The notes under the pieces are model-generated. The model had not been told where the DNA came from. It made no database searches and saw nothing but the letters and a program-made list of their open reading frames with translations. A program made the position numbers and the translations under genes. Shown here in pieces: positions 1 to 64,000 of a stretch of DNA of 64,000 nt (within the stretch, counting starts at the first letter, position 1; each line of letters opens with the position of its first letter). Origin of the DNA: Telmatactis stephensoni. Its lineage: Eukaryota; Cnidaria; Anthozoa; Actiniaria; Isophelliidae. The DNA is taken from contig JALIZF010001695.1 of assembly GCA_029948255.1 (NCBI GenBank), forward strand, positions 372,001 to 436,000, read 5' to 3'.

Positions 1-2512
1 GAGCTTTTAATATATCTCTATTATATCTTTTTATACTTGTACATCTCGTATGGCGCCTTAACATGGGAAAGTAATTATAAGTCAAACGTTTTATCAATTC
101 ATATCTTACAAAAACTGACGAGCTCTTCGTATAATTACCTTTTCGGCATCAAGAACTCCAAGGAGGCCACTCCTTCAAAAACTCGGATATACTTTTAAAA
201 TAATAAAAGTAATAATAATAATAAAAGTATTTTGTAAAGCGTCAAAATCCCAAGGTTCAACAACGCTTTGCTCCCCAGTTTAAAAGATTAAAAAATGATA
301 TGAAAAATTAAGATTATTAAAATATTTTTGAGATAGTCAATCTCCAGTTTTGTGAAGCTGCGGCGGTATAAAATGTGAACCACAAAATGACAGATATTTT
401 TCAAAGCTACTTTAAAGAAATAAAACTATTGCATCGTCATAATTACCTCGTCAAACTTTAAATTATGGTAAATTTGGGGTAAAATATGCAGCTGCCACAT
501 GCTGGAACGAAGTGCGGATTGAAATGAAAAACAATGAATCACAAAACAGTTTCAAAAAAAAATTCAAACGATTTCTTCTTTCTCAGTGAAGCCAAAAATG
601 TTTTTATTTATTGTTACTTCTACCAGTATTATGCTATTTATCGAATTATTTCTTCACCTGAATGTTTTTTCGCTTCCACTTTAACCGCTGACACACATAT
701 TTACTGTCAAATTAAATCTATTTTTAGGTTACAGGAACCTTCTATTATTAACCCCAATGGGTTGTAATCCTGCACCCTTCCACCTTTTTCTTTCTTTTTT
801 ATGTTTAATTGTAATTACCTCGATCTTTTTCTGGTGAATAAAAACCTTTGAACCTTCTAGAAGTCTTGAAAGTATTTACACTAGTTGTAATTACAAAGGT
901 TTCGTTCTAAACTCCAAACTGGATCAGAATCAAAACGTACTCCAACCACTTCGGTACGAAAGACGTTCGACAGCGCTAGCAAGCTACTGGACGGTTAATA
1001 GTCTTATCGGCCATTGAGATGGTTATGAATTATAATTAAAAAACATATTAATAAACATATTATTAATTTGACGGTATCTTGAATTTCAAGGGAAGACATC
1101 CTAATTTACATAAAATTTAACCTGGATTTTTTCTGAAAAAAGTCATAAATTTTGGTTTAGTTTTCAAAAACATGGAATATAGTATGGAGGTTTTTAAATC
1201 GGTTCAAACGTACGGGCTCGGATTTGGATTGAAATTCAAGATCGAGGGCCCTTGGTCTTGAATTTCAATGCAAACCCTTATTTATTATATGATTGAGTCG
1301 GTTTTCTATTTGTAGGGCTTTTATATCCCGTATTTTCCTGGTCATTATGAATTCAAGGGCTTTAAACTGCAGATCGATATTGCTTCTTGAAGCTTTGAGT
1401 ATGGGGGCGCGGCACATTTACATGGGGGAGGGATTGGGGATGGGGTATGGAAACCGCAAAACCGCAAACAAAATAGAGAAAAAAACGTAATAAAAAATCG
1501 TCAAAATCCCCCAAACCGCAAACCGCATACAAAATCTGAAGCCAAAAATCGCAAACCCGCAGGTTAAAATAACAAATAACCGCATCAAAAATAACGCAAA
1601 ACCACATCACCGCAAACCCCGTACGTCGGCCCTCTTGCATGAAAATCGAGGAAAATTGATTGGTTAATTCTAATTGAATATGAATGTTAAATAATTAGTT
1701 ATCCTCTGCCCAAAAAATCGGTATTTCAAGCTTATTGTCAAAGATAAATTTTGATATAAATTTTATAAGAACGATAGAGTTGAGTCAATGACGTCGTTTA
1801 CCCACAACTTAAATGCTAAAAACTTGACAATTTCTATTCGTATTATACAAGCTAAGTTCTTCTCCACACTCACTACATCCTTCTCTCAGCTGGTTAGCAA
1901 TGAATCCTAGTTCAACGATTCGTCTTCCTTCTCTCCAGGATATATTACTTGCTGATTGAGCGGCATCTTTTGGTCTGTCACTACAATTATTTTGATCGAT
2001 GCGCTGTCGTTTTGATGCGGGCTGACACTCGATGGATTTTTTCACGAACCGGCCAGTTTTTTTGCGTCTTTTTAGCCCTCTCACCACAAACGTTTTCATG
2101 ACACCGCTCAGTTGAAGCACATAAGAGTTAACTCATTAGGAGTTTGAAAAGCCCGCAGATTAAAAAGAGACAAAATGACAATCCACGAGTTGAAACCATT
2201 ACTCTTTGTAAACAATCCCGTAGATCGCACGCAGCGCCCGCGGGATCGGAGATGCGCAGAACGAGGTGCGCGCTGACTATAGTAGGCACCAACCTTAATT
2301 CATTTTTATCCGAGTACCCGGCCCCTTTAACTCACCATCAATTGACCTTCATATCTAATATGAAGATATACAAGTATATATCTAATATGAGGATATACAA
2401 GTATAGCAGAGCTTTTCTCCAACTTGGTATTTTATGGTGAGTTAATTGACTAATGACCGTGAAAGACAGCTTACCATCTAATGTATATAGTATATATAAT
2501 GTATATAATATA
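1..2512. other. Intergenic, no supported gene
   Basis: AT-rich sequence with only short, low-quality ORFs. Bases 1290-1390 resemble, in reverse complement, the tail of the SINE-like repeat at 12,680-12,730 (shared attatgaattcaagggctt), so an old SINE-type fragment is likely. Runs of AAACCGCAAACCGC-like units at 1,440-1,620 are a short degenerate repeat. No promoter or exon set could be supported. Confidence 0.5.
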
Positions 2513-2759
2513 CACCTATTTCAAAAAAGGTTGTCACCGCTAAGAGCGATAGGCGATAGGTAATAGGTCATTCCAAGACCGCAAAGCACCATTCATTTCT
2601 AATTGATTTACATATGAATAGCCAAATATTTGATGGAAGAGTGTAAAGAAAGATTTAGGATGGCTTAATTAAGAAATTCATAGTGCTTTGCGGTCTTGGA
2701 ATGACCTATTACCTATCGCCTATCGCTCTTAGCGGTGACAACCTTTTTTGAAATAGGTG
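2513..2759. mobile_element. MITE with 77 bp perfect terminal inverted repeats (CACCTATTTC family)
   Basis: Bases 2513-2589 are the exact reverse complement of 2683-2759, starting CACCTATTTCAAAAAAGG. The termini are flanked by TA on both sides, consistent with a Tc1/mariner-type TA duplication, although the flank is itself TATA-rich. The interior is about 90 bp and non-coding. A related single end occurs at 19,235-19,318. Perfect arms suggest a recent insertion. Confidence 0.8.
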
Positions 2760-4247
2760 TATATAGTGCACTGATAGTAAAAGTACGAATATCTTTGTGA
2801 TCAATTTTTATTAATGGATTAGTATAGAGTCAGGTTATCAGTAAAGTTCATAACACCTGGAGTGCAATGTTTTAAAAGTTCATTGTTGTGGGAAGCATGT
2901 AAAGAGAATTATATATCAGATATATGGTCTTTTACTAGTTGATTGAAGCGAGGCAACAGCAGGATCGTAACAAGGGATAATTTTCTCGACCGATCACAGA
3001 TTTTCGCTCCCCGTATTGGATCTGATTGCTGACCCAGAAATTCCCTGTATCCCAGCCTAGTCCCCAGGCTATCCCGTCTCTCGTTTCAAAACGCGCTTCC
3101 AGGGGACGCCTGGGGACTAGGCTGCCTGCGTCCTTATCATCTTGATCCCAAATCGCAATATTTACATCAGCAAGATATTTGATATCCCTGATCCCGATTA
3201 ATGGGGATCACTCATTTGCTATTATTATTTCCTCATACCAACCTCACGCAAACTGATGCTTTTACCGTAACAGATTACACTATCAACAATTACTTATAAT
3301 TCTTCTTTGTGACAATCTTATAAAGGAGATATTTTTTCAAAAACTAGCTCCTCAAGTTTCAAATTCTATTCAAATTATCAGTTAGGAATTGATCTACCAA
3401 GATACAATGCCTGTTTCAAAGTTGTTGTTGTTGTTTGTTGTTGTTGTTGTTGTTGTTGTACAAAGTGGTTGTCCTGTATTTTTATTCAAATTTAGCAACT
3501 TTTTAGTGAATGTAAAGAACAATTATATGGCGATTGAGTGAAAGAAGAAAAAGAAAAGAAAAGAAGAAAAATTAAACACATTTCGATTCAAATTTTCACA
3601 TTGGATTAACACTTTTATCCAACTTTTATTAATCAAAACCACTAACAAAACTGATCTAAACTTTCTGAAAGTGACAACTTTAGCTTTGTATATAGCTTTT
3701 GTTGTCCAATGCTTGAACGTGGTGCAAAAAATCTCCTCATATAAATCGAAACAAATGCAGTCATGAGAAAACAAAAAGCCTATATTTGCATGCAAGCAAA
3801 TAATTTCTTTAGTATTAAGCGTTAAATATAATTGTGGTTCATCATACTTTCGTTAACTGTGCCAGCTAGTTCTTGATTGTGAAAGCCTATAATTAACAAA
3901 ATATAACTAACAGACATTCTGGTCATGCGTGATGTGTAGTCTCTCTTGCGCGATAAAAAAAATTAGATAGATATATTTTCTATGCGGTCGCTAATAGCGC
4001 TGAATTTGAGCTCTAAAAATAACCTGCAGAATGCGGAGCAACACGTCGAATTCAGCGTCGGCTTTTTGTAAAGACGCATGCGCAGTCTCGTTTTCCTGGC
4101 TATTCTTTCCTATACCTACAACTAATCAATGATTTGAAGCTTTCTGTTCGCCGTGTGTTCACAGAAATTACCTACAACTAGTTTAGTTATATTGAAGTCG
4201 AAGCAAGTGAGTACGAGGTCACTAGGGATTAACTCAAGACACTTTTT
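2760..4247. other. Region 3' of the giant gene, no supported gene
   Basis: Contains a 72 bp hairpin at 3053-3124 (arms CAGCCTAGTCCCCAGGC and its complement), a short (TTG)n tract at 3,421-3,460 and AT-rich sequence. It presumably holds the giant gene's 3' UTR near 4,247 downward. I saw no convincing polyadenylation signal and no coding exon. Confidence 0.5.
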
Positions 4248-5210
4248 CTACTGTTCTTCGAAAATTGGGTTGTTGTAGACATTTCCAATTGCTCTAGTTG
4301 CCCTTCTTCCTGTAAATATATAAGAAAAAACAACACAATTTATCCCTTGATAAAGTGGCATCATGTACCCATTCATATGACGAATGAAGTAACATGTGGT
4401 GATGTATTTTTGTGCTTACCGTCACTTGAATTGTGACCTCCCTTACGATGAGCCTTGACGAGACATACAATTAACACTACAACCAGAATGACAAAGACCA
4501 GACCACCCACAGTACCGCCAACTATTACGGCTATGTTTGCTTTGTTGCGTTCAGTATTGCTGTCAATCCCTGATTCTACGAAAAATAGACGGGATTAAGC
4601 CTATCATAATATGTATAAATAACTGTTTTTATTTAAGTGTCCAAGTCTTCTAGCGCTTGCGCACTAATTGGGGGACACTATACTCTCACACACACTACCT
4701 CTACATTAAGTATTTTGCAAATATTAATTCCTCCCATCAAGAGAGGAAAAACCGGAGAACTCGGAGAAAAAACCCTCGTGAAATGGTAGAGAACAACACA
4801 TCAAACAAACTCAATTCACATATGATCCAGACGCTCGAGCTACGCCTCGAACCTGGACCACAGCGGCGATAAATTATTTTCAATTTTAGGTTTCAATTTT
4901 TATAACTAAAACAATCTAAATAGCACTTTTGTCATTTACTATGAAAAAAGACCTTTGGATTTGTAGCCCAATGAAGTTTGAAAATTGGGTTCAAAGTGAG
5001 GCTCAATCCGAATTTGAACTGCGTGCGTACCCTTGAGAAAACGGTCAATTTGTAAACGACGTCAGCCAGAGAAGGATAATATAGGAGTTTCTAAACAATC
5101 ATACTCACCTTCACTACAATCACTGCCTGTAAAGTCTTTGTTACATTTGCAATTATTCTCTCCAATACAGACACCATTTCCTGAACAGTTATTTACTCCA
5201 TGACACGTGA
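4248..5210 (-). CDS. Exons 40-42: EGF-like domain 2, transmembrane helix, short tail with NPIF
   Basis: Exon 5210-5109 gives a second EGF-like domain (TCHGVNNCSGNGVCIGENNC, then KCNKDFTGSDC). Exon 4575-4420 gives a stalk (EESGIDSNTERNK), one transmembrane helix (IVGGTVGGLVFVILVVVLIV) and a basic stop-transfer (KAHRKGGH). Exon 4309-4248 gives the tail GRRATRAIGNVYNNPIFEEQ and the TAG stop. The topology is N-out type I, with about 35 cytoplasmic residues. NPxF/NPxY motifs recruit PTB/clathrin adaptors, so endocytic or cytoskeletal coupling is plausible (inference). All phases agree, so this is the real C-terminus for this splice form. Confidence 0.85.
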
Positions 5211-8200
5211 CTAGTTAAACATAGAAGTTGTTAAAGCATAATACATTGAAACATGGCGTTATATTTCCGACAAATTCAACATTAATGAATGGAAATGTAC
5301 TCGGAAATGTGTTAGAAAAACATATATATATATTATTTCTAAATTCAACATTGTTTTCAACATTCGAAATTCGATTTGTGTTTAACATTCGAGGGAAGAC
5401 ATTATTGGGTCATTTGACATTCAACATGCTATCACTGACGTGGATGTATTTCACAAACGCGGTGTGGTAGGGTGTGAGGTACTTATGCCCTTAGAAACAA
5501 CAAGGCTTTAAAATAGGATTGGATCTTCAAAGGTGAACAGTCTGCGATTCTCGGATACTTACATTGCGGCTCGCACTCTGTAACATTGATAAATTTCACT
5601 TGTGTCGCTTCGTCACCATTTGACGTCTCAACTGATGTGGCTACTACCTTTAACATGAAAGGTTTAAATTTGCCTTCATATTTGACGACTAATTCAGAGA
5701 GGGACTCGAGCTTGACATAGTGGGTACCATTCTCTTCTCGTCCAGGCGGGCTCAGCTGGTAGCCAGCAGGTAATCCAGATACCTTAATGGTGAGCGTTTC
5801 AGAGCCGTCACGGTCTTGAAGCGAGCAGTTGATGGACAGCAGTATAGTATCTTTTGAGTCTGCGCATGTGTCTTTAGTAACGAGATTTGGTGAATCAGCT
5901 TTTGCCTTGATGTTAACAGTAAGCGTTGAGTTTGTAAACGACTTCTGAGCTCCACGCTGCACTTCTGAAACGATTTTGAAAGTCACGTTTCCTGAATAGT
6001 CACGTGACGGGGTCATGAGCATTTTTCCAAATTCTTGATGACGTAATACGATTCGATCTTCACTGCGCATGCCCCGACTGAAGGTGAATGAAGCAGGAAC
6101 ACCATATATGGAAATTATCAAAGAGGTGTTGATGGTGGCATTGTTTTCTGCCAAACGCGCAGACAAAAACACATCGACAGGCGTGTCCTCGGTACCAACA
6201 CTGGAAGAAGCTTCTAGAATTGGTGGCTCAAGTGGTGGTTGGTCTGAATAAGTCAGGAATAAAAGAGATAAAGGAATTTTGTTATTGGAACATAACCACA
6301 AATTTTTAGAAAAAGACTGATAGATTTTTCGTTCGTTTATTCATTCATTCATTCATTCATTCATTCATTTATTTTTTGTTTGTTTGTTTATCTATCTATT
6401 TATTCATTTATTTATTTGTTTGTTTATTTATTTGTTTGTTTGTTTATTTATTTATCTATCTATCTATCCCTTGTCCCTGTACCACACTATAAAATATTGT
6501 ATTGTGTCGTATTGCATCGCATCTTTTTGTATTGTATTCAATCAGGCTTCCAAATAATGTTATTCTTTGTACCTTGAGAGCAGTCAACACCGTAAAACCC
6601 TTTCTCACAGACACACAAATTAAACATGGAACAATTCCCACGGTTTGAGCAGTTCTTAAGATGCAAGCAAGAACCTGAAAGAGAAAAATATCAAAATATC
6701 AGTATTATCACATCTATCTGATACGATATACAAACTGTGTTACAACTAAAAAATTCTTCAGGGCAATACGTGCGATTCAACTGTTTGGTTGCAAGAAAAG
6801 ATCAAGGTCTACAATATCTTGTATTTACCTTTGATTTCCGGGAAGTCAACAAATATCGCTCGCTGTGACTGAACTTCCTGTAGATTACCCACGTGATCAA
6901 GAGCTGCTGTAGCCAGCTTGTACGACCTGCCTGATGCAAGGGGTAGAACAACGATGTCTTCACCAACGTCTTGCAATAGAAGCTTGAAGTCAGATGGACC
7001 GCTAAGCGCTCTTGACACGGCTGAGACTACAATGATAAGGAGAGAAATATGCTTTGAGTATCACTACTGGTTCTCTCAGCATCAAAGGGACGTGTTTGAT
7101 TATATATAACGTTGGACTGGCCAACTAAGTTACATAACTATATGAGATAAATCAACCTGAAACAACTCTTAGCAACATATCAGCATACAATAGAAAGCTC
7201 GTCCATGCATCTCCCTTCCTCCCTTCCTTCCTTCCTCCCTATCTTTGTTTCCGTCTTCCATTTTCGTTTTTGTTCCTTAGTAATTTTACTTTCTTTTTTA
7301 AGGATAGAGACTTCACATAAGTTCACTCTCAAGCCACTTTCTCTCGTTTCAATTGCTTAGTAATCTGACGGAGGCCACGTATGGCCATATAGTAAAGAAC
7401 TTTTCTCAGCATATATCGGGCCTTAAAAGGAGTGTAATCACGAAAAAACTCAATGGGTAAATACCTTGCTGTTCTTGATAGTAAATATCTACAGATTGAA
7501 CTCCAGTACCAATGTCTTGCTTATTGATCTTCACCGCTAGAGATCCCTTATTTAAGACATCTTGCAGTACAGTAAGGTTGGTACGAGGACCTGAATTGTC
7601 GATCTTTATAAAGAAAAAAATGGCTGCTCAAAAAATCGCTAGGCGATAACACGGTACAGGGGGTTGCAGCTTAAAATAGAAGCGCGCGCAAGATTTGTGA
7701 TTATGATGCTTGCTGCCTTGCTAACAGACTTGATGCATGACTGTCTGGGTCTGTATGGCCCAGCACTCGGCAAAGTCTATTAGATTGCTAGTGTGCGCCT
7801 CGTTGACTAGCAACCCTTATCAAAATCAAAAAAAAATCTTTTAGTTGTTTAAGCAGGTTGGATTTCTGGCAACCATTAAGGCGCTGTTACACTGTGCAAT
7901 TTTCCAGCAACTTGTCTCGCAACGGCGTTGCGAAACAAGTTGCAGAGAAAATTATGGCGCTGTTACACTATGCAATTTTCCCCACCAACTTGCAATATTT
8001 TTGGCCAGTTTCTGGAGAAAATTGCACAGTGTAACAGCGCATTAACTTTCTCTGCAACTTGTTTTGCTATGCCGTTGCGAGACAAGTTGCTGGGAAAATT
8101 GCACAGTGTAACAGCGCCTTTATTGGCTGATGTGGACCTGCTGGCACTCACACTCACTACCTCTACATTAAATATTTTTCATACATCACTCAACTCGCAT

Positions 8201-11200
8201 GTTGATTTTTATGGAGGGAGGAAAAACCGGAGAACCCGGAGAAAAACCCTCGCGGCAAGGAGAGAACAAACACATCAACAAACTCAATTCACATCTGGTC
8301 ACAGCGGGGCTCGAACCAGCGAACCCTCGACAGCTAGACCACAGTGGTGAAAGATAGCGCGTTAACAGCGTACGCCATCCCCCCATGCCACCCATATACA
8401 GAACTCATTGCCAAGCCAACCTCATATATAATTCCAACGCACGTCATGAAGGGTGGAGAGACGGAGCCTATGGTTTAACGTCCTTATCCGAGAAGACGTG
8501 AAGGTCTAAACATTTGCAGATATAACTACAACGGCCGCACCTTCTCAATTATTTTTAAAAGACCCTGAGTGCTGGTCAGGATCAATGAAGACCAACTAAA
8601 CTAACAGGTCGACTGTAAGCACTAATTAGGGTATTTGCAATGCTATGAACCAGTCTTACTTGTTGCATATATTAGAAACAACCATATTCCACGTTCAGAT
8701 ACTAGCCATAAGATATCAGTGACCTGAACATTCCTTATTGACTACTCTGAACATTCTAAATATCCTGGGTTTTAAATACGTGATTTTACTACATTTACTA
8801 CATTTACTCCTTGACATTTTTACCGTATTGAATATTGGTGGTGTGTCGATTGGTTCGTTGACGTCAAATATGATACTTGCGGCTGCATCTATTCTAGTCA
8901 GCGGTTTTACGTCTTTCTTGGCGCGAATACTGAATGTGACGTAACCCTGACCAGTTGTCCCATTGTTTGGTGGAAGAAAACCGCGTCTTGGGTCACGTGG
9001 TGCTTCACCTAACAAAAATAATGGGAAATGAGCAAGTTTACTAACACATCTCGTTAACCGATTTCCCGCTTATTATACAAAGAATTATTAGAGTACAGAC
9101 GCACAGAAAGAAATGGAGTCTATTTGCTACTACAATGAAAAGATTTGGGATACATCCTTCAGTTTGTATTGATGATTTCCTGGAATTTTTCCATACAATA
9201 TATGAAATTCAAATAAATAAACAGTTAAGTTCGGCACAGAACCATTTCAACTACTGTTTTCCAGTTTTAGGATACGCCCACACTAACCCGAATTAAATTT
9301 AAAAACGCCCATCCTGAGGGCGTGGCTCTCAATCAAAAATCACTCAGCATACTCTACCTTATCACTATCTTTAATTACACTCTTTTGCATTAACATTAGA
9401 TACTGTTTATTTTTGTTTCTGATATAATTAATTCCAAGAATATCGATATGTAAGTAATTGATTTCTGAGCGTGGCTCCACCTCGAGGGCTAGTGTGAATG
9501 TTACCTTAGTGTAAGCAATATGGCATGTTAAGAATTCGAATTACAGTGAAACCTGGTTAAAGCGGATATCACTGGAACGATACGGAGCGTCCGTATTAAT
9601 TTTTTCGGCATGGACAGAATTACTCGTCCGTATAATAATCCGGTATGTCCGTATTAACCAAGTGTCCGTAAGGCTGGGTTCAACTGTATTCTGTATTCCG
9701 TATAAATACACACATATATATATATACCTATTTGAACAAACATTGACCCTTTCAAAATCACCTAGAAGCTGAGACCGAAGTAGCTGCTGGGTACACTAGT
9801 AATATATGACTTTTTATAAGCCATGCAGTTCAGAGTTTAAGAATCGTTTTCAGTGCGCATGCGATTTTATCCCAAACTTCTCACCTTCTTTTGTTTAAAC
9901 CTTCTTTTGTTTTTAATCAAAGAAAAGAAGGTGAAACATTCGGAATAAAATCGCATGCGCATTAGAAACGATTCTTAAACTTTGATCTGGCTTATATGTT
10001 TTATCTACGTCGACTTCGCTATATAATCGTGTTTAGAATGCTAAGAGTTTGTCTCAGTCGCTGTTTGAAATGTCTACGTGCACGCGCTTTGTTAAAATCA
10101 ACTAATCAACAGATTTCCCAATGTTCATTTCGATCTCCGCTTCGATGTTTTGAAGGGTCAATGTTTGTACAAATAGGTATGCATGTACCTGTTTTGGGGT
10201 CGAGGCTTTGTAGATCCCAGGTGGCCTCGTTTTGTACGATATCAATACCTGCTGTCACTCGAACGTAGAGGTTCCTATCTTTTACAAAATCAAGTTTTTC
10301 CTGAGAAGAAGAAGAAAAAAAATTATAATAATGTACCCATCATGTGAATATATCTTTAATGGGTTTGCTAATTCATTGCCATTTAGTTCTGGCTCGCAAT
10401 GTTTGGTTATATATTTTTGTGTTTGTTTGTTTTGCTTATTTACTTTTTGAGCTTTTACAGTTCGATTCATAAGAGCGCTGTTGTTGGCCCTATGCAGGCT
10501 CCCTCTGGTATGCACGGGGGAAAATATTTTTCCTACCAACTAATAGCATTACTCCTAGCCACACACTTGGGAGCTTTTTTTTTTGGGGGGGGGGGTGGGG
10601 GGGGGGTGAGGTGGGAGGGGGAACGGAATTGGTGTAGACAAATGTATTTGTACCTGGAGAAAAGGACTTGAAGTCTCCAGCGTTCTAGTGAAGTTTCCAA
10701 ATCCAAACGCTCCAATCCTAAAAGATCTTGCATCCAAATCAGAATCAAGCTTGTATCGAATGAAAACCCTTTGCGCAGGCGCAGTGGCGTTGGGATCATT
10801 TTCAAAACGAATCTTATAGTTCAACGTCGAGTCTCCGCTGATGAATCGAGCATCTCCATAGCCAGCTGGACCAAGAATGTCGTTCTGTTATGTCGGTAAA
10901 AGAAAGAGAAAAAAGAGTAAAAAAATCATTAACTGTTATCCGATATGATATGTGTAGAGCAGAGACATACAAGAAGACAAAGCGTTTGGGTTGTCTAGTG
11001 ATATATCGTTAATAATTATTAATATGGTCTTACCGGGTCACGTGACGCTATCCAGTCCATAAAATCGTCATACCATTCTTTAAACTTATCTTTCATTTTC
11101 TCCCATTTTTTCTTGGCATTTTCCCACACTTTTTTCAAATTTGTGGCTATGTTAGTCAATGACCCACCGAATATACTATCAACCAATTCTTTTGCCACTT

Positions 11201-14200
11201 TTGGAAAACTCTTTATAGCTAAAAGAAATAAAATAAAACTTTATTATGACCTTATATTCATATTTATTACATACATTATTTTTATAATATATTTCTTTAT
11301 ACCATATCCCTTTTAATTTTCGATCGAGTGTCTTTCACTTTAAGCCCGGCCCGATTTTTGATAAGCTTCGTTCGGGAAAAGAGAGAAATCGGCCCGATTC
11401 GCAAAAATCTGTTACAGTGCAACAGATTTTTCTCGTGTCAGGCCGATTTTTTGAATGAAAAGGAGCGCTAAAAACAATAACTCAAATCGGGCGTCATATC
11501 GTAGCGTGTAAACTGGGCTTTGGTTCTTCATAGAAATATTGATGGGGCATCATATTATTGGATACGTTTGGCCACAAAAGCTAGCTCAATGCTCGCATTC
11601 CAACGTGCATGCTTGGAATTTGATTGGTTGGTTGAGAATATTTGTGATGTGGACTTGAGCGTCGAACTAAAACACGTACAACTTGATTGTAGCAGGCTTG
11701 AAGTCAACATTGTTCAAGCGAGTTTGAAACTCTATGTTCAAGCAAAAATTATGTGAAGGTAGAAGCAATATGGCGAAGACTACTTCAAAGGACTTAACTT
11801 TGGGAACCGATTTTTGCTGAGTTCATCGTAATTTTGCCAATTTGTCTCGACTGCTAATGCAATTCTTCAAGGATATGAGCAGATCCGAATACAAGACATT
11901 TAGAATGGCATGAACTCTTGTAAGTACGTTTTAAAACTTAAAATTTTTGCTATTTAAAACGTGTAATATGTACGGAGTTGCAGTGTGCAAAGCGGCGGCT
12001 GAAAATTTCCATATTCAAATCAAGCGTTCCGCACGAGCAAATTTATACATGAGAGAAATTTTCTTTGCTATACTAAAAGCAAATATGTTTATCGTATGAG
12101 CTTTGCTCAAATGTTCTCTTAGACACAGACAAAAAATATTTGTCATAGAAAGTTTGCTCGTGTAGACTGGCATATTCGATAGTTATGAAGTGTAGGAGCC
12201 GGTTTCACACAAAAGCGATTCAAAAAAACAATCACTAATTAGAACATTGTTACCCAGAAGGAAACCTTAAATAATTGTTTTTCAATTCTATTCAGTCAGA
12301 GAAACACTAACGAACTTCATCATAACACACACAAAATTTTTTGTTGAGAAGATTCCATCTAATCAGTTAGCTCAGTAGTATAGTGTTTGGAGCTGTTTCA
12401 TGGAGGCGAGCCAGCCCGGTAAGCGGACTGACTTTTGTTTTCATTTCCCTGGGGGCCACAGAACAAAAGAAGACAGCCCGCTTACCGGGCTGGCGGGTTC
12501 CATATAAACAGCCCCTTTGACATACAGGAGTGCAGAAGGTCTCGGGTTCGAATCAAAAATCGCTTTCTAAGAAAATTTCCAAGTCTCGGTGTCCACGCAT
12601 ATATAGATGACCTAAGGAAGGGATATATAAGGGATCAGTTATCTCAGTAGATAAATCCTGGGGAAGACCTAGATAAAACCCTTGAATTCATAATGACTGG
12701 GATGTAAGCGATATAAAGCCCCATGAATAACAAAGAAACCTGACTCAATCATATTATAAGTAATTTTATCATACTTACGAAGCTTAATGGGTAGCCATGC
12801 CGTAGATGCGCCTGTGGCTGCTTCTTTTATCATGTCTTTGCCATTGAATGGTTTACCATCAATTGCCTGTTTGATTGCATATCCTGCTAGACCAGCAAAG
12901 AATGCATGTTTGGCTGCAAAATAGGCACCTGAAAAATTCCATTTAATTGGGCCACTTTTTAATTCAAAATCGAATCAAGTTTTTACTACTTAGCTTAAAT
13001 GTATGTTTGTAGTAAAGTAAATAATTTGAACAGGCTATTCTTAGGCCAGACCATTGTATGTATGTATTAAAGTTAATAATTTGAATAGACAATTCTTGAG
13101 GACCAGAGGCTTTAACTTACTCTCAGGTTTGCAGGCCAACAAACCCAAGAGTAAGTCAAATAATGTTACCCAGGGTATTTACACACCTACTGCGAAAGGT
13201 ACTTTAAGTGCAACTGCAGCTCCTCCTGTTGCTCCGACCACAGCTCCTGTCAGTGCAGCACTCGCTGCACCTATCACAAAGAAATTAAATATTAAAAAAG
13301 CTTTCATTTACTGCCTTAAAGCTGCATCTACACGAACACGTTTTCTTTGACAATTTTTGCTTGACAAGGAAATATGCCAATATTTTTGTCGTCTTTATTA
13401 TGAGCAAGTTTTTATGGAGGAGCCTCATACAGCTTGTGCTCAACACAATTTTCAGTTAGTTGACAATTGACAGTTCGGTATTGACAAAAGTCCAGTTTTG
13501 AAACATGCTTCGAAATATGGGTGGGTTGGTTGGTTGGTTGGTGGGTGGGTGGGTGGGTGGGTGGGTGGGTGGGTTCGTTGGTGGTTTGGTGGTTGGTTGG
13601 TTGGTTGGTTGGTCGGTTGGTTGGCTGGTTGGTTGGTGGGTGGGTGGGTGAATGGGTTGGTTGGTGGGTGGGTTGGTTGGCTGGTGGTTTGGTGGGTGGG
13701 TGGGTGGGTGGGTTGGTTGGTTTGTGGTTTGGTGGGTGGGTGGGTGGGTTGGTTTGTGGTTTGGTGGGTGGTTGGTTGGTTGGTCGGTTGGTTGGCTGGC
13801 TGGCTGGCTGGTTGGTTGGTGGGTGGGTTGGTTGGTGGGTGGGTGGGTTGGTGGGTTGGTTGGTGGTGGTGGTGGTGGGTTGGTGGGTTGGGTTGGTGGC
13901 TTGTGGGCGGGCAGGTGGGCGGGCAGGTGGGTGGGTGGGTTGTTTTGTTTGGTGGGTTTTGGTTGGTTGGGTTGGTTGGTTGGTTGGTGGGTGGGTGGGT
14001 TGGTTGGTTGGTTGGTTGGTTTGCTTTTAAGATAACACCCGGTTTGATAGGAAATGCAATGTTATTTGTAATAGACAAGGCGTATCTCCTTGATTTTTCA
14101 ACAGATATCCTTCAAACTTCAAAATTTTACTGATTTTGATATGCTCTTTCCAGCTATGGTAATTGTTTTTTAGTTTGGGAACTTTTGGAGTTACATGAAA

Positions 14201-17200
14201 AAGCCGTTAGTAGAAATGACTGTAGCAATTCACAAAATACGTCATTTACACGTATAAAATTGCAGAATACGTCTTGGTAGCAGCCATATTCGGATTCAGC
14301 ATGAAAAATTAGTTTAGAATAGTTATGTTACCAGCCTCTACCCCAAAATGCCTTTTGAACTTTTTGCGATCGACTTTTTCAATTTTGCGCCTTGTCTATA
14401 AGGATTATGGTTACAAGGGATGGTGCCGGTCTGCCAAATCATTTACTATACTAAGAGCTGTTTTACCTCCCCAGGTTGGCTTTTCTCCTGCTGCCCATTG
14501 TCCTACCAAATATGCCCCTACATTACCAACAGTTCCAATGGCTGCACCAATGAGCACCACAGGTAAACGCCCTTGAGGGTCTTGTAAAACCATGGGGTTA
14601 TTGTAGGCGTATAGATAGAGGTTTGTCTCCAAGGTACGGTATCCTAGACAACAGAATAGAGTAATTATTAATATCCAAAGTATACAAATTTTGAAGTTGA
14701 TAGTTGAAAAAGTCCTTTTCATTATAAACATATTTTATCAGTATGAATATCGTGATAAAGTAATAACAATTTGAGAAAATTAATTCAAATCATTTTGAGG
14801 GCAATCGCAGAAAATATTGAAACTATTCGCTAGAAAATATATTCCGTATTGGATAGTCATCCACGATATATTTTGTCGCAACGCTGTTGTATTCTCACCT
14901 CAAAATTGCACTTAGTTTTCTATGTCAGGATCCTTAACAAAACTTGTAAGAAAAATGGGACTGAAATTTATAAACTTTGGTTACAATTTTTTCTTTCTTT
15001 CGTTACGGCAATTCAAAAGGTAAATTAATTAAAGGTAATTAAATAATTAAAAGTAATTGTTTCAAAAGGTAATTTCAAATTCTAACTAGTCATTTTGAGA
15101 AATACAATATACTACACAATCATAACTATTACAATTTCCTCAAATCTGATTGGTTGAAAGACTGATCTTTATCCCATATATGAATCAAACTGTAAGTTAT
15201 AATTTGGTTTATCCCTCGTATGATTACAGACTGAATGGGACTTAACTCAGTCCGGTTACCATCATAAATATTTAGGTAAAAAATGAAATACATTGATTAG
15301 ATAACAGGCCCCCTCCCCCTCTCTCTCTCCTCCCCAATCCCTCTCGGGCCTCTGGTACCCAGGATAAGATAACCACGATACTCTGGTCTATTTTATGACG
15401 ATGAATCAGGCTTTACCTAATGGATCGTAACTAATAAATCGACCAATCATAGCATCATAATATCTTGAACGCATTCGGTATAGGTAAGGAACACTTTTCT
15501 CTCTTAACACACCCCACTGACCCACAAACAAGAAATCATTAGGAACACTTTCTTCTGCTTTGAGTACCAAACCAAAGGGGTCGTACTGGTAGGTGTTGAG
15601 AATATCCCCATTATCGTTGATTAGATTGATGACGGAGCTGAATAATAAAAAGAAAAACTTTTTAAAAACAAGTTACAAGGCCGGCTTTCCTCGGCTGAGC
15701 ATGCGCTGTAGAGACCTAACTACTGTTTGTGAACTGGAAAAAATCTGCATTTGAAAAAATAATGATAAAAATAACCAAAATAATGAAGTCCTCAGATTAC
15801 AATTTACACAGAGCAAGGATGGCACAGTTGGTTAGTGCGCGGCCTTCGGTGCGAGAGGTCTCGAGTTCGATTCTCATTACCTGACCTCGTATCCTTGTTT
15901 CGACTTTTTTGCTTCCGTGTAGCTCTAACTACAATCATTGCCAGAATTGTTGGCACGATTTTGTCGGAGTGCGCGCGCGCACAGTGGACGGTAATGAAAT
16001 TGGCTCCGCAATCTCCCCCTGTACAATGTTTCTGTGAAAATCTCGACACCTACCACTTGGCAATCAGTCCGAAATACCTTTTAGCTAGGGGGGTCCAAAA
16101 GTACAGCCACAAAGTTTACATTTTTAAGAATATCCGTCAAATTAACATCGTGCCAACTAATTTTGGCAAGGATTGTAGCTTTAAATATACGTAACAAAGG
16201 AGCACTGATGAAGGGGACTAAAATGAGCGCACCGTCGGCTTCAAGGTTATCAGTAACTCTTGAAGTCAACTGGCGCAAGTTGCCGACGTAAAATAGGGTT
16301 ACTTTACCTTTGCCTTTACAATAATAACAACAAAATGTTGAAGGGCCTATTTCAAAAACTATCTAAATGAAACCGTTTTTATGCACTAGATAAGACTAAT
16401 AATAATAGTTGGCAGGCAAATTATTAGCCGGGAAGTCTTATTTTACAGCTTTCTACAACAAAATCAAATTTACTTACCCTTCACCATTAAACTGATAGTA
16501 GATCGCCGTTCCATTCATGTTTAATTGAGCTAATAAACCTTGTTCGTTGGTGTGAACGAACAGTGTAGAGACTCCCCCTGAAACCTAGATTGTCATTACA
16601 TAGCAATTATATTTGAAAGGAGCAGTGCCTATTAATTATAGAGGCGAAATGGTGAGCTCAACTGTACTGTTCGTTAAATGGAGTCGTTGGTTCAGATTCA
16701 GATAGAGGTTTAATCTTGAATCAGTCTAGATACTATGCTATAGGACCTGATCATATGAACTGGACTGGCCTGGTTAAGCGGGCTGACTTCTTTTGTTTTG
16801 TGACCCCCAGGGAAAAGAAAACAAAAGAAGTCAACCCACCTTACCGGGCCAGCCTGGTTCATATAATCAGGCCCATAGAAACACTAGTTATCAAGTCAAA
16901 TTCTGTGAGAATGAGTGTGGAAATCATTGCCTTCTCATAGCGATGATAGTAATGCGTTCGCACTAAACGGAAACGTACATGCAACGTGTTAACCGATTTG
17001 GTCTATGGTCATTCATAAATACTGTATTCTACCTGTGCGATTACATTGGAACCAAGGATACTGAATGGGTCCACAATGAATCGAGTCTCGCCACTGGTAC
17101 ATTTCTTCTTGTACAAGTTACCCAGTGAGTCGTAGATGAAATCACATCTGAAATTTAGACAGGTAGTTGAGCTCGAGTTACCAAATGAAAGAAGAGTGTT

Positions 17201-20200
17201 TCTATAATTAATTGCACAGAAATTGACGCTTTCGAAATCACTGAACATAGAACTAGCTAGCTAAGATAGTTAGTTCAGTGTTTACACTATATCCGTGCAA
17301 AACTTTGTAAGAAATTGCACTAATCAAACAATAGAAAACAAAGGATCTCGCGCTATTTTGTACAATTTAGTTTAACTTTTTCACAGATATATTGTAAGCA
17401 CTCTAGTCTGAATTTTTGCAACTGCACTTGACGAGCTTTGTTGTATAAGGGAAGCTAGATCCGAATAGGCAGTTTACATGATGACGTCATTTGACTAAAC
17501 TACCAGAATGCTTTACGAATTTTCTTTCTTATTCAGATGTTTCAGATGATTATTCAGAACAGAATAGTAGAAAAAGAAAAGGGAAAAATAAAAGGATTCT
17601 GGTAGTTGTGGTCAGATGATTTTCAAGTGCTTATAACCCCTAATTAGAAATATTGATAATTATTTCTTTATGAATTGAAAAGCTGGATGGTTTAATATTC
17701 TTGAATGAGCATGTCTACTGACTGAATAATAAACATTTGAAATAAGGAGACATCAACCCAGGAATTTGCCAAATTTGCTTTTAGCTTCGTAGTAAGTGCG
17801 TTCGAGTGAAGTAGCACAGGTATTCACCATACTTTGTATTTTAGCAATAAAAATCTTTTGCAAATGCAAAACTAGTAAGATTATCATCTCACTCTAGGTT
17901 TTTTGTATATTTATCATTTCATGGTTTGACGTCACTTCATTTGCATTTTCAGATTAAAAAAAAAAAAAAGAAATGCTCAAAACGTTGGAGGGGAGATGTC
18001 TATATCCAAAAATATTAAACCATAAAGCATTATTTCCATTCATGAAGAAACGATTTTGGGATGACTCGCGTACGCTCATTACCTTTTGCCCGATAACAAC
18101 CAAAACAATTTGAAATGGTATATACACATCAGCACCGTCTAAGATTTACCTTTCGTTAGCCGTCTCTGCCTGCATCAACACGTTCTCTTCACTAAACACA
18201 TACTTGACATCTTTTGCACGAGAGTTTTTATTTTTCCTTGACAGCATGTTACCGTTCTTATCATAAACAAACTCTTCATTTCCTGCTGACGCGTACTGAT
18301 TGACTTTGTTTGTTTGATAGTTTTCTCGTTTGCCATCATCAACAATAAAAACTCGGTTTCTACGACTGTCATAGTCGTACACACGTGATCGCTTTGTCCC
18401 ATTGTTGTAATTCTCTGTCCAGCCAATCAACTGCGAGGCGGCATCATATCTAAATAACCGCTGACCATCGATGGACTTTATTTCAATAGGTCTACCTTTA
18501 ACATCGTATTTGTATTCAAACATGGACGAGACGTTGCCATCTGGTAAATAGTTTACAAGTTTGTGACGTCGTTTCGTTCCAGGGTAAAAAGTTTGTTCCA
18601 TTGAGGCGTTGTTTCCCAATACATTTTTGTAAACGTTACCACTGGAATCGTAACGAACTTTAAGAAGCGCCTTCGCACCCTCTGGTCCAGCGGTATACAC
18701 CTCTGAAAGACGATCATTGTTGTCATAGTGATAGGAAACATTGTATCCTGTGCTATTCTCGTACAAACCAATGCGCTGTCCAATGTTATTGTATCTATAC
18801 TCTATGTGGCTCCCGTCAGGGTATGTCACGCTAATAGGCTGGTTATCACGGTTGTAACGCAACGTGATTGTCCCTGCTTTGTTCGTTGCCATGATAATGT
18901 TTCCTTCAGAATCGTGTAGATAGTAAGTAGGACCGACATCGGGCACTGACTTTTTGGCCTACGATATAAGACAGCGAAATATTAAGACAGTATTCACGAT
19001 TAAATTTTCAAAATTGGTGGATCACCGATGAGTGGTGGCCATTTCCTGGGGACCATGAAAACGAGGCCGCAATTCAAATGCTTCTTCATCAAAACCAGCA
19101 TGGGTCAATTGCCCTATCGCATAATGACGTCCCAGTTTGTTTACATTGGGGATAGATGCTCAGAAACAGTGGAAATTGGGACTTATTAATATTCCTTTTC
19201 GAAGTAGAACTTCAATGTATCGAGTTTTGATATACACCTATTTCAAATTAAAAAAGGTTGTCCTCAGTTTTAATGCATACTGCATAGTGAATACTGCATA
19301 CCAAGACCGAAATGCATTGTGGATATCAAATTTTGGGTATTTTTCACAAATTTTATAAGTAGAAAAGTTGCAGAAAAAGTTTACTTAGATTCAGTTTGAG
19401 AGGAAACAGAGAATCAACATTAGTAAAGCCTCTTGTTACCCAATTACAAAATAATAATAGCCTTTTTTCAGAATGATTGGGAATTTATCATAATTACCAG
19501 TCTCCCATCAGCTCTGTACTCAAACATGATGTCCCGTCCATTACGCGTTGTTCTCCTCTTCAAGTTCCCTTTATCATCGTAGTCAAAAGTATCTTTCGTC
19601 CCGTCAGGAAATGTAGATTTGACGATTTTGTCTTTCTTGTAACTTAAATTGTATGTGGATCCAGTAGCGTCGGTGATGTTCCTGGGAATTCCATCGTCTC
19701 CAATCGAGTACTGAACTTTATCACCATTACCGTCTTCGACAATCATGATCTTTTTCTCTGTATTTAGTGTCTTTTTCTCCATTATCTTTGGATGAAAAAA
19801 TATAAATGCATTTTTAAATGTTTTCAAAAACGTCCAGGGACATATTATGAAATGAAAATTGAGAAAAAGCGAAGGAAATCCTTGTACGATCTCCATATAT
19901 TCTTGGTTTAAATAAAACCCTGTATATTCCCGACTCTCTCTCTCTCCCTAACAATTAGCAACGGACATCATATTTTGGCCCAAGATAGCACAATTGATAC
20001 AAGTTCTACCTTTTTATATTGGATAGTGTCCAAATTACTGATCCCTTATAAGCTGAAATAATTTCCTGTTAGTGACAGAGCAAAGTGTTGGAACCATTTC
20101 ATCCCTGACTTTGGATAATAATATTTGCCTTTTCGATCAGAAAAAGAACACTAAATACTGTATTTGCCATAAAAAACTGACTACGTTTATAAGCCCGACA

Positions 20201-23200
20201 TCTATAAGAAGGCGAATATGGGCACTTTTTCTAGCCCTTCGCTGTCCGTTCTATAGAGATTCCACTGTATTCTAGCCTGCGTTGCTGGCGCTCTGAGGTT
20301 TAATTTTGGGCGGAGGAAGAAATGAAAGATCGCGGTTCTTCATTTCTTCCTCCGCCCAAAAACCGCAGACCGCCAGCAACGCAGGCTAACTGTATTCAAA
20401 TAATCAACTTACATGGTCTCCATACATGAGGCTTCTAACAGCAGTAGTTTCTGTAACAAAGCTATCAGAACGAAAAGGTATCCCATCACCCCCTGTAAAC
20501 GACAGTATATTCATTGTCTCGTCAAACGTATAGGTCACGTGACTGTTATCTTCTTTATTAGTGACTTCTAGCTGGCCATTCCAATCGTGCTTGAACTTCA
20601 AAGTCTTTGATATACGACCATTCTGCGTTAAACTGACCATCTCTTCAAGAAGACCGGTGTCAGCGTTGAAAGAATAGGAGAGTTTGGCACCGTTAGGGTA
20701 GGTCACGCTTTGTATGTCGTAATCGTCCGTGTAGGAATAACTTTGGGTCTTGTCTTGGATGGTGGTGGAAATAAGGAGTGGCGTGTTTGGGTCATAGGTG
20801 TATAAGCTGGAAAGAATCCAAGCTTTGTATCAGTTAAAGCAATTTAATTTTCATTACATTTACATTTATCACAAAATGAACGTCTCATCATAATCATTAT
20901 GAAATCACTGATCTTGATAAATCTCATCAATATTTTCCTTAAAAATATAAGTATGCAAATCCAATATTAGATCAGACATATTCATCTCAACTGAGCTAGC
21001 CGGGAAAAAAAACATTCGACCTCGCTCACCAAGTCAAAATTAGTGGTTAAAGCACTGACTTGAGTACTCTAATCATGCTCAGATCTTGTCTGGAACTCGG
21101 ATTATCCAAAGTCGTAACAGAGAAAAATCAACATGACATCTAACAAACTCAGTTCACATATCATCCATTTTACCTGATTATTTCCTCGCCACTTGGTTTG
21201 ATCAAAACAGCCTTCCGTACGAGGTTTTGAGAGTTGAATTCCACACGAACTGATCCTCCCTTTGAATGTTTCATGACAGTGGGTTTTCCATCAGATGTAT
21301 ATGAAGACACAGTAATGTTTTCATCTGGTGTATTCAAACTAAGTATTGCTTTGAGTCTTTTGCTTTGTGCATCAAATACAAAAATCTCCGAGCTGTCTTT
21401 CTCAATGGAAGTGACAACAAGTTCTATTAAGAATAATATTATAAATTTAAATAAGCATTTTTTTTATTGCGCAGTAAAATCTATTTGATATTATCGAACG
21501 TGTGAACTCCTCCAAGCGAACATTCAATGTGCTATATACATATCAGTGTTCTTTCCCTCTGCAATACACTAAAAGGATTAGAAGGGAGTTGAAGCATATA
21601 ATTGCTTGTGATTTGATCTGATTTATAACCAGTTACTAGTCTTTCCTATAGTGCATTGCTTTTATTGAAATTTTGTAGTATCAAATCTTCCATAGCCGTT
21701 GATGTACCCCAACCGGCAAGATGACTTACCGTCTTCCTCCACTTTGATGTTGCCGTGTTCATCACCTAAGTAGATTCCCGGTTGTACTAGACGGAAGGTC
21801 TTTTCCTCTCTCAAAAAAATTACTGTAACCATGGTCTCATTCTTGTGAGCTATGATTGTCTCCCTGAATTAAAAAATATAGGAATCTTTTCCAGCTAACT
21901 TCTCCATTCCCGAAGTATTTTTCATACTTAAGCATAGTCACAAACAACACAGGCCAAGGGATTTGGAGGGAGGGAGGTATTTCACGCTATTCTGAGCTAG
22001 TCCAGTCCCAGACTCTCTTTCTTGCCGCTCCAGGACTCGCGGAGAAAGAGAGTCCAGTATAACTTGCATGCGCATGTGCAAAATGAGCCAATCAGATAAA
22101 AAGTTTTGTTTTGAGAGCTTGCAATATGCAAATGTAAGTGTTTGGTAGTGGTAGTGATGCGTATCGAAAAATTCACAAATACGTCTTTCACAACTGTCCA
22201 TCCGTAAATGGCCTGTAACTGCTCAAACTTTGGTAAAAGGTTATGGTTGGTTTTTCCAAGTGCATAGCTCACTGAATCAACAAATGGCTTTCCGAAATGA
22301 GACTGATATCGTGTATACAAAACACTTTCTTCTTCAGCCATCTTGAATCATTAGACGACTTTATTTAGGATTTGTAACCACGCGATCTGAATGTGTTGAT
22401 CGCGTGGTCACTAAGCTGACATGCGCATGCAAGTTATACTGGACTCTCTTTCTCCGCGAGTCCTGGAGCGGCAAGAAAGAGAGTCTGGGACTGGACTATA
22501 TTCTGAGCCAAAATTGTCAAACTTGAAAAATTCTGGTCAAATATGATAATTGACAACTAGACGTTTGATAAGTAATATATATAAAGAACTCGAGAGCGTG
22601 TTATATCGGGTCTAAAGAACCTCGCCTTCGGCTCAGTCGGATATCTATCCACCGATATAACACGTACGCTCTCTCGTGGTGAATTCACCGTAGTTAAATG
22701 TTTTGGTGAGACCGCGACCATTGTTTGTATGAGGGAGGGTATACTACTCACCACCATGGAGCAATCCAGCCGAACCCAAAAATTCCTTTTTCACGTCGTG
22801 TGGTTAATAATGGATTGTATACGCGCTCCAGCTGCAGCATCAGCAAGTTTGAGTTACTTTGATCATCAAGATCAATTGTGTCTAGTAACCTACGCCCTTT
22901 GGATAAAAAGTATGAAAATTACACAGAATGAGCGCACAATAGGGTATTGTAGAGTATGATGTTAGCCAAGAGTAAATTGACATAATTTCCTTTTCTTTCC
23001 TATTACAATTTCTGACACTTTTGGTATTTAGCATACGAATGTGCAAATACTGAACTTACCACTTAAAGCACCGTCAGCCAATTTTAGTTGGAAATCCACA
23101 AGGTCTTTTACTAGACTCACTTTGTGTCCATTGATACTCATTAACGTAGCCATACTAGAAAGCCGTTGACTCAAAGACTTTTGGGTCCTTCCAACGGAAT

Positions 23201-26200
23201 GGAGGAAATTCTTCCACACAGGCTCCCACATTCGTTTGGACACGTGGCTAGGCCTGAGTTCGTCTTTGCTTTCCATAAAGATATGTGGTTCATCATTATC
23301 AAGCAAAGAGACGATATTGAGTTTAGACCTACCAGTTCCTCCCCCTTGTAGGTGACTTGTCTGAAATATTAACCTGCCTGAGGATTTTGGTGGTATAATT
23401 CCACCAGGACCTTCCAAGGGCTGGGCAATTACAGTTATTAGTTGGTCATAAAAGCTTGGTTGTCTGCCATCTTGGACATACCGGACCAGTGTCATCTTTG
23501 TGGCACTAAACATGATGACAGGACTTTGGAGGTCTGTATCGCCGATATTTTGATAGCTTGCGATGATGTCCCCTGTGTCAGTGAGCCGTATTGCCCTGGG
23601 TCTCTGCACAGTAATCGATAACTTTCCAGGTATCCCTTCTTTAATTGTCAATGAATCGTTCATCATCGCCTCAACGCCTCTTGATTGGTCTGTTATCTTA
23701 AAGTCAAACTTTGTTCCAACTGATAAACCTTGAAGGCTGAAGGTCGCGTACAGTAATGTTGAGCTAAATCGATAAACTCTCTTTGCCTTGATTTCCGTGG
23801 ACGAATTTTTGTCTTTAGTTAACAGAGAGACCTGCAAGCTCCAACCAAACAGCGTCCCTTCCACTCTGAGGGTGACGTTTCCAAGAGCTGCAAAAGTTGA
23901 AGGTAAAATTCGTGATATTTCAAACTTTGCCAATTTTGCACAAACGTTCGACTTAACCCCAGGTGCTGGAGAAAGATCACTTCGTTCAAGCAATACATAA
24001 TAACGTCCTTTCTTTGTTGATGTCACTACAGCGTCCTGGTTGGAAGAAGTTGGGAATTTGGAGCTCGCATCGTAAAAATAAGAAGATGCTGGTTCGTTAT
24101 GTCTCAAGTACAAGTCTTGAATTGAGCTCACTACATTAATACGTGCAGTTACAATCAATGTCGTTTCAGAGGGAACATCGTTGATAATATACACAGATGT
24201 TCCTTTATCCGCTTTAAGACAACTTCCAATATTTAGAGTTGGAAATGTAACGTTGATGTTCTTTGGACCTGCTTTTATGTTGTTTCCCGGAATAGGATCT
24301 CGTATGTTACTACGGCTTTTTACAAGTCCCCGATATTGCCCCTGTTGGACAAGTGGCAAGGGTCTTTTTAAGGAGAAGGCGGTGTCCTTGTTATTTCCAT
24401 TGTTGTACGGAAGTAATGAGACAAATCCACACTTTGGTTGATCGATTTCTCTGTCCTTTATTTGCCATGTTTCGTCCTCTGAGAGATACACAGAATCGCA
24501 TTTGTAACCTGAGGCAGATTGGGTGCCATTGTTCCTGATGGTCCAGTCGACTTGGATTTCTGCGTAAGATTAAAATCGATATCAGAATACCAATAATCCT
24601 CAACTGCGAGAAGTATAGGCACAGTGGTAAATAAATAAAATAAATTCAAAAACCGTGAATCGTTGGTCGAACCTGCCATTATGCTTTAGTAGTATATCCT
24701 TTAAGAGTGTTCAATCGCATGATGCAACATGTTGGAGCAAATAATGTTGGGAGTTGTTGGCCAACATTTTTCGGAGAATTTGTGCGGACCTTGACACTTA
24801 TGATTTTTGGAATGCGTATTAATGCATTCCACATTTTACACAAACTACACATGATGTCAACGTTGTGGAAAGAACTAAACATCGCTTACCTGATCCTAAA
24901 GTAGCTGTGGTAGAAGCAGTAGATACAGACGACACAAGCAAATCAGTTCTAATAGTTTCTTGAATGCGTATCAAAACGTAGGCTATGTTGTTGTCTTCAC
25001 TGGCTTCGTTTACAAGATTACCGCTGTCCACCTCTAATAGCAGGTAATAATCACTGCTCACGATGTCATAGGGAATGAAGATGTCAACGTCTACCACAGC
25101 AGATGACTTGCCTGCGAGTGGTATATTTGTACGACGAGAAATCAATTTACGATCAAACGCATCACGAATAACGTCCTGACTCAAGTAGATAGCGTTGAAC
25201 CAGTACCCTCTAGTGGATCCATTACCAGTATTAGTCAAGTTGATAGAAACTGCATAAGGTCTTCCTCCCTGAGATTGCAAGGAAGAGTTGATAAAACTAC
25301 CTTGAAGGTCCGGTAAGGGACCAGCAAAGACGGTAGCACTTTGGGAGTACCGTTTCACAGGGATTTTTGAACCCGTTCGGTTATTAACATCAGAAAATAT
25401 GTAAAAATATATTGCTGGTTTTCCAAGGTAGCATTTGATCGTTACGTTAACACTAAAAAGATACGTTTCGTTGACACGTAAACCGCCAGTGTGGACCTTT
25501 GATGCAAGACGTGAGCCATAACTCTTCACTTCTTGTAGGTCACTGTCAGCCTTGTTGAAAGAGTAAACTTCATCAGTCCAAGAATCAACATCAGCGTCAA
25601 CTTTTCCTCCGTTGCGAACTTCGTACGACAGCACTAATGGCTCGCCGCACGTAATGTTTAGGGAAGATTTCGTCTTGATCTCCAGTAGTGGAGATGGTGT
25701 CTCTTCGATAACAAGTGGTTGAATTGCATGTTTTTTATTGTCCTGATCTGGAACACTTTCACGTAGATTACGTCTTGAATTTACATGAACATGAACGTAA
25801 AATTTACCAAATATACCTCGAGGGACTGTTACCGACGTCGTCGTAGTGTAGTCTTGCTGAGTGGAAAGCTTTGTGGAGATATTTTTTGATCCTAAACTAT
25901 AAACACCATCAACACCAGAAGCGGTTCGAGAAAGGAAAACGCTGTCTGTCCAGATTCTCGTCCCACTCATAGAGTATCCAACATTTTTGACCGTCCATCG
26001 GACAAGTAGAATTCTTGTTGACAACTCAAACTCATAAATAACTGTAAGTATCTGGAGATTAGAAAGAGGTCTCGCTCTCACTGCTAGTCGCCTTGAGGCA
26101 GAATTACTTGTATAATCGGTCTCTTTTAGTGTTTTATGCCCGTTGACGTTTAATACCAGGAAGAATTCACCATAGGCATTGTCTGGTACGCGAACAGAAG

Positions 26201-29200
26201 TTGTAACATTGTATACCCGACCAGGAAGAACACGTGGTCTAACAGAAACTTCACTAAGCTTTACAGCACTATCCAACGAGCTTGACCTTGACAAAAACAA
26301 CTGGTCATTCCACGAGTTTTCCAAGGTGCCTGCGTTGCCATGGTTTTGTACTGTCCACGCGACGTTTAAAGTTGATCCAGCGTACGCATACGATATGCCA
26401 CGGATGGCAAAATTTTGCACTACAAGGTCAGGTTCCATTCTTGGTATGAATATTTTTTTACTATGTCCATTGTTATTCGCTTTACTTTCTTCGAGAATTG
26501 CCGAGTAAAAGTCCGTCACAACAAACACGAAACCAACACCAAAACGTTCTCTTGGGACTTTGAACTTTGCAGAGGTGACCTTATATGCCGCGTCTGGGAG
26601 CAAATCATTCATTCTATTAACCTGACCAAGATTTCGCGCTTCTCTTAAAGAGAAGCTGTCAGATGAGGATAAAAATATTGTATCTACCCAAGGTGCTCCG
26701 TAACTTTTTCCTTGGCCACGATTGCGTACAGTAAAGTTGACGTAGATGTAGGTTATTTCTGGATAAGTTGTTACATAAGCGTTTACATTTTGTACAACCA
26801 AGTCTGGTAGGGTCTGGACAATCGCGATCTTCTTTTCCTTGACGTTATTATTTTTGTATAGATACTCAAAGACTTGGTTATTGATGTCTGTATGTATTGA
26901 CAATGTGTAGTCACCGGTTTTATACTTTGGAGCAACAAAGAACTTTATCTGCCTATCGTAGAAGCTTCCTGCAGGAAGAACTCCAGAAAATGCTGGAGTC
27001 GAGATTATGGTTTTAGACTTTGTTTTGAGGTTTGTGATGGACTACAAAAAAGTAGAAAATGTGGTCGTTAATCATAAAGGCGAACTTTTTCTTTCTCTGA
27101 AAGAAGGGAAAAAAAGGTCTCAGTACTTGTACCGGAACGGATATACATTCTTTGTTAGCTGCGTTGTATTTTACGTGGAGTCATTTGTTTACCTAATAGA
27201 TTAGGTCAATTGTGTCCCATACTCGGAAAACGTAGACCAATGCATTCATGCCAAATCGCACATTTTCTGAAGCCCAATTCCCGACTTTGACAACAATGAT
27301 GTGTCTTTAAAAAATGTTCGTCTGACTTACCACTTGGTCGCTCCACCAGTTGTGAAAGGGTGTTCCCGTTCCCTCATTCGTTACACGATAAAGTATTGTT
27401 GCTGTTCGTCCAGAAAAGAAACCGAACGACTGTATGGTTAAACTGCTGACCACTAGATCTGGTGGTGGAGTCAGGACAACTTTTAAAGGTGGCTTCAAAG
27501 CAAATCAAAAAGACATTTACTTTTCTGTCCAGATGGAATGGTATTAATTCTACACTGTAAAAACTGTTTGGTTGAAACTACCAATTTAATTGGTTGCAAC
27601 CAAAACAATTTGGTTGTTTTAACCAAAACAGTTTTGGTAGCGACAATATTACCAATTTGTTTTTGGTCGAAACAACCATTATATTTGGTAAAACTACCGA
27701 AACAAATCCAGCACTTATAACTGACCAATTTATTTTTGGTTAAAATGACCATTTCATTTGGTAAAATTTCAAATAAAATCCAGTAATTAAATAAAAGGAG
27801 TTTCAGGTCGAATAAAACAATACTGATTGTACTACAGTACAGTAACTATACAAGTACAAAAATGTAGTATGTGTGATACAGTACAATTGGCGCCAAAAGC
27901 CCTCTAAGTCCTCCTCACAATCGATTACAGACGTCTACATCGAGAAAAACCTGTGAAAAAACCCTTTGTCGTACGTAACTTTCTTTTGTCTTGTTTCGTT
28001 GTGTCCTTTTAGCAGTTTTTAGATCCAATAACAAAAGAAAAACATCCAACAACATCTTTTCTCTTCGAATGAATTATTAGCCAGCGTTAAGTCAAGTCAG
28101 GGGTCAACACACAGGAATCCCGTACATTTTTCACAATAAACCAATGAAAACACGGTATTTAATCACGTGGGTAATTTGAATGTCGTTGCGCGGTCATGTT
28201 GTACCGTTAAAAGTACAAGGAGGTTAGAGAGCGAATATTTCTACAAAAACCTTTATTTTGAGCCTAAAATATAGCCTACATTAATCTCAAATTGTCGGAG
28301 AAAGATTGAGAAAGTTTTAATACATGGTTCGAAAGAAGAACAAGCTTCATCGGACTAGAAATAGTCAGTTATTCTACTCTGAAGGAAAGGACGCCGAAGT
28401 CGCTGGTACCGGTAAGTTGAAATGATAAGTAATATTTACTCTACAAAAAGTCAACTTTTAAACCTTCTTATAGTCAGGAAGGTCATAAAGGAGAATCCTT
28501 TTAGGATAGCCATGTTTTGATTTCACTAGGACAGGAATATGATTGTTCTTTCGAGTAAATCAGCTCGGGTATAATAACTACGCGTAGCCTGCACATTGAG
28601 TTGTGATTATAAATGTTAACTTATTAATTAACTTCTGAAAAAAAAAACCAAAACGGTTAAAAGGAGAAATTATATACATTTAAAATCACAAAAATATGTG
28701 TGGAGTTATTGTTTATTTAATAGTCATTTTCAAATGATTACACGTGTTCGGTGTGTTTTGCTATTAAAACACTACCGACAATACACCAAATTGGTTTGAA
28801 GTTTTAGATCAAGTTTGATTAACCAAATAAGTTTACCATCATTTACTTTACTGCAGTCACAATAAATATATATGTGCTAATATGCCCATGGGTAAATGCT
28901 TGTATAAAATAAGAATTAACACCAACTTAAATAAAAACATAAAAGCTGCAAATTTTCTTTTTCAAGTAAATAAACTATGGTAAAATTTTATACCTTTGAC
29001 AATTTATTCATAATGTCCAGACTTTTTGGTGATGGGTAACACAAAGTACTTACTCATGCACAGTGATGCCAAAATAGATTGATGAATTAATTAGAATGCC
29101 TTATAAATATCAAAGTTGATATGATAAGACTTGGAGTGAAGGTCTATACACCCAATCGAAATATGGCGGCAAATTTAAATAACTATTGATTTATACTGAC

Positions 29201-32200
29201 TAGCCTCTCATTCATGGAAAAACCTTTTGTGTTTCCACATGAACACGAGGCTAGTCAGTCAGAACAATAGTTTTTCAAATTTGCCGCAATATTTCGATTT
29301 AGTCAATGTTCATGGTGAAATGGACATAGTCATTTCAGATCCCTAGTTGTCCTAATAGGCATTTATGTTGCTTAGGCTTTGCAAAGGTACTTAACAATGT
29401 AAATTAAATATTTTTTGAAGCTTTGCCAGAGTTTATCAATTTTACAGAGGTGCAGCTAGAGCGATAACACTAAAACCATGAAACAAGTACTAACTAAAAA
29501 GTACAAATAGTACTAATGAAACAATGGAATACAAAGGGTTTTGCTACTATTTGTCTCTATTTAGTTACTAAGTTATTTCACAGTTTAAGTGTTATTGCTC
29601 TAATGAAGAGTCAATTAAAGTCTTTTGGCATTACATTTGATGATCATATTAAATTCATTTTGTCTCTAAATCAATTATTGTCAATAAAAATAATGTAGAG
29701 TGCAAATACAGTTTTCTGAAGACAGTGTGCAAAGTCTAGTAATTGCACATCCTTGGGAACCGAGAAGTAATATTCTGTTATTCATTTCTCAGTCCCAGAA
29801 AAAATTTCTGAGAGTGAGAAATGTGTGACAGAATATTACTCCTGGGTTCCCAAGGATGATAATTACACACTGTCTTCACAAAACTGTCTGCACTCCACAA
29901 TTTGCACTGCACATTTCATTGTTAATTAACCTATATAGACTTCTAAAAGTACTTGTTTGTCACAAATAATTCAGGGATTTATACTTATTCTATGTGCAAT
30001 CAAACTATTTGAATTTATGCAATAGAATCCCACATTATTTCCTTATGATAATGAAAAATAAGGTCATTTATGGCTATATTCTTTAATTGTAGGCTGATGA
30101 GAGTTTTGACGAAGTTGTTACAAGTAGTACTACACCAAGACTTCTTTCCACAGGAAGCCTGAAGTATGTTTCTTATATACCCTAGGAGGTTCTGGAAATT
30201 TTTTGATAAAGTAGGTGAAAACAAAGAATTATAATATTGTTTCTTTTGTTTTTTATAATTAAGTACTAGCTATCACTTTGTCAACATTTTTAACCTGCTT
30301 CATTGTGCAATTTTTAGAATGAAGTTAAAGTCAAAGTTGAATTTAAATGAAGCATTTTATTGTGATTCAAATTTGGTAAAAATTTGTGAAATAGGCGATA
30401 TGCTCTAACAGGTCACATGACCCTATCTTCCATACGTCAAGCAGCACCGTAAAAATGAACTCCAGAAATGGAAAGAGCATGTCAATATTAGTAAAATAGC
30501 AAAGTTTCAGCTCATAAGATGTGATACAGGACAAATGACAATGAATTTAAGATTGGGGATTTTCTTAAGATTCATTTTGAAAAATGGGCTGGATGGCAAG
30601 CTTGTGCCATCCAATGCGTTTTCCCGAAGGAATCTTAAGAAAATATCTCACCTTAAATTTGCTGTCATTTTTTCTCTCATTCATCTTATATAAACTGAAA
30701 CTTTACATTTAAACTAATATTGAGGTGCTCTTTCTATTTTTGGAGTTCATTTTGACAGTGCTGCTTGATTTAGGGGGATAGGGTCACGTGACCTGTTAGT
30801 GCATAATGCCTATTATATTTAAGTTTTAGATGTTCATGATCATATTGTTAATTTTTGCATTTATATTTTTATTTATTTTTATACATTCTTGCATCATGAT
30901 GCACAGACTTTTGTAAGAAGGGAAAAATATATTTGTGTAATAAAATATGTTTTGCTTTGATACTGATTGAAGGAGTTATTGAAGTGATATTTTGTACCAA
31001 TGGAAATTTGGTTAAATTTACCAATATCATTTTAACTAAAATTTAATTGGTTAAATTATTGGTTGCTAACCAATAGTTTTTGGTTACCTGGGATGCATTC
31101 ATTTTACCAAAAAAATTGGTCATATTTACCAAAACATTTAGTTATAAGAACCAATTGAATTGGTAGATGTGACCAATTGCTAATGGTAGAAATAACCCCC
31201 AAAATAATGGTTGAAACAACCCAAAGACTTTTTGGTTAATTCTACCAAATATATTTTGGTTACCTGCCGGATGCATTTAAACAACCAATTATTTTTGGTT
31301 GTTTTAACCAAACTGTTTTTACAGTGTAGTACAGAAGATCGACTTCGAAAGTTATTGCGCAAACGGATTTGTTTATGAAATCATGAATGCTACAATCTTT
31401 GTTGAGTTATTTGCCCACACGCACGTACACACCCTTTAGTTGTCAAAAGATAGATTAATTATAAAAAATATACACAACCTACAGGTTATTTAAATAATTT
31501 AGCTAGGGAGAGTGCATTTTTGTTGAGGAGAAGAAGAAAATAGTGAGAAAGACGCTAGGCCAAAAGCGTTTATCAGTAAATAAGTGGACAGTTAGCTTTG
31601 ATATAAACTTACACCAACAAAGAGATACAAGATCAGCCGTGCTACCGATTCATCAATTCGTCGTAAAAGGAAAGATATTCATTAACTTAAATTACCTGTG
31701 ATGCAAGTACATTGTCGCCTTCTCCAACATCCTCGTAGACATTGTTGGACGCGTCTGTCATGACCATGATGAAGAAATCTCCAAAGATCGCGTGAGGGAT
31801 TTTGACTGTTATTGTCTCTGTATAGGCCTGGTTGACTGTCAGTAAGCCATTGTGAATTTTAGAGCCTAGCCTTGTGTCATCTTTGTCTGAAATGGTAATA
31901 TTTGGTGTTCAAAAATTCGGAGTTATTCAGGGAACCGTCCTTTGCTATATCTCCCCCTCAACCTTAAAACGTTCATTACTGCACTTCCCTCAGTATAACT
32001 CCAATCTGACTCGGTTCCACTCCTAGCCAAATCAGTTTCAAAAATCCCCAAATTCTGTACAACAGGTCTTTTTCAACAACCGCTATACTATGGCAAAAGA
32101 ATGCGACAGCCTTCTAAACTTAAAGGATCCCAACCAGTCATACTTGCAATGACTTGTCTTTGTTTCAGATGTCCCTGTGTGTATTTTGCTATCCAGTATA

Positions 32201-35200
32201 GAGGATCTTATACCATGTAAGTGGTTGGTGCAAAAGGCCTATTAATTTATACAGTGTATGATTTGGGCCGATAGAATATATAGCTCTGAAAAATGTTTGT
32301 ACAAGGTTGTTGCGACCGAGCTGGTATTGAGATATCCATGCCAGAACGCATGGTAACGGGCTTCATTTGTTTCACTGCACTATGGTTAATTTAATTCAAC
32401 TATAGAGGACCATGTATAGAGGGGATAGGAAAATGGTACCTGTTAGTTGTCAAGATTTGCAGTTGCAATTCACAACAAATAGCATACCTAATTGGTTGTC
32501 TTTTGAGAAGAACAGTCGATCAATCCACGTCAGCCTTCCAGTGATTCCTACTCCTTGATTAGAAACTGTCCACTTGACGGATATGGTTTGACCTAGGAAT
32601 AGAAATTAAGGGTGTGTTTATATCGGTAAATTTCATCCCGGGCTGGGTGAGACGTTTCCATATATGTAGACCGGGACAAGAATTCATTTACGTTTAGTAT
32701 ATGAGATTTTCTACCGGTACTCGTCCTGTGTCGGTGACGGACTCAGACTGGGACAAAATCACCCGTGTGAACGCATTCTTATATGTTGTATGTACTGCAC
32801 CAAATTACAGTATGGTAGGATTTTTGTATCGTGTTACAAACCTGAGAAGGTACTTGCTGGTATGACGATTGAAGTGACCTTCAGATTTGGCGGCGGGGTT
32901 AGTGACACCTTAACTGAACTGGAGCTCACTTTAAGGTTGTTTGAAAAGTCGATGTCTCGAATCTACACAAAAGAAAACACAAAAGAAAACACAAAAGTTT
33001 GTCTAGAGAGTAAGGCCTACATTAAACGCCATACTTCACATAAGCCAAACTAAGTTAATGCAAAAGATACTTAGGCAGCATTCTTTTGTCTTAGTATTCT
33101 TTTAGAGCCATGAGAGGCACAAGTTTTACCCAGGTGTGACAGAGTAAGCCATTTGCAATATAGACGTTTTTGGTGGTCATATATGGTTGTCGCTTAGCTT
33201 ATGTGAGAAGTTCGGTTGCGGTATGGCAATTCCACAGCAATCGACAGGAATAAACTCTTAAAGACTCTGATATCTCGACCACACTTTCCTTGGATCATTT
33301 TTTTCATAGTCAATTATTTTCGGGTAACTTTGAACCCAGCCCAACATCTTGAGCGTTTTATGGCCTCCCCTGGTAGAATGAGATAGTGGGGCGCTACCCT
33401 AATAACTTACACTGCGAAATGCGTCGGCTTGAACAAAGACGTAAAAATCGCCAACATCATCGTCTTTCAACTGGATATCAGCACGAGCAACATACGCGTC
33501 GTTAGGGTCCAACAGTCGTGTTTGGGACACTGTCTTCATCCATCGTGACTGGGCAAACGATGTGGTTCGACCTAGAAAAACTCGATCCCGCCAGCTTACT
33601 GCAGTATTACCGATTCCTCCAATATTTCGAACACTCCAAGAGACTGATAAAGTCTGACCAGAAAAACCATGTGGTGGTAATGTTATGGTGTCGACCTTAA
33701 AGTCTGGATAATGCTTGGTCGTGAATCCCCAGACAGGACCTGGGATGATTTGACCGGAAGTAAGGATGTACTTAACTTGCCATAGCATCTTCGTTCCATG
33801 TGGGAACGGCTGCGCGGGAGAAAAACTCCTAGACGACGTCGTGCTTGTCGGTACGACTGGTTTGGTGTCGGAGTTTTTCCATATAAATACTTTATACTTG
33901 ACTGCACCTGGATATTGAGGCCACTGAAGAACCTGGGTTAAGTCCACATTGACCTGGGCTACTTTAGGGTAATCAGGAAGTTGTAGATCCAGTACCCTGA
34001 TAGTCTGTGTGGAGGTTTTGATAGCGCCACAGGTATCTGTAGCTGTCCACGTTCTGGTAAAAGTAGAACTACATTGAATTGCTGCTAGTGAGTCGTGGTA
34101 AGTAAGGTTAGTTGGTATATCACATGGGTGAGTGGTGTTAACCGTCTTCCTTATCTCAGCGTTCATCATATTTAACGTTTGACAAGCCACTACAATGTTG
34201 TCTTTATAGTTAATGACAGGCGGTGAAACAGCGCGAATACTGATTGTCTGCGTAACTTTAGCAATGTTACCAGCACGATCAGTGGCAGTCCATACTCGTT
34301 GTATATTACAACCTTGGTTTAAGTTTAAGTCTTTAAACGTTAATACCGGTACAGGATCTTCGTTGTCAGTGACCAGTGGTTTACCGATGGCTGATGGGCT
34401 CATGTCGCTTCGACAGTTTACATCAAGTGGACCCGCGTTGAGTATTTTGGGGGGCTCGGTATCTAGAAGAAAGAAAGAAATTGCTTTAGTATTTCGCGTC
34501 AGTTTTTGCCTGCGACTTGCTCTTTGACCTTTCAACATTCAATTAAAGACATACTTTTGGTAGCAAGGATGGTAAAGTTGGCCTTGGGAGCAAGGAAGTT
34601 GGTTAGTGTGCGTTCATGAGTGCAAGAGGTCCGAGTTCGATTACCAGTGATCTCGCATCCTTGTTTCGACTTCTTTCTTTCTGTGTAGCTTTAACAACTT
34701 TAAATATACTTAAAAACGGACGGAGCACTGATGGAGAGACGGAGTAAAATGAGCGCACCGTCGACATCGGGTTATCTATCAATCGAACGACTGGCACGAG
34801 TTATCGACGTAAAATATGGTTCTTTACCTTTTTTATCTTACTCTAAGAACTCTAAGACGGACATTTTGAGTTTTTACCTTGTTACATGCAAAAAATAGCT
34901 TTATTTGTTACGTTGGCTTTTTGTTGGTGGTTAATTTCGTACAAAAACTGTGATAAAGCTGTGATGTATATATTAATCTACGTACCGATTCTCCACTTGT
35001 ACTTCAATAGGGGAGCCTTGTTTCCAACCTTGTCTTGTGCCTTCAGCCAAAATACATACGATACATTATTCTTGAGGTTCGTTACACTATATCCAGTCTC
35101 ATAGCAACGAGTATACACAGGAATACCATACTCTGGTGCCACTGAACATTCATAAATACAGGGATTGTCGTTTCGGCAGCCAAATTTGAACTTAAAAGAG

Positions 35201-38200
35201 GTTTCTTTGGAGGAGGCCGAGGGTTTTGATGTCAAGTACGGCTCTGGAGGTGTGAGATCTGAGAATGAAGATTAAGCCGTCAGAAAGATATTCTAATAAA
35301 CACTCGTTTGTAATACCGGCTTTTGGTGAATAAGCCACCACTGTATGTAACCTAGCATGAAAAAAGCCGAGCAAATAATCGCTGTTTTTTTAAGAAAAAT
35401 ATATATAAAAAAGTATTTGTTATGCTTGTTAATGTCTACAAAAACAGACTAAGGAAAAATAGCGATTTTTGAAGGTATAAATTCAAGTGCAATTTGCACT
35501 ATATTACAGCTTTTCTGCACTTTGTCAAACTTGAATTGCACTGTTCTAGACCAATCAGAATCGAGTTATATTTTTCATGTATTACTACTCACCCACATTC
35601 CATGAATGAGAAACTGGCAAAGCAATGTTGCCTACAAGATCCGTTGCTGTGATGGCAATTCTGTAGAACCCTTCAATAAGTGATGTGCCAGTATATGAAC
35701 CATTGCATGCTTGTATAAATGTCTTAACTGGAGTAGTTATAGTACACAGTGTAGTGGCAGGTTCGTCTATGCTCCATGTGATTGTAGTAGTGTCGTTAGT
35801 CAATGCTGGGGCCAAGATGAATGTCACCTTAGGAGGGGTAACATCCCCTGGAATTTAATGACAAGAAGTTTGAATCAAAAAGCTTCGGAGAGAATGGTTT
35901 ATTCTAGCCTCCGCAGGCGTTTCTATCGAGTCTCTATAATCTAAGAATTTGAATCTTTATATATCTTGGGTTTCCTGTGTGCGAACAAGAAACCCACAGG
36001 AATCCCAAAGAGAGAGGAACTTAGAGATTCCTGCGGAGGAAGCTAGGTTTATTCTATGTTCCATTCCTACTCCTCGAGCAGAGGACTACGGGCCGGATCT
36101 TCATTTACTCTGTACTGACTGCCTGAACTGAGGACATGCCAACACTTACTTATTTTCACTCTCCAGAAATTGGCGTCTCTCATCGGTGGAGATTCAGGAC
36201 CACAAAACTTTGTTCCTTGTGCAATTCCTGACAGAGAAAACTTTTACTTCAACTACTCAGCGTAAAAATTCTGTATAGCAAGCTTTTTATTAAGCTATTT
36301 ATTATTTTTTATTCAGACAATGAATAAGTTGCACAAATCAATGCAAAACGTATTTGGGATCATTGCACAATGGGTCTCAAACAGTTGTTGCATCTTATTA
36401 TCTGCCTCAAAAGATGGTCAAAAATTGACAACCATGTATTCTGTCAACTATGAGAATATTCTTTTGAAAACTTCTCATTTAATTGATGAAAATTCCATCG
36501 AGATTGAGAATAACGTAAAGGATAAATTCCAGCAATTGAATTAAGTAATTGGAATCGAGTTAATTGTTAATATTGTTAACGCTATTGTATATGCTTACCT
36601 GGATCAAGTACAATATAGTAGATTTGTTTTTCGATAAACTTAAAGGATGGTTTGTACTCCAACGTTCTTCCCAAACTACCTGCCGGGTAAATTAAGTCGT
36701 GCGACGCAGAGACATCAACTCGATGAACCTCGCGTCCACTGGCGTGGTAGATCCTGATATATCGACGTCTTTGAGGACGTACAAACTATTTCAATATAAG
36801 AACAAGAATTAATTCGCTGTAAAGTTCAAAATACATGCAACTCAGTTTTAACGCATAAAACAGTAGACTCGCACTGTGTTTCGGCTGATCCCTGCAAGTA
36901 TTGATTATAAGACCCTTACACTCGAAGGATTTCGCTCCCGGGTCATTCTCCAGAGGCACGCTCGTGTAGCAAGACTCCTTCAAGTGTATCAAAGATTTCA
37001 TTGCCATATTCCTCGGGAGCTCGGGTGCAAATTGAGCAAAATGAAAATTGCTTCCTCGTGTGTACTGATTTGGAAAATGCCCTCAAACATGCCTTGGGAG
37101 CAACTTCTCTTCTATTCCTCTGAAACGTTGTAACCGGTGAACAAAGAAATGGTGTTGATCGCGGCCTCCGTCTTTGTGCCCCTTTTAATACTACTTACAT
37201 TGTAAGAATGTTGTCACCACAAAATACATCACGTAAAAGTTTATCAATAAGTGACAAAATTAGTGATGATAGGCAAATGGCAGATGAGGCAAGGCGATGA
37301 TAATGGGCTGTGTGGATGTATGGCAGTGATGAAAAATTTAGGGTGAATATATGAGAGACCCGGATTTGAAAAACTTACTTCTTTGTCAAACTTGATGCTC
37401 CACTTGTCATGACTGGGATAAATCAAACCGGTGGGAGTCTGGGAACCATTCACTATATATGTAGGCTCAACTATGGATTCAGAGAATATAGCAAAGATTC
37501 CATGAAGATTCCATCAAAAAACTCGCAAACAACTTTTATTTTAACAACTAACACTTACCTCCGGCTAAAAAAGTTAGACAACTTTGAGGCGACGATAATC
37601 TGTAGAGCATTAATGAGTTGGAAATTCTTACTTAAACGTAACTGAATATATTTATTATTATGCCACGTCCGATCCTTACAGTACCGTAAGCTAGCAGTTT
37701 TCGTACGAGCTGAAAACTCACCACACCACTGCGTCAGTGTCGTGTTGTCTTATGAAATCATTTGGAATTCCTGCCGTAACAATGCTGTACGGTAACCGTG
37801 TCGTTCCCACTTATACGAAAACTACTCTAAATAACACTCGTACAAACAATATTAATTTTCTACAACTCACTCGCATTACATGCCACTTCTATAATATAAG
37901 AGCCCGTACGTTTTCGTGAAGGTAAAGTGACCCTGGTAGGGAAAGACGGGCTTCTGTTTCTAGCCCTCCTACTTTGGTGACCCAATGCCATGTAATTATA
38001 AACAGGGTGTTAATCTGCGCATGTGGACCATTTCACGGTTCTTGTCGTTCAACCTCGGCCTTGGCAGCGTGTAGTATATTCTTTAGGATTTGACTACAGC
38101 CCTCGGCATCTTAAAGTGTTTCGATTATTCGTTGATGTGTGCATTCCTTACATTACCATGGGCTGTAGTCAATTTCTGAAGTATATATTACACGCTAGCG

Positions 38201-41200
38201 CTGTCGAATTCGAAGCTGAGGTTGAACGACGAGAACCGTGAAATATAGTACTTACCCTTTCAAATCAATTGCCGTGTAGCAGAATATTACCGGGTCGATC
38301 TGAGCAGGGCTTGGTGTCCATGTAATATTAACATACCATTCATTTGCAGAGTACTGAGCCAGTGAAGACTTGGTCAAACCTGAGGGACTTATGGTCTTTA
38401 TTTCTACAATTCTACAGTAAGTGGTGATTATATTAGCTATGAAGTGATTGTTGCTCGTTATGACACCTCCCTACCACCCAGCCACTTCCTGTTTTATCTC
38501 GTTTCTGCATTTCCTTTTTTTCTGAGAGGGATGGGAGTTGGTTAAATGTACTCAAATTGCAGAAGTGTAGCCTGGGTATTATTCGAAAACAGCAAATAAA
38601 TCTGAAATGCATAGCTTCACATCGCGCACCGTATTCACGGCAGGTTAACAGTTATTACTGTTCAAGATATATAAAACACAAATAGAAAAGTGTTCAGTAT
38701 TTCTCTTAAACAAAAGTCAAAATAGATCTTTACTCAAAACGAATGTGAAGACGAAACGTGGAGAGGCCTGGCCTGGCTTGTCACCGGGTTTTATAGAGTT
38801 ATTAATTTGCATAACAATACATCTTTGAAACGTGGCTGAATGAGCATGCGCAAAGGAAGTACGCATAGTAAGGGCATAATGTGGAGTATGGTGAAAGAGA
38901 ACAGCAAATAAATTAAATGCATAGCTTCACATCGCGCACCGTATTCACGGCAGGTTAACAGTTATTATGAAATGTTATTATTAAAAGTATAATGAAAAAC
39001 TGTACCTGTTTCCAGAACCATGTGCTTTTGCAATAAATGGTTCTTTAAACGTTGAGCCATGGGGGACACCAATACACGATCCTTCAACTCTGGTGTTGCT
39101 GGTAAACTCGGGTTTATTTGTACAATTCTCGTTTGAGGCGAAGACCTGGACTAAGAACTGCAGAGGAATGGCACTCAGCGGCTTTGTTGCAAGGCGTGAT
39201 TGGAAATCTTCTACCATGATCGCCACACCGTACCACCCTGTATGCCCCGTAGCTGAGTAAGAGATCTCACACTTTCGCTGAAAACAACACATAATTGTTT
39301 ACTGTTTTTAACTAAAGATATTTCACCATGATTTTTGCTCGACTACCTGATCTAGTATAGCTCCTGGAAATGTTTTGCATACGCCTCCACATTCAGATTT
39401 GCTTGATTCTGCCCATCGACATCTGATGTCATCTTTGTCAGCATCGTTTACTGTGAATAATAAAGTCGAATAACACTGGTATGGGAAGAGATGATAGAAG
39501 TGGTAAAAATGGTGACTGCGATGATGGTGATGTCGGTCCAAGGAGAGAATCCCTCATATTTTCATCCGTGGTGATCGTAGAGAATTTTAATTTTATTCCC
39601 TAAAAGGTACCAAAATTTGAATACGGTTCAACTATTTTTACCTGAAACTAGTACCTATTTCCTTAAGGTAATGCGCTCGCGCATTTGTGCGCATAACGTT
39701 TGCGCATGTTTTGCACGCGCGCGCTGATATCGAATTTGATTGGGCTTCCTGTGTTCTAAAATATTTCAATATGGCGGACGCCACGTAACTGTATTCAAAG
39801 CCTTATAACTTAAAATATAGCACCGCGACCTATCCTAATCTTTTGCTTTTTCGACGTATTTTTATAAAAACTAAAACATATCAAAAAAGGAAAAAAATTC
39901 CTCGACAGGTTTTTGAGAAAATCGCGAAAAATCGTCAAAATGAACGTCCGATTCGCGCGTAAGTACACCTGATTTTCATCTTTCAATTGCGAATACTCAG
40001 CTTTACCTACAAATAAGTGAAGACATATTACTTTTCATGATACTTTGTCTACTTTAGCATGTCTGAAAGCCTTTAGTTTGCAAATTTGCAAAGACTTACC
40101 GTACGCTAGAGGTCAGACTCTGAAATCTGTTGTTTTCGTTCGAAATGGCGAGATTTCGCTCTTTTCGAGCTATCATAGCACCAAAACTAGCACCGTGACC
40201 CCCCATTTTCTTTATTGATTTGACGTTCCCAACTCAAAAACAATCTACATAATGATTTATAGAAAAATTCGTCGATAAAAACTCGCGCGATCCCATTACC
40301 TTAAATTGAAAGTACCAGCATCTGACCACGAATACCGGTTTTTCTTTACTATTGGTGACATAGTTGTTACTAGGGGAGGGGTACAGTCACTGATTATATT
40401 TGTGACACCATACCTACCTGGTATGGCTAAAGTGTGGTTACATCTATGTTGTAGTCTTACTATTGGTGACATTGCTGTGACCGGTGACGTGTTGATGCGT
40501 CCCGTATCGTTGCGTTTTGTTAGATCTACGTACATTCTGACTTCCCAATAACCACCTCCGGTAACCAATCCAATCCAGGCATTACCTGAAAAGCTGAAAA
40601 ACAGAAAATGATACCGAAGAATAGAGCGTAAAAAATCTGTAAAAAAAGTAAAAATCATAGTCTTTCTGTTGCTTTTCGAGTGCCGGTTCTACGTCTTCCA
40701 TTAGACAGGCAATGGTTTTGTACTATTTTATATGATTTTGAACGTTTTCTCTGGCATAAACATGGTACGCACCAAATCAACCAGGGTAGACACGAATGAA
40801 TATTCTATTTTGATAATTGGTCATTAACACAAACCTCGATCGACTTAAGTGGGTGCGCAGTGCAGTACACTGAAATCTCAATAGCATCCAGTCACCTTGA
40901 GTACGGTATTCGTACAAGACGGTTTAACTGCAATAAGTTTGAATTAGCTATTGTTTTAACAGATGATATATACCTCGCTTGATAAAGAGGCGGGTTAATA
41001 TTAGGAAAAGTATATGTCACATTTCGTCCACCCGCTGACCAGTCCTCTTGCTGGCTGAAATCAGTACACTTAAAATCCAAAGATGTAATGGAGCCAGAAC
41101 ACCCTTGACGGCAATCAAGGTTTGATCCAGATGGACCAATGAGTTTTTCTGTATTTATTGTAGACTGATCACAGTAAGTGTCTCTACTGTACGATCTCCG

Positions 41201-43403
41201 CCATGCTATGCGAAAGGATATGATTACCTAGAAGTTTGGAGAAAGAATATTTTCTATAACATTATCGAAAAGGTAAAGGGTAAAGCTAAATCACTAATGT
41301 TTGTCGTCGGTAGTTCCTTCAGTTGAACGCTGGTCTTCCAAGAAGCCAACGGTGCGCTCTACCGTAATGTGACGGTTGAGTGCATATATTCAGCTTTTGA
41401 ATATCACAGTTTTATTCATTGTTACTCAAGCTAAGGATCATTGCAGCTTTTCAAGGGTTTACAGTTCATATATTACTTGCGATACTGAATTCTTTATTCG
41501 ATATAAAGATCTACGTTACGGTAGTGATCTATATTGTGTTTTCAATAATGTGTTTTCAATAATCTGTTATTAATAAGTTTTATTGTCCAAGAAACAAAAG
41601 TACGTACCGAAAAGCGAAATGTTTCGAAATGTGCTACGATATCATGTTTCATTCAGTTTAATAAAAAAGTTGTTGGGGAAGGGCTTCTGCTATTGCTACT
41701 TCCGTTTCCCTTTCGAGACTCGTTCTTGGTCGTTCTTGTCAAACTATATACCAGAGAAGTGTTAAACCTGTTCGAGTAGGCCATGCCCTTGACTGTATTA
41801 CTTCATCGAACAGGCGGATCCTGTCCACCAACCGCAGAGTTTTACAATTTTACCCCTGAACACTTGATACTAATCTCACAATCTGATTGGTCGATTAGAC
41901 TGTGTCAATAAGAGGACAGACAATGCTGAAGCGTTTCGTCGCGCGCGCTCATTCTGTCACCTCAGTTTGAAAAGGATTTTTTAACTTTTATCTCAAATAA
42001 TTGTTGTAAAAACCGGATTGAAGATGGTTTTTGATGAGTTTTCTGTCCCTAATTATATATTGACACACTCTTGACGCCATAAAATGTTCAAAACTTTGCA
42101 GTTGAGTTCAGTTTGAACATTTTTGACGTCACTGAAGAGTGTGTGTCAATAAGAACACAGACAATTCAAAACCATCTTCAATTTGTTAAATCTCACTCGC
42201 TTGTAGTGACTTTTCTTACACGCCAGTACCTCGAAATGCTCTCGTTACTGGGAGTAAACGATTTGAAATCCGATTCGTCAACGGAAAATTTAAAGAGCGA
42301 GACTTGGAGTTTAATGTTGGACAAGCAAAATATTTATATTAGGCTAGCGCTTTGATAACATGAAAATAAAAGGTTGGTAATTTTGTTTGTTCGACCACAA
42401 GTATTCCTCTAAGAAAAGCGTTACGTCTCATTGGTGGGCTCAGTGCTGTTTAGTTTTGTTGGTTCTCGGAACTGAATTTTTTAAAACATCGTTAGATTTT
42501 GGGAATTGTGAATTTTTAAGGGTCGGCAATTGTTTTATTTTTTTAAGCTACGAATTATTAGAATAAAAAAAACCTTTAATCCTTGAATATTATTGAAATT
42601 GCAAAATAAATCGATGTTTTTAACACAGGTAACAGGGCCAAACGCAGACAATTCAAAGTCGGACATGCTTTAATCAATTTTTTAATTTTCGTGGAAATGT
42701 ACATTTCCGTTCTTGGAAATTTGAGATAGTTATTACTCAAAAAAATCAAAATAATCGATTAGTTTACCGATCGCGATTTAGGTTTTTAATCACACAAAAT
42801 GGGATTCGATTGGAATAAAGACGATATTATTACAAGTTGTTTGTTAGCTCAGATCAGTTGCTCATTAACTAACTTAAATCTTCGTCGTTAAAGATGTTTC
42901 CATAAGGCTTAGCATCTCACCCACAAGTCAACATCTTTATATTCTTTGAGCTTTTAAAAAATATCTGGTGCCAGTTGCACGAAGCTTAGTATAGGTAGCA
43001 CTATACTTTGGAAAATCAGTTATGCAGTGATGGCGTTTGCCAATAAATTTATCAACTGGAAAAGACAATTAACTGATAGCGTCATCCCTTCGTGCAAGCG
43101 AATCCTGGTATTCAATACATTACCGGATATATGTGGTAAGAGGTCATACAAATGTTCACACTTGTACAATATTTAAAAGAACACTATGCAATTTGTGTAT
43201 CTTCTAAATTCACACAAGCAAAGAGTTATTGTTGGTGTAGTTACCCTTTTGTCCGTGACACTGCTCGAGTTAAACGGCTTCCAACTGAATGAGGCTCCCC
43301 GAAAGTGCGATCCAAAGGAACATTTGGAGAACAATATCACACCAACGACAAGGAAGGTCAAACAAACACGTCGAGTCGTTGGTCCAAACATTTTTTGGAA
43401 CAT
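4248..43403 (-). CDS. Giant RHS/CARDB-repeat type I membrane protein (42 exons, ~4,117 aa)
   Basis: Exons (minus strand, high to low): 43403-43245, 41227-40974, 40593-40418, 39450-39347, 39277-39006, 38411-38256, 37932-37871, 37470-37379, 36785-36599, 36227-36150, 35847-35593, 35258-34986, 34462-33411, 32962-32842, 32592-32488, 31886-31696, 27492-27331, 27017-24890, 24559-23060, 22896-22752, 21863-21730, 21424-21174, 20806-20413, 19785-19498, 18958-18150, 17147-17033, 16584-16478, 15637-15417, 14643-14467, 13270-13187, 12928-12779, 11218-11034, 10884-10654, 10300-10189, 9008-8824, 7603-7465, 7026-6829, 6674-6573, 6243-5563, 5210-5109, 4575-4420, 4309-4248. Every intron reads GT-AG and phases agree except at exon 21/22. 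The role is unknown; a large adhesive or receptor ectodomain is inferred. RHS and CARDB families are mostly bacterial. It is not teneurin, which is type II and has a different domain set. Domain blocks are annotated separately. Confidence 0.85.
4675..4872 (-). repeat. tRNA-related SINE-like fragment (family C, copy 1)
   Basis: Shares the block GAGGAAAAACCGGAGAAC, then GAGAAAAA.CCCTCG and AAACTCAATTCACAT, with 8145-8350. It ends in a tRNA-like segment which on the minus strand resembles a B box (GGTTCGAG-type; degenerate here). It lies in the intron between exons 40 and 41. Call based on the two-copy comparison only. Confidence 0.5.
5563..7603 (-). CDS. Exons 36-39: Ig-like module, EGF-like domain 1, cadherin/VCBS-like pair
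   Basis: Exons 7603-7465 and 7026-6829 form one Ig-like module (IDNSGPRTNLTVL, VQSVDIYYQE, YKLATAALDHVGNLQ). Exon 6674-6573 encodes an EGF-like domain with six Cys (SCLHLKNCSNRGNCSMFNLC, then VCEKGFYGVDC). Exon 6243-5563 carries two cadherin/VCBS-like repeats (GTEDTPVDVFLSARL, YGVPASFTFSRGM, DRDGSETLTIKVSGLPAGY) ending ECEPQ. SGLPAG after DxDGSE is typical of bacterial VCBS-type repeats, while EGF-like domains are typical of animals, so the two sources alternate here. All junctions are phase 1, as is usual for EGF cassettes. Confidence 0.8.
6331..6475. repeat. Tetranucleotide microsatellite (TTCA/TTTG/TTTA/TATC)
   Basis: Compound pyrimidine-rich tetranucleotide tract: blocks of TTCA, TTTG, TTTA and TATC. 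Located in the intron between exons 38 and 39. Overlapping ORFs rich in Leu/Tyr/Ser are translation artefacts. Confidence 0.9.
7880..8118. mobile_element. Foldback MITE with nested inverted copies of a 24 bp terminus
   Basis: The unit GGCGCTGTTACACTGTGCAA occurs at 7880 and, slightly changed, near 7951 on plus. Its complement occurs near 8017-8041 and at 8093-8118. The outer arms also pair through the AACTTGTCTCGCAACGGC stretch. The element is therefore a nested foldback. No clear target duplication was seen. Intronic (exons 35/36). Confidence 0.75.
8145..8350 (-). repeat. tRNA-related SINE-like repeat (family C, copy 2)
   Basis: Same family as 4675-4872. Read on the minus strand it starts with a tRNA-like head: ...CACTGTGGTCTAGCTGTCGA..., then GGTTCGAGCCC as a near-consensus B box. 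This is followed by a CCGGTTTTTCCTC-containing body. Directly adjacent to the foldback at 7880-8118. Confidence 0.6.
8824..10884 (-). CDS. Exons 33-35: bacterial-type DPNDILGPAGYG / GFLPPN module
   Basis: Exons 10884-10654, 10300-10189 and 9008-8824 encode about residues 3463-3638. Key motifs in order are DPNDILGPAGYGDARFI, IRFENDPNATAPAQRV, LDSDLDARSFRIGAFGFG, TAGIDIVQNEATWDLQSLDP, GFLPPNN, GQGYVTFSIRAK and SIIFDVNEPIDTPPIFNT. I recognise this string as the DUF7619-like module found near the end of bacterial CARDB/RHS/surface proteins. The junctions DP|NDILG and DPKTG|EAPRDP restore unbroken motifs across introns, which is strong evidence for the exon calls. A 451 bp MITE begins 11 bp past the donor of exon 34. 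Confidence 0.85.
9544..9686. mobile_element. Short pogo/Tigger-like MITE (CAGTGAAACC ends, TA target)
   Basis: The left end is TA|CAGTGAAACCTGGTTAA; the right end is the complement of CAGTTGAACCCAGCCTTACG followed by TA. CAGT-started imperfect inverted repeats flanked by TA fit pogo/Tigger-type non-autonomous elements. A second, one-sided remnant ending TTCCACTG|TA lies near 20,195-20,270. Confidence 0.6.
9727..10177. mobile_element. Foldback MITE abutting a splice donor
   Basis: The left end CCTATTTGAACAAACATTGA pairs with the right end complement CCTATTTGTACAAACATTGA, and TA flanks both sides. A second internal inverted repeat (9,833-9,985) contains GCGCATGCGATTTTAT on each arm, so the whole element folds. 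The right end lies 11 bp from the GT donor of exon 34 (10188). Confidence 0.75.
11034..13270 (-). CDS. Exons 30-32: Gly/Ala-rich hydrophobic segment and charged helix after the RHS core
   Basis: Together with the end of exon 29 (VVLIGAAIGTVGNVGAYLVG), exons 13270-13187, 12928-12779 and 11218-11034 give a Gly/Ala-rich hydrophobic run (GAASAALTGAVVGATGGAAV, AAKHAFFAGLAGYAIKQAID). An amphipathic Lys/Trp-rich helix follows (LKKVWENAKKKWEKMKDKFK) and ends WIASRDP. In bacterial RHS proteins the same place, just after the core, carries Gly-zipper linkers leading to a variable C-terminal domain. No recognisable toxin domain follows; the chain continues into the next module. These segments could be mistaken for transmembrane helices, but their placement between core and surface modules argues for a shell-enclosed or membrane-active linker (inference). 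Confidence 0.7.
12355..12735 (+). repeat. tRNA-derived SINE-like repeat (family A) split by a palindrome
   Basis: TTAGCTCAGTAG at 12367-12378 matches an A box and GGGTTCGAATC at 12544-12554 matches a B box. Normally the boxes are 30-60 bp apart; here they are ~165 bp apart because a 121 bp palindrome (12392-12512) lies between them. The 3' body (12,600-12,735) resembles, in reverse, 1,290-1,390. Not a functional tRNA. Confidence 0.55.
12392..12512. mobile_element. Palindromic MITE (family P), copy 1
   Basis: The arms contain GCCAGCCCGGTAAGCGG and its complement around a CCCTGGGGGCCAC centre flanked by ACTTTTGTTTTC / AACAAAAGAAGAC. A second copy with the same layout is at 16746-16871. Inserted inside the SINE-like repeat. 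Confidence 0.75.
13517..14025. repeat. GGTT/GGGT minisatellite, ~0.5 kb
   Basis: Almost uninterrupted mixture of GGTT, GGGT, GGCT and GGTG units on the plus strand. It lies in the intron between exons 29 and 30, so the transcribed RNA carries the C-rich strand. All plus frames stay open as a Trp/Gly/Val repeat and the minus strand as a Pro/Thr/Gln/Asn repeat; these long ORFs are artefacts. Many G-runs could form G-quadruplexes. Confidence 0.95.
14467..22896 (-). CDS. Exons 20-29: RHS/YD repeats and RHS-associated core
   Basis: Ten exons encode about residues 2443-3322. The start has the RHS entry signature ERVYNPLLTTRR...GIFGFGWIAPW. Repeats follow with G.....Y.YD..G motifs: SYSYTDDYDIQSVTYPNGA, FDYDDKGNLKRRT, YNRDNQPISVTYPDGS, RYDSSGNVYKNV, YDYDSRRNRVF and IYDSLGNLYKK. 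The core is YQYDPFG, then RYYDAMIGRFISYDPLG (exon 28), then LYLYAYNNPMVLQDPQG (exon 29). In known RHS/YD proteins these repeats form a hollow beta shell and the core plugs it. Bacterial cores end P-x4-DPxGL and self-cleave; here P-x4-DPxG is followed by Arg, so cleavage is doubtful. The exon 21/22 junction does not phase (1 to 0), implying a missed microexon or a wrong boundary. Confidence 0.88.
15816..16320 (+). repeat. tRNA-derived SINE-like repeat (family B), copy 1
   Basis: TGGCACAGTTGGTTAGTGCG (A box region, from 15820) and GAGTTCGATTC (B box, 15863-15873) are followed by TATCCTTGTTTCGAC and a 3' body (16,170-16,320: GAGCACTGATG, AAAATGAGCGCACCGTCG, ACGTAAAATA.GGTT). Compared with the copy at 34,558-34,836, roughly 15,950-16,170 is extra sequence, probably a later insertion. 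Intronic (exons 27/28). Confidence 0.65.
16746..16871. mobile_element. Palindromic MITE (family P), copy 2
   Basis: Same layout as 12392-12512: arms GGCCTGGTTAAGCGGG / CCACCTTACCGGGCCAGCC around TGTGACCCCCAGGG, with TTCTTTTGTTTT and its complement. Intronic (exons 26/27). Confidence 0.75.
19235..19318. mobile_element. Single terminal-repeat remnant of the CACCTATTTC MITE family
   Basis: TA|CACCTATTTCAAATTAAAAA, then AGGTTGTC...CCAAGACCG parallels the arm of the intact MITE at 2513-2759, with internal differences (TAATGCATACTGCATAGTGA inside). No opposing arm was found within 200 bp, so this is a solo end or a diverged deletion copy. Confidence 0.5.
20273..20388. mobile_element. 116 bp foldback element
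   Basis: The left arm TAGCCTGCGTTGCTGGCG, then TTTTGGGCGGAGGAAGAAAT, is matched by its reverse complement ending GCAGGCTA at 20388. The loop is about 10 bp. Intronic, 25 bp upstream in coordinate from exon 23's 3' end. Confidence 0.8.
21998..22498. mobile_element. Mutator-like non-autonomous element: 80 bp perfect TIRs, 10 bp TSD
   Basis: Bases 21998-22077 are the exact reverse complement of 22419-22498, starting TAGTCCAGTCCCAGACTCTC. TATTCTGAGC is repeated directly at 21988-21997 and 22499-22508, a clean 10 bp target duplication. Long perfect TIRs with a 9-11 bp duplication fit Mutator-like elements best. The interior encodes on minus (22341-21997) an open segment with LLPKFEQLQAI and VKDVFVN, reminiscent of the start of RecQ-type helicase domains (PEQ..AI...KDVFV); this may be captured gene sequence. 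It lies in the intron between exons 20 and 21. Confidence 0.85.
23060..24559 (-). CDS. Exon 19: end of CARDB 9, PPC/IPT-like block
   Basis: The 1,500 bp exon (about residues 1943-2442) joins exon 18 in phase 1, giving LGS|EIQVDWTIRNNGT, which completes a CARDB unit with DSVYLSEDETW. A bacterial pre-peptidase-C-like unit follows (LIVTARINVVSSIQDLYL, then KGRYYVLLE). Next is an IPT/filamin-like unit (LGNVTLRVEGTLFGWSLQVSL) and a conserved but unnamed block (IIPPKSSGRLIF, then a segment with a conserved WEPVW). The order CARDB, PPC, IPT, RHS is one I associate with giant planctomycete and cyanobacterial proteins (memory). No transmembrane segment or known catalytic motif is visible. Confidence 0.7.
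24890..32962 (-). CDS. Exons 14-18: CARDB-like repeats 2-8 and start of 9
   Basis: Exons 32962-32842, 32592-32488, 31886-31696, 27492-27331 and the 2,128 bp exon 27017-24890 encode about residues 1041-1942. Each ~115-residue unit has PDLxV...G..(V/A).(W/F)TV.N.G...W.D..FLS...F.(V/F).(V/T)D...V.E...NN, the CARDB (cell adhesion related domain found in bacteria) pattern. Repeats begin near PPPNLKV, PPPDLVV, LPDLVVQ, EPDLVVQ, PLSNLQI, SPLLEIK, PLPDLQG and RTDLLVS. Repeats 4-8 sit in a single exon, unusual for an otherwise finely split gene. Many N-x-S/T sites suit a secreted protein. A 3.8 kb transposon separates exons 16 and 17. Confidence 0.85.
29156..29296. mobile_element. Foldback nested in the CACTG element (1)
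   Basis: TCGAAATATGGCGGCAAATTT pairs imperfectly with AAATTTGCCGCAATATTTCGA, and TGACTAGCCTC pairs with GAGGCTAGTCA. Non-coding. Confidence 0.7.
29698..29895. mobile_element. Foldback nested in the CACTG element (2)
   Basis: Arms GAGTGCAAATACAGTTTTCT... and ...TGTCTGCACTC pair over about 90 bp, including GTAATATTCTGT / ACAGAATATTAC around a short loop. Non-coding. Confidence 0.75.
30391..30814. mobile_element. Foldback nested in the CACTG element (3)
   Basis: The left arm ATAGGCGATATGCTCTAACA, then GGTCACATGACCCTAT, pairs with the right arm ending GGGTCACGTGACCTGTTAGTG...CCTAT. Pairing continues through GAACTCCAGAAATGGAAAGAGC. About 420 bp in total, non-coding. Confidence 0.7.
33411..34462 (-). 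CDS. Exon 13: two HYR-like repeats, FN3-like segment, first CARDB repeat
   Basis: This long exon (about residues 690-1040) starts DTEPPKILNAGP. It contains two hyalin-repeat-like units with the signatures RVWTATDRAGN and TRTWTATDTCG, both followed by TQTI. Next is an FN3/purple-acid-phosphatase-like strand set (YKVFIWKNSD, LWQVKYIL, GPVWGFTT). The exon ends with CARDB repeat 1 (YPDFKVDTI, VSWSVRNIGG, WRDRVFLG, GDFYVFVQAD), completed in the next exon by IRDIDFSNN. RTWTATD with a following TQTI is frequent in bacterial HYR proteins, which supports a bacterial-style architecture. Confidence 0.75.
34558..34836 (+). repeat. tRNA-derived SINE-like repeat (family B), copy 2
   Basis: Shares with 15816-16320 the head AGCAAGGATGG, AGTTGGTTAGTGTGCG, the B box GAGTTCGATTA, then CATCCTTGTTTCGACTT and the 3' body ATGAGCGCACCGTCG...ACGTAAAATATGGTT. 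It has a ~25 bp internal duplication near the head. Intronic (exons 12/13). Confidence 0.65.
34986..35847 (-). CDS. Exons 11-12: two D-x-TPP Ig-like repeats
   Basis: Exon 35847-35593 begins RDVTPPKVTF and ends ITATDLVGNIA...HSWNV. Exon 35258-34986 begins DLTPPEPYL and ends FWLKAQDKVGNKAP...YKWRI. Each exon encodes one module with a Cys pair (TLCTITT/IQACNGS; GCRNDN/YECSV/TRCYE) and the D..GN...W pattern common to bacterial and animal Ig-like surface repeats. Both exons are flanked by phase-1 introns, so each repeat is a symmetric exon-sized cassette suited to shuffling or duplication. Confidence 0.7.
35905..36047. mobile_element. Imperfect foldback element
   Basis: TAGCCTCCGCAGGCGTTTCT near the left end pairs with AGATTCCTGCGGAGGAAGCTA on the right. 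The centre pairs GGGTTTCCTGTGTG with CACAGGAATCCC-type sequence. Intronic (exons 10/11). Confidence 0.6.
36150..38411 (-). CDS. Exons 6-10: Ig/FN3-like and Ca-type Ig-like modules
   Basis: Exons 38411-38256, 37932-37871, 37470-37379, 36785-36599 and 36227-36150 encode roughly residues 322-513. The first two give an Ig/FN3-like strand set (WYVNITWTPSPAQIDP, VIFCYTAID, GSYIIEVACNA). Next comes a module with WSIKFDKEF, RIYHASGREVHRVDV, YYIVLDPGIAQG and FCGPESPP, recalling bacterial Big-type surface modules that end in ...DPG...W.V. The short exon 37932-37871 was chosen because its phases fit both neighbours (GG|G and GCG A|TT). A MITE lies just beyond the donor at 38255. Confidence 0.65.
38031..38243. 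mobile_element. Foldback MITE ending next to the exon 6 donor
   Basis: TTTCACGGTTCTTGTCGTTC pairs with GAACGACGAGAACCGTGAAA at the right end, with further pairing (CTCGGC / GCTGAG; GACTACAGCCC / GGGCTGTAGTC). The right end is 12 bp from the GT donor at 38255. Confidence 0.75.
38591..38970. repeat. Direct repeat pair of ~65 bp, 312 bp apart
   Basis: AGCAAATAAAT...AAATGCATAGCTTCACATCG, then CGCACCGTATTCACGGCAGG, then TTAACAGTTATTA, occurs from 38591 and again from 38903, nearly identical. It could be a recent tandem duplication or the ends of a small element. Intronic (exons 5/6). Confidence 0.7.
39006..41227 (-). CDS. Exons 2-5: Cys-containing N-terminal ectodomain
   Basis: Exons 41227-40974, 40593-40418, 39450-39347 and 39277-39006 encode about residues 54-321. 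Visible landmarks are FRIAWRRS, TYCDQSTI, CRQGCSGS, FSGNAWIGLVTGG, INTSPVTAMSPIVRLQH, NDADKDDIRCRWA, ECGGVC, GWYGVAIMVEDF and PLQFLVQVF. Cys are regularly spaced, as expected for an extracellular disulphide-bonded fold. I recall this cassette at the N-terminus of other invertebrate secreted proteins but cannot give it a Pfam name. Exon 3 ends ...AIP at donor 40418. The intron then holds a second, degenerate copy of the TMSPIV-coding stretch and a TTAA-flanked MITE. Confidence 0.75.
39667..40300. mobile_element. TTAA-flanked MITE (634 bp)
   Basis: TTAA at 39663-39666 and 40301-40304 flanks termini GGTAATGCGCTCGCGC (left) and the complement of GGTAATGGGATCGCGC (right). TTAA duplication with GG-started inverted repeats fits Kolobok- or piggyBac-type non-autonomous elements. 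Its ends do not match the AGTGGGACG termini of the Kolobok-like transposon at 51.7-59.3 kb, so it is another family. Intronic (exons 3/4). Confidence 0.75.
42059..42151. repeat. Hairpin with flanking short direct repeats
   Basis: TATTGACACACTCTTGACGC pairs with the complement of GAGTGTGTGTCAATA through GTTCAAA / TTTGAAC. GTGTCAATAAGA.RACAGACAAT appears just right of the hairpin and also near 41,905. In intron 1 of the giant gene; otherwise intron 1 shows no coding sequence. Confidence 0.5.
43245..43403 (-). CDS. Exon 1: start codon and signal peptide of the RHS/CARDB protein
   Basis: The ATG at 43403 opens 53 codons. After a short basic stretch (TTRR) comes a hydrophobic core (CLTFLVVGVILF) and small residues suited to signal-peptidase cleavage near FGSHFRG. 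The donor GTAACT follows GACAAAAGG at 43245, in phase 0, and joins exon 2 as DKR|VIISFRIAW. A second Met four codons downstream could be used instead. The SHFRG...SWKP start followed by a FRIAWRRS segment resembles N-termini I recall from large cnidarian and molluscan secreted proteins (memory, not a search). The exon lies about 150 bp from the LINE/microsatellite cluster, so the promoter must be short or lie within or beyond that cluster. Confidence 0.8.
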
Positions 43404-43560
43404 TTAGACAGCTAAGAGAAGTTCTGCATCTCGTCCCCGCATAATACAGATAACTGTATACTGTATAAACAGGAAATAAAGCTACTGGAGCATGTCGTGA
43501 CACATCGAGACCCGGTAGCACTCGTAGCACCTTGCGTTACGCTTTGCTGGAAAAATGTAA

Positions 43561-43774
<214 letters not shown>

Positions 43775-44591
43775 CGGGACGCACGACTTGACGTACATGC
43801 TCGTGGACTATGGGAAAGACAGAAATCTACCTTCGTTGATGTACGCATTTGCCATCCTAACGCCAAATCATATCGTGAGATGACGCCAGATGAAATCTAC
43901 AACAAGCACGAGACTGAAAAGAAGCGAGCATATGAAAAGCGTGTCCTTGAAGTGGAACAAGCCTCGTTTACTCCATTGGTTTTCACAACTACAGGTGGTA
44001 TGTCAAAAGAGTGCAAAAGATTCCACTCAAGATTAGCCGAACTAATATCTATGAAAAAAGGAGAGACTTACGCGAATACTATCTCATGGATAAGAACTAA
44101 AGTATCTTTTTCAATTTTAAGATCTGCATTATTATGTCTTAGAGGATCCAGATCTCGAAAAAGAACAAAAAACGATATGATAACTGACATTGACTTTGAG
44201 GTCGACCTGGCCAACATTAAGTGATTATTTATAGATACATATATATTTATATTTTTATTTTTATATATATATATTTTTTAGGTTTTTTTTGCTGTTACCT
44301 ATAAGTAGATAGTATATAGTATATATATATTAGTTTCCTTGAATAGTTGATTAGTGTTTATAAAATTAACACTATATATAATGATATTGTGCATATGTTT
44401 TTTTATAAATTATAAAGACAACGAACATCTACATTACATTTAACACTATATATTATCACAATTTTTTATATGAATTTCTTATTATATGAATATCTTATTA
44501 TTAATATTTATACATATATGTTTTTTAAATCATTGATCTGTAAATAGTCTTCCATTGTGAATTTTGTAATAAAGTTTATTCATTGTTTTTT

Positions 44592-44594
<3 letters not shown>
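43775..44594 (+). mobile_element. 5'-truncated LINE fragment, endonuclease end (family B)
   Basis: An open frame runs from the microsatellite to a TGA at 44222-44224. It contains [75 protein letters not shown] and RGSR. I recall this string from the C-terminus of invertebrate LINE proteins; FVDVR with downstream E..K..Y fits a PD-(D/E)xK-type restriction-like endonuclease. An AT-rich presumed 3' UTR follows to the (AAT)n at 44,594. No reverse transcriptase remains. The insertion is in a trinucleotide microsatellite. Confidence 0.7.

Positions 44595-44660
<66 letters not shown>
44594..44660. repeat. (AAT)n microsatellite between two LINE fragments
   Basis: About 22 AAT units, uninterrupted. 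It marks both the 3' end of the fragment at 43775 and the 5' junction of the fragment at 44661. Confidence 0.95.
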
Positions 44661-44662
<2 letters not shown>

Positions 44663-45136
44663 AACCATAAGCCAGAAAGGGTGCTAGAAAATGAACACGT
44701 AAAGGTTCTCTGGGATGTAAACATACAGACTGATCATGTCATTGAGAGCCGGAGACCTGACATAATCTTGCTAGACAAGGAGCTGAGAAAGTGTTTCATT
44801 GTGGACATTGCTTGTCCAGGCGATAGTAGGGTTGGCCAAAAAGAAATTGAGAAAATTCAAAAGTATGATGAGTTACGTAGGGAACTAAAGAAGCTTTGGA
44901 AATTGAGAGAAGTAAGGGTGATACCAATTGTGGTTGGAGCCTTGGGAGTTGTTTCAAGGGATTTGAAGAAATGGCTGAAAGAATTGAACGTCTGTAGTGG
45001 CATAGAGTTGTTGCAGAAAGCATGTTTGCTTGGTACTGCAAGGTTGATAAGGAAGGTTTTTGAGACCTAAGGCTGCTGGGTGCAGCTTGCTCTCAGAGAC
45101 ATATCACCGGTATTCCACCAAACCGAGATAACACGA
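44661..45136 (+). mobile_element. 5'-truncated LINE fragment, endonuclease end (family C)
   Basis: The frame is open immediately after the microsatellite: NHKPERVLENEHVKVLWDVN, QTDHVIESRRPDIILLDKEL, FIVDIACPGDSRVGQKE, KIQKYDELRREL, VRVIPIVVGALGVVSRDL, stop at 45068-45070. RRPDI, then D, then E..K..KY is the restriction-like endonuclease signature of R2/R4-type LINEs. It differs from the fragments on either side, so it is a distinct family. A short 3' UTR ends at (AAT)n. Confidence 0.8.

Positions 45137-45208
<72 letters not shown>
45137..45208. repeat. (AAT)n microsatellite
   Basis: About 24 AAT units shared as the 3' flank of the plus-strand fragment (44661-45136) and the 3' flank of the minus-strand fragment (45209-45830). 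Confidence 0.95.
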
Positions 45209-45209
<1 letters not shown>

Positions 45210-45829
45210 GAAACTTTATTCTATATTTATACAACAATTACAAATCTCTCTACTTACAGGCAATTTGCAATTGACTACTCAAGTGATACATGTATTTATA
45301 AATGTAAACGACAAAATGATTTAGAAAATATATATACATATATATATCAAAATTTCAATAAGTCTGGGTTATTCCATTCTTTGTTTCGACAGCAGAAAAG
45401 GTAATACGTTGATCTGATTGTAATGTTGATAATTCTTTTTACAATATAGTTTTGTTGTTTCTTGTCCTCTAGGCCAAGTTCATTTAACATTTCGATGTAA
45501 TCAGACGATTGATGGGAGAATACACCCAAAGTACTGATTGAAAGGTTTACAAATTTAACCTGCTGAAAATGATTCTTGTGGTCGATGACAGTCTCGTGAT
45601 ATTTACGTTGTTTCCGGTCTAAGTTGTTTTGTAGATTTGTTTCAAAGCCAACAGTTAATTCTAGAATATACAAGCACTTATTTGATATGGACAACACTAT
45701 GTCAGGACGCAAGCTGTCACCAGTTATGATAGAGGGGCTCGGGAAACCAGGAAGATCGACGTATAGAGTTGAGTTTTTGATGGATGGAAGACTATGAGCA
45801 GTGAAATTCAGGACAGAATCATGACGCCA

Positions 45830-45830
<1 letters not shown>
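45209..45830 (-). mobile_element. 5'-truncated LINE fragment, same family as 45951-49187
   Basis: On minus it reads WRHDSVLNFTAHSLPSIKNS, then SLRPDIVLSISNKCLYILEL, TVGFETNLQNNL, KYHETV, FVNLSISTLGVF, RSTYYLFCCRNKEW; stop at 45347-45349. It aligns residue for residue with the endonuclease end of the long copy (46127-46603). The 3' UTRs also match, and both copies end AATAAAGTTTCC directly against (ATT)n. The 5' end is also inside an (AAT)n tract. Confidence 0.85.
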
Positions 45831-45910
<80 letters not shown>

Positions 45911-45915
45911 TAATA

Positions 45916-45950
<35 letters not shown>
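45831..45950. repeat. (AAT)n microsatellite, ~120 bp, few interruptions
   Basis: AAT units with two single-base interruptions. It separates two tandem same-strand copies of the same LINE family. Confidence 0.95.
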
Positions 45951-45951
<1 letters not shown>

Positions 45952-48900
45952 GAAACTTTATTACACTTTTTCGCCTAACTACAATTGCAAATCTCGCTAC
46001 ATGTAGGTAATTTACAATTGGCTACTTGAATCGTATACAGATAATATCATTAAAATATATATATATATATAACACAAGATAATATACATAAAAATATAAC
46101 ACAATAAATCTGCTTGAATACTGGATCTAAAACTTCATCAGATCTGGATCAGACCAAGGTTTGTTTCTACAACAGAAAATATAGTAGGAAGATCTTATTG
46201 CCATCTTGGTGATGGTTTTGATAATATACTTCTGTTGTTTGCTATCAAAACTTAACTCCTCTAACATAGTTAAGAAACTGTCAGAGTCTTTAGCGAAAAC
46301 ACCAAGTGCACTAACAGACAGATTGACGAACACGGCTTTCTTGTGATATTGGCATAGATAATCAACTGTTTCTTTGTATTTTGTTCTTTTTCTAGATATA
46401 TTATTTTGAAGGTTTGACTCAAAGCCAACAGTCAGTTCGAGCACATACAGGCAGTCATTAGTAGTAGAAAGAATTAGATCAGGACGGTGCGAATCTCCAG
46501 ACAAAGTTGATGGACTAATAAAGCCAGGTATATCAGCGTATAGGGAGGAACCATTAACAGCTTGTAGAGTAGTAGCAATGAAGTGAAGAATGGAGTCGTG
46601 CCTTCAGGTGAAACGACCTTGGTCAAGATAAGATTTACACCCAGCTATTACATGGAGGAGTGATTCGGGCTTTAAACAGAACGAGCAATCAGAAGTAGGA
46701 GATAGACCCCACTTTGAGAGATTTTTTCGTGTTGGTAAAGTGTTATTGATATAGCGTATGGTAAAATTGAAAATATTCTTAGGTAAACTGGATTGAGCCG
46801 AGGACCAAATGTTACTAAGTTTCATCAGAGAGTTAGCCAAAACATTAGAAAGAAAGGACCCTTGTGAGACTAGATGATTTCGCAGTTTACACTCTTGATC
46901 AGCATGAAAATCTTTGATGACTTCTTTGGTACTTTTATAGACATCATACTGAACATTAGTGTGGCTGCTAGACGATTTCCAGAGATGGCGCACTGATTCA
47001 TTAGGTGAAAATTTTAACGCTTTGCGTAAAACTGTTTGACATTGTGTGAATTTAACAGAAGGAGGACAGATCTCTAAACCAAATTTATTACGAGGTAAGA
47101 AGACATTGCTTAAGGTGCCAGAGATAGGCAGCTCTAACCACTTCCGGACATATTTAGCTACAGCATTATCAATGTTTTCTGTTACCCAGGTTTTTGACAA
47201 ATCAGCAATAGTGAAGTGCCATGAAAGTTTAGACAGGACGTATCTACCATATAGAAGCAATTTATTTTTGGGATGAAGAGGTTTAGCGTCAATTTCTGTC
47301 ATCAGATCGTTAACGAGGCTACTTAGTTCAGCTTTATGCGTTAGACCAGACATTTCAAAGTCAAAGTATCTTCCTAAATATTTAAAACTCTCTCCAATCT
47401 TGACACAAGGAACAGAAATATTATTGATGAGTAACTTAGGAAGAACTTGAACGGACTTGGTGAGGGCTTTCTTAATACCAAACGTGACACATTTATCAAC
47501 ACGTATTATCATATTAGACCATTGGCACCACAGAGTGAAACGATTTAAGAGGTGTTGATTCTCTTGTTCTTGACCAGTGATAACCGCAGCGTCGTCGGCA
47601 AATTGGAACCAGTGAATAGGATTAAGGAGCTGGAAGGAGAAACCAAATTGACGGTATTTTGGAGCTTTGATGTGATTGATAAAGGTATTAAAGCACATAT
47701 TGAAAAGGAGTGGGCTAAGACAGTCGCCTTGAAGTACACCACGACCAACGGTAATGAAGGGGGTAGAAAAATCTGGAGTGATAATTGATGTTTGAAAGTT
47801 AGTGTATAAGCTTTGTATGATGTTATTGATGTGATCTGGGATGTGATGGTATCTAAGGATTGTCTGTATTAAGCTGTGATGAACTTCACCGAAGGCATTT
47901 TTCAGGTCAAGGAGTGTGATGATGACAGACCGTTGTTTTGAGCGAGCTTTGTTAATTACATCAGCCATCTGAGCAGTATGTTCCAAAGTTCCAGAAAGAT
48001 TTGGTGTAAATCCTTTTTGGATGTCTTGGTTAATGAAGTTATTTTTAGCGAGAAAAAAGAAAATGGCGTTACGAAGACAAGATGTGAAGATTTTTAAAGG
48101 GATAGATTCCAGTGTAATAGGACGAAAGTTTGAAGGGACATCTGTACTGTCTTTCTTGTGGATTAAGATTGTACAAGCTTTCTTCCATTCGGTTGGGACA
48201 GTTCCAGATAACCATACTTCATGAATGATTTTTGTGAGATGAGTTCGTAAGAAAGGACATCGTTTGAAACATATAATGGAGATTTGGTCAAGAGGACAAG
48301 GAGAACCAGAAGCTTTAATTTTTCGGATGATATTAGTAACTTGTTCATAAGTAGGAGGAGTGAGGTCAAACAGATTTTGTGGTTCAGCTAGACTAGGAAT
48401 CCAATTGGGAATAACAAACAGTTGATTTGGGTTGGCTGAGGTAAGAACTTTCGTGAAGTAGGACAGGCAGTCTGACATGGTAAATGATGGGAGTTCAGAG
48501 ACTTTTTTATTCATAACATTCTTGACATATCCCCAGAAATTCTTACCAATGTAGCTATCATGATCAAATGATTTCCTATTGTCTTGATTGAAATTTAGGT
48601 AGTTGCCATTACGGAGTTTGTCACGCAAGAGACGCGAAACATATTTAATTTCATGAAGGTCACCGTTTGTATTTTTGAGATGTTTCAATAATTTCTTTAG
48701 TTCCTTAGCTGTATGATCTTTGTATTTGTTAACCAGGTTTTTGTCGAAGGGCTTCTTGACATGACCAAAATTATCACAGAAATAGTTATAAATCGTTTCA
48801 TTTAATTGTTTGATGATCAAATTCAAATCTTGAGAGCTCATTGGTGGATTGAACTGGAGTATAGATTTAAAATAATCATTGGCCGTTGACCATTCTAAAT

Positions 48901-49187
48901 CACTTTTTGGTAGATTTATTCCTTGCTTTAAAGTCGGCGAGGTTCCATCATTAGTTAACATAGAAATATCGTAACCAACATTTTGAGTAGAATCATCAGA
49001 CGAATTATCAATAAACTGATCTTGTAAGTCAGAAATTAATTCTTCATTTAAACCGTTGATGACCCTACAACTTCGTTGGTGCATTTTAAGACCACGCTTG
49101 CCTTTACATGACTTGCCACAGCAACATCTCACACGATCAGTATTAGAAGCAGTAGTTGTAGATGATTGAATAACTGGCTCTGGATTA
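45951..49187 (-). mobile_element. Near-complete R2/R4 (Dong)-like LINE, minus strand, in (AAT)n target
   Basis: Single-ORF LINE of ~3.2 kb with N-terminal C2H2-type zinc finger, reverse transcriptase, CCHC knuckle and restriction-like endonuclease. Both ends abut (AAT)n. R4-clade Dong of silkworm is known to insert in TAA repeats, and the domain order and target fit that group. The 3' end is AATAAAGTTTCC|(ATT)n, identical to the truncated copy. The coding part is described separately. The 5' end may be truncated: no ATG precedes the zinc finger between the microsatellite and residue LKM. Confidence 0.85.
46127..49187 (-). pseudogene. LINE ORF: zinc finger, reverse transcriptase, endonuclease; one nonsense codon
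   Basis: Reads from the microsatellite through CCCGKSCKGKRGLKMHQRSC (C2H2 finger) to RT motifs KKACTILIHKKDSTDVPSNF/RPITLES, LLDLKNAFGEV (motif A), GVLQGDCLSPLLFN (B), FQFADDAAVI (C, FADD) and FKYLG (D/E). A CCHC knuckle follows (CSFCLKPESLLHVIAGC). At 46604-46606 the frame meets TGA between GRFT and RHDSIL; the sister copy has Trp there (WRHDS), so this is a Trp-to-stop change. Downstream, in the same frame, are HRPDLILSTTNDCLYVLELT, VGFESNL, RTKYKETV and the stop at 46127. Reverse transcription competence of the truncated product is unknown. Confidence 0.85.
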
Positions 49188-49222
<35 letters not shown>

Positions 49223-49224
49223 CG
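49188..49224. repeat. (AAT)n microsatellite at the 5' end of the LINE
   Basis: About 12 AAT units directly before the LINE's coding frame (minus strand). Confidence 0.9.
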
Positions 49225-49582
49225 TACTATAATGACCTAGACAAAGAACTGAATATGTTATTTGGTTCAAAAGTAGCAAGGTTAACAATTGAACGTTCCC
49301 AGAAATGGGTTATTTCACAGAATTGTGAAATTGTTAAGAGATTTTCGTGCGTGTAATTATGTAAACGCATGATTATACAGATATAATAGTTGAAAGAATT
49401 TTAGCTTCATAAGATATTTTTAAGGACGTGAATAATGAAAAATTTAGCATTTTTTTTTTTTTTTTTTAAGAATATGATTTACGTGTACATTTAGATATCC
49501 TGTATTTAAATCCACATTGCCTAGGCTGTGCCCGCAATGATGTCGACATATATATTGAACTATTTTACCAATAAAGTCTACC
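49225..49582. other. AT-rich spacer between microsatellites, no gene seen
   Basis: Contains a T-tract (49,450-49,467) and AT-rich sequence. It ends with ACCAATAAAGTCTACCAT just before the next (AAT)n; the AATAAAG...CCAT shape resembles a LINE 3' end, so it may be the tail of another plus-strand insertion. Confidence 0.45.
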
Positions 49583-49687
<105 letters not shown>

Positions 49688-49849
49688 TATTAATCTTTAG
49701 CCAGGGTAGACCCGTCAGCTAAAGCTGGTATCAAAGGGTGCCCTGGTAAACTAATATAACAAAATAATAAAACAAACTAAAACTAGACGCCATACACTGG
49801 ACGAAAAAATGGATTTACAGCATGAGTAAAGCTGATGCAAAACTGTAGT

Positions 49850-50180
49850 AAATACCGTATTTGCTCGTATTTTTACACATTTGCTCAAATGCAAACTTTG
49901 TGTTTGGCTTTATATTTACTGCACCAGGGCAGTTGGTGAATGCCGCTTTCACCTAAGTAGTAAACACTGTAGCAAATGTATAGCAAATTTGCAAGTTTGG
50001 CAATGTTTGCCACGGTAGCAAATGTGTAGTAAATATGAAGTTTGATTTCGAGTTTGCTGTGAGAGCAAATGTAACAGCAAATTTGGCAATGTTTGTAACG
50101 GTAGTAAATGTCAAGTAAATATTGAATTTGCCTTTGATTTTGCTGTGAGAGCAAACGCAGCGCAAACTTGAGATTTAATT
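49850..50180. repeat. Left subterminal repeat zone of the CACTA-like element
   Basis: Repeated words such as AGCAAATGT, AGCAAATTTG and GGCAATGTTTG in tandem at ~60-70 bp spacing. ORFs here are artefacts of the repetition. Confidence 0.7.
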
Positions 50181-51711
50181 GCGCTCCAATTATAGTATAT
50201 TTATCGTTGTGCAAGCCATTGTAAACATGATCAAACTAAATTGCTCTTTGAAAAGTATAATTTCTAGATTTGCGTGTACGCTGTTTGATACATCGCGCTA
50301 TCGCATAACATGGAAGCTAAACGTGCGTTATTGCGTCAGGACGATATAATACTCATAGAATCAAACTTTTATTAGGAAATATTCAGTATATATACACACA
50401 TCTTTAAAATGCATTTAATTGAAAATTATGACTTTCAAAATCAATCTAATAAATCACCTATGGATATACATCTAAATCCCTCTTTCATTTCAACCTTTGA
50501 TCCTTTAATAAGATTTTTCAAATTTCAATTCATTTCAATCTAAATCAAGTATGCTAAAATTCAACTTTGAAATTACTATCTATTTTAATATCTAAAACCC
50601 TCTTATATATGTTTTAATAATTCTATAATGGGACTTCTCAAATGAAATCCAATCCAATCAGCATTGCTGGATTATAAGTTTGATAATATACACTCTAATT
50701 CCCTTGTGTTATTTTGGCATCTCACTATTTCACTTTTAACAAACTAATACACTAGCTAATTTTGGAACCAGTATCTGACATGATAGTTTGTTTAGCTCTC
50801 TGAAGAGATCTTGTTATTTAATTTATATTTGAAATGTTTTCAAGGAGAGAAAGATTAATTAGCTACAAGGCAATACAAGTTTCTTCAAAAGTCAGTACAT
50901 TTGTACATGAATCCAATAACAAGGTCTGAATACTTTATGACCCAAACATAAATAATACCATGGTTACATCTCACTCAATGTCAGACTTGACTGTACATAG
51001 TATATTCTTTTTAGTTTTGGTAACAGCCTGTGGTAATCACGAAGTAAACATCAATGACCCAGGAAGGTGTGATTGGACAATACAAATACTTTAGCTTTCA
51101 ACAACTTCCACAGTTTTTTGCTTACAATTTTGAATAACTTATCCAACATCGAGGCGGACATTGAGCAACATACTGACCATTAACTTGTTTATTGCTTAAC
51201 TAAGCTCACTTCAAATCTCATACGAAAATAAGTAACCTAACTTAGGACTGTGATCAAAATCCAAACTGCAAGTTCATTGAAGAGCCTCATCCAAAAAGAC
51301 ATACTTATTATGTTCTTATTGATTTGAGCTCAGCTTAGGAGAATACTGACTAAGATCAAATTAATCACACATCACTTAAGCCAGTGTTCTTGTATTGACC
51401 TCTTTCAGTTTTTCACAAAGAGAAAATATTTTTACCTTGACAATTATAATTTTACTTTCTAAAAAGAATGGTGTAAGAGTCAGCTCAAAATAATAATCTA
51501 ATGACATTAACTGAATAATATTTATGACAGGAGGAAAATGATTTTGAGTACCAGCTGATATTGTGCTAGTCTGTTTGCAATAATTGTCCAACATCAGTAA
51601 CACTCTGTAATGAGAAAGTAAAAGAATCATTACTAGTCTGCAACATATAGCACAATATAGTCTGCAGGCCTGTGCTCTTACAGCAGTGCCTGAGAACAGC
51701 CTTGATTTGGT
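50181..51711. other. Interior of the CACTA-like element, left part; no gene seen
   Basis: AT-rich, non-repetitive. Short ORFs only (for example 51376-51630 minus), without recognisable motifs or paired splice sites that I could support. Confidence 0.5.
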
Positions 51712-51994
51712 TTAAAGTGGGACGACGATCAAATTTGAACCGTTTAGAAGGCGATTTTTCCGATTAAAAATGATAATAATACCTTCGTAAACTGTAAATC
51801 TGACGTTTAATAAAAATTGGTAAAAAAATAATACCTAAACTTTTGAGTTGAATTTCCTCTGAAAGCTGTCCGCCATTAATCCGTCTTGGCTTCTACGAGC
51901 CCGCGATCATTTGACACCCGTGACGTCAGTTACTCAACAACTGGGTTCGAATTCATGATAAAGACTGTGAAATTTTATTGATTACGGCGGGAAA

Positions 51995-53938
51995 ATGTCG
52001 AATTTCAAAGATGCTCTCCCAGAAAATGATACTGATTCTTCTGATACGTCTTCGGAGAGTTCCTACCACTCAGCAGACAGCTCATTTTTCCCATACGATC
52101 CTGATATAGAGCCGATTGCTAATGATGAAGAGGCCGCCAATTACGCTCAACAACTTTCTATCGAAGAAGAAGAAGAGCAAGTATTGCTGAGTCGTTACTC
52201 AGGAGAATGCGGTGTTGAAGAATGGTAAGTGAGAATATTTTAAAGTCGAAATACTAAGTATTGGCATGATTTTTGTTTCCAGGGTTAGATTATTTCTGAA
52301 TACTGCAGATAAATAAACCACTAGCTAGCTGCCGACTCGTAACTGAATAAATACTCCTTTACACAACCGTTGTATCGTCTATATATATCTGTTGTCTTAT
52401 TTTTGAACTAAAACCAAAGTTCCTCTTGTTATGCAGCTAGAACCACCAGTGAAGTCCAGTTCAGCTTCGATTCGTTCCTTGACAGTAATATTCTTTCACG
52501 ATCATTTCACTTCAATGCAGTGTTTGCATTTTAGAAACCGTTTGTTTTACTCTCTGCAAGTAGAGGGATTTTTTTTCTCAATCTCCTACGATTGATAAAT
52601 CTCTCTCTGCTCGCAGGGTAAGTGTTTTTCAGTCTTTATTCACAAATACACAACCGTTTATTACCACTAAGTTAATTTTAATTACTTTCATCTTTATATT
52701 CGATTGCATGTCTCAATGTCTAATTTATTCAGCAAGCTAAATATCTCATGAGATCTATAGATTCAAGAGCATTGTTTATCTATAATTATTGCCAAAATAT
52801 ATCTCAAGTCCTTCTGAACCTCAAAGGTATCAATAAAGTATATTCTGGTGTTGAAAGGGCTTATTTATGAATTACATCTCATTAGATATTTGTCAATACC
52901 TGCATAAATGTATAGGCAACCTTTCTGCAAGTGAGTGCTGTACATGAATATAAAGTAAAAGCTATATTCTTGTGGTCTAGTAAATTGCAACAAGCCTTTG
53001 ATTTGATTTGTTTTGTTGTTGTTGATTGTGGTGTTGTCAATCTTTATTCACATCGATTCATCTGTTGTTAGTTTGAGTACACAACATATATCTGTGAAAA
53101 CATCCAGATACATTAAAACTGCTAAATGCACTGCTGTGCTCCAGTGATACCCACTAGTTTGTACAAAATATTTTAATTAGACAATACATATTTAGTTCTG
53201 TTTCATGGACATTATATAGAGTGCCCTCTATTTGATGGTTGATATAAAGGGTATAGTGGTGAGATGTCTGAATACCTTATGTTCTCTCTTTGTGTTTAAG
53301 GTGTAAATGTTCCAAATGCTCTTTAGAATTGGTGATCAAACCAGAGGAGTGCAGATGCTGCAATGATTTCGACAGATGCACTGAGAAACTAGAAGAAGTT
53401 GACATTGACGATGGTTGTATCACTGATCATCCAGCATTCAATAACATATGCCTCGATGTATGGGTGTTAGAAGTAGCTGGAATAGGCTTGAAAACTAAGG
53501 CCAACAAGTCTTACACGGCCAAGCTAGATAATACTGGACAAAACCAAGCCAATTCAGAGTAAGTTCAGTTTAGATTATTGTTGATTAAAGTGTTTGCTAG
53601 AGTGCAAGCCCTATAATCTGGTACACATTCAAGTACTTACTAATTAGCACCTAAGTAATCTACTCTTCCACTTTTCCCTTTACTGGCTCACATTGTCCAT
53701 ATTTTGCTTTAGATATTACAGATCTGTTGCATATCGACAGTTCATACGTTTGGTATGGGAATATGTTGGTGCTGGCAAAAGAATACCTTTGCCATGTTGT
53801 GTATACAACAAGATAAGACAGAAATTTCCTGATGAGGATAACCACTACACTGGCTATGAAGAGGAGGAAGAGGATGTCAGCAGTGATTATGGTGACAATG
53901 ATGATGATGACACTAATGTGGAAATGGACGAAAATTGA
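51995..53938 (+). CDS. Stand-alone P2X7-receptor ballast-domain (P2XR C-terminal-like) protein, 237 aa
   Basis: Three exons, 51995-52224, 53301-53558 and 53713-53938, join in phase. The N-terminus is acidic and Ser-rich (TDSSDTSSESSYHSADSS), with QQLSIEEEEEQ before WCKCSKCSLEL. The core has the Zn-binding Cys pattern and landmarks of the P2X7 cytoplasmic ballast: WCKCSKC, EECRCCNDF, GCITDHPAFNNICLDVWVL, then RSVAYRQFIRLVWEYVG, RIPLPCCVYNKIRQKFPD and YTGYE. It ends in an acidic Asp/Glu run (DDDDTNVEMDEN). There is no P2X channel domain and no membrane segment. In vertebrates this domain binds zinc and nucleotide on the P2X7 channel; its role here is unknown (DNA/chromatin or transposase partner are inferences). 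Start chosen as the first ATG with continuous reading to the donor GTAAGT. Confidence 0.9.
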
Positions 53939-54106
53939 TGTAAAACTATTTTTAATTTATTGATAACTTATTTTTATGTAATTGTTGCTTTACTTTAAAA
54001 CACAAACTCTAAAACTGATACAAAAAAGCACAACAATGCCTGCTGTGTGAACTCTAGTTCTTAACACATAGCAGTAGAGTTACAACTTAAGTAATTCCTA
54101 GGAAAG

Positions 54107-57100
54107 TTATTCATTCTGGGGATTGCTGCTGCATTGCCCCTTCTTGTGCCCTTTGCGGGGCAGTCCACATTTTCTCCAACAAGGTGCCTTCCGGGTTTTG
54201 CTTGTGTTGCTTGTTGTGCCCTGAATCATGGCTTGCAATTCAGAATCTAAGAAATTCAGAATATATTATCAAGCACAATTTTACTTGAAACTATAAAGGG
54301 ACCTTTGGAAGTCAAGAAAAATATACACTAGGTGTATTATTGTGGTGTTTATGTGTTTTAGATTTCAATGACAGATGTTATACCTGTACATGTTGGAGCA
54401 CAAATAGTCGTTTTCATCTTCTTCCTTGCTTCATATTTGGATTTAGCCTCTTCCTTGCTTTCCTTTTCATCAAGCATAGTGTGTAGGTCATCAGGGATGT
54501 CTTGCTTTAGTTCATTTGCAAGAGATTTTAGGTCAGCCCTCGGAGTTGAGATCATAGTAGCATAGATTTCATCTACATAATCTGCAAAGTGAACAGTCAA
54601 TTAAATGTACAATTAAGTGTTCATATGGATTATGAATTTAAATAATTCAGCTTCAGTTACCATAATTCTGGTCAACTTTTAATTCCCTCACTGTAGCATC
54701 GCCACCTTTAAACTTTGGATAATCCACTGTAAGTTTATTTTTCCCATGAACATCAACTTTACTATCTCTTTTCATGTTGTTATTGAAATGTAAGGCAGAG
54801 AGAATAGTCCTAATAATAATTTAATAACAATAATAATAATGATGGTGATGATAATTATAAACTGATTTCATCATCAATTCAATTTTAAAACACTCTTATG
54901 TTATTACCTGCTGTACATCCCCAAATATGAAAAGGCCAGCATTTTAGGGGCAAACTGGTTGATAACGGAATGATAGCCCTCTAATGCACTTGTCTGGGCA
55001 ATTGGAGATGCCTTTTTTATTGCCTTCACTAGTGTTTTATTAGTAAGTGCATCACACAGTTTCCAGTATGCTTCTGATCCTGGTTTGTTATAATAGCAAA
55101 AATAAGCTTAGGAAGTCAACTACAGTAGAGTTCAAATACTAAATGTATTGAAAATACAATGTAGTTGCTATGCTAGTAGAAAATAGCACCAGTGGATAAA
55201 AACACTTGATCTTACATGTTCAGGGGTTTCAACTACGTATACTTGGAAAAATTGAATTGATTGTCACCTAATTAACAATTTCACTCACCACAGGAAACCT
55301 GAAATAAATTCAAGGAACCCAGGATAGGGAAATATGGGTATCAAAGCTCACACAGCTCTCTGGAAAAGTGAGTCCTGTAAAAATGAAATAGGGAAATCAA
55401 AGGAACTACTATCAAAAACACTTGCTCTCTTATTTAATTAATTATCTTTTGAAATACTTTTATTTTCATCAGAAAATTTGAAAGGGAACATTGTTGTTTG
55501 AATTTTTAAAAGATCTCACTTTCCCAGCATGCTTTGTGCTAGAATTTCAAGCTCATGCACTATTGTTGCGCTGTTATTTTTTGTGTTTGAATGATAATGC
55601 TATTGACTTATTTGGAGGTTACCTTTAGTTAACCACAGACGAGGAATGGTGATTGCTGCATGAGCACACTTGTTAAAGAGTTTGTTGGGAATGTCCTTGT
55701 GCACATTGATGATGTGGTGTAGGAATGCATGGAATTTTGCTATAATGACATTTTCAAGCTTGGGTTGAGTGGAGGTGACAGACCAGTAAAAATGACGAAC
55801 ACATGCTTTCCTCCATCTTCCAATAGCCTCACAGCCTTTCTCCTTACTTAGTTTGATAAGAGTTTTTTGGATTTCTAAAAAAAGAGGCTAATGTTGGTTA
55901 TAGAGAAACAGTAAATAATTTTGAAAAGCATTCCAGAAATAAAAATGTAAGCAAACAAACAAATTGAATATGTACTTTTTCCAATATGCCATAAGTCAAA
56001 GAAATGGTCTATGACTGGCTTTCCCAATGCTTTGCATTTTTTAGGACATTCTACTCTCATCCACTTTGCAATGCTTTTGTGACGATCTGATATGAATGTC
56101 TTGATGATTATGTCTGTGGCAAGTAAGAATGTGAATGCCTTTTGATGGGCATCAAACTCCATATTAGTAGAGCTTCCACACTGATTAGCCTAATAACAAA
56201 AGAAAGGAAACTTGACAATACATCATTTACATAAACAGAAATCTTTTCACTTATCATTTTCATTCATGTCAACTTTCAAGTGATTTTACCACATTTTTGA
56301 TTAACTTACAAATGTATCATAGTATAAAGAAGTAAAGCATTTGGGCCTTTGCAAGAACAGACCATGTACCCATGTCAATCTAAAGACTTTGCTCAGTGAG
56401 GGGGAAAAACTATCAAGAATATATAACCACAGTAAGATTTAGTAACTCATACAGATTTTCAAGTCTCAAGCAATAGCATTGTAACATGTTACATTCAGGT
56501 TTTAGCTTATATATAGCTGCATAAGCCCTATTTTGATAATAAGAAGCAAAAACCTTACAAATAATTTGTCAGGTTTTTAAGCAAAATTGGGCTTATACAG
56601 CTACAAGCTAAAACCTGAATATAACATGCTACATTAAAGAAAATTCCTATTTAGCTAAGTGAGGATGCCAGCTAGGAAAGTATAGGCATATCTTCTTTCC
56701 TGGGATCCTCACTTAGCTAAATAGGAAGTTCTTTTATTAACACGGTCATGACCAGGTTCTCAGGTCAAGATGCCTTACTACATGTATATTAAAATCAACT
56801 TGCTTTAAATTTGCCCTACATTTACCTGCACAAGTACAATATGAATAATCAATCCAACTGTACAACAAAATATGCTGTAAGTTCCATATTTAGCTGAATG
56901 ACCCATCGAGTCATGTCTTCCATCCCCAGCTATCACAACTTCTTTGTCTTTCAATGAATCAATAATTTTTTGTTGATATGTTCTCCAAAACTTGACAATA
57001 GTTGGGACAAGAATGTGCCTTTGATGATAATAGTAAGTTGGATGATGATAGATGAGAAGACCCATATGACGAAATACCAGCATTACTTTTTTGACAGAAG

Positions 57101-58938
57101 CTCCCGCACATAGAATGGCAAAACTCAAAAGAAGATTGCCAGCAGGAAATTTGCCAAGGAGATTGGGCTGACTGCTCCAAGTGTAGATACCATTGCATAT
57201 ATGGCATTTGGTTGTAATGGATATCATTGTTCCAAAGTGGCTTATGTCAACCTCAGGATTAGAACAAGAAAAGCACAAGTGGCAGGTTTGAAATAAAATT
57301 AACAATTTGGAAAGGAAGACTATTCCTTTTGGCTCTTTCTGGCAGTTTGATTCTTTAAATTCAATTCTATGATGAAAATTAAAATATTCATGTCAACAGA
57401 TGCATGCATAAAGAGTATACATTATTTATGAAAAAATTATTATAACCTTGATTTTTTTTCATCAACATCATCATCTCCCAATTTTTGACCTGCATCATTC
57501 TCATCCGTTTCAGACCATGTTGGATCAAGCTCAGGGTTTTTATCTACTTCTTCCTCATATTCCTCATCATCTTCACTCATGACAGTATCAAAATGTGGTG
57601 TAGAATCTTCAGAATCTTCAGTCTGAGTTCCTAATGTATATCAGAGAGAAAATTAGAGAACTGCGAAGACCTGAATATGATATCAACAGAAACTCACCAA
57701 CTGATTCTCCTATAGCTTTGTCAAATGTCTGTTGAAATATTTGGGCCCACGAGATCTGATTTGACGCCATCTTCTTCTCCTGTCTCAACAACTGCCTTTG
57801 AAGATACTTTTTTTCTTTTTTCAATATTTCACAGTCAGGGCAAGGAGTACTTGGTTCTGAAGTCGCTGTCAAATTATTTAGGGTACTCTGAAAACATAAA
57901 GGAGGACTTAAAAGAAAAAAATTGAATGCACAAAGTTGTTGGTGCGAAATTGCTCACTTGTGTTTGCACTTGTTCGCAAGCGGCTGGGTTTTCGTGAGGG
58001 CTACATTGTGTTTCTTGCAAAGGGTTTGTGATGGTCCTATCGACTGAAGAGACCTGCTCAATCTGGAGAGAAACAAAAACGATCAAGATTTCAGTAACAC
58101 GTACCTCTCACAGTATCCATATCATATTTTCATTCCAATCCTTATTTTTTAAATGTATATAAATAAAAAAATCTTTAACCTCACTAAAGACGAATTCATT
58201 TGTTGCAGAAACTTGTTGATTCAAGTGTGTTTCAACTTGTTCACAATCAACCGGGTGATTATCAAGGCTACGTTGTGCGGTATCTTGGGCAGGGTTTGTG
58301 ATAGTATTATGGACAGACACAGACTTATCCTGGAGAAAAACAAAAAAAATAACTAAATAATGTTTATTTGGAACTCAATTACGAACTAAAATTTACAAAA
58401 GCAAAATTGCATACCACAGTGTTACTCTCATTTGCTACGGAATCATTTGATTGTGAAAATCGTTCAGCAAGCAACTCTTTGATTTCCTTTCAAATCAAAA
58501 CAGAATCAAAAGTAAATTTTAATTTTATTGTTGGTAATAAAATCTTCCCTGCATTACAAGATAAATGTATACAGAATAATGACATGTATGCATGGCGCCA
58601 CGTGAATAAATTCTCACCTTTCGTCGACGTCGAGCAGTTCTAGCAGAGCTGGAGCCTAGTTGAGTTTTATCCTTTGTCCAGATTGTAGGTATGGATCCCG
58701 GTTTTAAAAACCGTTTGAAGCCGTCCACATGCAAAGCTTTTTCGAAGCAGTGCGGCTCAAAGTGCTCCGAACAAACTACGAACCTTCCTTGCGGGTTGAA
58801 GTTCGCCCGGTTTGTTCTCACGAACCTCACCCATGCATTTCGCACACTTTTTGCAAGTGGACTGATGTGCAAAGATATTCCCAAAGATTGTTGGGACGTA
58901 TTGCTACATCCTTGTACCACACAGCGGCTTCCTGGCAT
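54107..58938 (-). CDS. THAP-domain Kolobok-type DDE transposase, 13 exons, 895 aa
   Basis: Exons: 58938-58618, 58486-58415, 58329-58180, 58062-57958, 57887-57698, 57630-57447, 57366-56826, 56189-55976, 55874-55623, 55079-54908, 54809-54661, 54581-54384, 54246-54107; all phases agree. Exon 1 is a THAP zinc finger (MPGSRCVVQGCSN, then VVCSEHF, then SIPTIW). Exons 3 and 4 are diverged duplicates. Exon 5 is coiled coil (CPDCEILKKEKKYLQRQLLR). Exon 6 is acidic. Exon 7 has two CxxC pairs and the first Asp (IAGDGRHDSMGHSAKYGTY). Exon 8 has the second Asp (FISDRHKSIAKW, HFFDLWHIGK) and exon 10 the Glu (SALEGYHSVINQFAPK). Exon 13 ends with a knuckle (CWRKCGLPRKGHKKGQC). The function is cut-and-paste transposition at TTAA; THAP presumably reads the ends. 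Confidence 0.92.
56435..56725. repeat. Two adjacent hairpins in transposase intron 7
   Basis: One pairs GTTACATTCAGGTTTTAGCT...AATAAGCCC with its complement ending CTGAATATAACATG (about 56,485-56,632). The next pairs TTCCTATTTAGCTAAGTGAG with CTCACTTAGCTAAATAGGAA (about 56,643-56,728). They may be MITEs inserted in the intron. Confidence 0.65.
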
Positions 58939-59251
58939 TATTTTCGAGAAAAAAACTCCAAGTACAGAGCATTTACGTGTGACAACTATTCTGTTTGTTT
59001 AAAAAATTAGCCATGAGGATTCGATGTGTTGAGTAACTGACGTCACACCCTTCAACTTATTAGTTGCCAATCCTCTCACGGCCAGACACAGTTTGAATAA
59101 TGGCGGCAAACGAAAGCAGAGGGAAAAAGCGATTTTTGAGGACGTTCTTTTTATCGTACGATAAAACCGTTATGACACGTTAATATATATACTATAAGGA
59201 TGACAAAAATTAAAAACCCAACAATGGCGTCAATTTGATCGTCGTCCCACT

Positions 59252-60430
59252 TTAATATTTAACACTCTTCTACACTGTGTATTAAAGTGTCATGTAGTTG
59301 TACAAAGTAATCATGTCACTTCTGTTTACAACACTTTTTGATGCCCGAAACAATAGCACAAAGACCTTGAATATACTTGAGTTCATTTTGGTGTGTTAAT
59401 AAATACAGGGGGAAATTATGACAACAATATATAGCTTTAATATTCACTTACCAATTACAAGGAATTTGAAGAAAGCTGGTCATCATATATTGTGAATCGA
59501 AATCTAGAATAACAAAATAAAAGAGTTCCACACTCAATAGGATTATTTGAAAGCAACGTAGTCGTGATAGGCTTTCAAGATATAATAGTATCCTCTCGGA
59601 TCATGTTTATTTACGACTGTTGTCGAACTTTTCCTTAAGAAAACACTAGAAACTTGCTCCTTTGGAAACCACAAAACTATACATTACTAGGGTATTAAAA
59701 GGGAAATGTCCCAGTTAAGAAAAGAGCGTTTATTTACCCTGTGAGCAAAGAGATTTCGGCTCTGGGATTCTGAACTCTTTCTCCCGAAAGCTCGAAGGTC
59801 AATTTCGAAAATTTGCTAAAGTACGAACATAAAAGCTCAACGAGTCCGAGCTTTCCTTCACAAGTCAAAATGTAAATTAATAAATAAACAATTTTTCTTA
59901 TGTTAAGTATCTAAAGAATCAAAAATACAATTAATTACAGTTAGTTTACTTACTATTTTGAAGTAATCGTAGCACAGACAGCACAATAAATATCCGCCGC
60001 CATTTGTCGATCGCTTCTTCTCTCCATTGCGATAAAATACGAAGGTTTTATGCATCAAAACAATAACATTTTTGAAGAAAAACGTCTCTTAACTTGTCGC
60101 TCTTCGTTTAACAAGAATAAAAATCATTTTCTAGCACAGAAGAAGAAATTTTCGCTTCACAACTTGTCCAACACTCCTCGCTTCAACAGTTTCAACTGAA
60201 AATGGCCGCCACGCGCCAAGCAATTCAAACATGTCACATGATAGCATACGGTGCTTTCATTGGTCAATCGATAATCCCAAGATTAGCCACCAGTTTCCCT
60301 CAGATTTACAGTTATGGATTGCATGGCTAGAAAATTTGTATTTATTGTTATTATACTTTTGTCTCTCGGCCTTTTTCGATTTATCTATTTTTTTTTTTGC
60401 AAACGAAATAAAATCAACAAAGCAAAGTTT
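59252..60430. other. Interior of the CACTA-like element, right part; no gene seen
   Basis: AT-rich with two GC-richer islands containing GCCGCCATTT and AAAATGGCCGCCA (near 59,993 and 60,198). These resemble YY1/initiator-like promoter words, possibly the promoter zone of the outer element. No coding sequence recognised. Confidence 0.4.
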
Positions 60431-61040
60431 GCTACTTATGTAAACCAATAGCAAATTCGGAGCACCAGATTTGCAGTATAGCAAAAGTGTAGCAAATTTA
60501 ATCCAAAAGTACAAATTTACCAATACGCAAATCTACAGCAAATATCAGCCAAACTCAGTAATTGCGTTACATTTGCTAGGTTTGTAAACGTGGAGTTTAC
60601 ATCAATTTTGCTACTAGTGTAAACCAATAGCAAATTCAGAGCACCAGATTTGCAAATGTGTAGCAAATTTAATGCAAAAGTACAATTTTACCTGGCTACG
60701 CAAATCTACACCAAATATTAGCCAAATTCGGTAATTGCGTTACATTTGCTACAGTCGGAAATGTGGAGTTTACATCAATTTTGCTACTTAAGTAAACTAA
60801 TAGCAAATTCAAAGCACCAGATTTGCAGTATAGCAAAAGTGTAGCAAATTTAATCCAAAAGTAACATTTACCTGCCTATGCAAATCTATAGCAAATATGA
60901 GTCAAACTCAGTAATTGCGTTACATTTGCTAGATTTGTAAACTTAGAGTTTACGTCAATTTTGCTACTCGTGTAAACCAATAGCAAATTTGGAGCACCAG
61001 ATTTGCTCTGTATTTGCTCATTATGTAAACTTGAGCAAAT
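60431..61040. repeat. Right subterminal repeat zone of the CACTA-like element
   Basis: At least three tandem units of ~170-180 bp, each with CCAATAGCAAATTCGGAGCA-type, CCAGATTTGCAGTATAGCAA-type and GTAATTGCGTTACATTTGCT words. Unit starts lie near 60,446, 60,626 and 60,799, with a partial unit near 60,977. Confidence 0.85.
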
Positions 61041-61320
61041 CCATTTTTTCGTCCAGTGATATAGGCGTTCACTCGTGCCACCTATAAAGGGAGGTGCAAA
61101 AGGAAAATTACCACGAATCATTGCAAATACCGGTACCTACTTTTATTACGTGCTATAAGTCGATAAGAAACACGGAGATACATTTTTATAAACGGGTAGA
61201 TTAAAACTAAAACAACTATTAAAAGCTCGAGTCTTTTGTCTTAGTGCCTTAACGCTGTTTGCTTTATTGAATGCTGTATTAGATGACTTCCCTGTCATAT
61301 TAAGCTTGTATGTTTTTTTT

Positions 61321-61672
61321 CCCGGGGGGGGGGGGGGGGTTCTTTGGGGTCAAAACGCTAGGGATGATCGTCGGAAACCTCCAAAACGTACCCTAAAAAA
61401 TACCCAAATGCCAAAATTTTCGACCCTAAAAAATACCTAACAGCTCAAAAATACCCCTAAAAATACCAAAAAATCAAACAAAAAGTGTTCTAATAAAAAG
61501 GCAGTAAGTAAAAAAAATCGTCTCGTTTATTTTGTACCCCTAAAAAATACCATCTTTTCTGAAAATCCTTGGATTTTCTCTGATGACCCCTAAAAAAATA
61601 CCAAATCGGCGATTTCAACCCCTAAAAAATACGACGATCAATATAGGGAGTACACCCGGCCCCCCGGGGTTT
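61321..61672. mobile_element. MITE-like repeat with CCCGGGG termini and CCCTAAAAAATACC units
   Basis: The ends CCCGGGGGG... and ...CCCCCCGGGG are inverted. The interior repeats (C)CCTAAAAAATACC at least six times and carries GGGATGATCGTCGGA near the left, paired with TACGACGATCAATATAGGGA near the right. Non-coding. The G-run length is likely variable. Confidence 0.6.
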
Positions 61673-61946
61673 TTTCTTGGTTTACATATACACTTTTTGT
61701 CTTCATCACTGTATAATTTACTTCCAAGACTGAATGCATGAAGGTGATGGATTTTTGATGATCTGGGTACATGTTTTGCTATGTATTTTCTTCTGATAAG
61801 CTTCCTTATTTTTCTGCTTTTACGTAAAGCACGTGAAATTCGTCTTACTGGAATTCTGCTTGGTTCACGGGCACGAACGCTATGGCATTTGTATCTAATA
61901 CTACTATTGTAATAAATAAACTTTGCATATCGAGATCTACAGCTCT

Positions 61947-62192
61947 TTATTGATATAAGCTCTGTACATGTATTCGGTTGTCATCAGCATTTATACATAA
62001 TTCGATTGCTTTCGAATTCTTCTCGCAATTATTGACAGATAATTCGGTTGCTTTCTCAAATATATCACAATCATCAATGTATAAACTTCTGTAGGTTGCA
62101 GAGTAACAGCACATATAAACTTGTTTGAAAATAAATTTAACAACAATCAAAACACAAATAATATAAAATAAAGTCTTCATATTAAATAGCAT
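61947..62192 (-). CDS. Possible small secreted or membrane peptide, 77-81 aa
   Basis: Starts MLFN then MKTLFYIICVLIVVKFIFKQ, a signal peptide or anchor. A Cys-containing part follows (VYMCCYSATYRS, DDCDIFEKATELSVNNCEKN, ELCINADDN; five Cys in the mature part). The TAA stop lies inside CAATAAAG, so it doubles as an AATAAA polyadenylation signal, which supports a real 3' end here. The frame differs from the upstream ORF, so the two would need an intron, a bicistronic mRNA or separate starts. Unknown function. Confidence 0.35.
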   Translation of the reverse strand: MLFNMKTLFYIICVLIVVKFIFKQVYMCCYSATYRSLYIDDCDIFEKATELSVNNCEKNSKAIELCINADDNRIHVQSLYQ

Positions 62193-62436
62193 AATATAAT
62201 AATTTCACGGTAAACTTATACAAACTGTTAATCAAGGCTTTCATGGCTGCTTTCAAGCTATTCAAGGCTTTCAAGCTATTCATGGCTTTCATGTGTTCGC
62301 GGAACAATCCATGCCGAAAACGCTCGACGTCTTTTAGTGTAGATCTACCGCGAACAGTGTGTGCATTTGTAAGCATTTGGAGCGTAAATAGGGAAAAACA
62401 GAAGACAAATAATACCTTCCACATCTTGACTTTCAT
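62182..62436 (-). CDS. Possible small secreted peptide precursor, 84 aa
   Basis: The ORF starts MKVKMWKVLFVFCFSLFTLQ, a convincing signal peptide with likely cleavage near TNAHT. RGRSTLKDVERFRHGLF follows, then a reiterated helical stretch (KAMNSLKALNSLKAAMKALI) and a hydrophobic end. No family recognised. The repeated SLKAL units make the plus strand look repetitive as well. It could be a real peptide precursor or a chance ORF; no splice sites or transcript evidence. It overlaps the next ORF by 11 bp. Confidence 0.35.
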   Translation of the reverse strand: MKVKMWKVLFVFCFSLFTLQMLTNAHTVRGRSTLKDVERFRHGLFREHMKAMNSLKALNSLKAAMKALINSLYKFTVKLLYYAI

Positions 62437-63035
62437 CGAAGGAACATCAACTGAGACGGGTAATTACTTCTTGTAGAAATTCACATTATGGTTCTACATA
62501 CCATTCTACAGCACACTTTATCGAACAAAGTAAAACGAATGATTACATGAAGTAGTTACCGAGAGACCTCATGGCATTATCGTTCCCAGTCCCTAGTCCC
62601 AGTCCCTCTCATTTGCAAAAACCCGACGTTGAACACGAAACGGCATTTTTTGACTCGTCCCGGCCTAAAGGCCTGGGCACGAGTAACTAGCCGTTTCTAT
62701 CGAAAGTGAAGTGCTGCGGCGAAATCTGAATCGTAAAATGTTTTGATTGAAATAAATCGATGTAAAGTGCTAATCAATACATGTACGTTTAAATTTCCTT
62801 TTTTGCCTAAATTAGAATGTTTCGAATAACATTAGCCAAATTATTTTTGTTTTTAGTAAAATCTCAATTTTTGTTCTAATCTTTGAATCATCTACACAAT
62901 GCGCAAATGGGTAGTCTGCAGTGTTGTTTAAGGATAAAGTAAAATCATTTCCGGTTTTTGCTAGGCGTCATGTTGTCAAATTTGAAAAACTACCAATAAT
63001 AGCTGAGCTAGGGAAACTAACAGCTGTATAGACTT
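62193..63035. other. Flank and spacer, no further gene seen
   Basis: Apart from the small ORF at 62182-62436 there is AT-rich sequence and a short CAGTCCCTAGTCCCAGTCCC tract (62,588) followed by CCCGGCCTAAAGGCCTGGGC (palindromic, 62,660). These may be MITE remnants. Confidence 0.4.
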
Positions 63036-63659
63036 TCCATTTCTCGACGTCTTAGCAAGGTAGGTTTTGAAGTTTATCATGTTAAATTCTACTTTTTTTT
63101 GCTCGTGGGAATATTCATCAAGGTGATTGTCATTTGAACGATATTTCTAGAGGAAGACAGTGTGATTTTGTGAGTCTTTCAGCTTTGTTATGTATTTGTC
63201 TCATTGGACGTTTGCTTTCGATTTTGTGCCACGTTGTGCGATTCATTTTGATAAGTATTTGCCGTATTAAGTTGTTGACACAAGTCAATATTATGCTTTG
63301 GCTGTCCCTCCATGGCTGTTTTTATTGTTGAAGAAACGATTCGATCAGGCAGATAGTTCAATGAAATCGTCTCTTCATCGGGTATAGAGCTTTTAGGTAC
63401 ATAGCATCTCCTTCGATTATAATTCAATCGATAATTAAGGTACTCTGTGGGCTCCAGGGGTTTATTATTCGCTTTCAGGTTGTCCACGTACGTCAAAATA
63501 TCGCACGAATTGGCACATAAAGCTCACAAAATCACACTGTCTTCCTCTAGAAATATCGTTCAAACGACAATCACCTTGATGAATACTCCCACGAGCAAAA
63601 AAAGTAGAATTTAACACGATAAACTTCAAAACCTACCTTGCTAAGACGTCTGGAAATGG
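63036..63659. mobile_element. Inverted-repeat element, ~140 bp arms, 620 bp
   Basis: The left arm 63036-63180 (CCATTTCTCGACGTCTTAGC ... AGTGTGATTTTGTGAG) pairs with the right arm 63521-63659 with a few mismatches (CCATTTCCAGACGTCTTAGC on the complement). The loop holds a 102-codon minus ORF (63496-63188) without recognised motifs. Long arms and short interior suggest a foldback or Mutator-like non-autonomous element; target duplication not identified. Confidence 0.75.
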
Positions 63660-64000
63660 AAGAGAAACCTCGTGGCTAGAAGAGCACATGTCATTCGTTG
63701 ATTACCGCTGATTACATAGTGTACGATATTGCAGGCGCAAATTCATCCATCGCCACAAGGTCCACTGGCATCAGATACTATCGTGCGACACAGGGACCCC
63801 AATAGTGTGCTGCTCGCTCGCTGCGTTCGCTCGCCTCGCAGCAATGAATAATTAAAATAGATAAAAATCCTAAAAAACACTAAGCCTAATTCCTAAAACA
63901 TAGATATATCCTAAAATTCCATTATTAAATTTAAATGTTAATATCATATGAACATTTCTCCTAATTTCGATTTAAATATCAATAATGAGGTAATTACTTT
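63660..64000. other. Window end, no gene seen
   Basis: Contains a small imperfect hairpin (GCTGCTCGCTCGCTGCGTTC / CGCTCGCCTCGCAGC) at 63,807-63,843 and then AT-rich sequence. Nothing coding is supported. Confidence 0.4.

Follow-up and report, generated by a model that had tools for sequence, protein, structure and literature searches.

Positions 51716..59251 of the window, the whole 64,000-nucleotide stretch of DNA analyzed here, most probably hold a complete Kolobok transposon that likely moved recently. Its second gene, KolX, is a homologue of the P2X7 ballast and likely encodes an accessory protein of the transposase (probability of this reading about 0.87). What supports this reading is that the element ends and two facing genes are present, that four copies, nearly identical and each at its own TTAA site, all retain KolX, and that in distant families of the host genome KolX again and again faces a Kolobok transposase. 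The earlier note treated the ballast gene as cargo, which is wrong: Kol0-type Kolobok elements normally carry KolX as their second gene, as published in 2022 (PMC9587614). The central idea is thus already in print; we add another Kolobok family, apparently recently active, in an anthozoan.

Structure and class of the element

The element and its predicted genes comprise the following features, with all exon limits of both genes being sequence-based predictions.

51716..59251, no strand: complete Kolobok (Kol0-type) DNA transposon, 7,536 bp; terminal inverted repeats (TIRs), TTAA, two intact predicted genes, near-identical copies elsewhere
51712..51715, no strand: TTAA target-site duplication, left; also at L009, L010, L011
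59252..59255, no strand: TTAA target-site duplication, right; also at L009, L010, L011
51716..51735, + strand: left TIR, 20 bp, starts AG; perfect pair with the right TIR
59232..59251, − strand: right TIR, 20 bp, perfect pair with the left TIR
51920..51939, + strand: subterminal inverted repeat, 20 bp, perfect pair, ~200 bp inside the left end
59027..59046, − strand: its mirror copy, 20 bp, ~200 bp inside the right end
51995..52224, + strand: KolX exon 1, acidic/serine-rich N-terminus (gene prediction)
53301..53558, + strand: KolX exon 2, six zinc-site cysteines (gene prediction, Pfam, alignment)
53713..53938, + strand: KolX exon 3, AYRQF helix, LPCC..IR..F motif, acidic tail, stop (gene prediction, alignment)
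58618..58938, − strand: transposase exon 1, THAP DNA-binding domain (Pfam THAP 6.5e-15)
57447..58486, − strand: transposase exons 2-6, exons 3 and 4 inside a 71% tandem duplicate (prediction, repeat analysis)
56826..57366, − strand: transposase exon 7, first catalytic aspartate motif GDGRHDS (prediction, alignment)
56480..56736, no strand: nested palindromic repeat within a long transposase intron (repeat analysis of the window)
55976..56189, − strand: transposase exon 8, SDRH (second D) and DLWH (DxxH signature) (prediction, alignment)
55623..55874, − strand: transposase exon 9, insertion domain with Cys/His (prediction, alignment)
54908..55079, − strand: transposase exon 10, catalytic glutamate ALEGYHS (prediction, alignment)
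54107..54809, − strand: transposase exons 11-13, C-terminal CxxC..HxxxxC motif (prediction)

The perfect 20 bp TIRs with TTAA on both sides that the earlier note placed at 51716..59251 have exactly those coordinates, and its two intact convergent genes between them are borne out as predictions: an 895-aa THAP-DDE transposase and a 237-aa protein matching P2RX7_C. The subterminal pair may be a transposase binding site.

Kolobok elements target TTAA and have RR...YY ends, and those of the Kol0 lineage encode, besides the transposase, a protein named KolX (PMC9587614). Here TTAA is duplicated on both sides in the window and at L009, L010, and L011, with unrelated flanks; the element ends AG...CT, of the 5'-RR...YY-3' type that separates Kolobok from piggyBac; the DDE triad with C/DxxH between the second D and E appears in order as SDRH, DLWH, and ALEGYHS; and the second gene matches P2RX7_C (E 1.6e-10). 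By these features, the element fits the Kol0 type of the Kolobok superfamily. TTAA, RR...YY ends, DDE with DxxH, and KolX are all shared with Kol0 Kolobok elements of the Kolobok-1_XT type, whereas the present element belongs to an anthozoan family that the consulted parts of that paper do not describe (PMC9587614), has four near-identical full copies, and has had its facing gene order counted genome-wide.

The transposase gene runs on the − strand from 58938 to 54107 in 13 predicted exons with GT/AG introns, and its 895 predicted residues contain no internal stop. Among 31 proteins chosen from 57 transposase relatives, D286, D316, and H319 are invariant and E440 nearly so; C392 and H394, between DxxH and E, are also nearly invariant in the register of our own alignment, and are candidates for the Cys/His finger that most Kolobok lineages have in this interval. 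KolX, on the + strand, has three predicted exons with GT/AG introns and stands as its own 237-aa gene between the TIRs, not joined to a P2X channel.

Copies and gene pairing across the host genome

The host assembly comprises 483.5 Mb in 1,782 contigs. A left-end search gave 40 scored places from 150 candidates, nine at ≥89% identity (window included) and 31 at 80-82%; these copy counts are left-end matches and, with only part of the candidates scored, lower bounds. Sequence was inspected at all eight remaining close places and in five stretches that surround 80-82% matches. Besides the window, three full-length copies were found, L009, L010, and L011, with 99.91%, 99.84%, and 99.92% identity. 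TTAA borders each of the four full copies left and right, their flanks are mutually dissimilar, and the KolX coding sequence is the same in all; relative to the window, the other three each show a single amino-acid change in the transposase.

L012, L013, and L014 are older, 93-97% identical across matched parts: the first two are ~1 kb longer near the left end, with right parts lying beyond the stretches inspected, and L014 keeps both ends but lacks internal portions of the transposase. In L015 and L016 the match (87-88%) covers the first 730 bp only; their KolX ratios (dN/dS), from exon 1 only, are 0.31 and 0.44, with one in-frame stop each. L017-L020, ~680-bp TTAA-flanked elements consisting of two ends only, look like non-autonomous derivatives. 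In two comparisons, KolX dN/dS was 0.26 and 0.39 vs. 0.41 and 0.39 for the transposase (17 to 35 changes per comparison), suggesting similar constraint on the two genes.

Beyond this family, a KolX protein search of the host genome gave 157 matches, and the 150 listed form 103 clusters (101 or 99 when neighboring matches were merged more widely); with 150 of 365 candidates scored, these counts are lower bounds. For the transposase, a window exon and an exon of a distant family (L023) served as queries; each gave at least 150 matches, and together these form 162 clusters. These too are lower bounds, with 150 of 262 candidates scored for the window exon and 150 of 172 for the L023 exon; 86 of the 150 L023-exon places entered separately, and the other 64 overlap window-exon clusters.

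A convergent transposase exon lies within 20 kb of 81 of the 103 KolX clusters and within 10 kb of 79 (median gap 2.9 kb), against a chance expectation of ~1.4 clusters if places were evenly spread. Wider merging left the result at 80/101 or 78/99. One further cluster had only a divergent exon, none had a tandem one, and 21 had no detected transposase exon. The window exon alone left 40 clusters unpaired, two of four such loci that we read carried transposases of another lineage, and the second exon search lowered the number to 21. Some of these 21 were inspected at the DNA level. Reading revealed a convergent transposase at C862 and transposase remnants at C357, and no transposase in the stretches read at C724 and at one C430 copy, the first of two; C101 and C470 hold just the element's first 730 bp within the 9 kb inspected. 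The second C430 copy was read without its downstream side, and the other 14 clusters are known from the exon search alone. The check proposed in the earlier note, whether P2X7-ballast-like genes lie repeatedly near, and convergent to, THAP transposases, comes out in its favor for 81 of 103 clusters, with two more on reading the DNA. Its suggestion that stand-alone ballast genes may be transposon genes is supported for this genome, where most adjoin Kolobok transposases.

The facing order is kept across families whose transposase exon 7 is about 36-66% identical to that of the window. Identities of KolX and of its partner transposase to the window proteins covary (Spearman 0.79 over 56 pairs; 0.63 over 36 distinct value pairs); the pairs were chosen from two tables, those matched only by another exon being left out, and related copies are counted separately, which makes the P value too small. 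This correlated divergence argues for long joint inheritance of KolX and transposase, though related copies are not independent.

Relatives of the two proteins

KolX matches Pfam P2RX7_C at 41.6 bits (cut-off 23.5). Within our KolX alignment, the cysteines that we take from the alignment to be the zinc sites are strongly conserved, six in 27/27 proteins and the seventh in 25/27. The ballast has seven zinc-coordinating cysteines (PMC9587614), and its guanosine nucleotide contacts in P2X7 are R546, H547, R574, R578, and K583 (PMC7016195). KolX keeps two of these five: R546 (25/27) and R578 (26/27), whereas H547 and K583 are absent from all 27 aligned proteins and the R574 position is Tyr in 26/27, with one gap. 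Compared with the P2X7 ballast (rat 6u9v), KolX thus shares the seven cysteines, the AYR and LPxC..IR..F motifs, and both retained arginines, but lies free of a channel, inside a transposon, and lacks three of five GDP contacts; guanine-nucleotide binding is possible on residue conservation. A PDB search with the single KolX sequence gave no match, and the KolX profile did match the P2X7 ballast; a ballast-fold comparison ranked P2X7 top, but from a weak KolX model.

Protein searches returned 17 KolX matches, all cnidarian where named (best 65% identity, the sea anemone Actinostola), and a profile raised these to 60. The transposase core had 57 relatives, the best at 74% identity in the coral Oculina and others in fish, mussel, and tick; a 912-aa cnidarian THAP protein, P0020, is 73% identical to the core. 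Alignments took the longer chosen proteins: 13 of the 17 KolX matches plus window KolX (A1), 27 of the 60 profile matches (A3), and 31 of the 57 transposase relatives (A4). In Acropora cervicornis, KolX (P5673_029831) and transposase (P5673_029832) have consecutive locus tags and equally long contigs, and so most likely lie on one contig. In Actinostola, a KolX fragment (QZH41_013829) and a transposase (QZH41_013825) are four tags apart on equally long contigs; with 74% and 52% identity to the window proteins, respectively, they may belong to different elements. None of 52 pattern-matching stretches in viral contigs, and none of 15 pattern matches in bacterial and archaeal genomes, was confirmed as KolX. 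Two coral proteins considered as parallel captures of KolX by host genes, P0089 and P0092, were set aside as indistinguishable from errors in the gene models; P0089 has no Pfam family, and P0092 has CUB below threshold.

Stand-alone ballast genes were previously reported at fewer than 10 per species, with no large families (Rump 2020, PMC7016195); a search of the main text of that paper for "transpos" gave no matches. Nanor and the stand-alone ZCD proteins described there share with KolX a short length and a ballast with a variable N-terminus, whereas the single genome studied here has about 100 loci, the majority of them next to Kolobok transposases. The paper also lists a tick protein with a THAP-like ("TAHP") domain and a ballast, a combination that a Kolobok pair misread as one gene would produce.

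Role of KolX and origin of the P2X7 tail

In the reading we prefer, the THAP domain would bind the element ends, the DDE core would carry out cleavage and joining at TTAA, and KolX, a predicted zinc binder with acidic ends, would help assemble or regulate the transposition complex. Its work may consist of GTP binding, of chaperoning the transposase via the acidic ends, or of acting on host chromatin. Unlikely by comparison is that KolX is a passenger, spread with the transposon and kept for a host role or against host silencing rather than for cut-and-paste. The 21 of 103 KolX clusters without a detected transposase would fit a passenger, as would zebrafish Nanor, a host-expressed relative (PMC7016195, PMC9587614), and one copy that retains a stop-free KolX beside a damaged transposase; the constant facing order across diverged families and the joint rise in divergence of both genes speak against it. 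A chance capture of the ballast gene by just one transposon copy has virtually no probability left, and nothing beyond the initial observation speaks for it: the other three full copies carry KolX unchanged, whereas copies lacking it were what the earlier note named as a refutation of its own idea, and together with the 81/103 pairing they refute chance capture.

A more specific function, which we consider quite unlikely, would make KolX a guanine-nucleotide-binding partner, the in trans equivalent of the GTP domain built into P-element transposase. The P2X7 ballast binds GDP/GTP (PMC7016195, PMC9859053), and the P-element transposase, also THAP plus DDE, depends on GTP bound in an insertion domain that separates its second D from E (PMC7776569). 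The C/DxxH signature is common to Kolobok and P (PMC9587614), and the Kolobok insertion is the shorter, 154 residues (D286-E440, P0018) vs. 228 in the P element (D303-E531, PMC7776569). Compared with P element/THAP9, where P makes an 8-bp target duplication and carries its GTP domain within (PMC7776569), the present element uses TTAA and a separate KolX. The full extension of this idea is a long shot: KolX as a guanine-nucleotide-sensing subunit, the P2X7 GDP pocket as a leftover of transposon chemistry, and the P2X7 tail as a domesticated transposition cofactor.

Kojima and Bao 2022 report that KolX resembles human P2X7 residues 476-595 and has the ballast fold, derive P2X7 from fusion of a P2X4-like gene with KolX, and propose zebrafish Nanor as a domesticated KolX (PMC9587614). 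Descent of the P2X7 tail from KolX is thus a published inference, and our profile match and weak fold comparison fit it without proving it. The reverse course, an older animal ballast gene later picked up by Kolobok, seems very improbable. Kolobok lineages without KolX do exist (PMC9587614), so the transposon must have gained KolX at some point, possibly from an older non-transposon donor. P2X7 itself is an unlikely donor, since the channel-linked ballast is reported only in vertebrates and stand-alone forms reach sponges and cnidarians (PMC7016195).

These data give independent genome-wide support to the 2022 claim, met in a single paper by our literature searches, of a transposon origin for the tail of a medically important receptor. 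Animal genes annotated as stand-alone "P2X7-like" are to be re-read in this light, most of those in the host genome adjoining transposases. Because the two-gene element is intact and present in several near-identical copies, it offers a direct test bed for the job of the ballast ancestor.

Short elements with Kolobok-like ends

Four elements of about 680 bp in the Telmatactis genome assembly consist of Kolobok-like ends alone and are flanked by TTAA on both sides, as read at each locus.

L017–L020, contigs C1054, C311, C296 and C8: end-only elements of ~680 bp

Identity between these elements and the ends of the studied transposon is roughly 80%. A search of the same genome with the left end returned 80–82% identity in 31 of 40 scored matches; among these 31, sequence was read for L017–L020 and L021.

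Coding-like and repetitive stretches of the window

46607–49309, minus strand: 901-codon open frame, with long trinucleotide microsatellites nearby
18149–21463 and 24822–27041, minus strand: exons with repeats
13415–14130: minisatellite with six overlapping frames open, encoding NQPTHPP-type and WLVGGWVG-type peptides
60425–61006: tandem repeat, copy spacing about 175–180 bp, 83–90% identity

The 901-codon frame appears to encode a non-LTR retrotransposon reverse transcriptase. The repeat-bearing exons, whose repeats seem RHS/YD-like and CARDB-like, apparently belong to a large secreted or surface protein. The minisatellite is a low-complexity trap that may mislead gene finders.

KolX outside the studied element

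Two similar genes for KolX, the P2X7-ballast homologue, lie ~5.3 kb apart on contig C430.

L025:218–944 and L025:5555–6001, same direction: KolX genes

No transposase match was found near the pair within the 6 kb read, and these genes are possibly host or orphan copies. At a separate locus on contig C357, open frames next to a truncated Kolobok (L024:2585–5001) appear to encode a nuclease of the lambda-exonuclease type and a zinc-finger protein with PHD-like character.

Two coral gene models join a KolX-like part to other sequence, which in P0092 carries a sub-threshold CUB domain (Pfam); in P0089 the C-terminal half of the model was assigned to no Pfam family. Both may represent parallel host captures or else gene-model errors.
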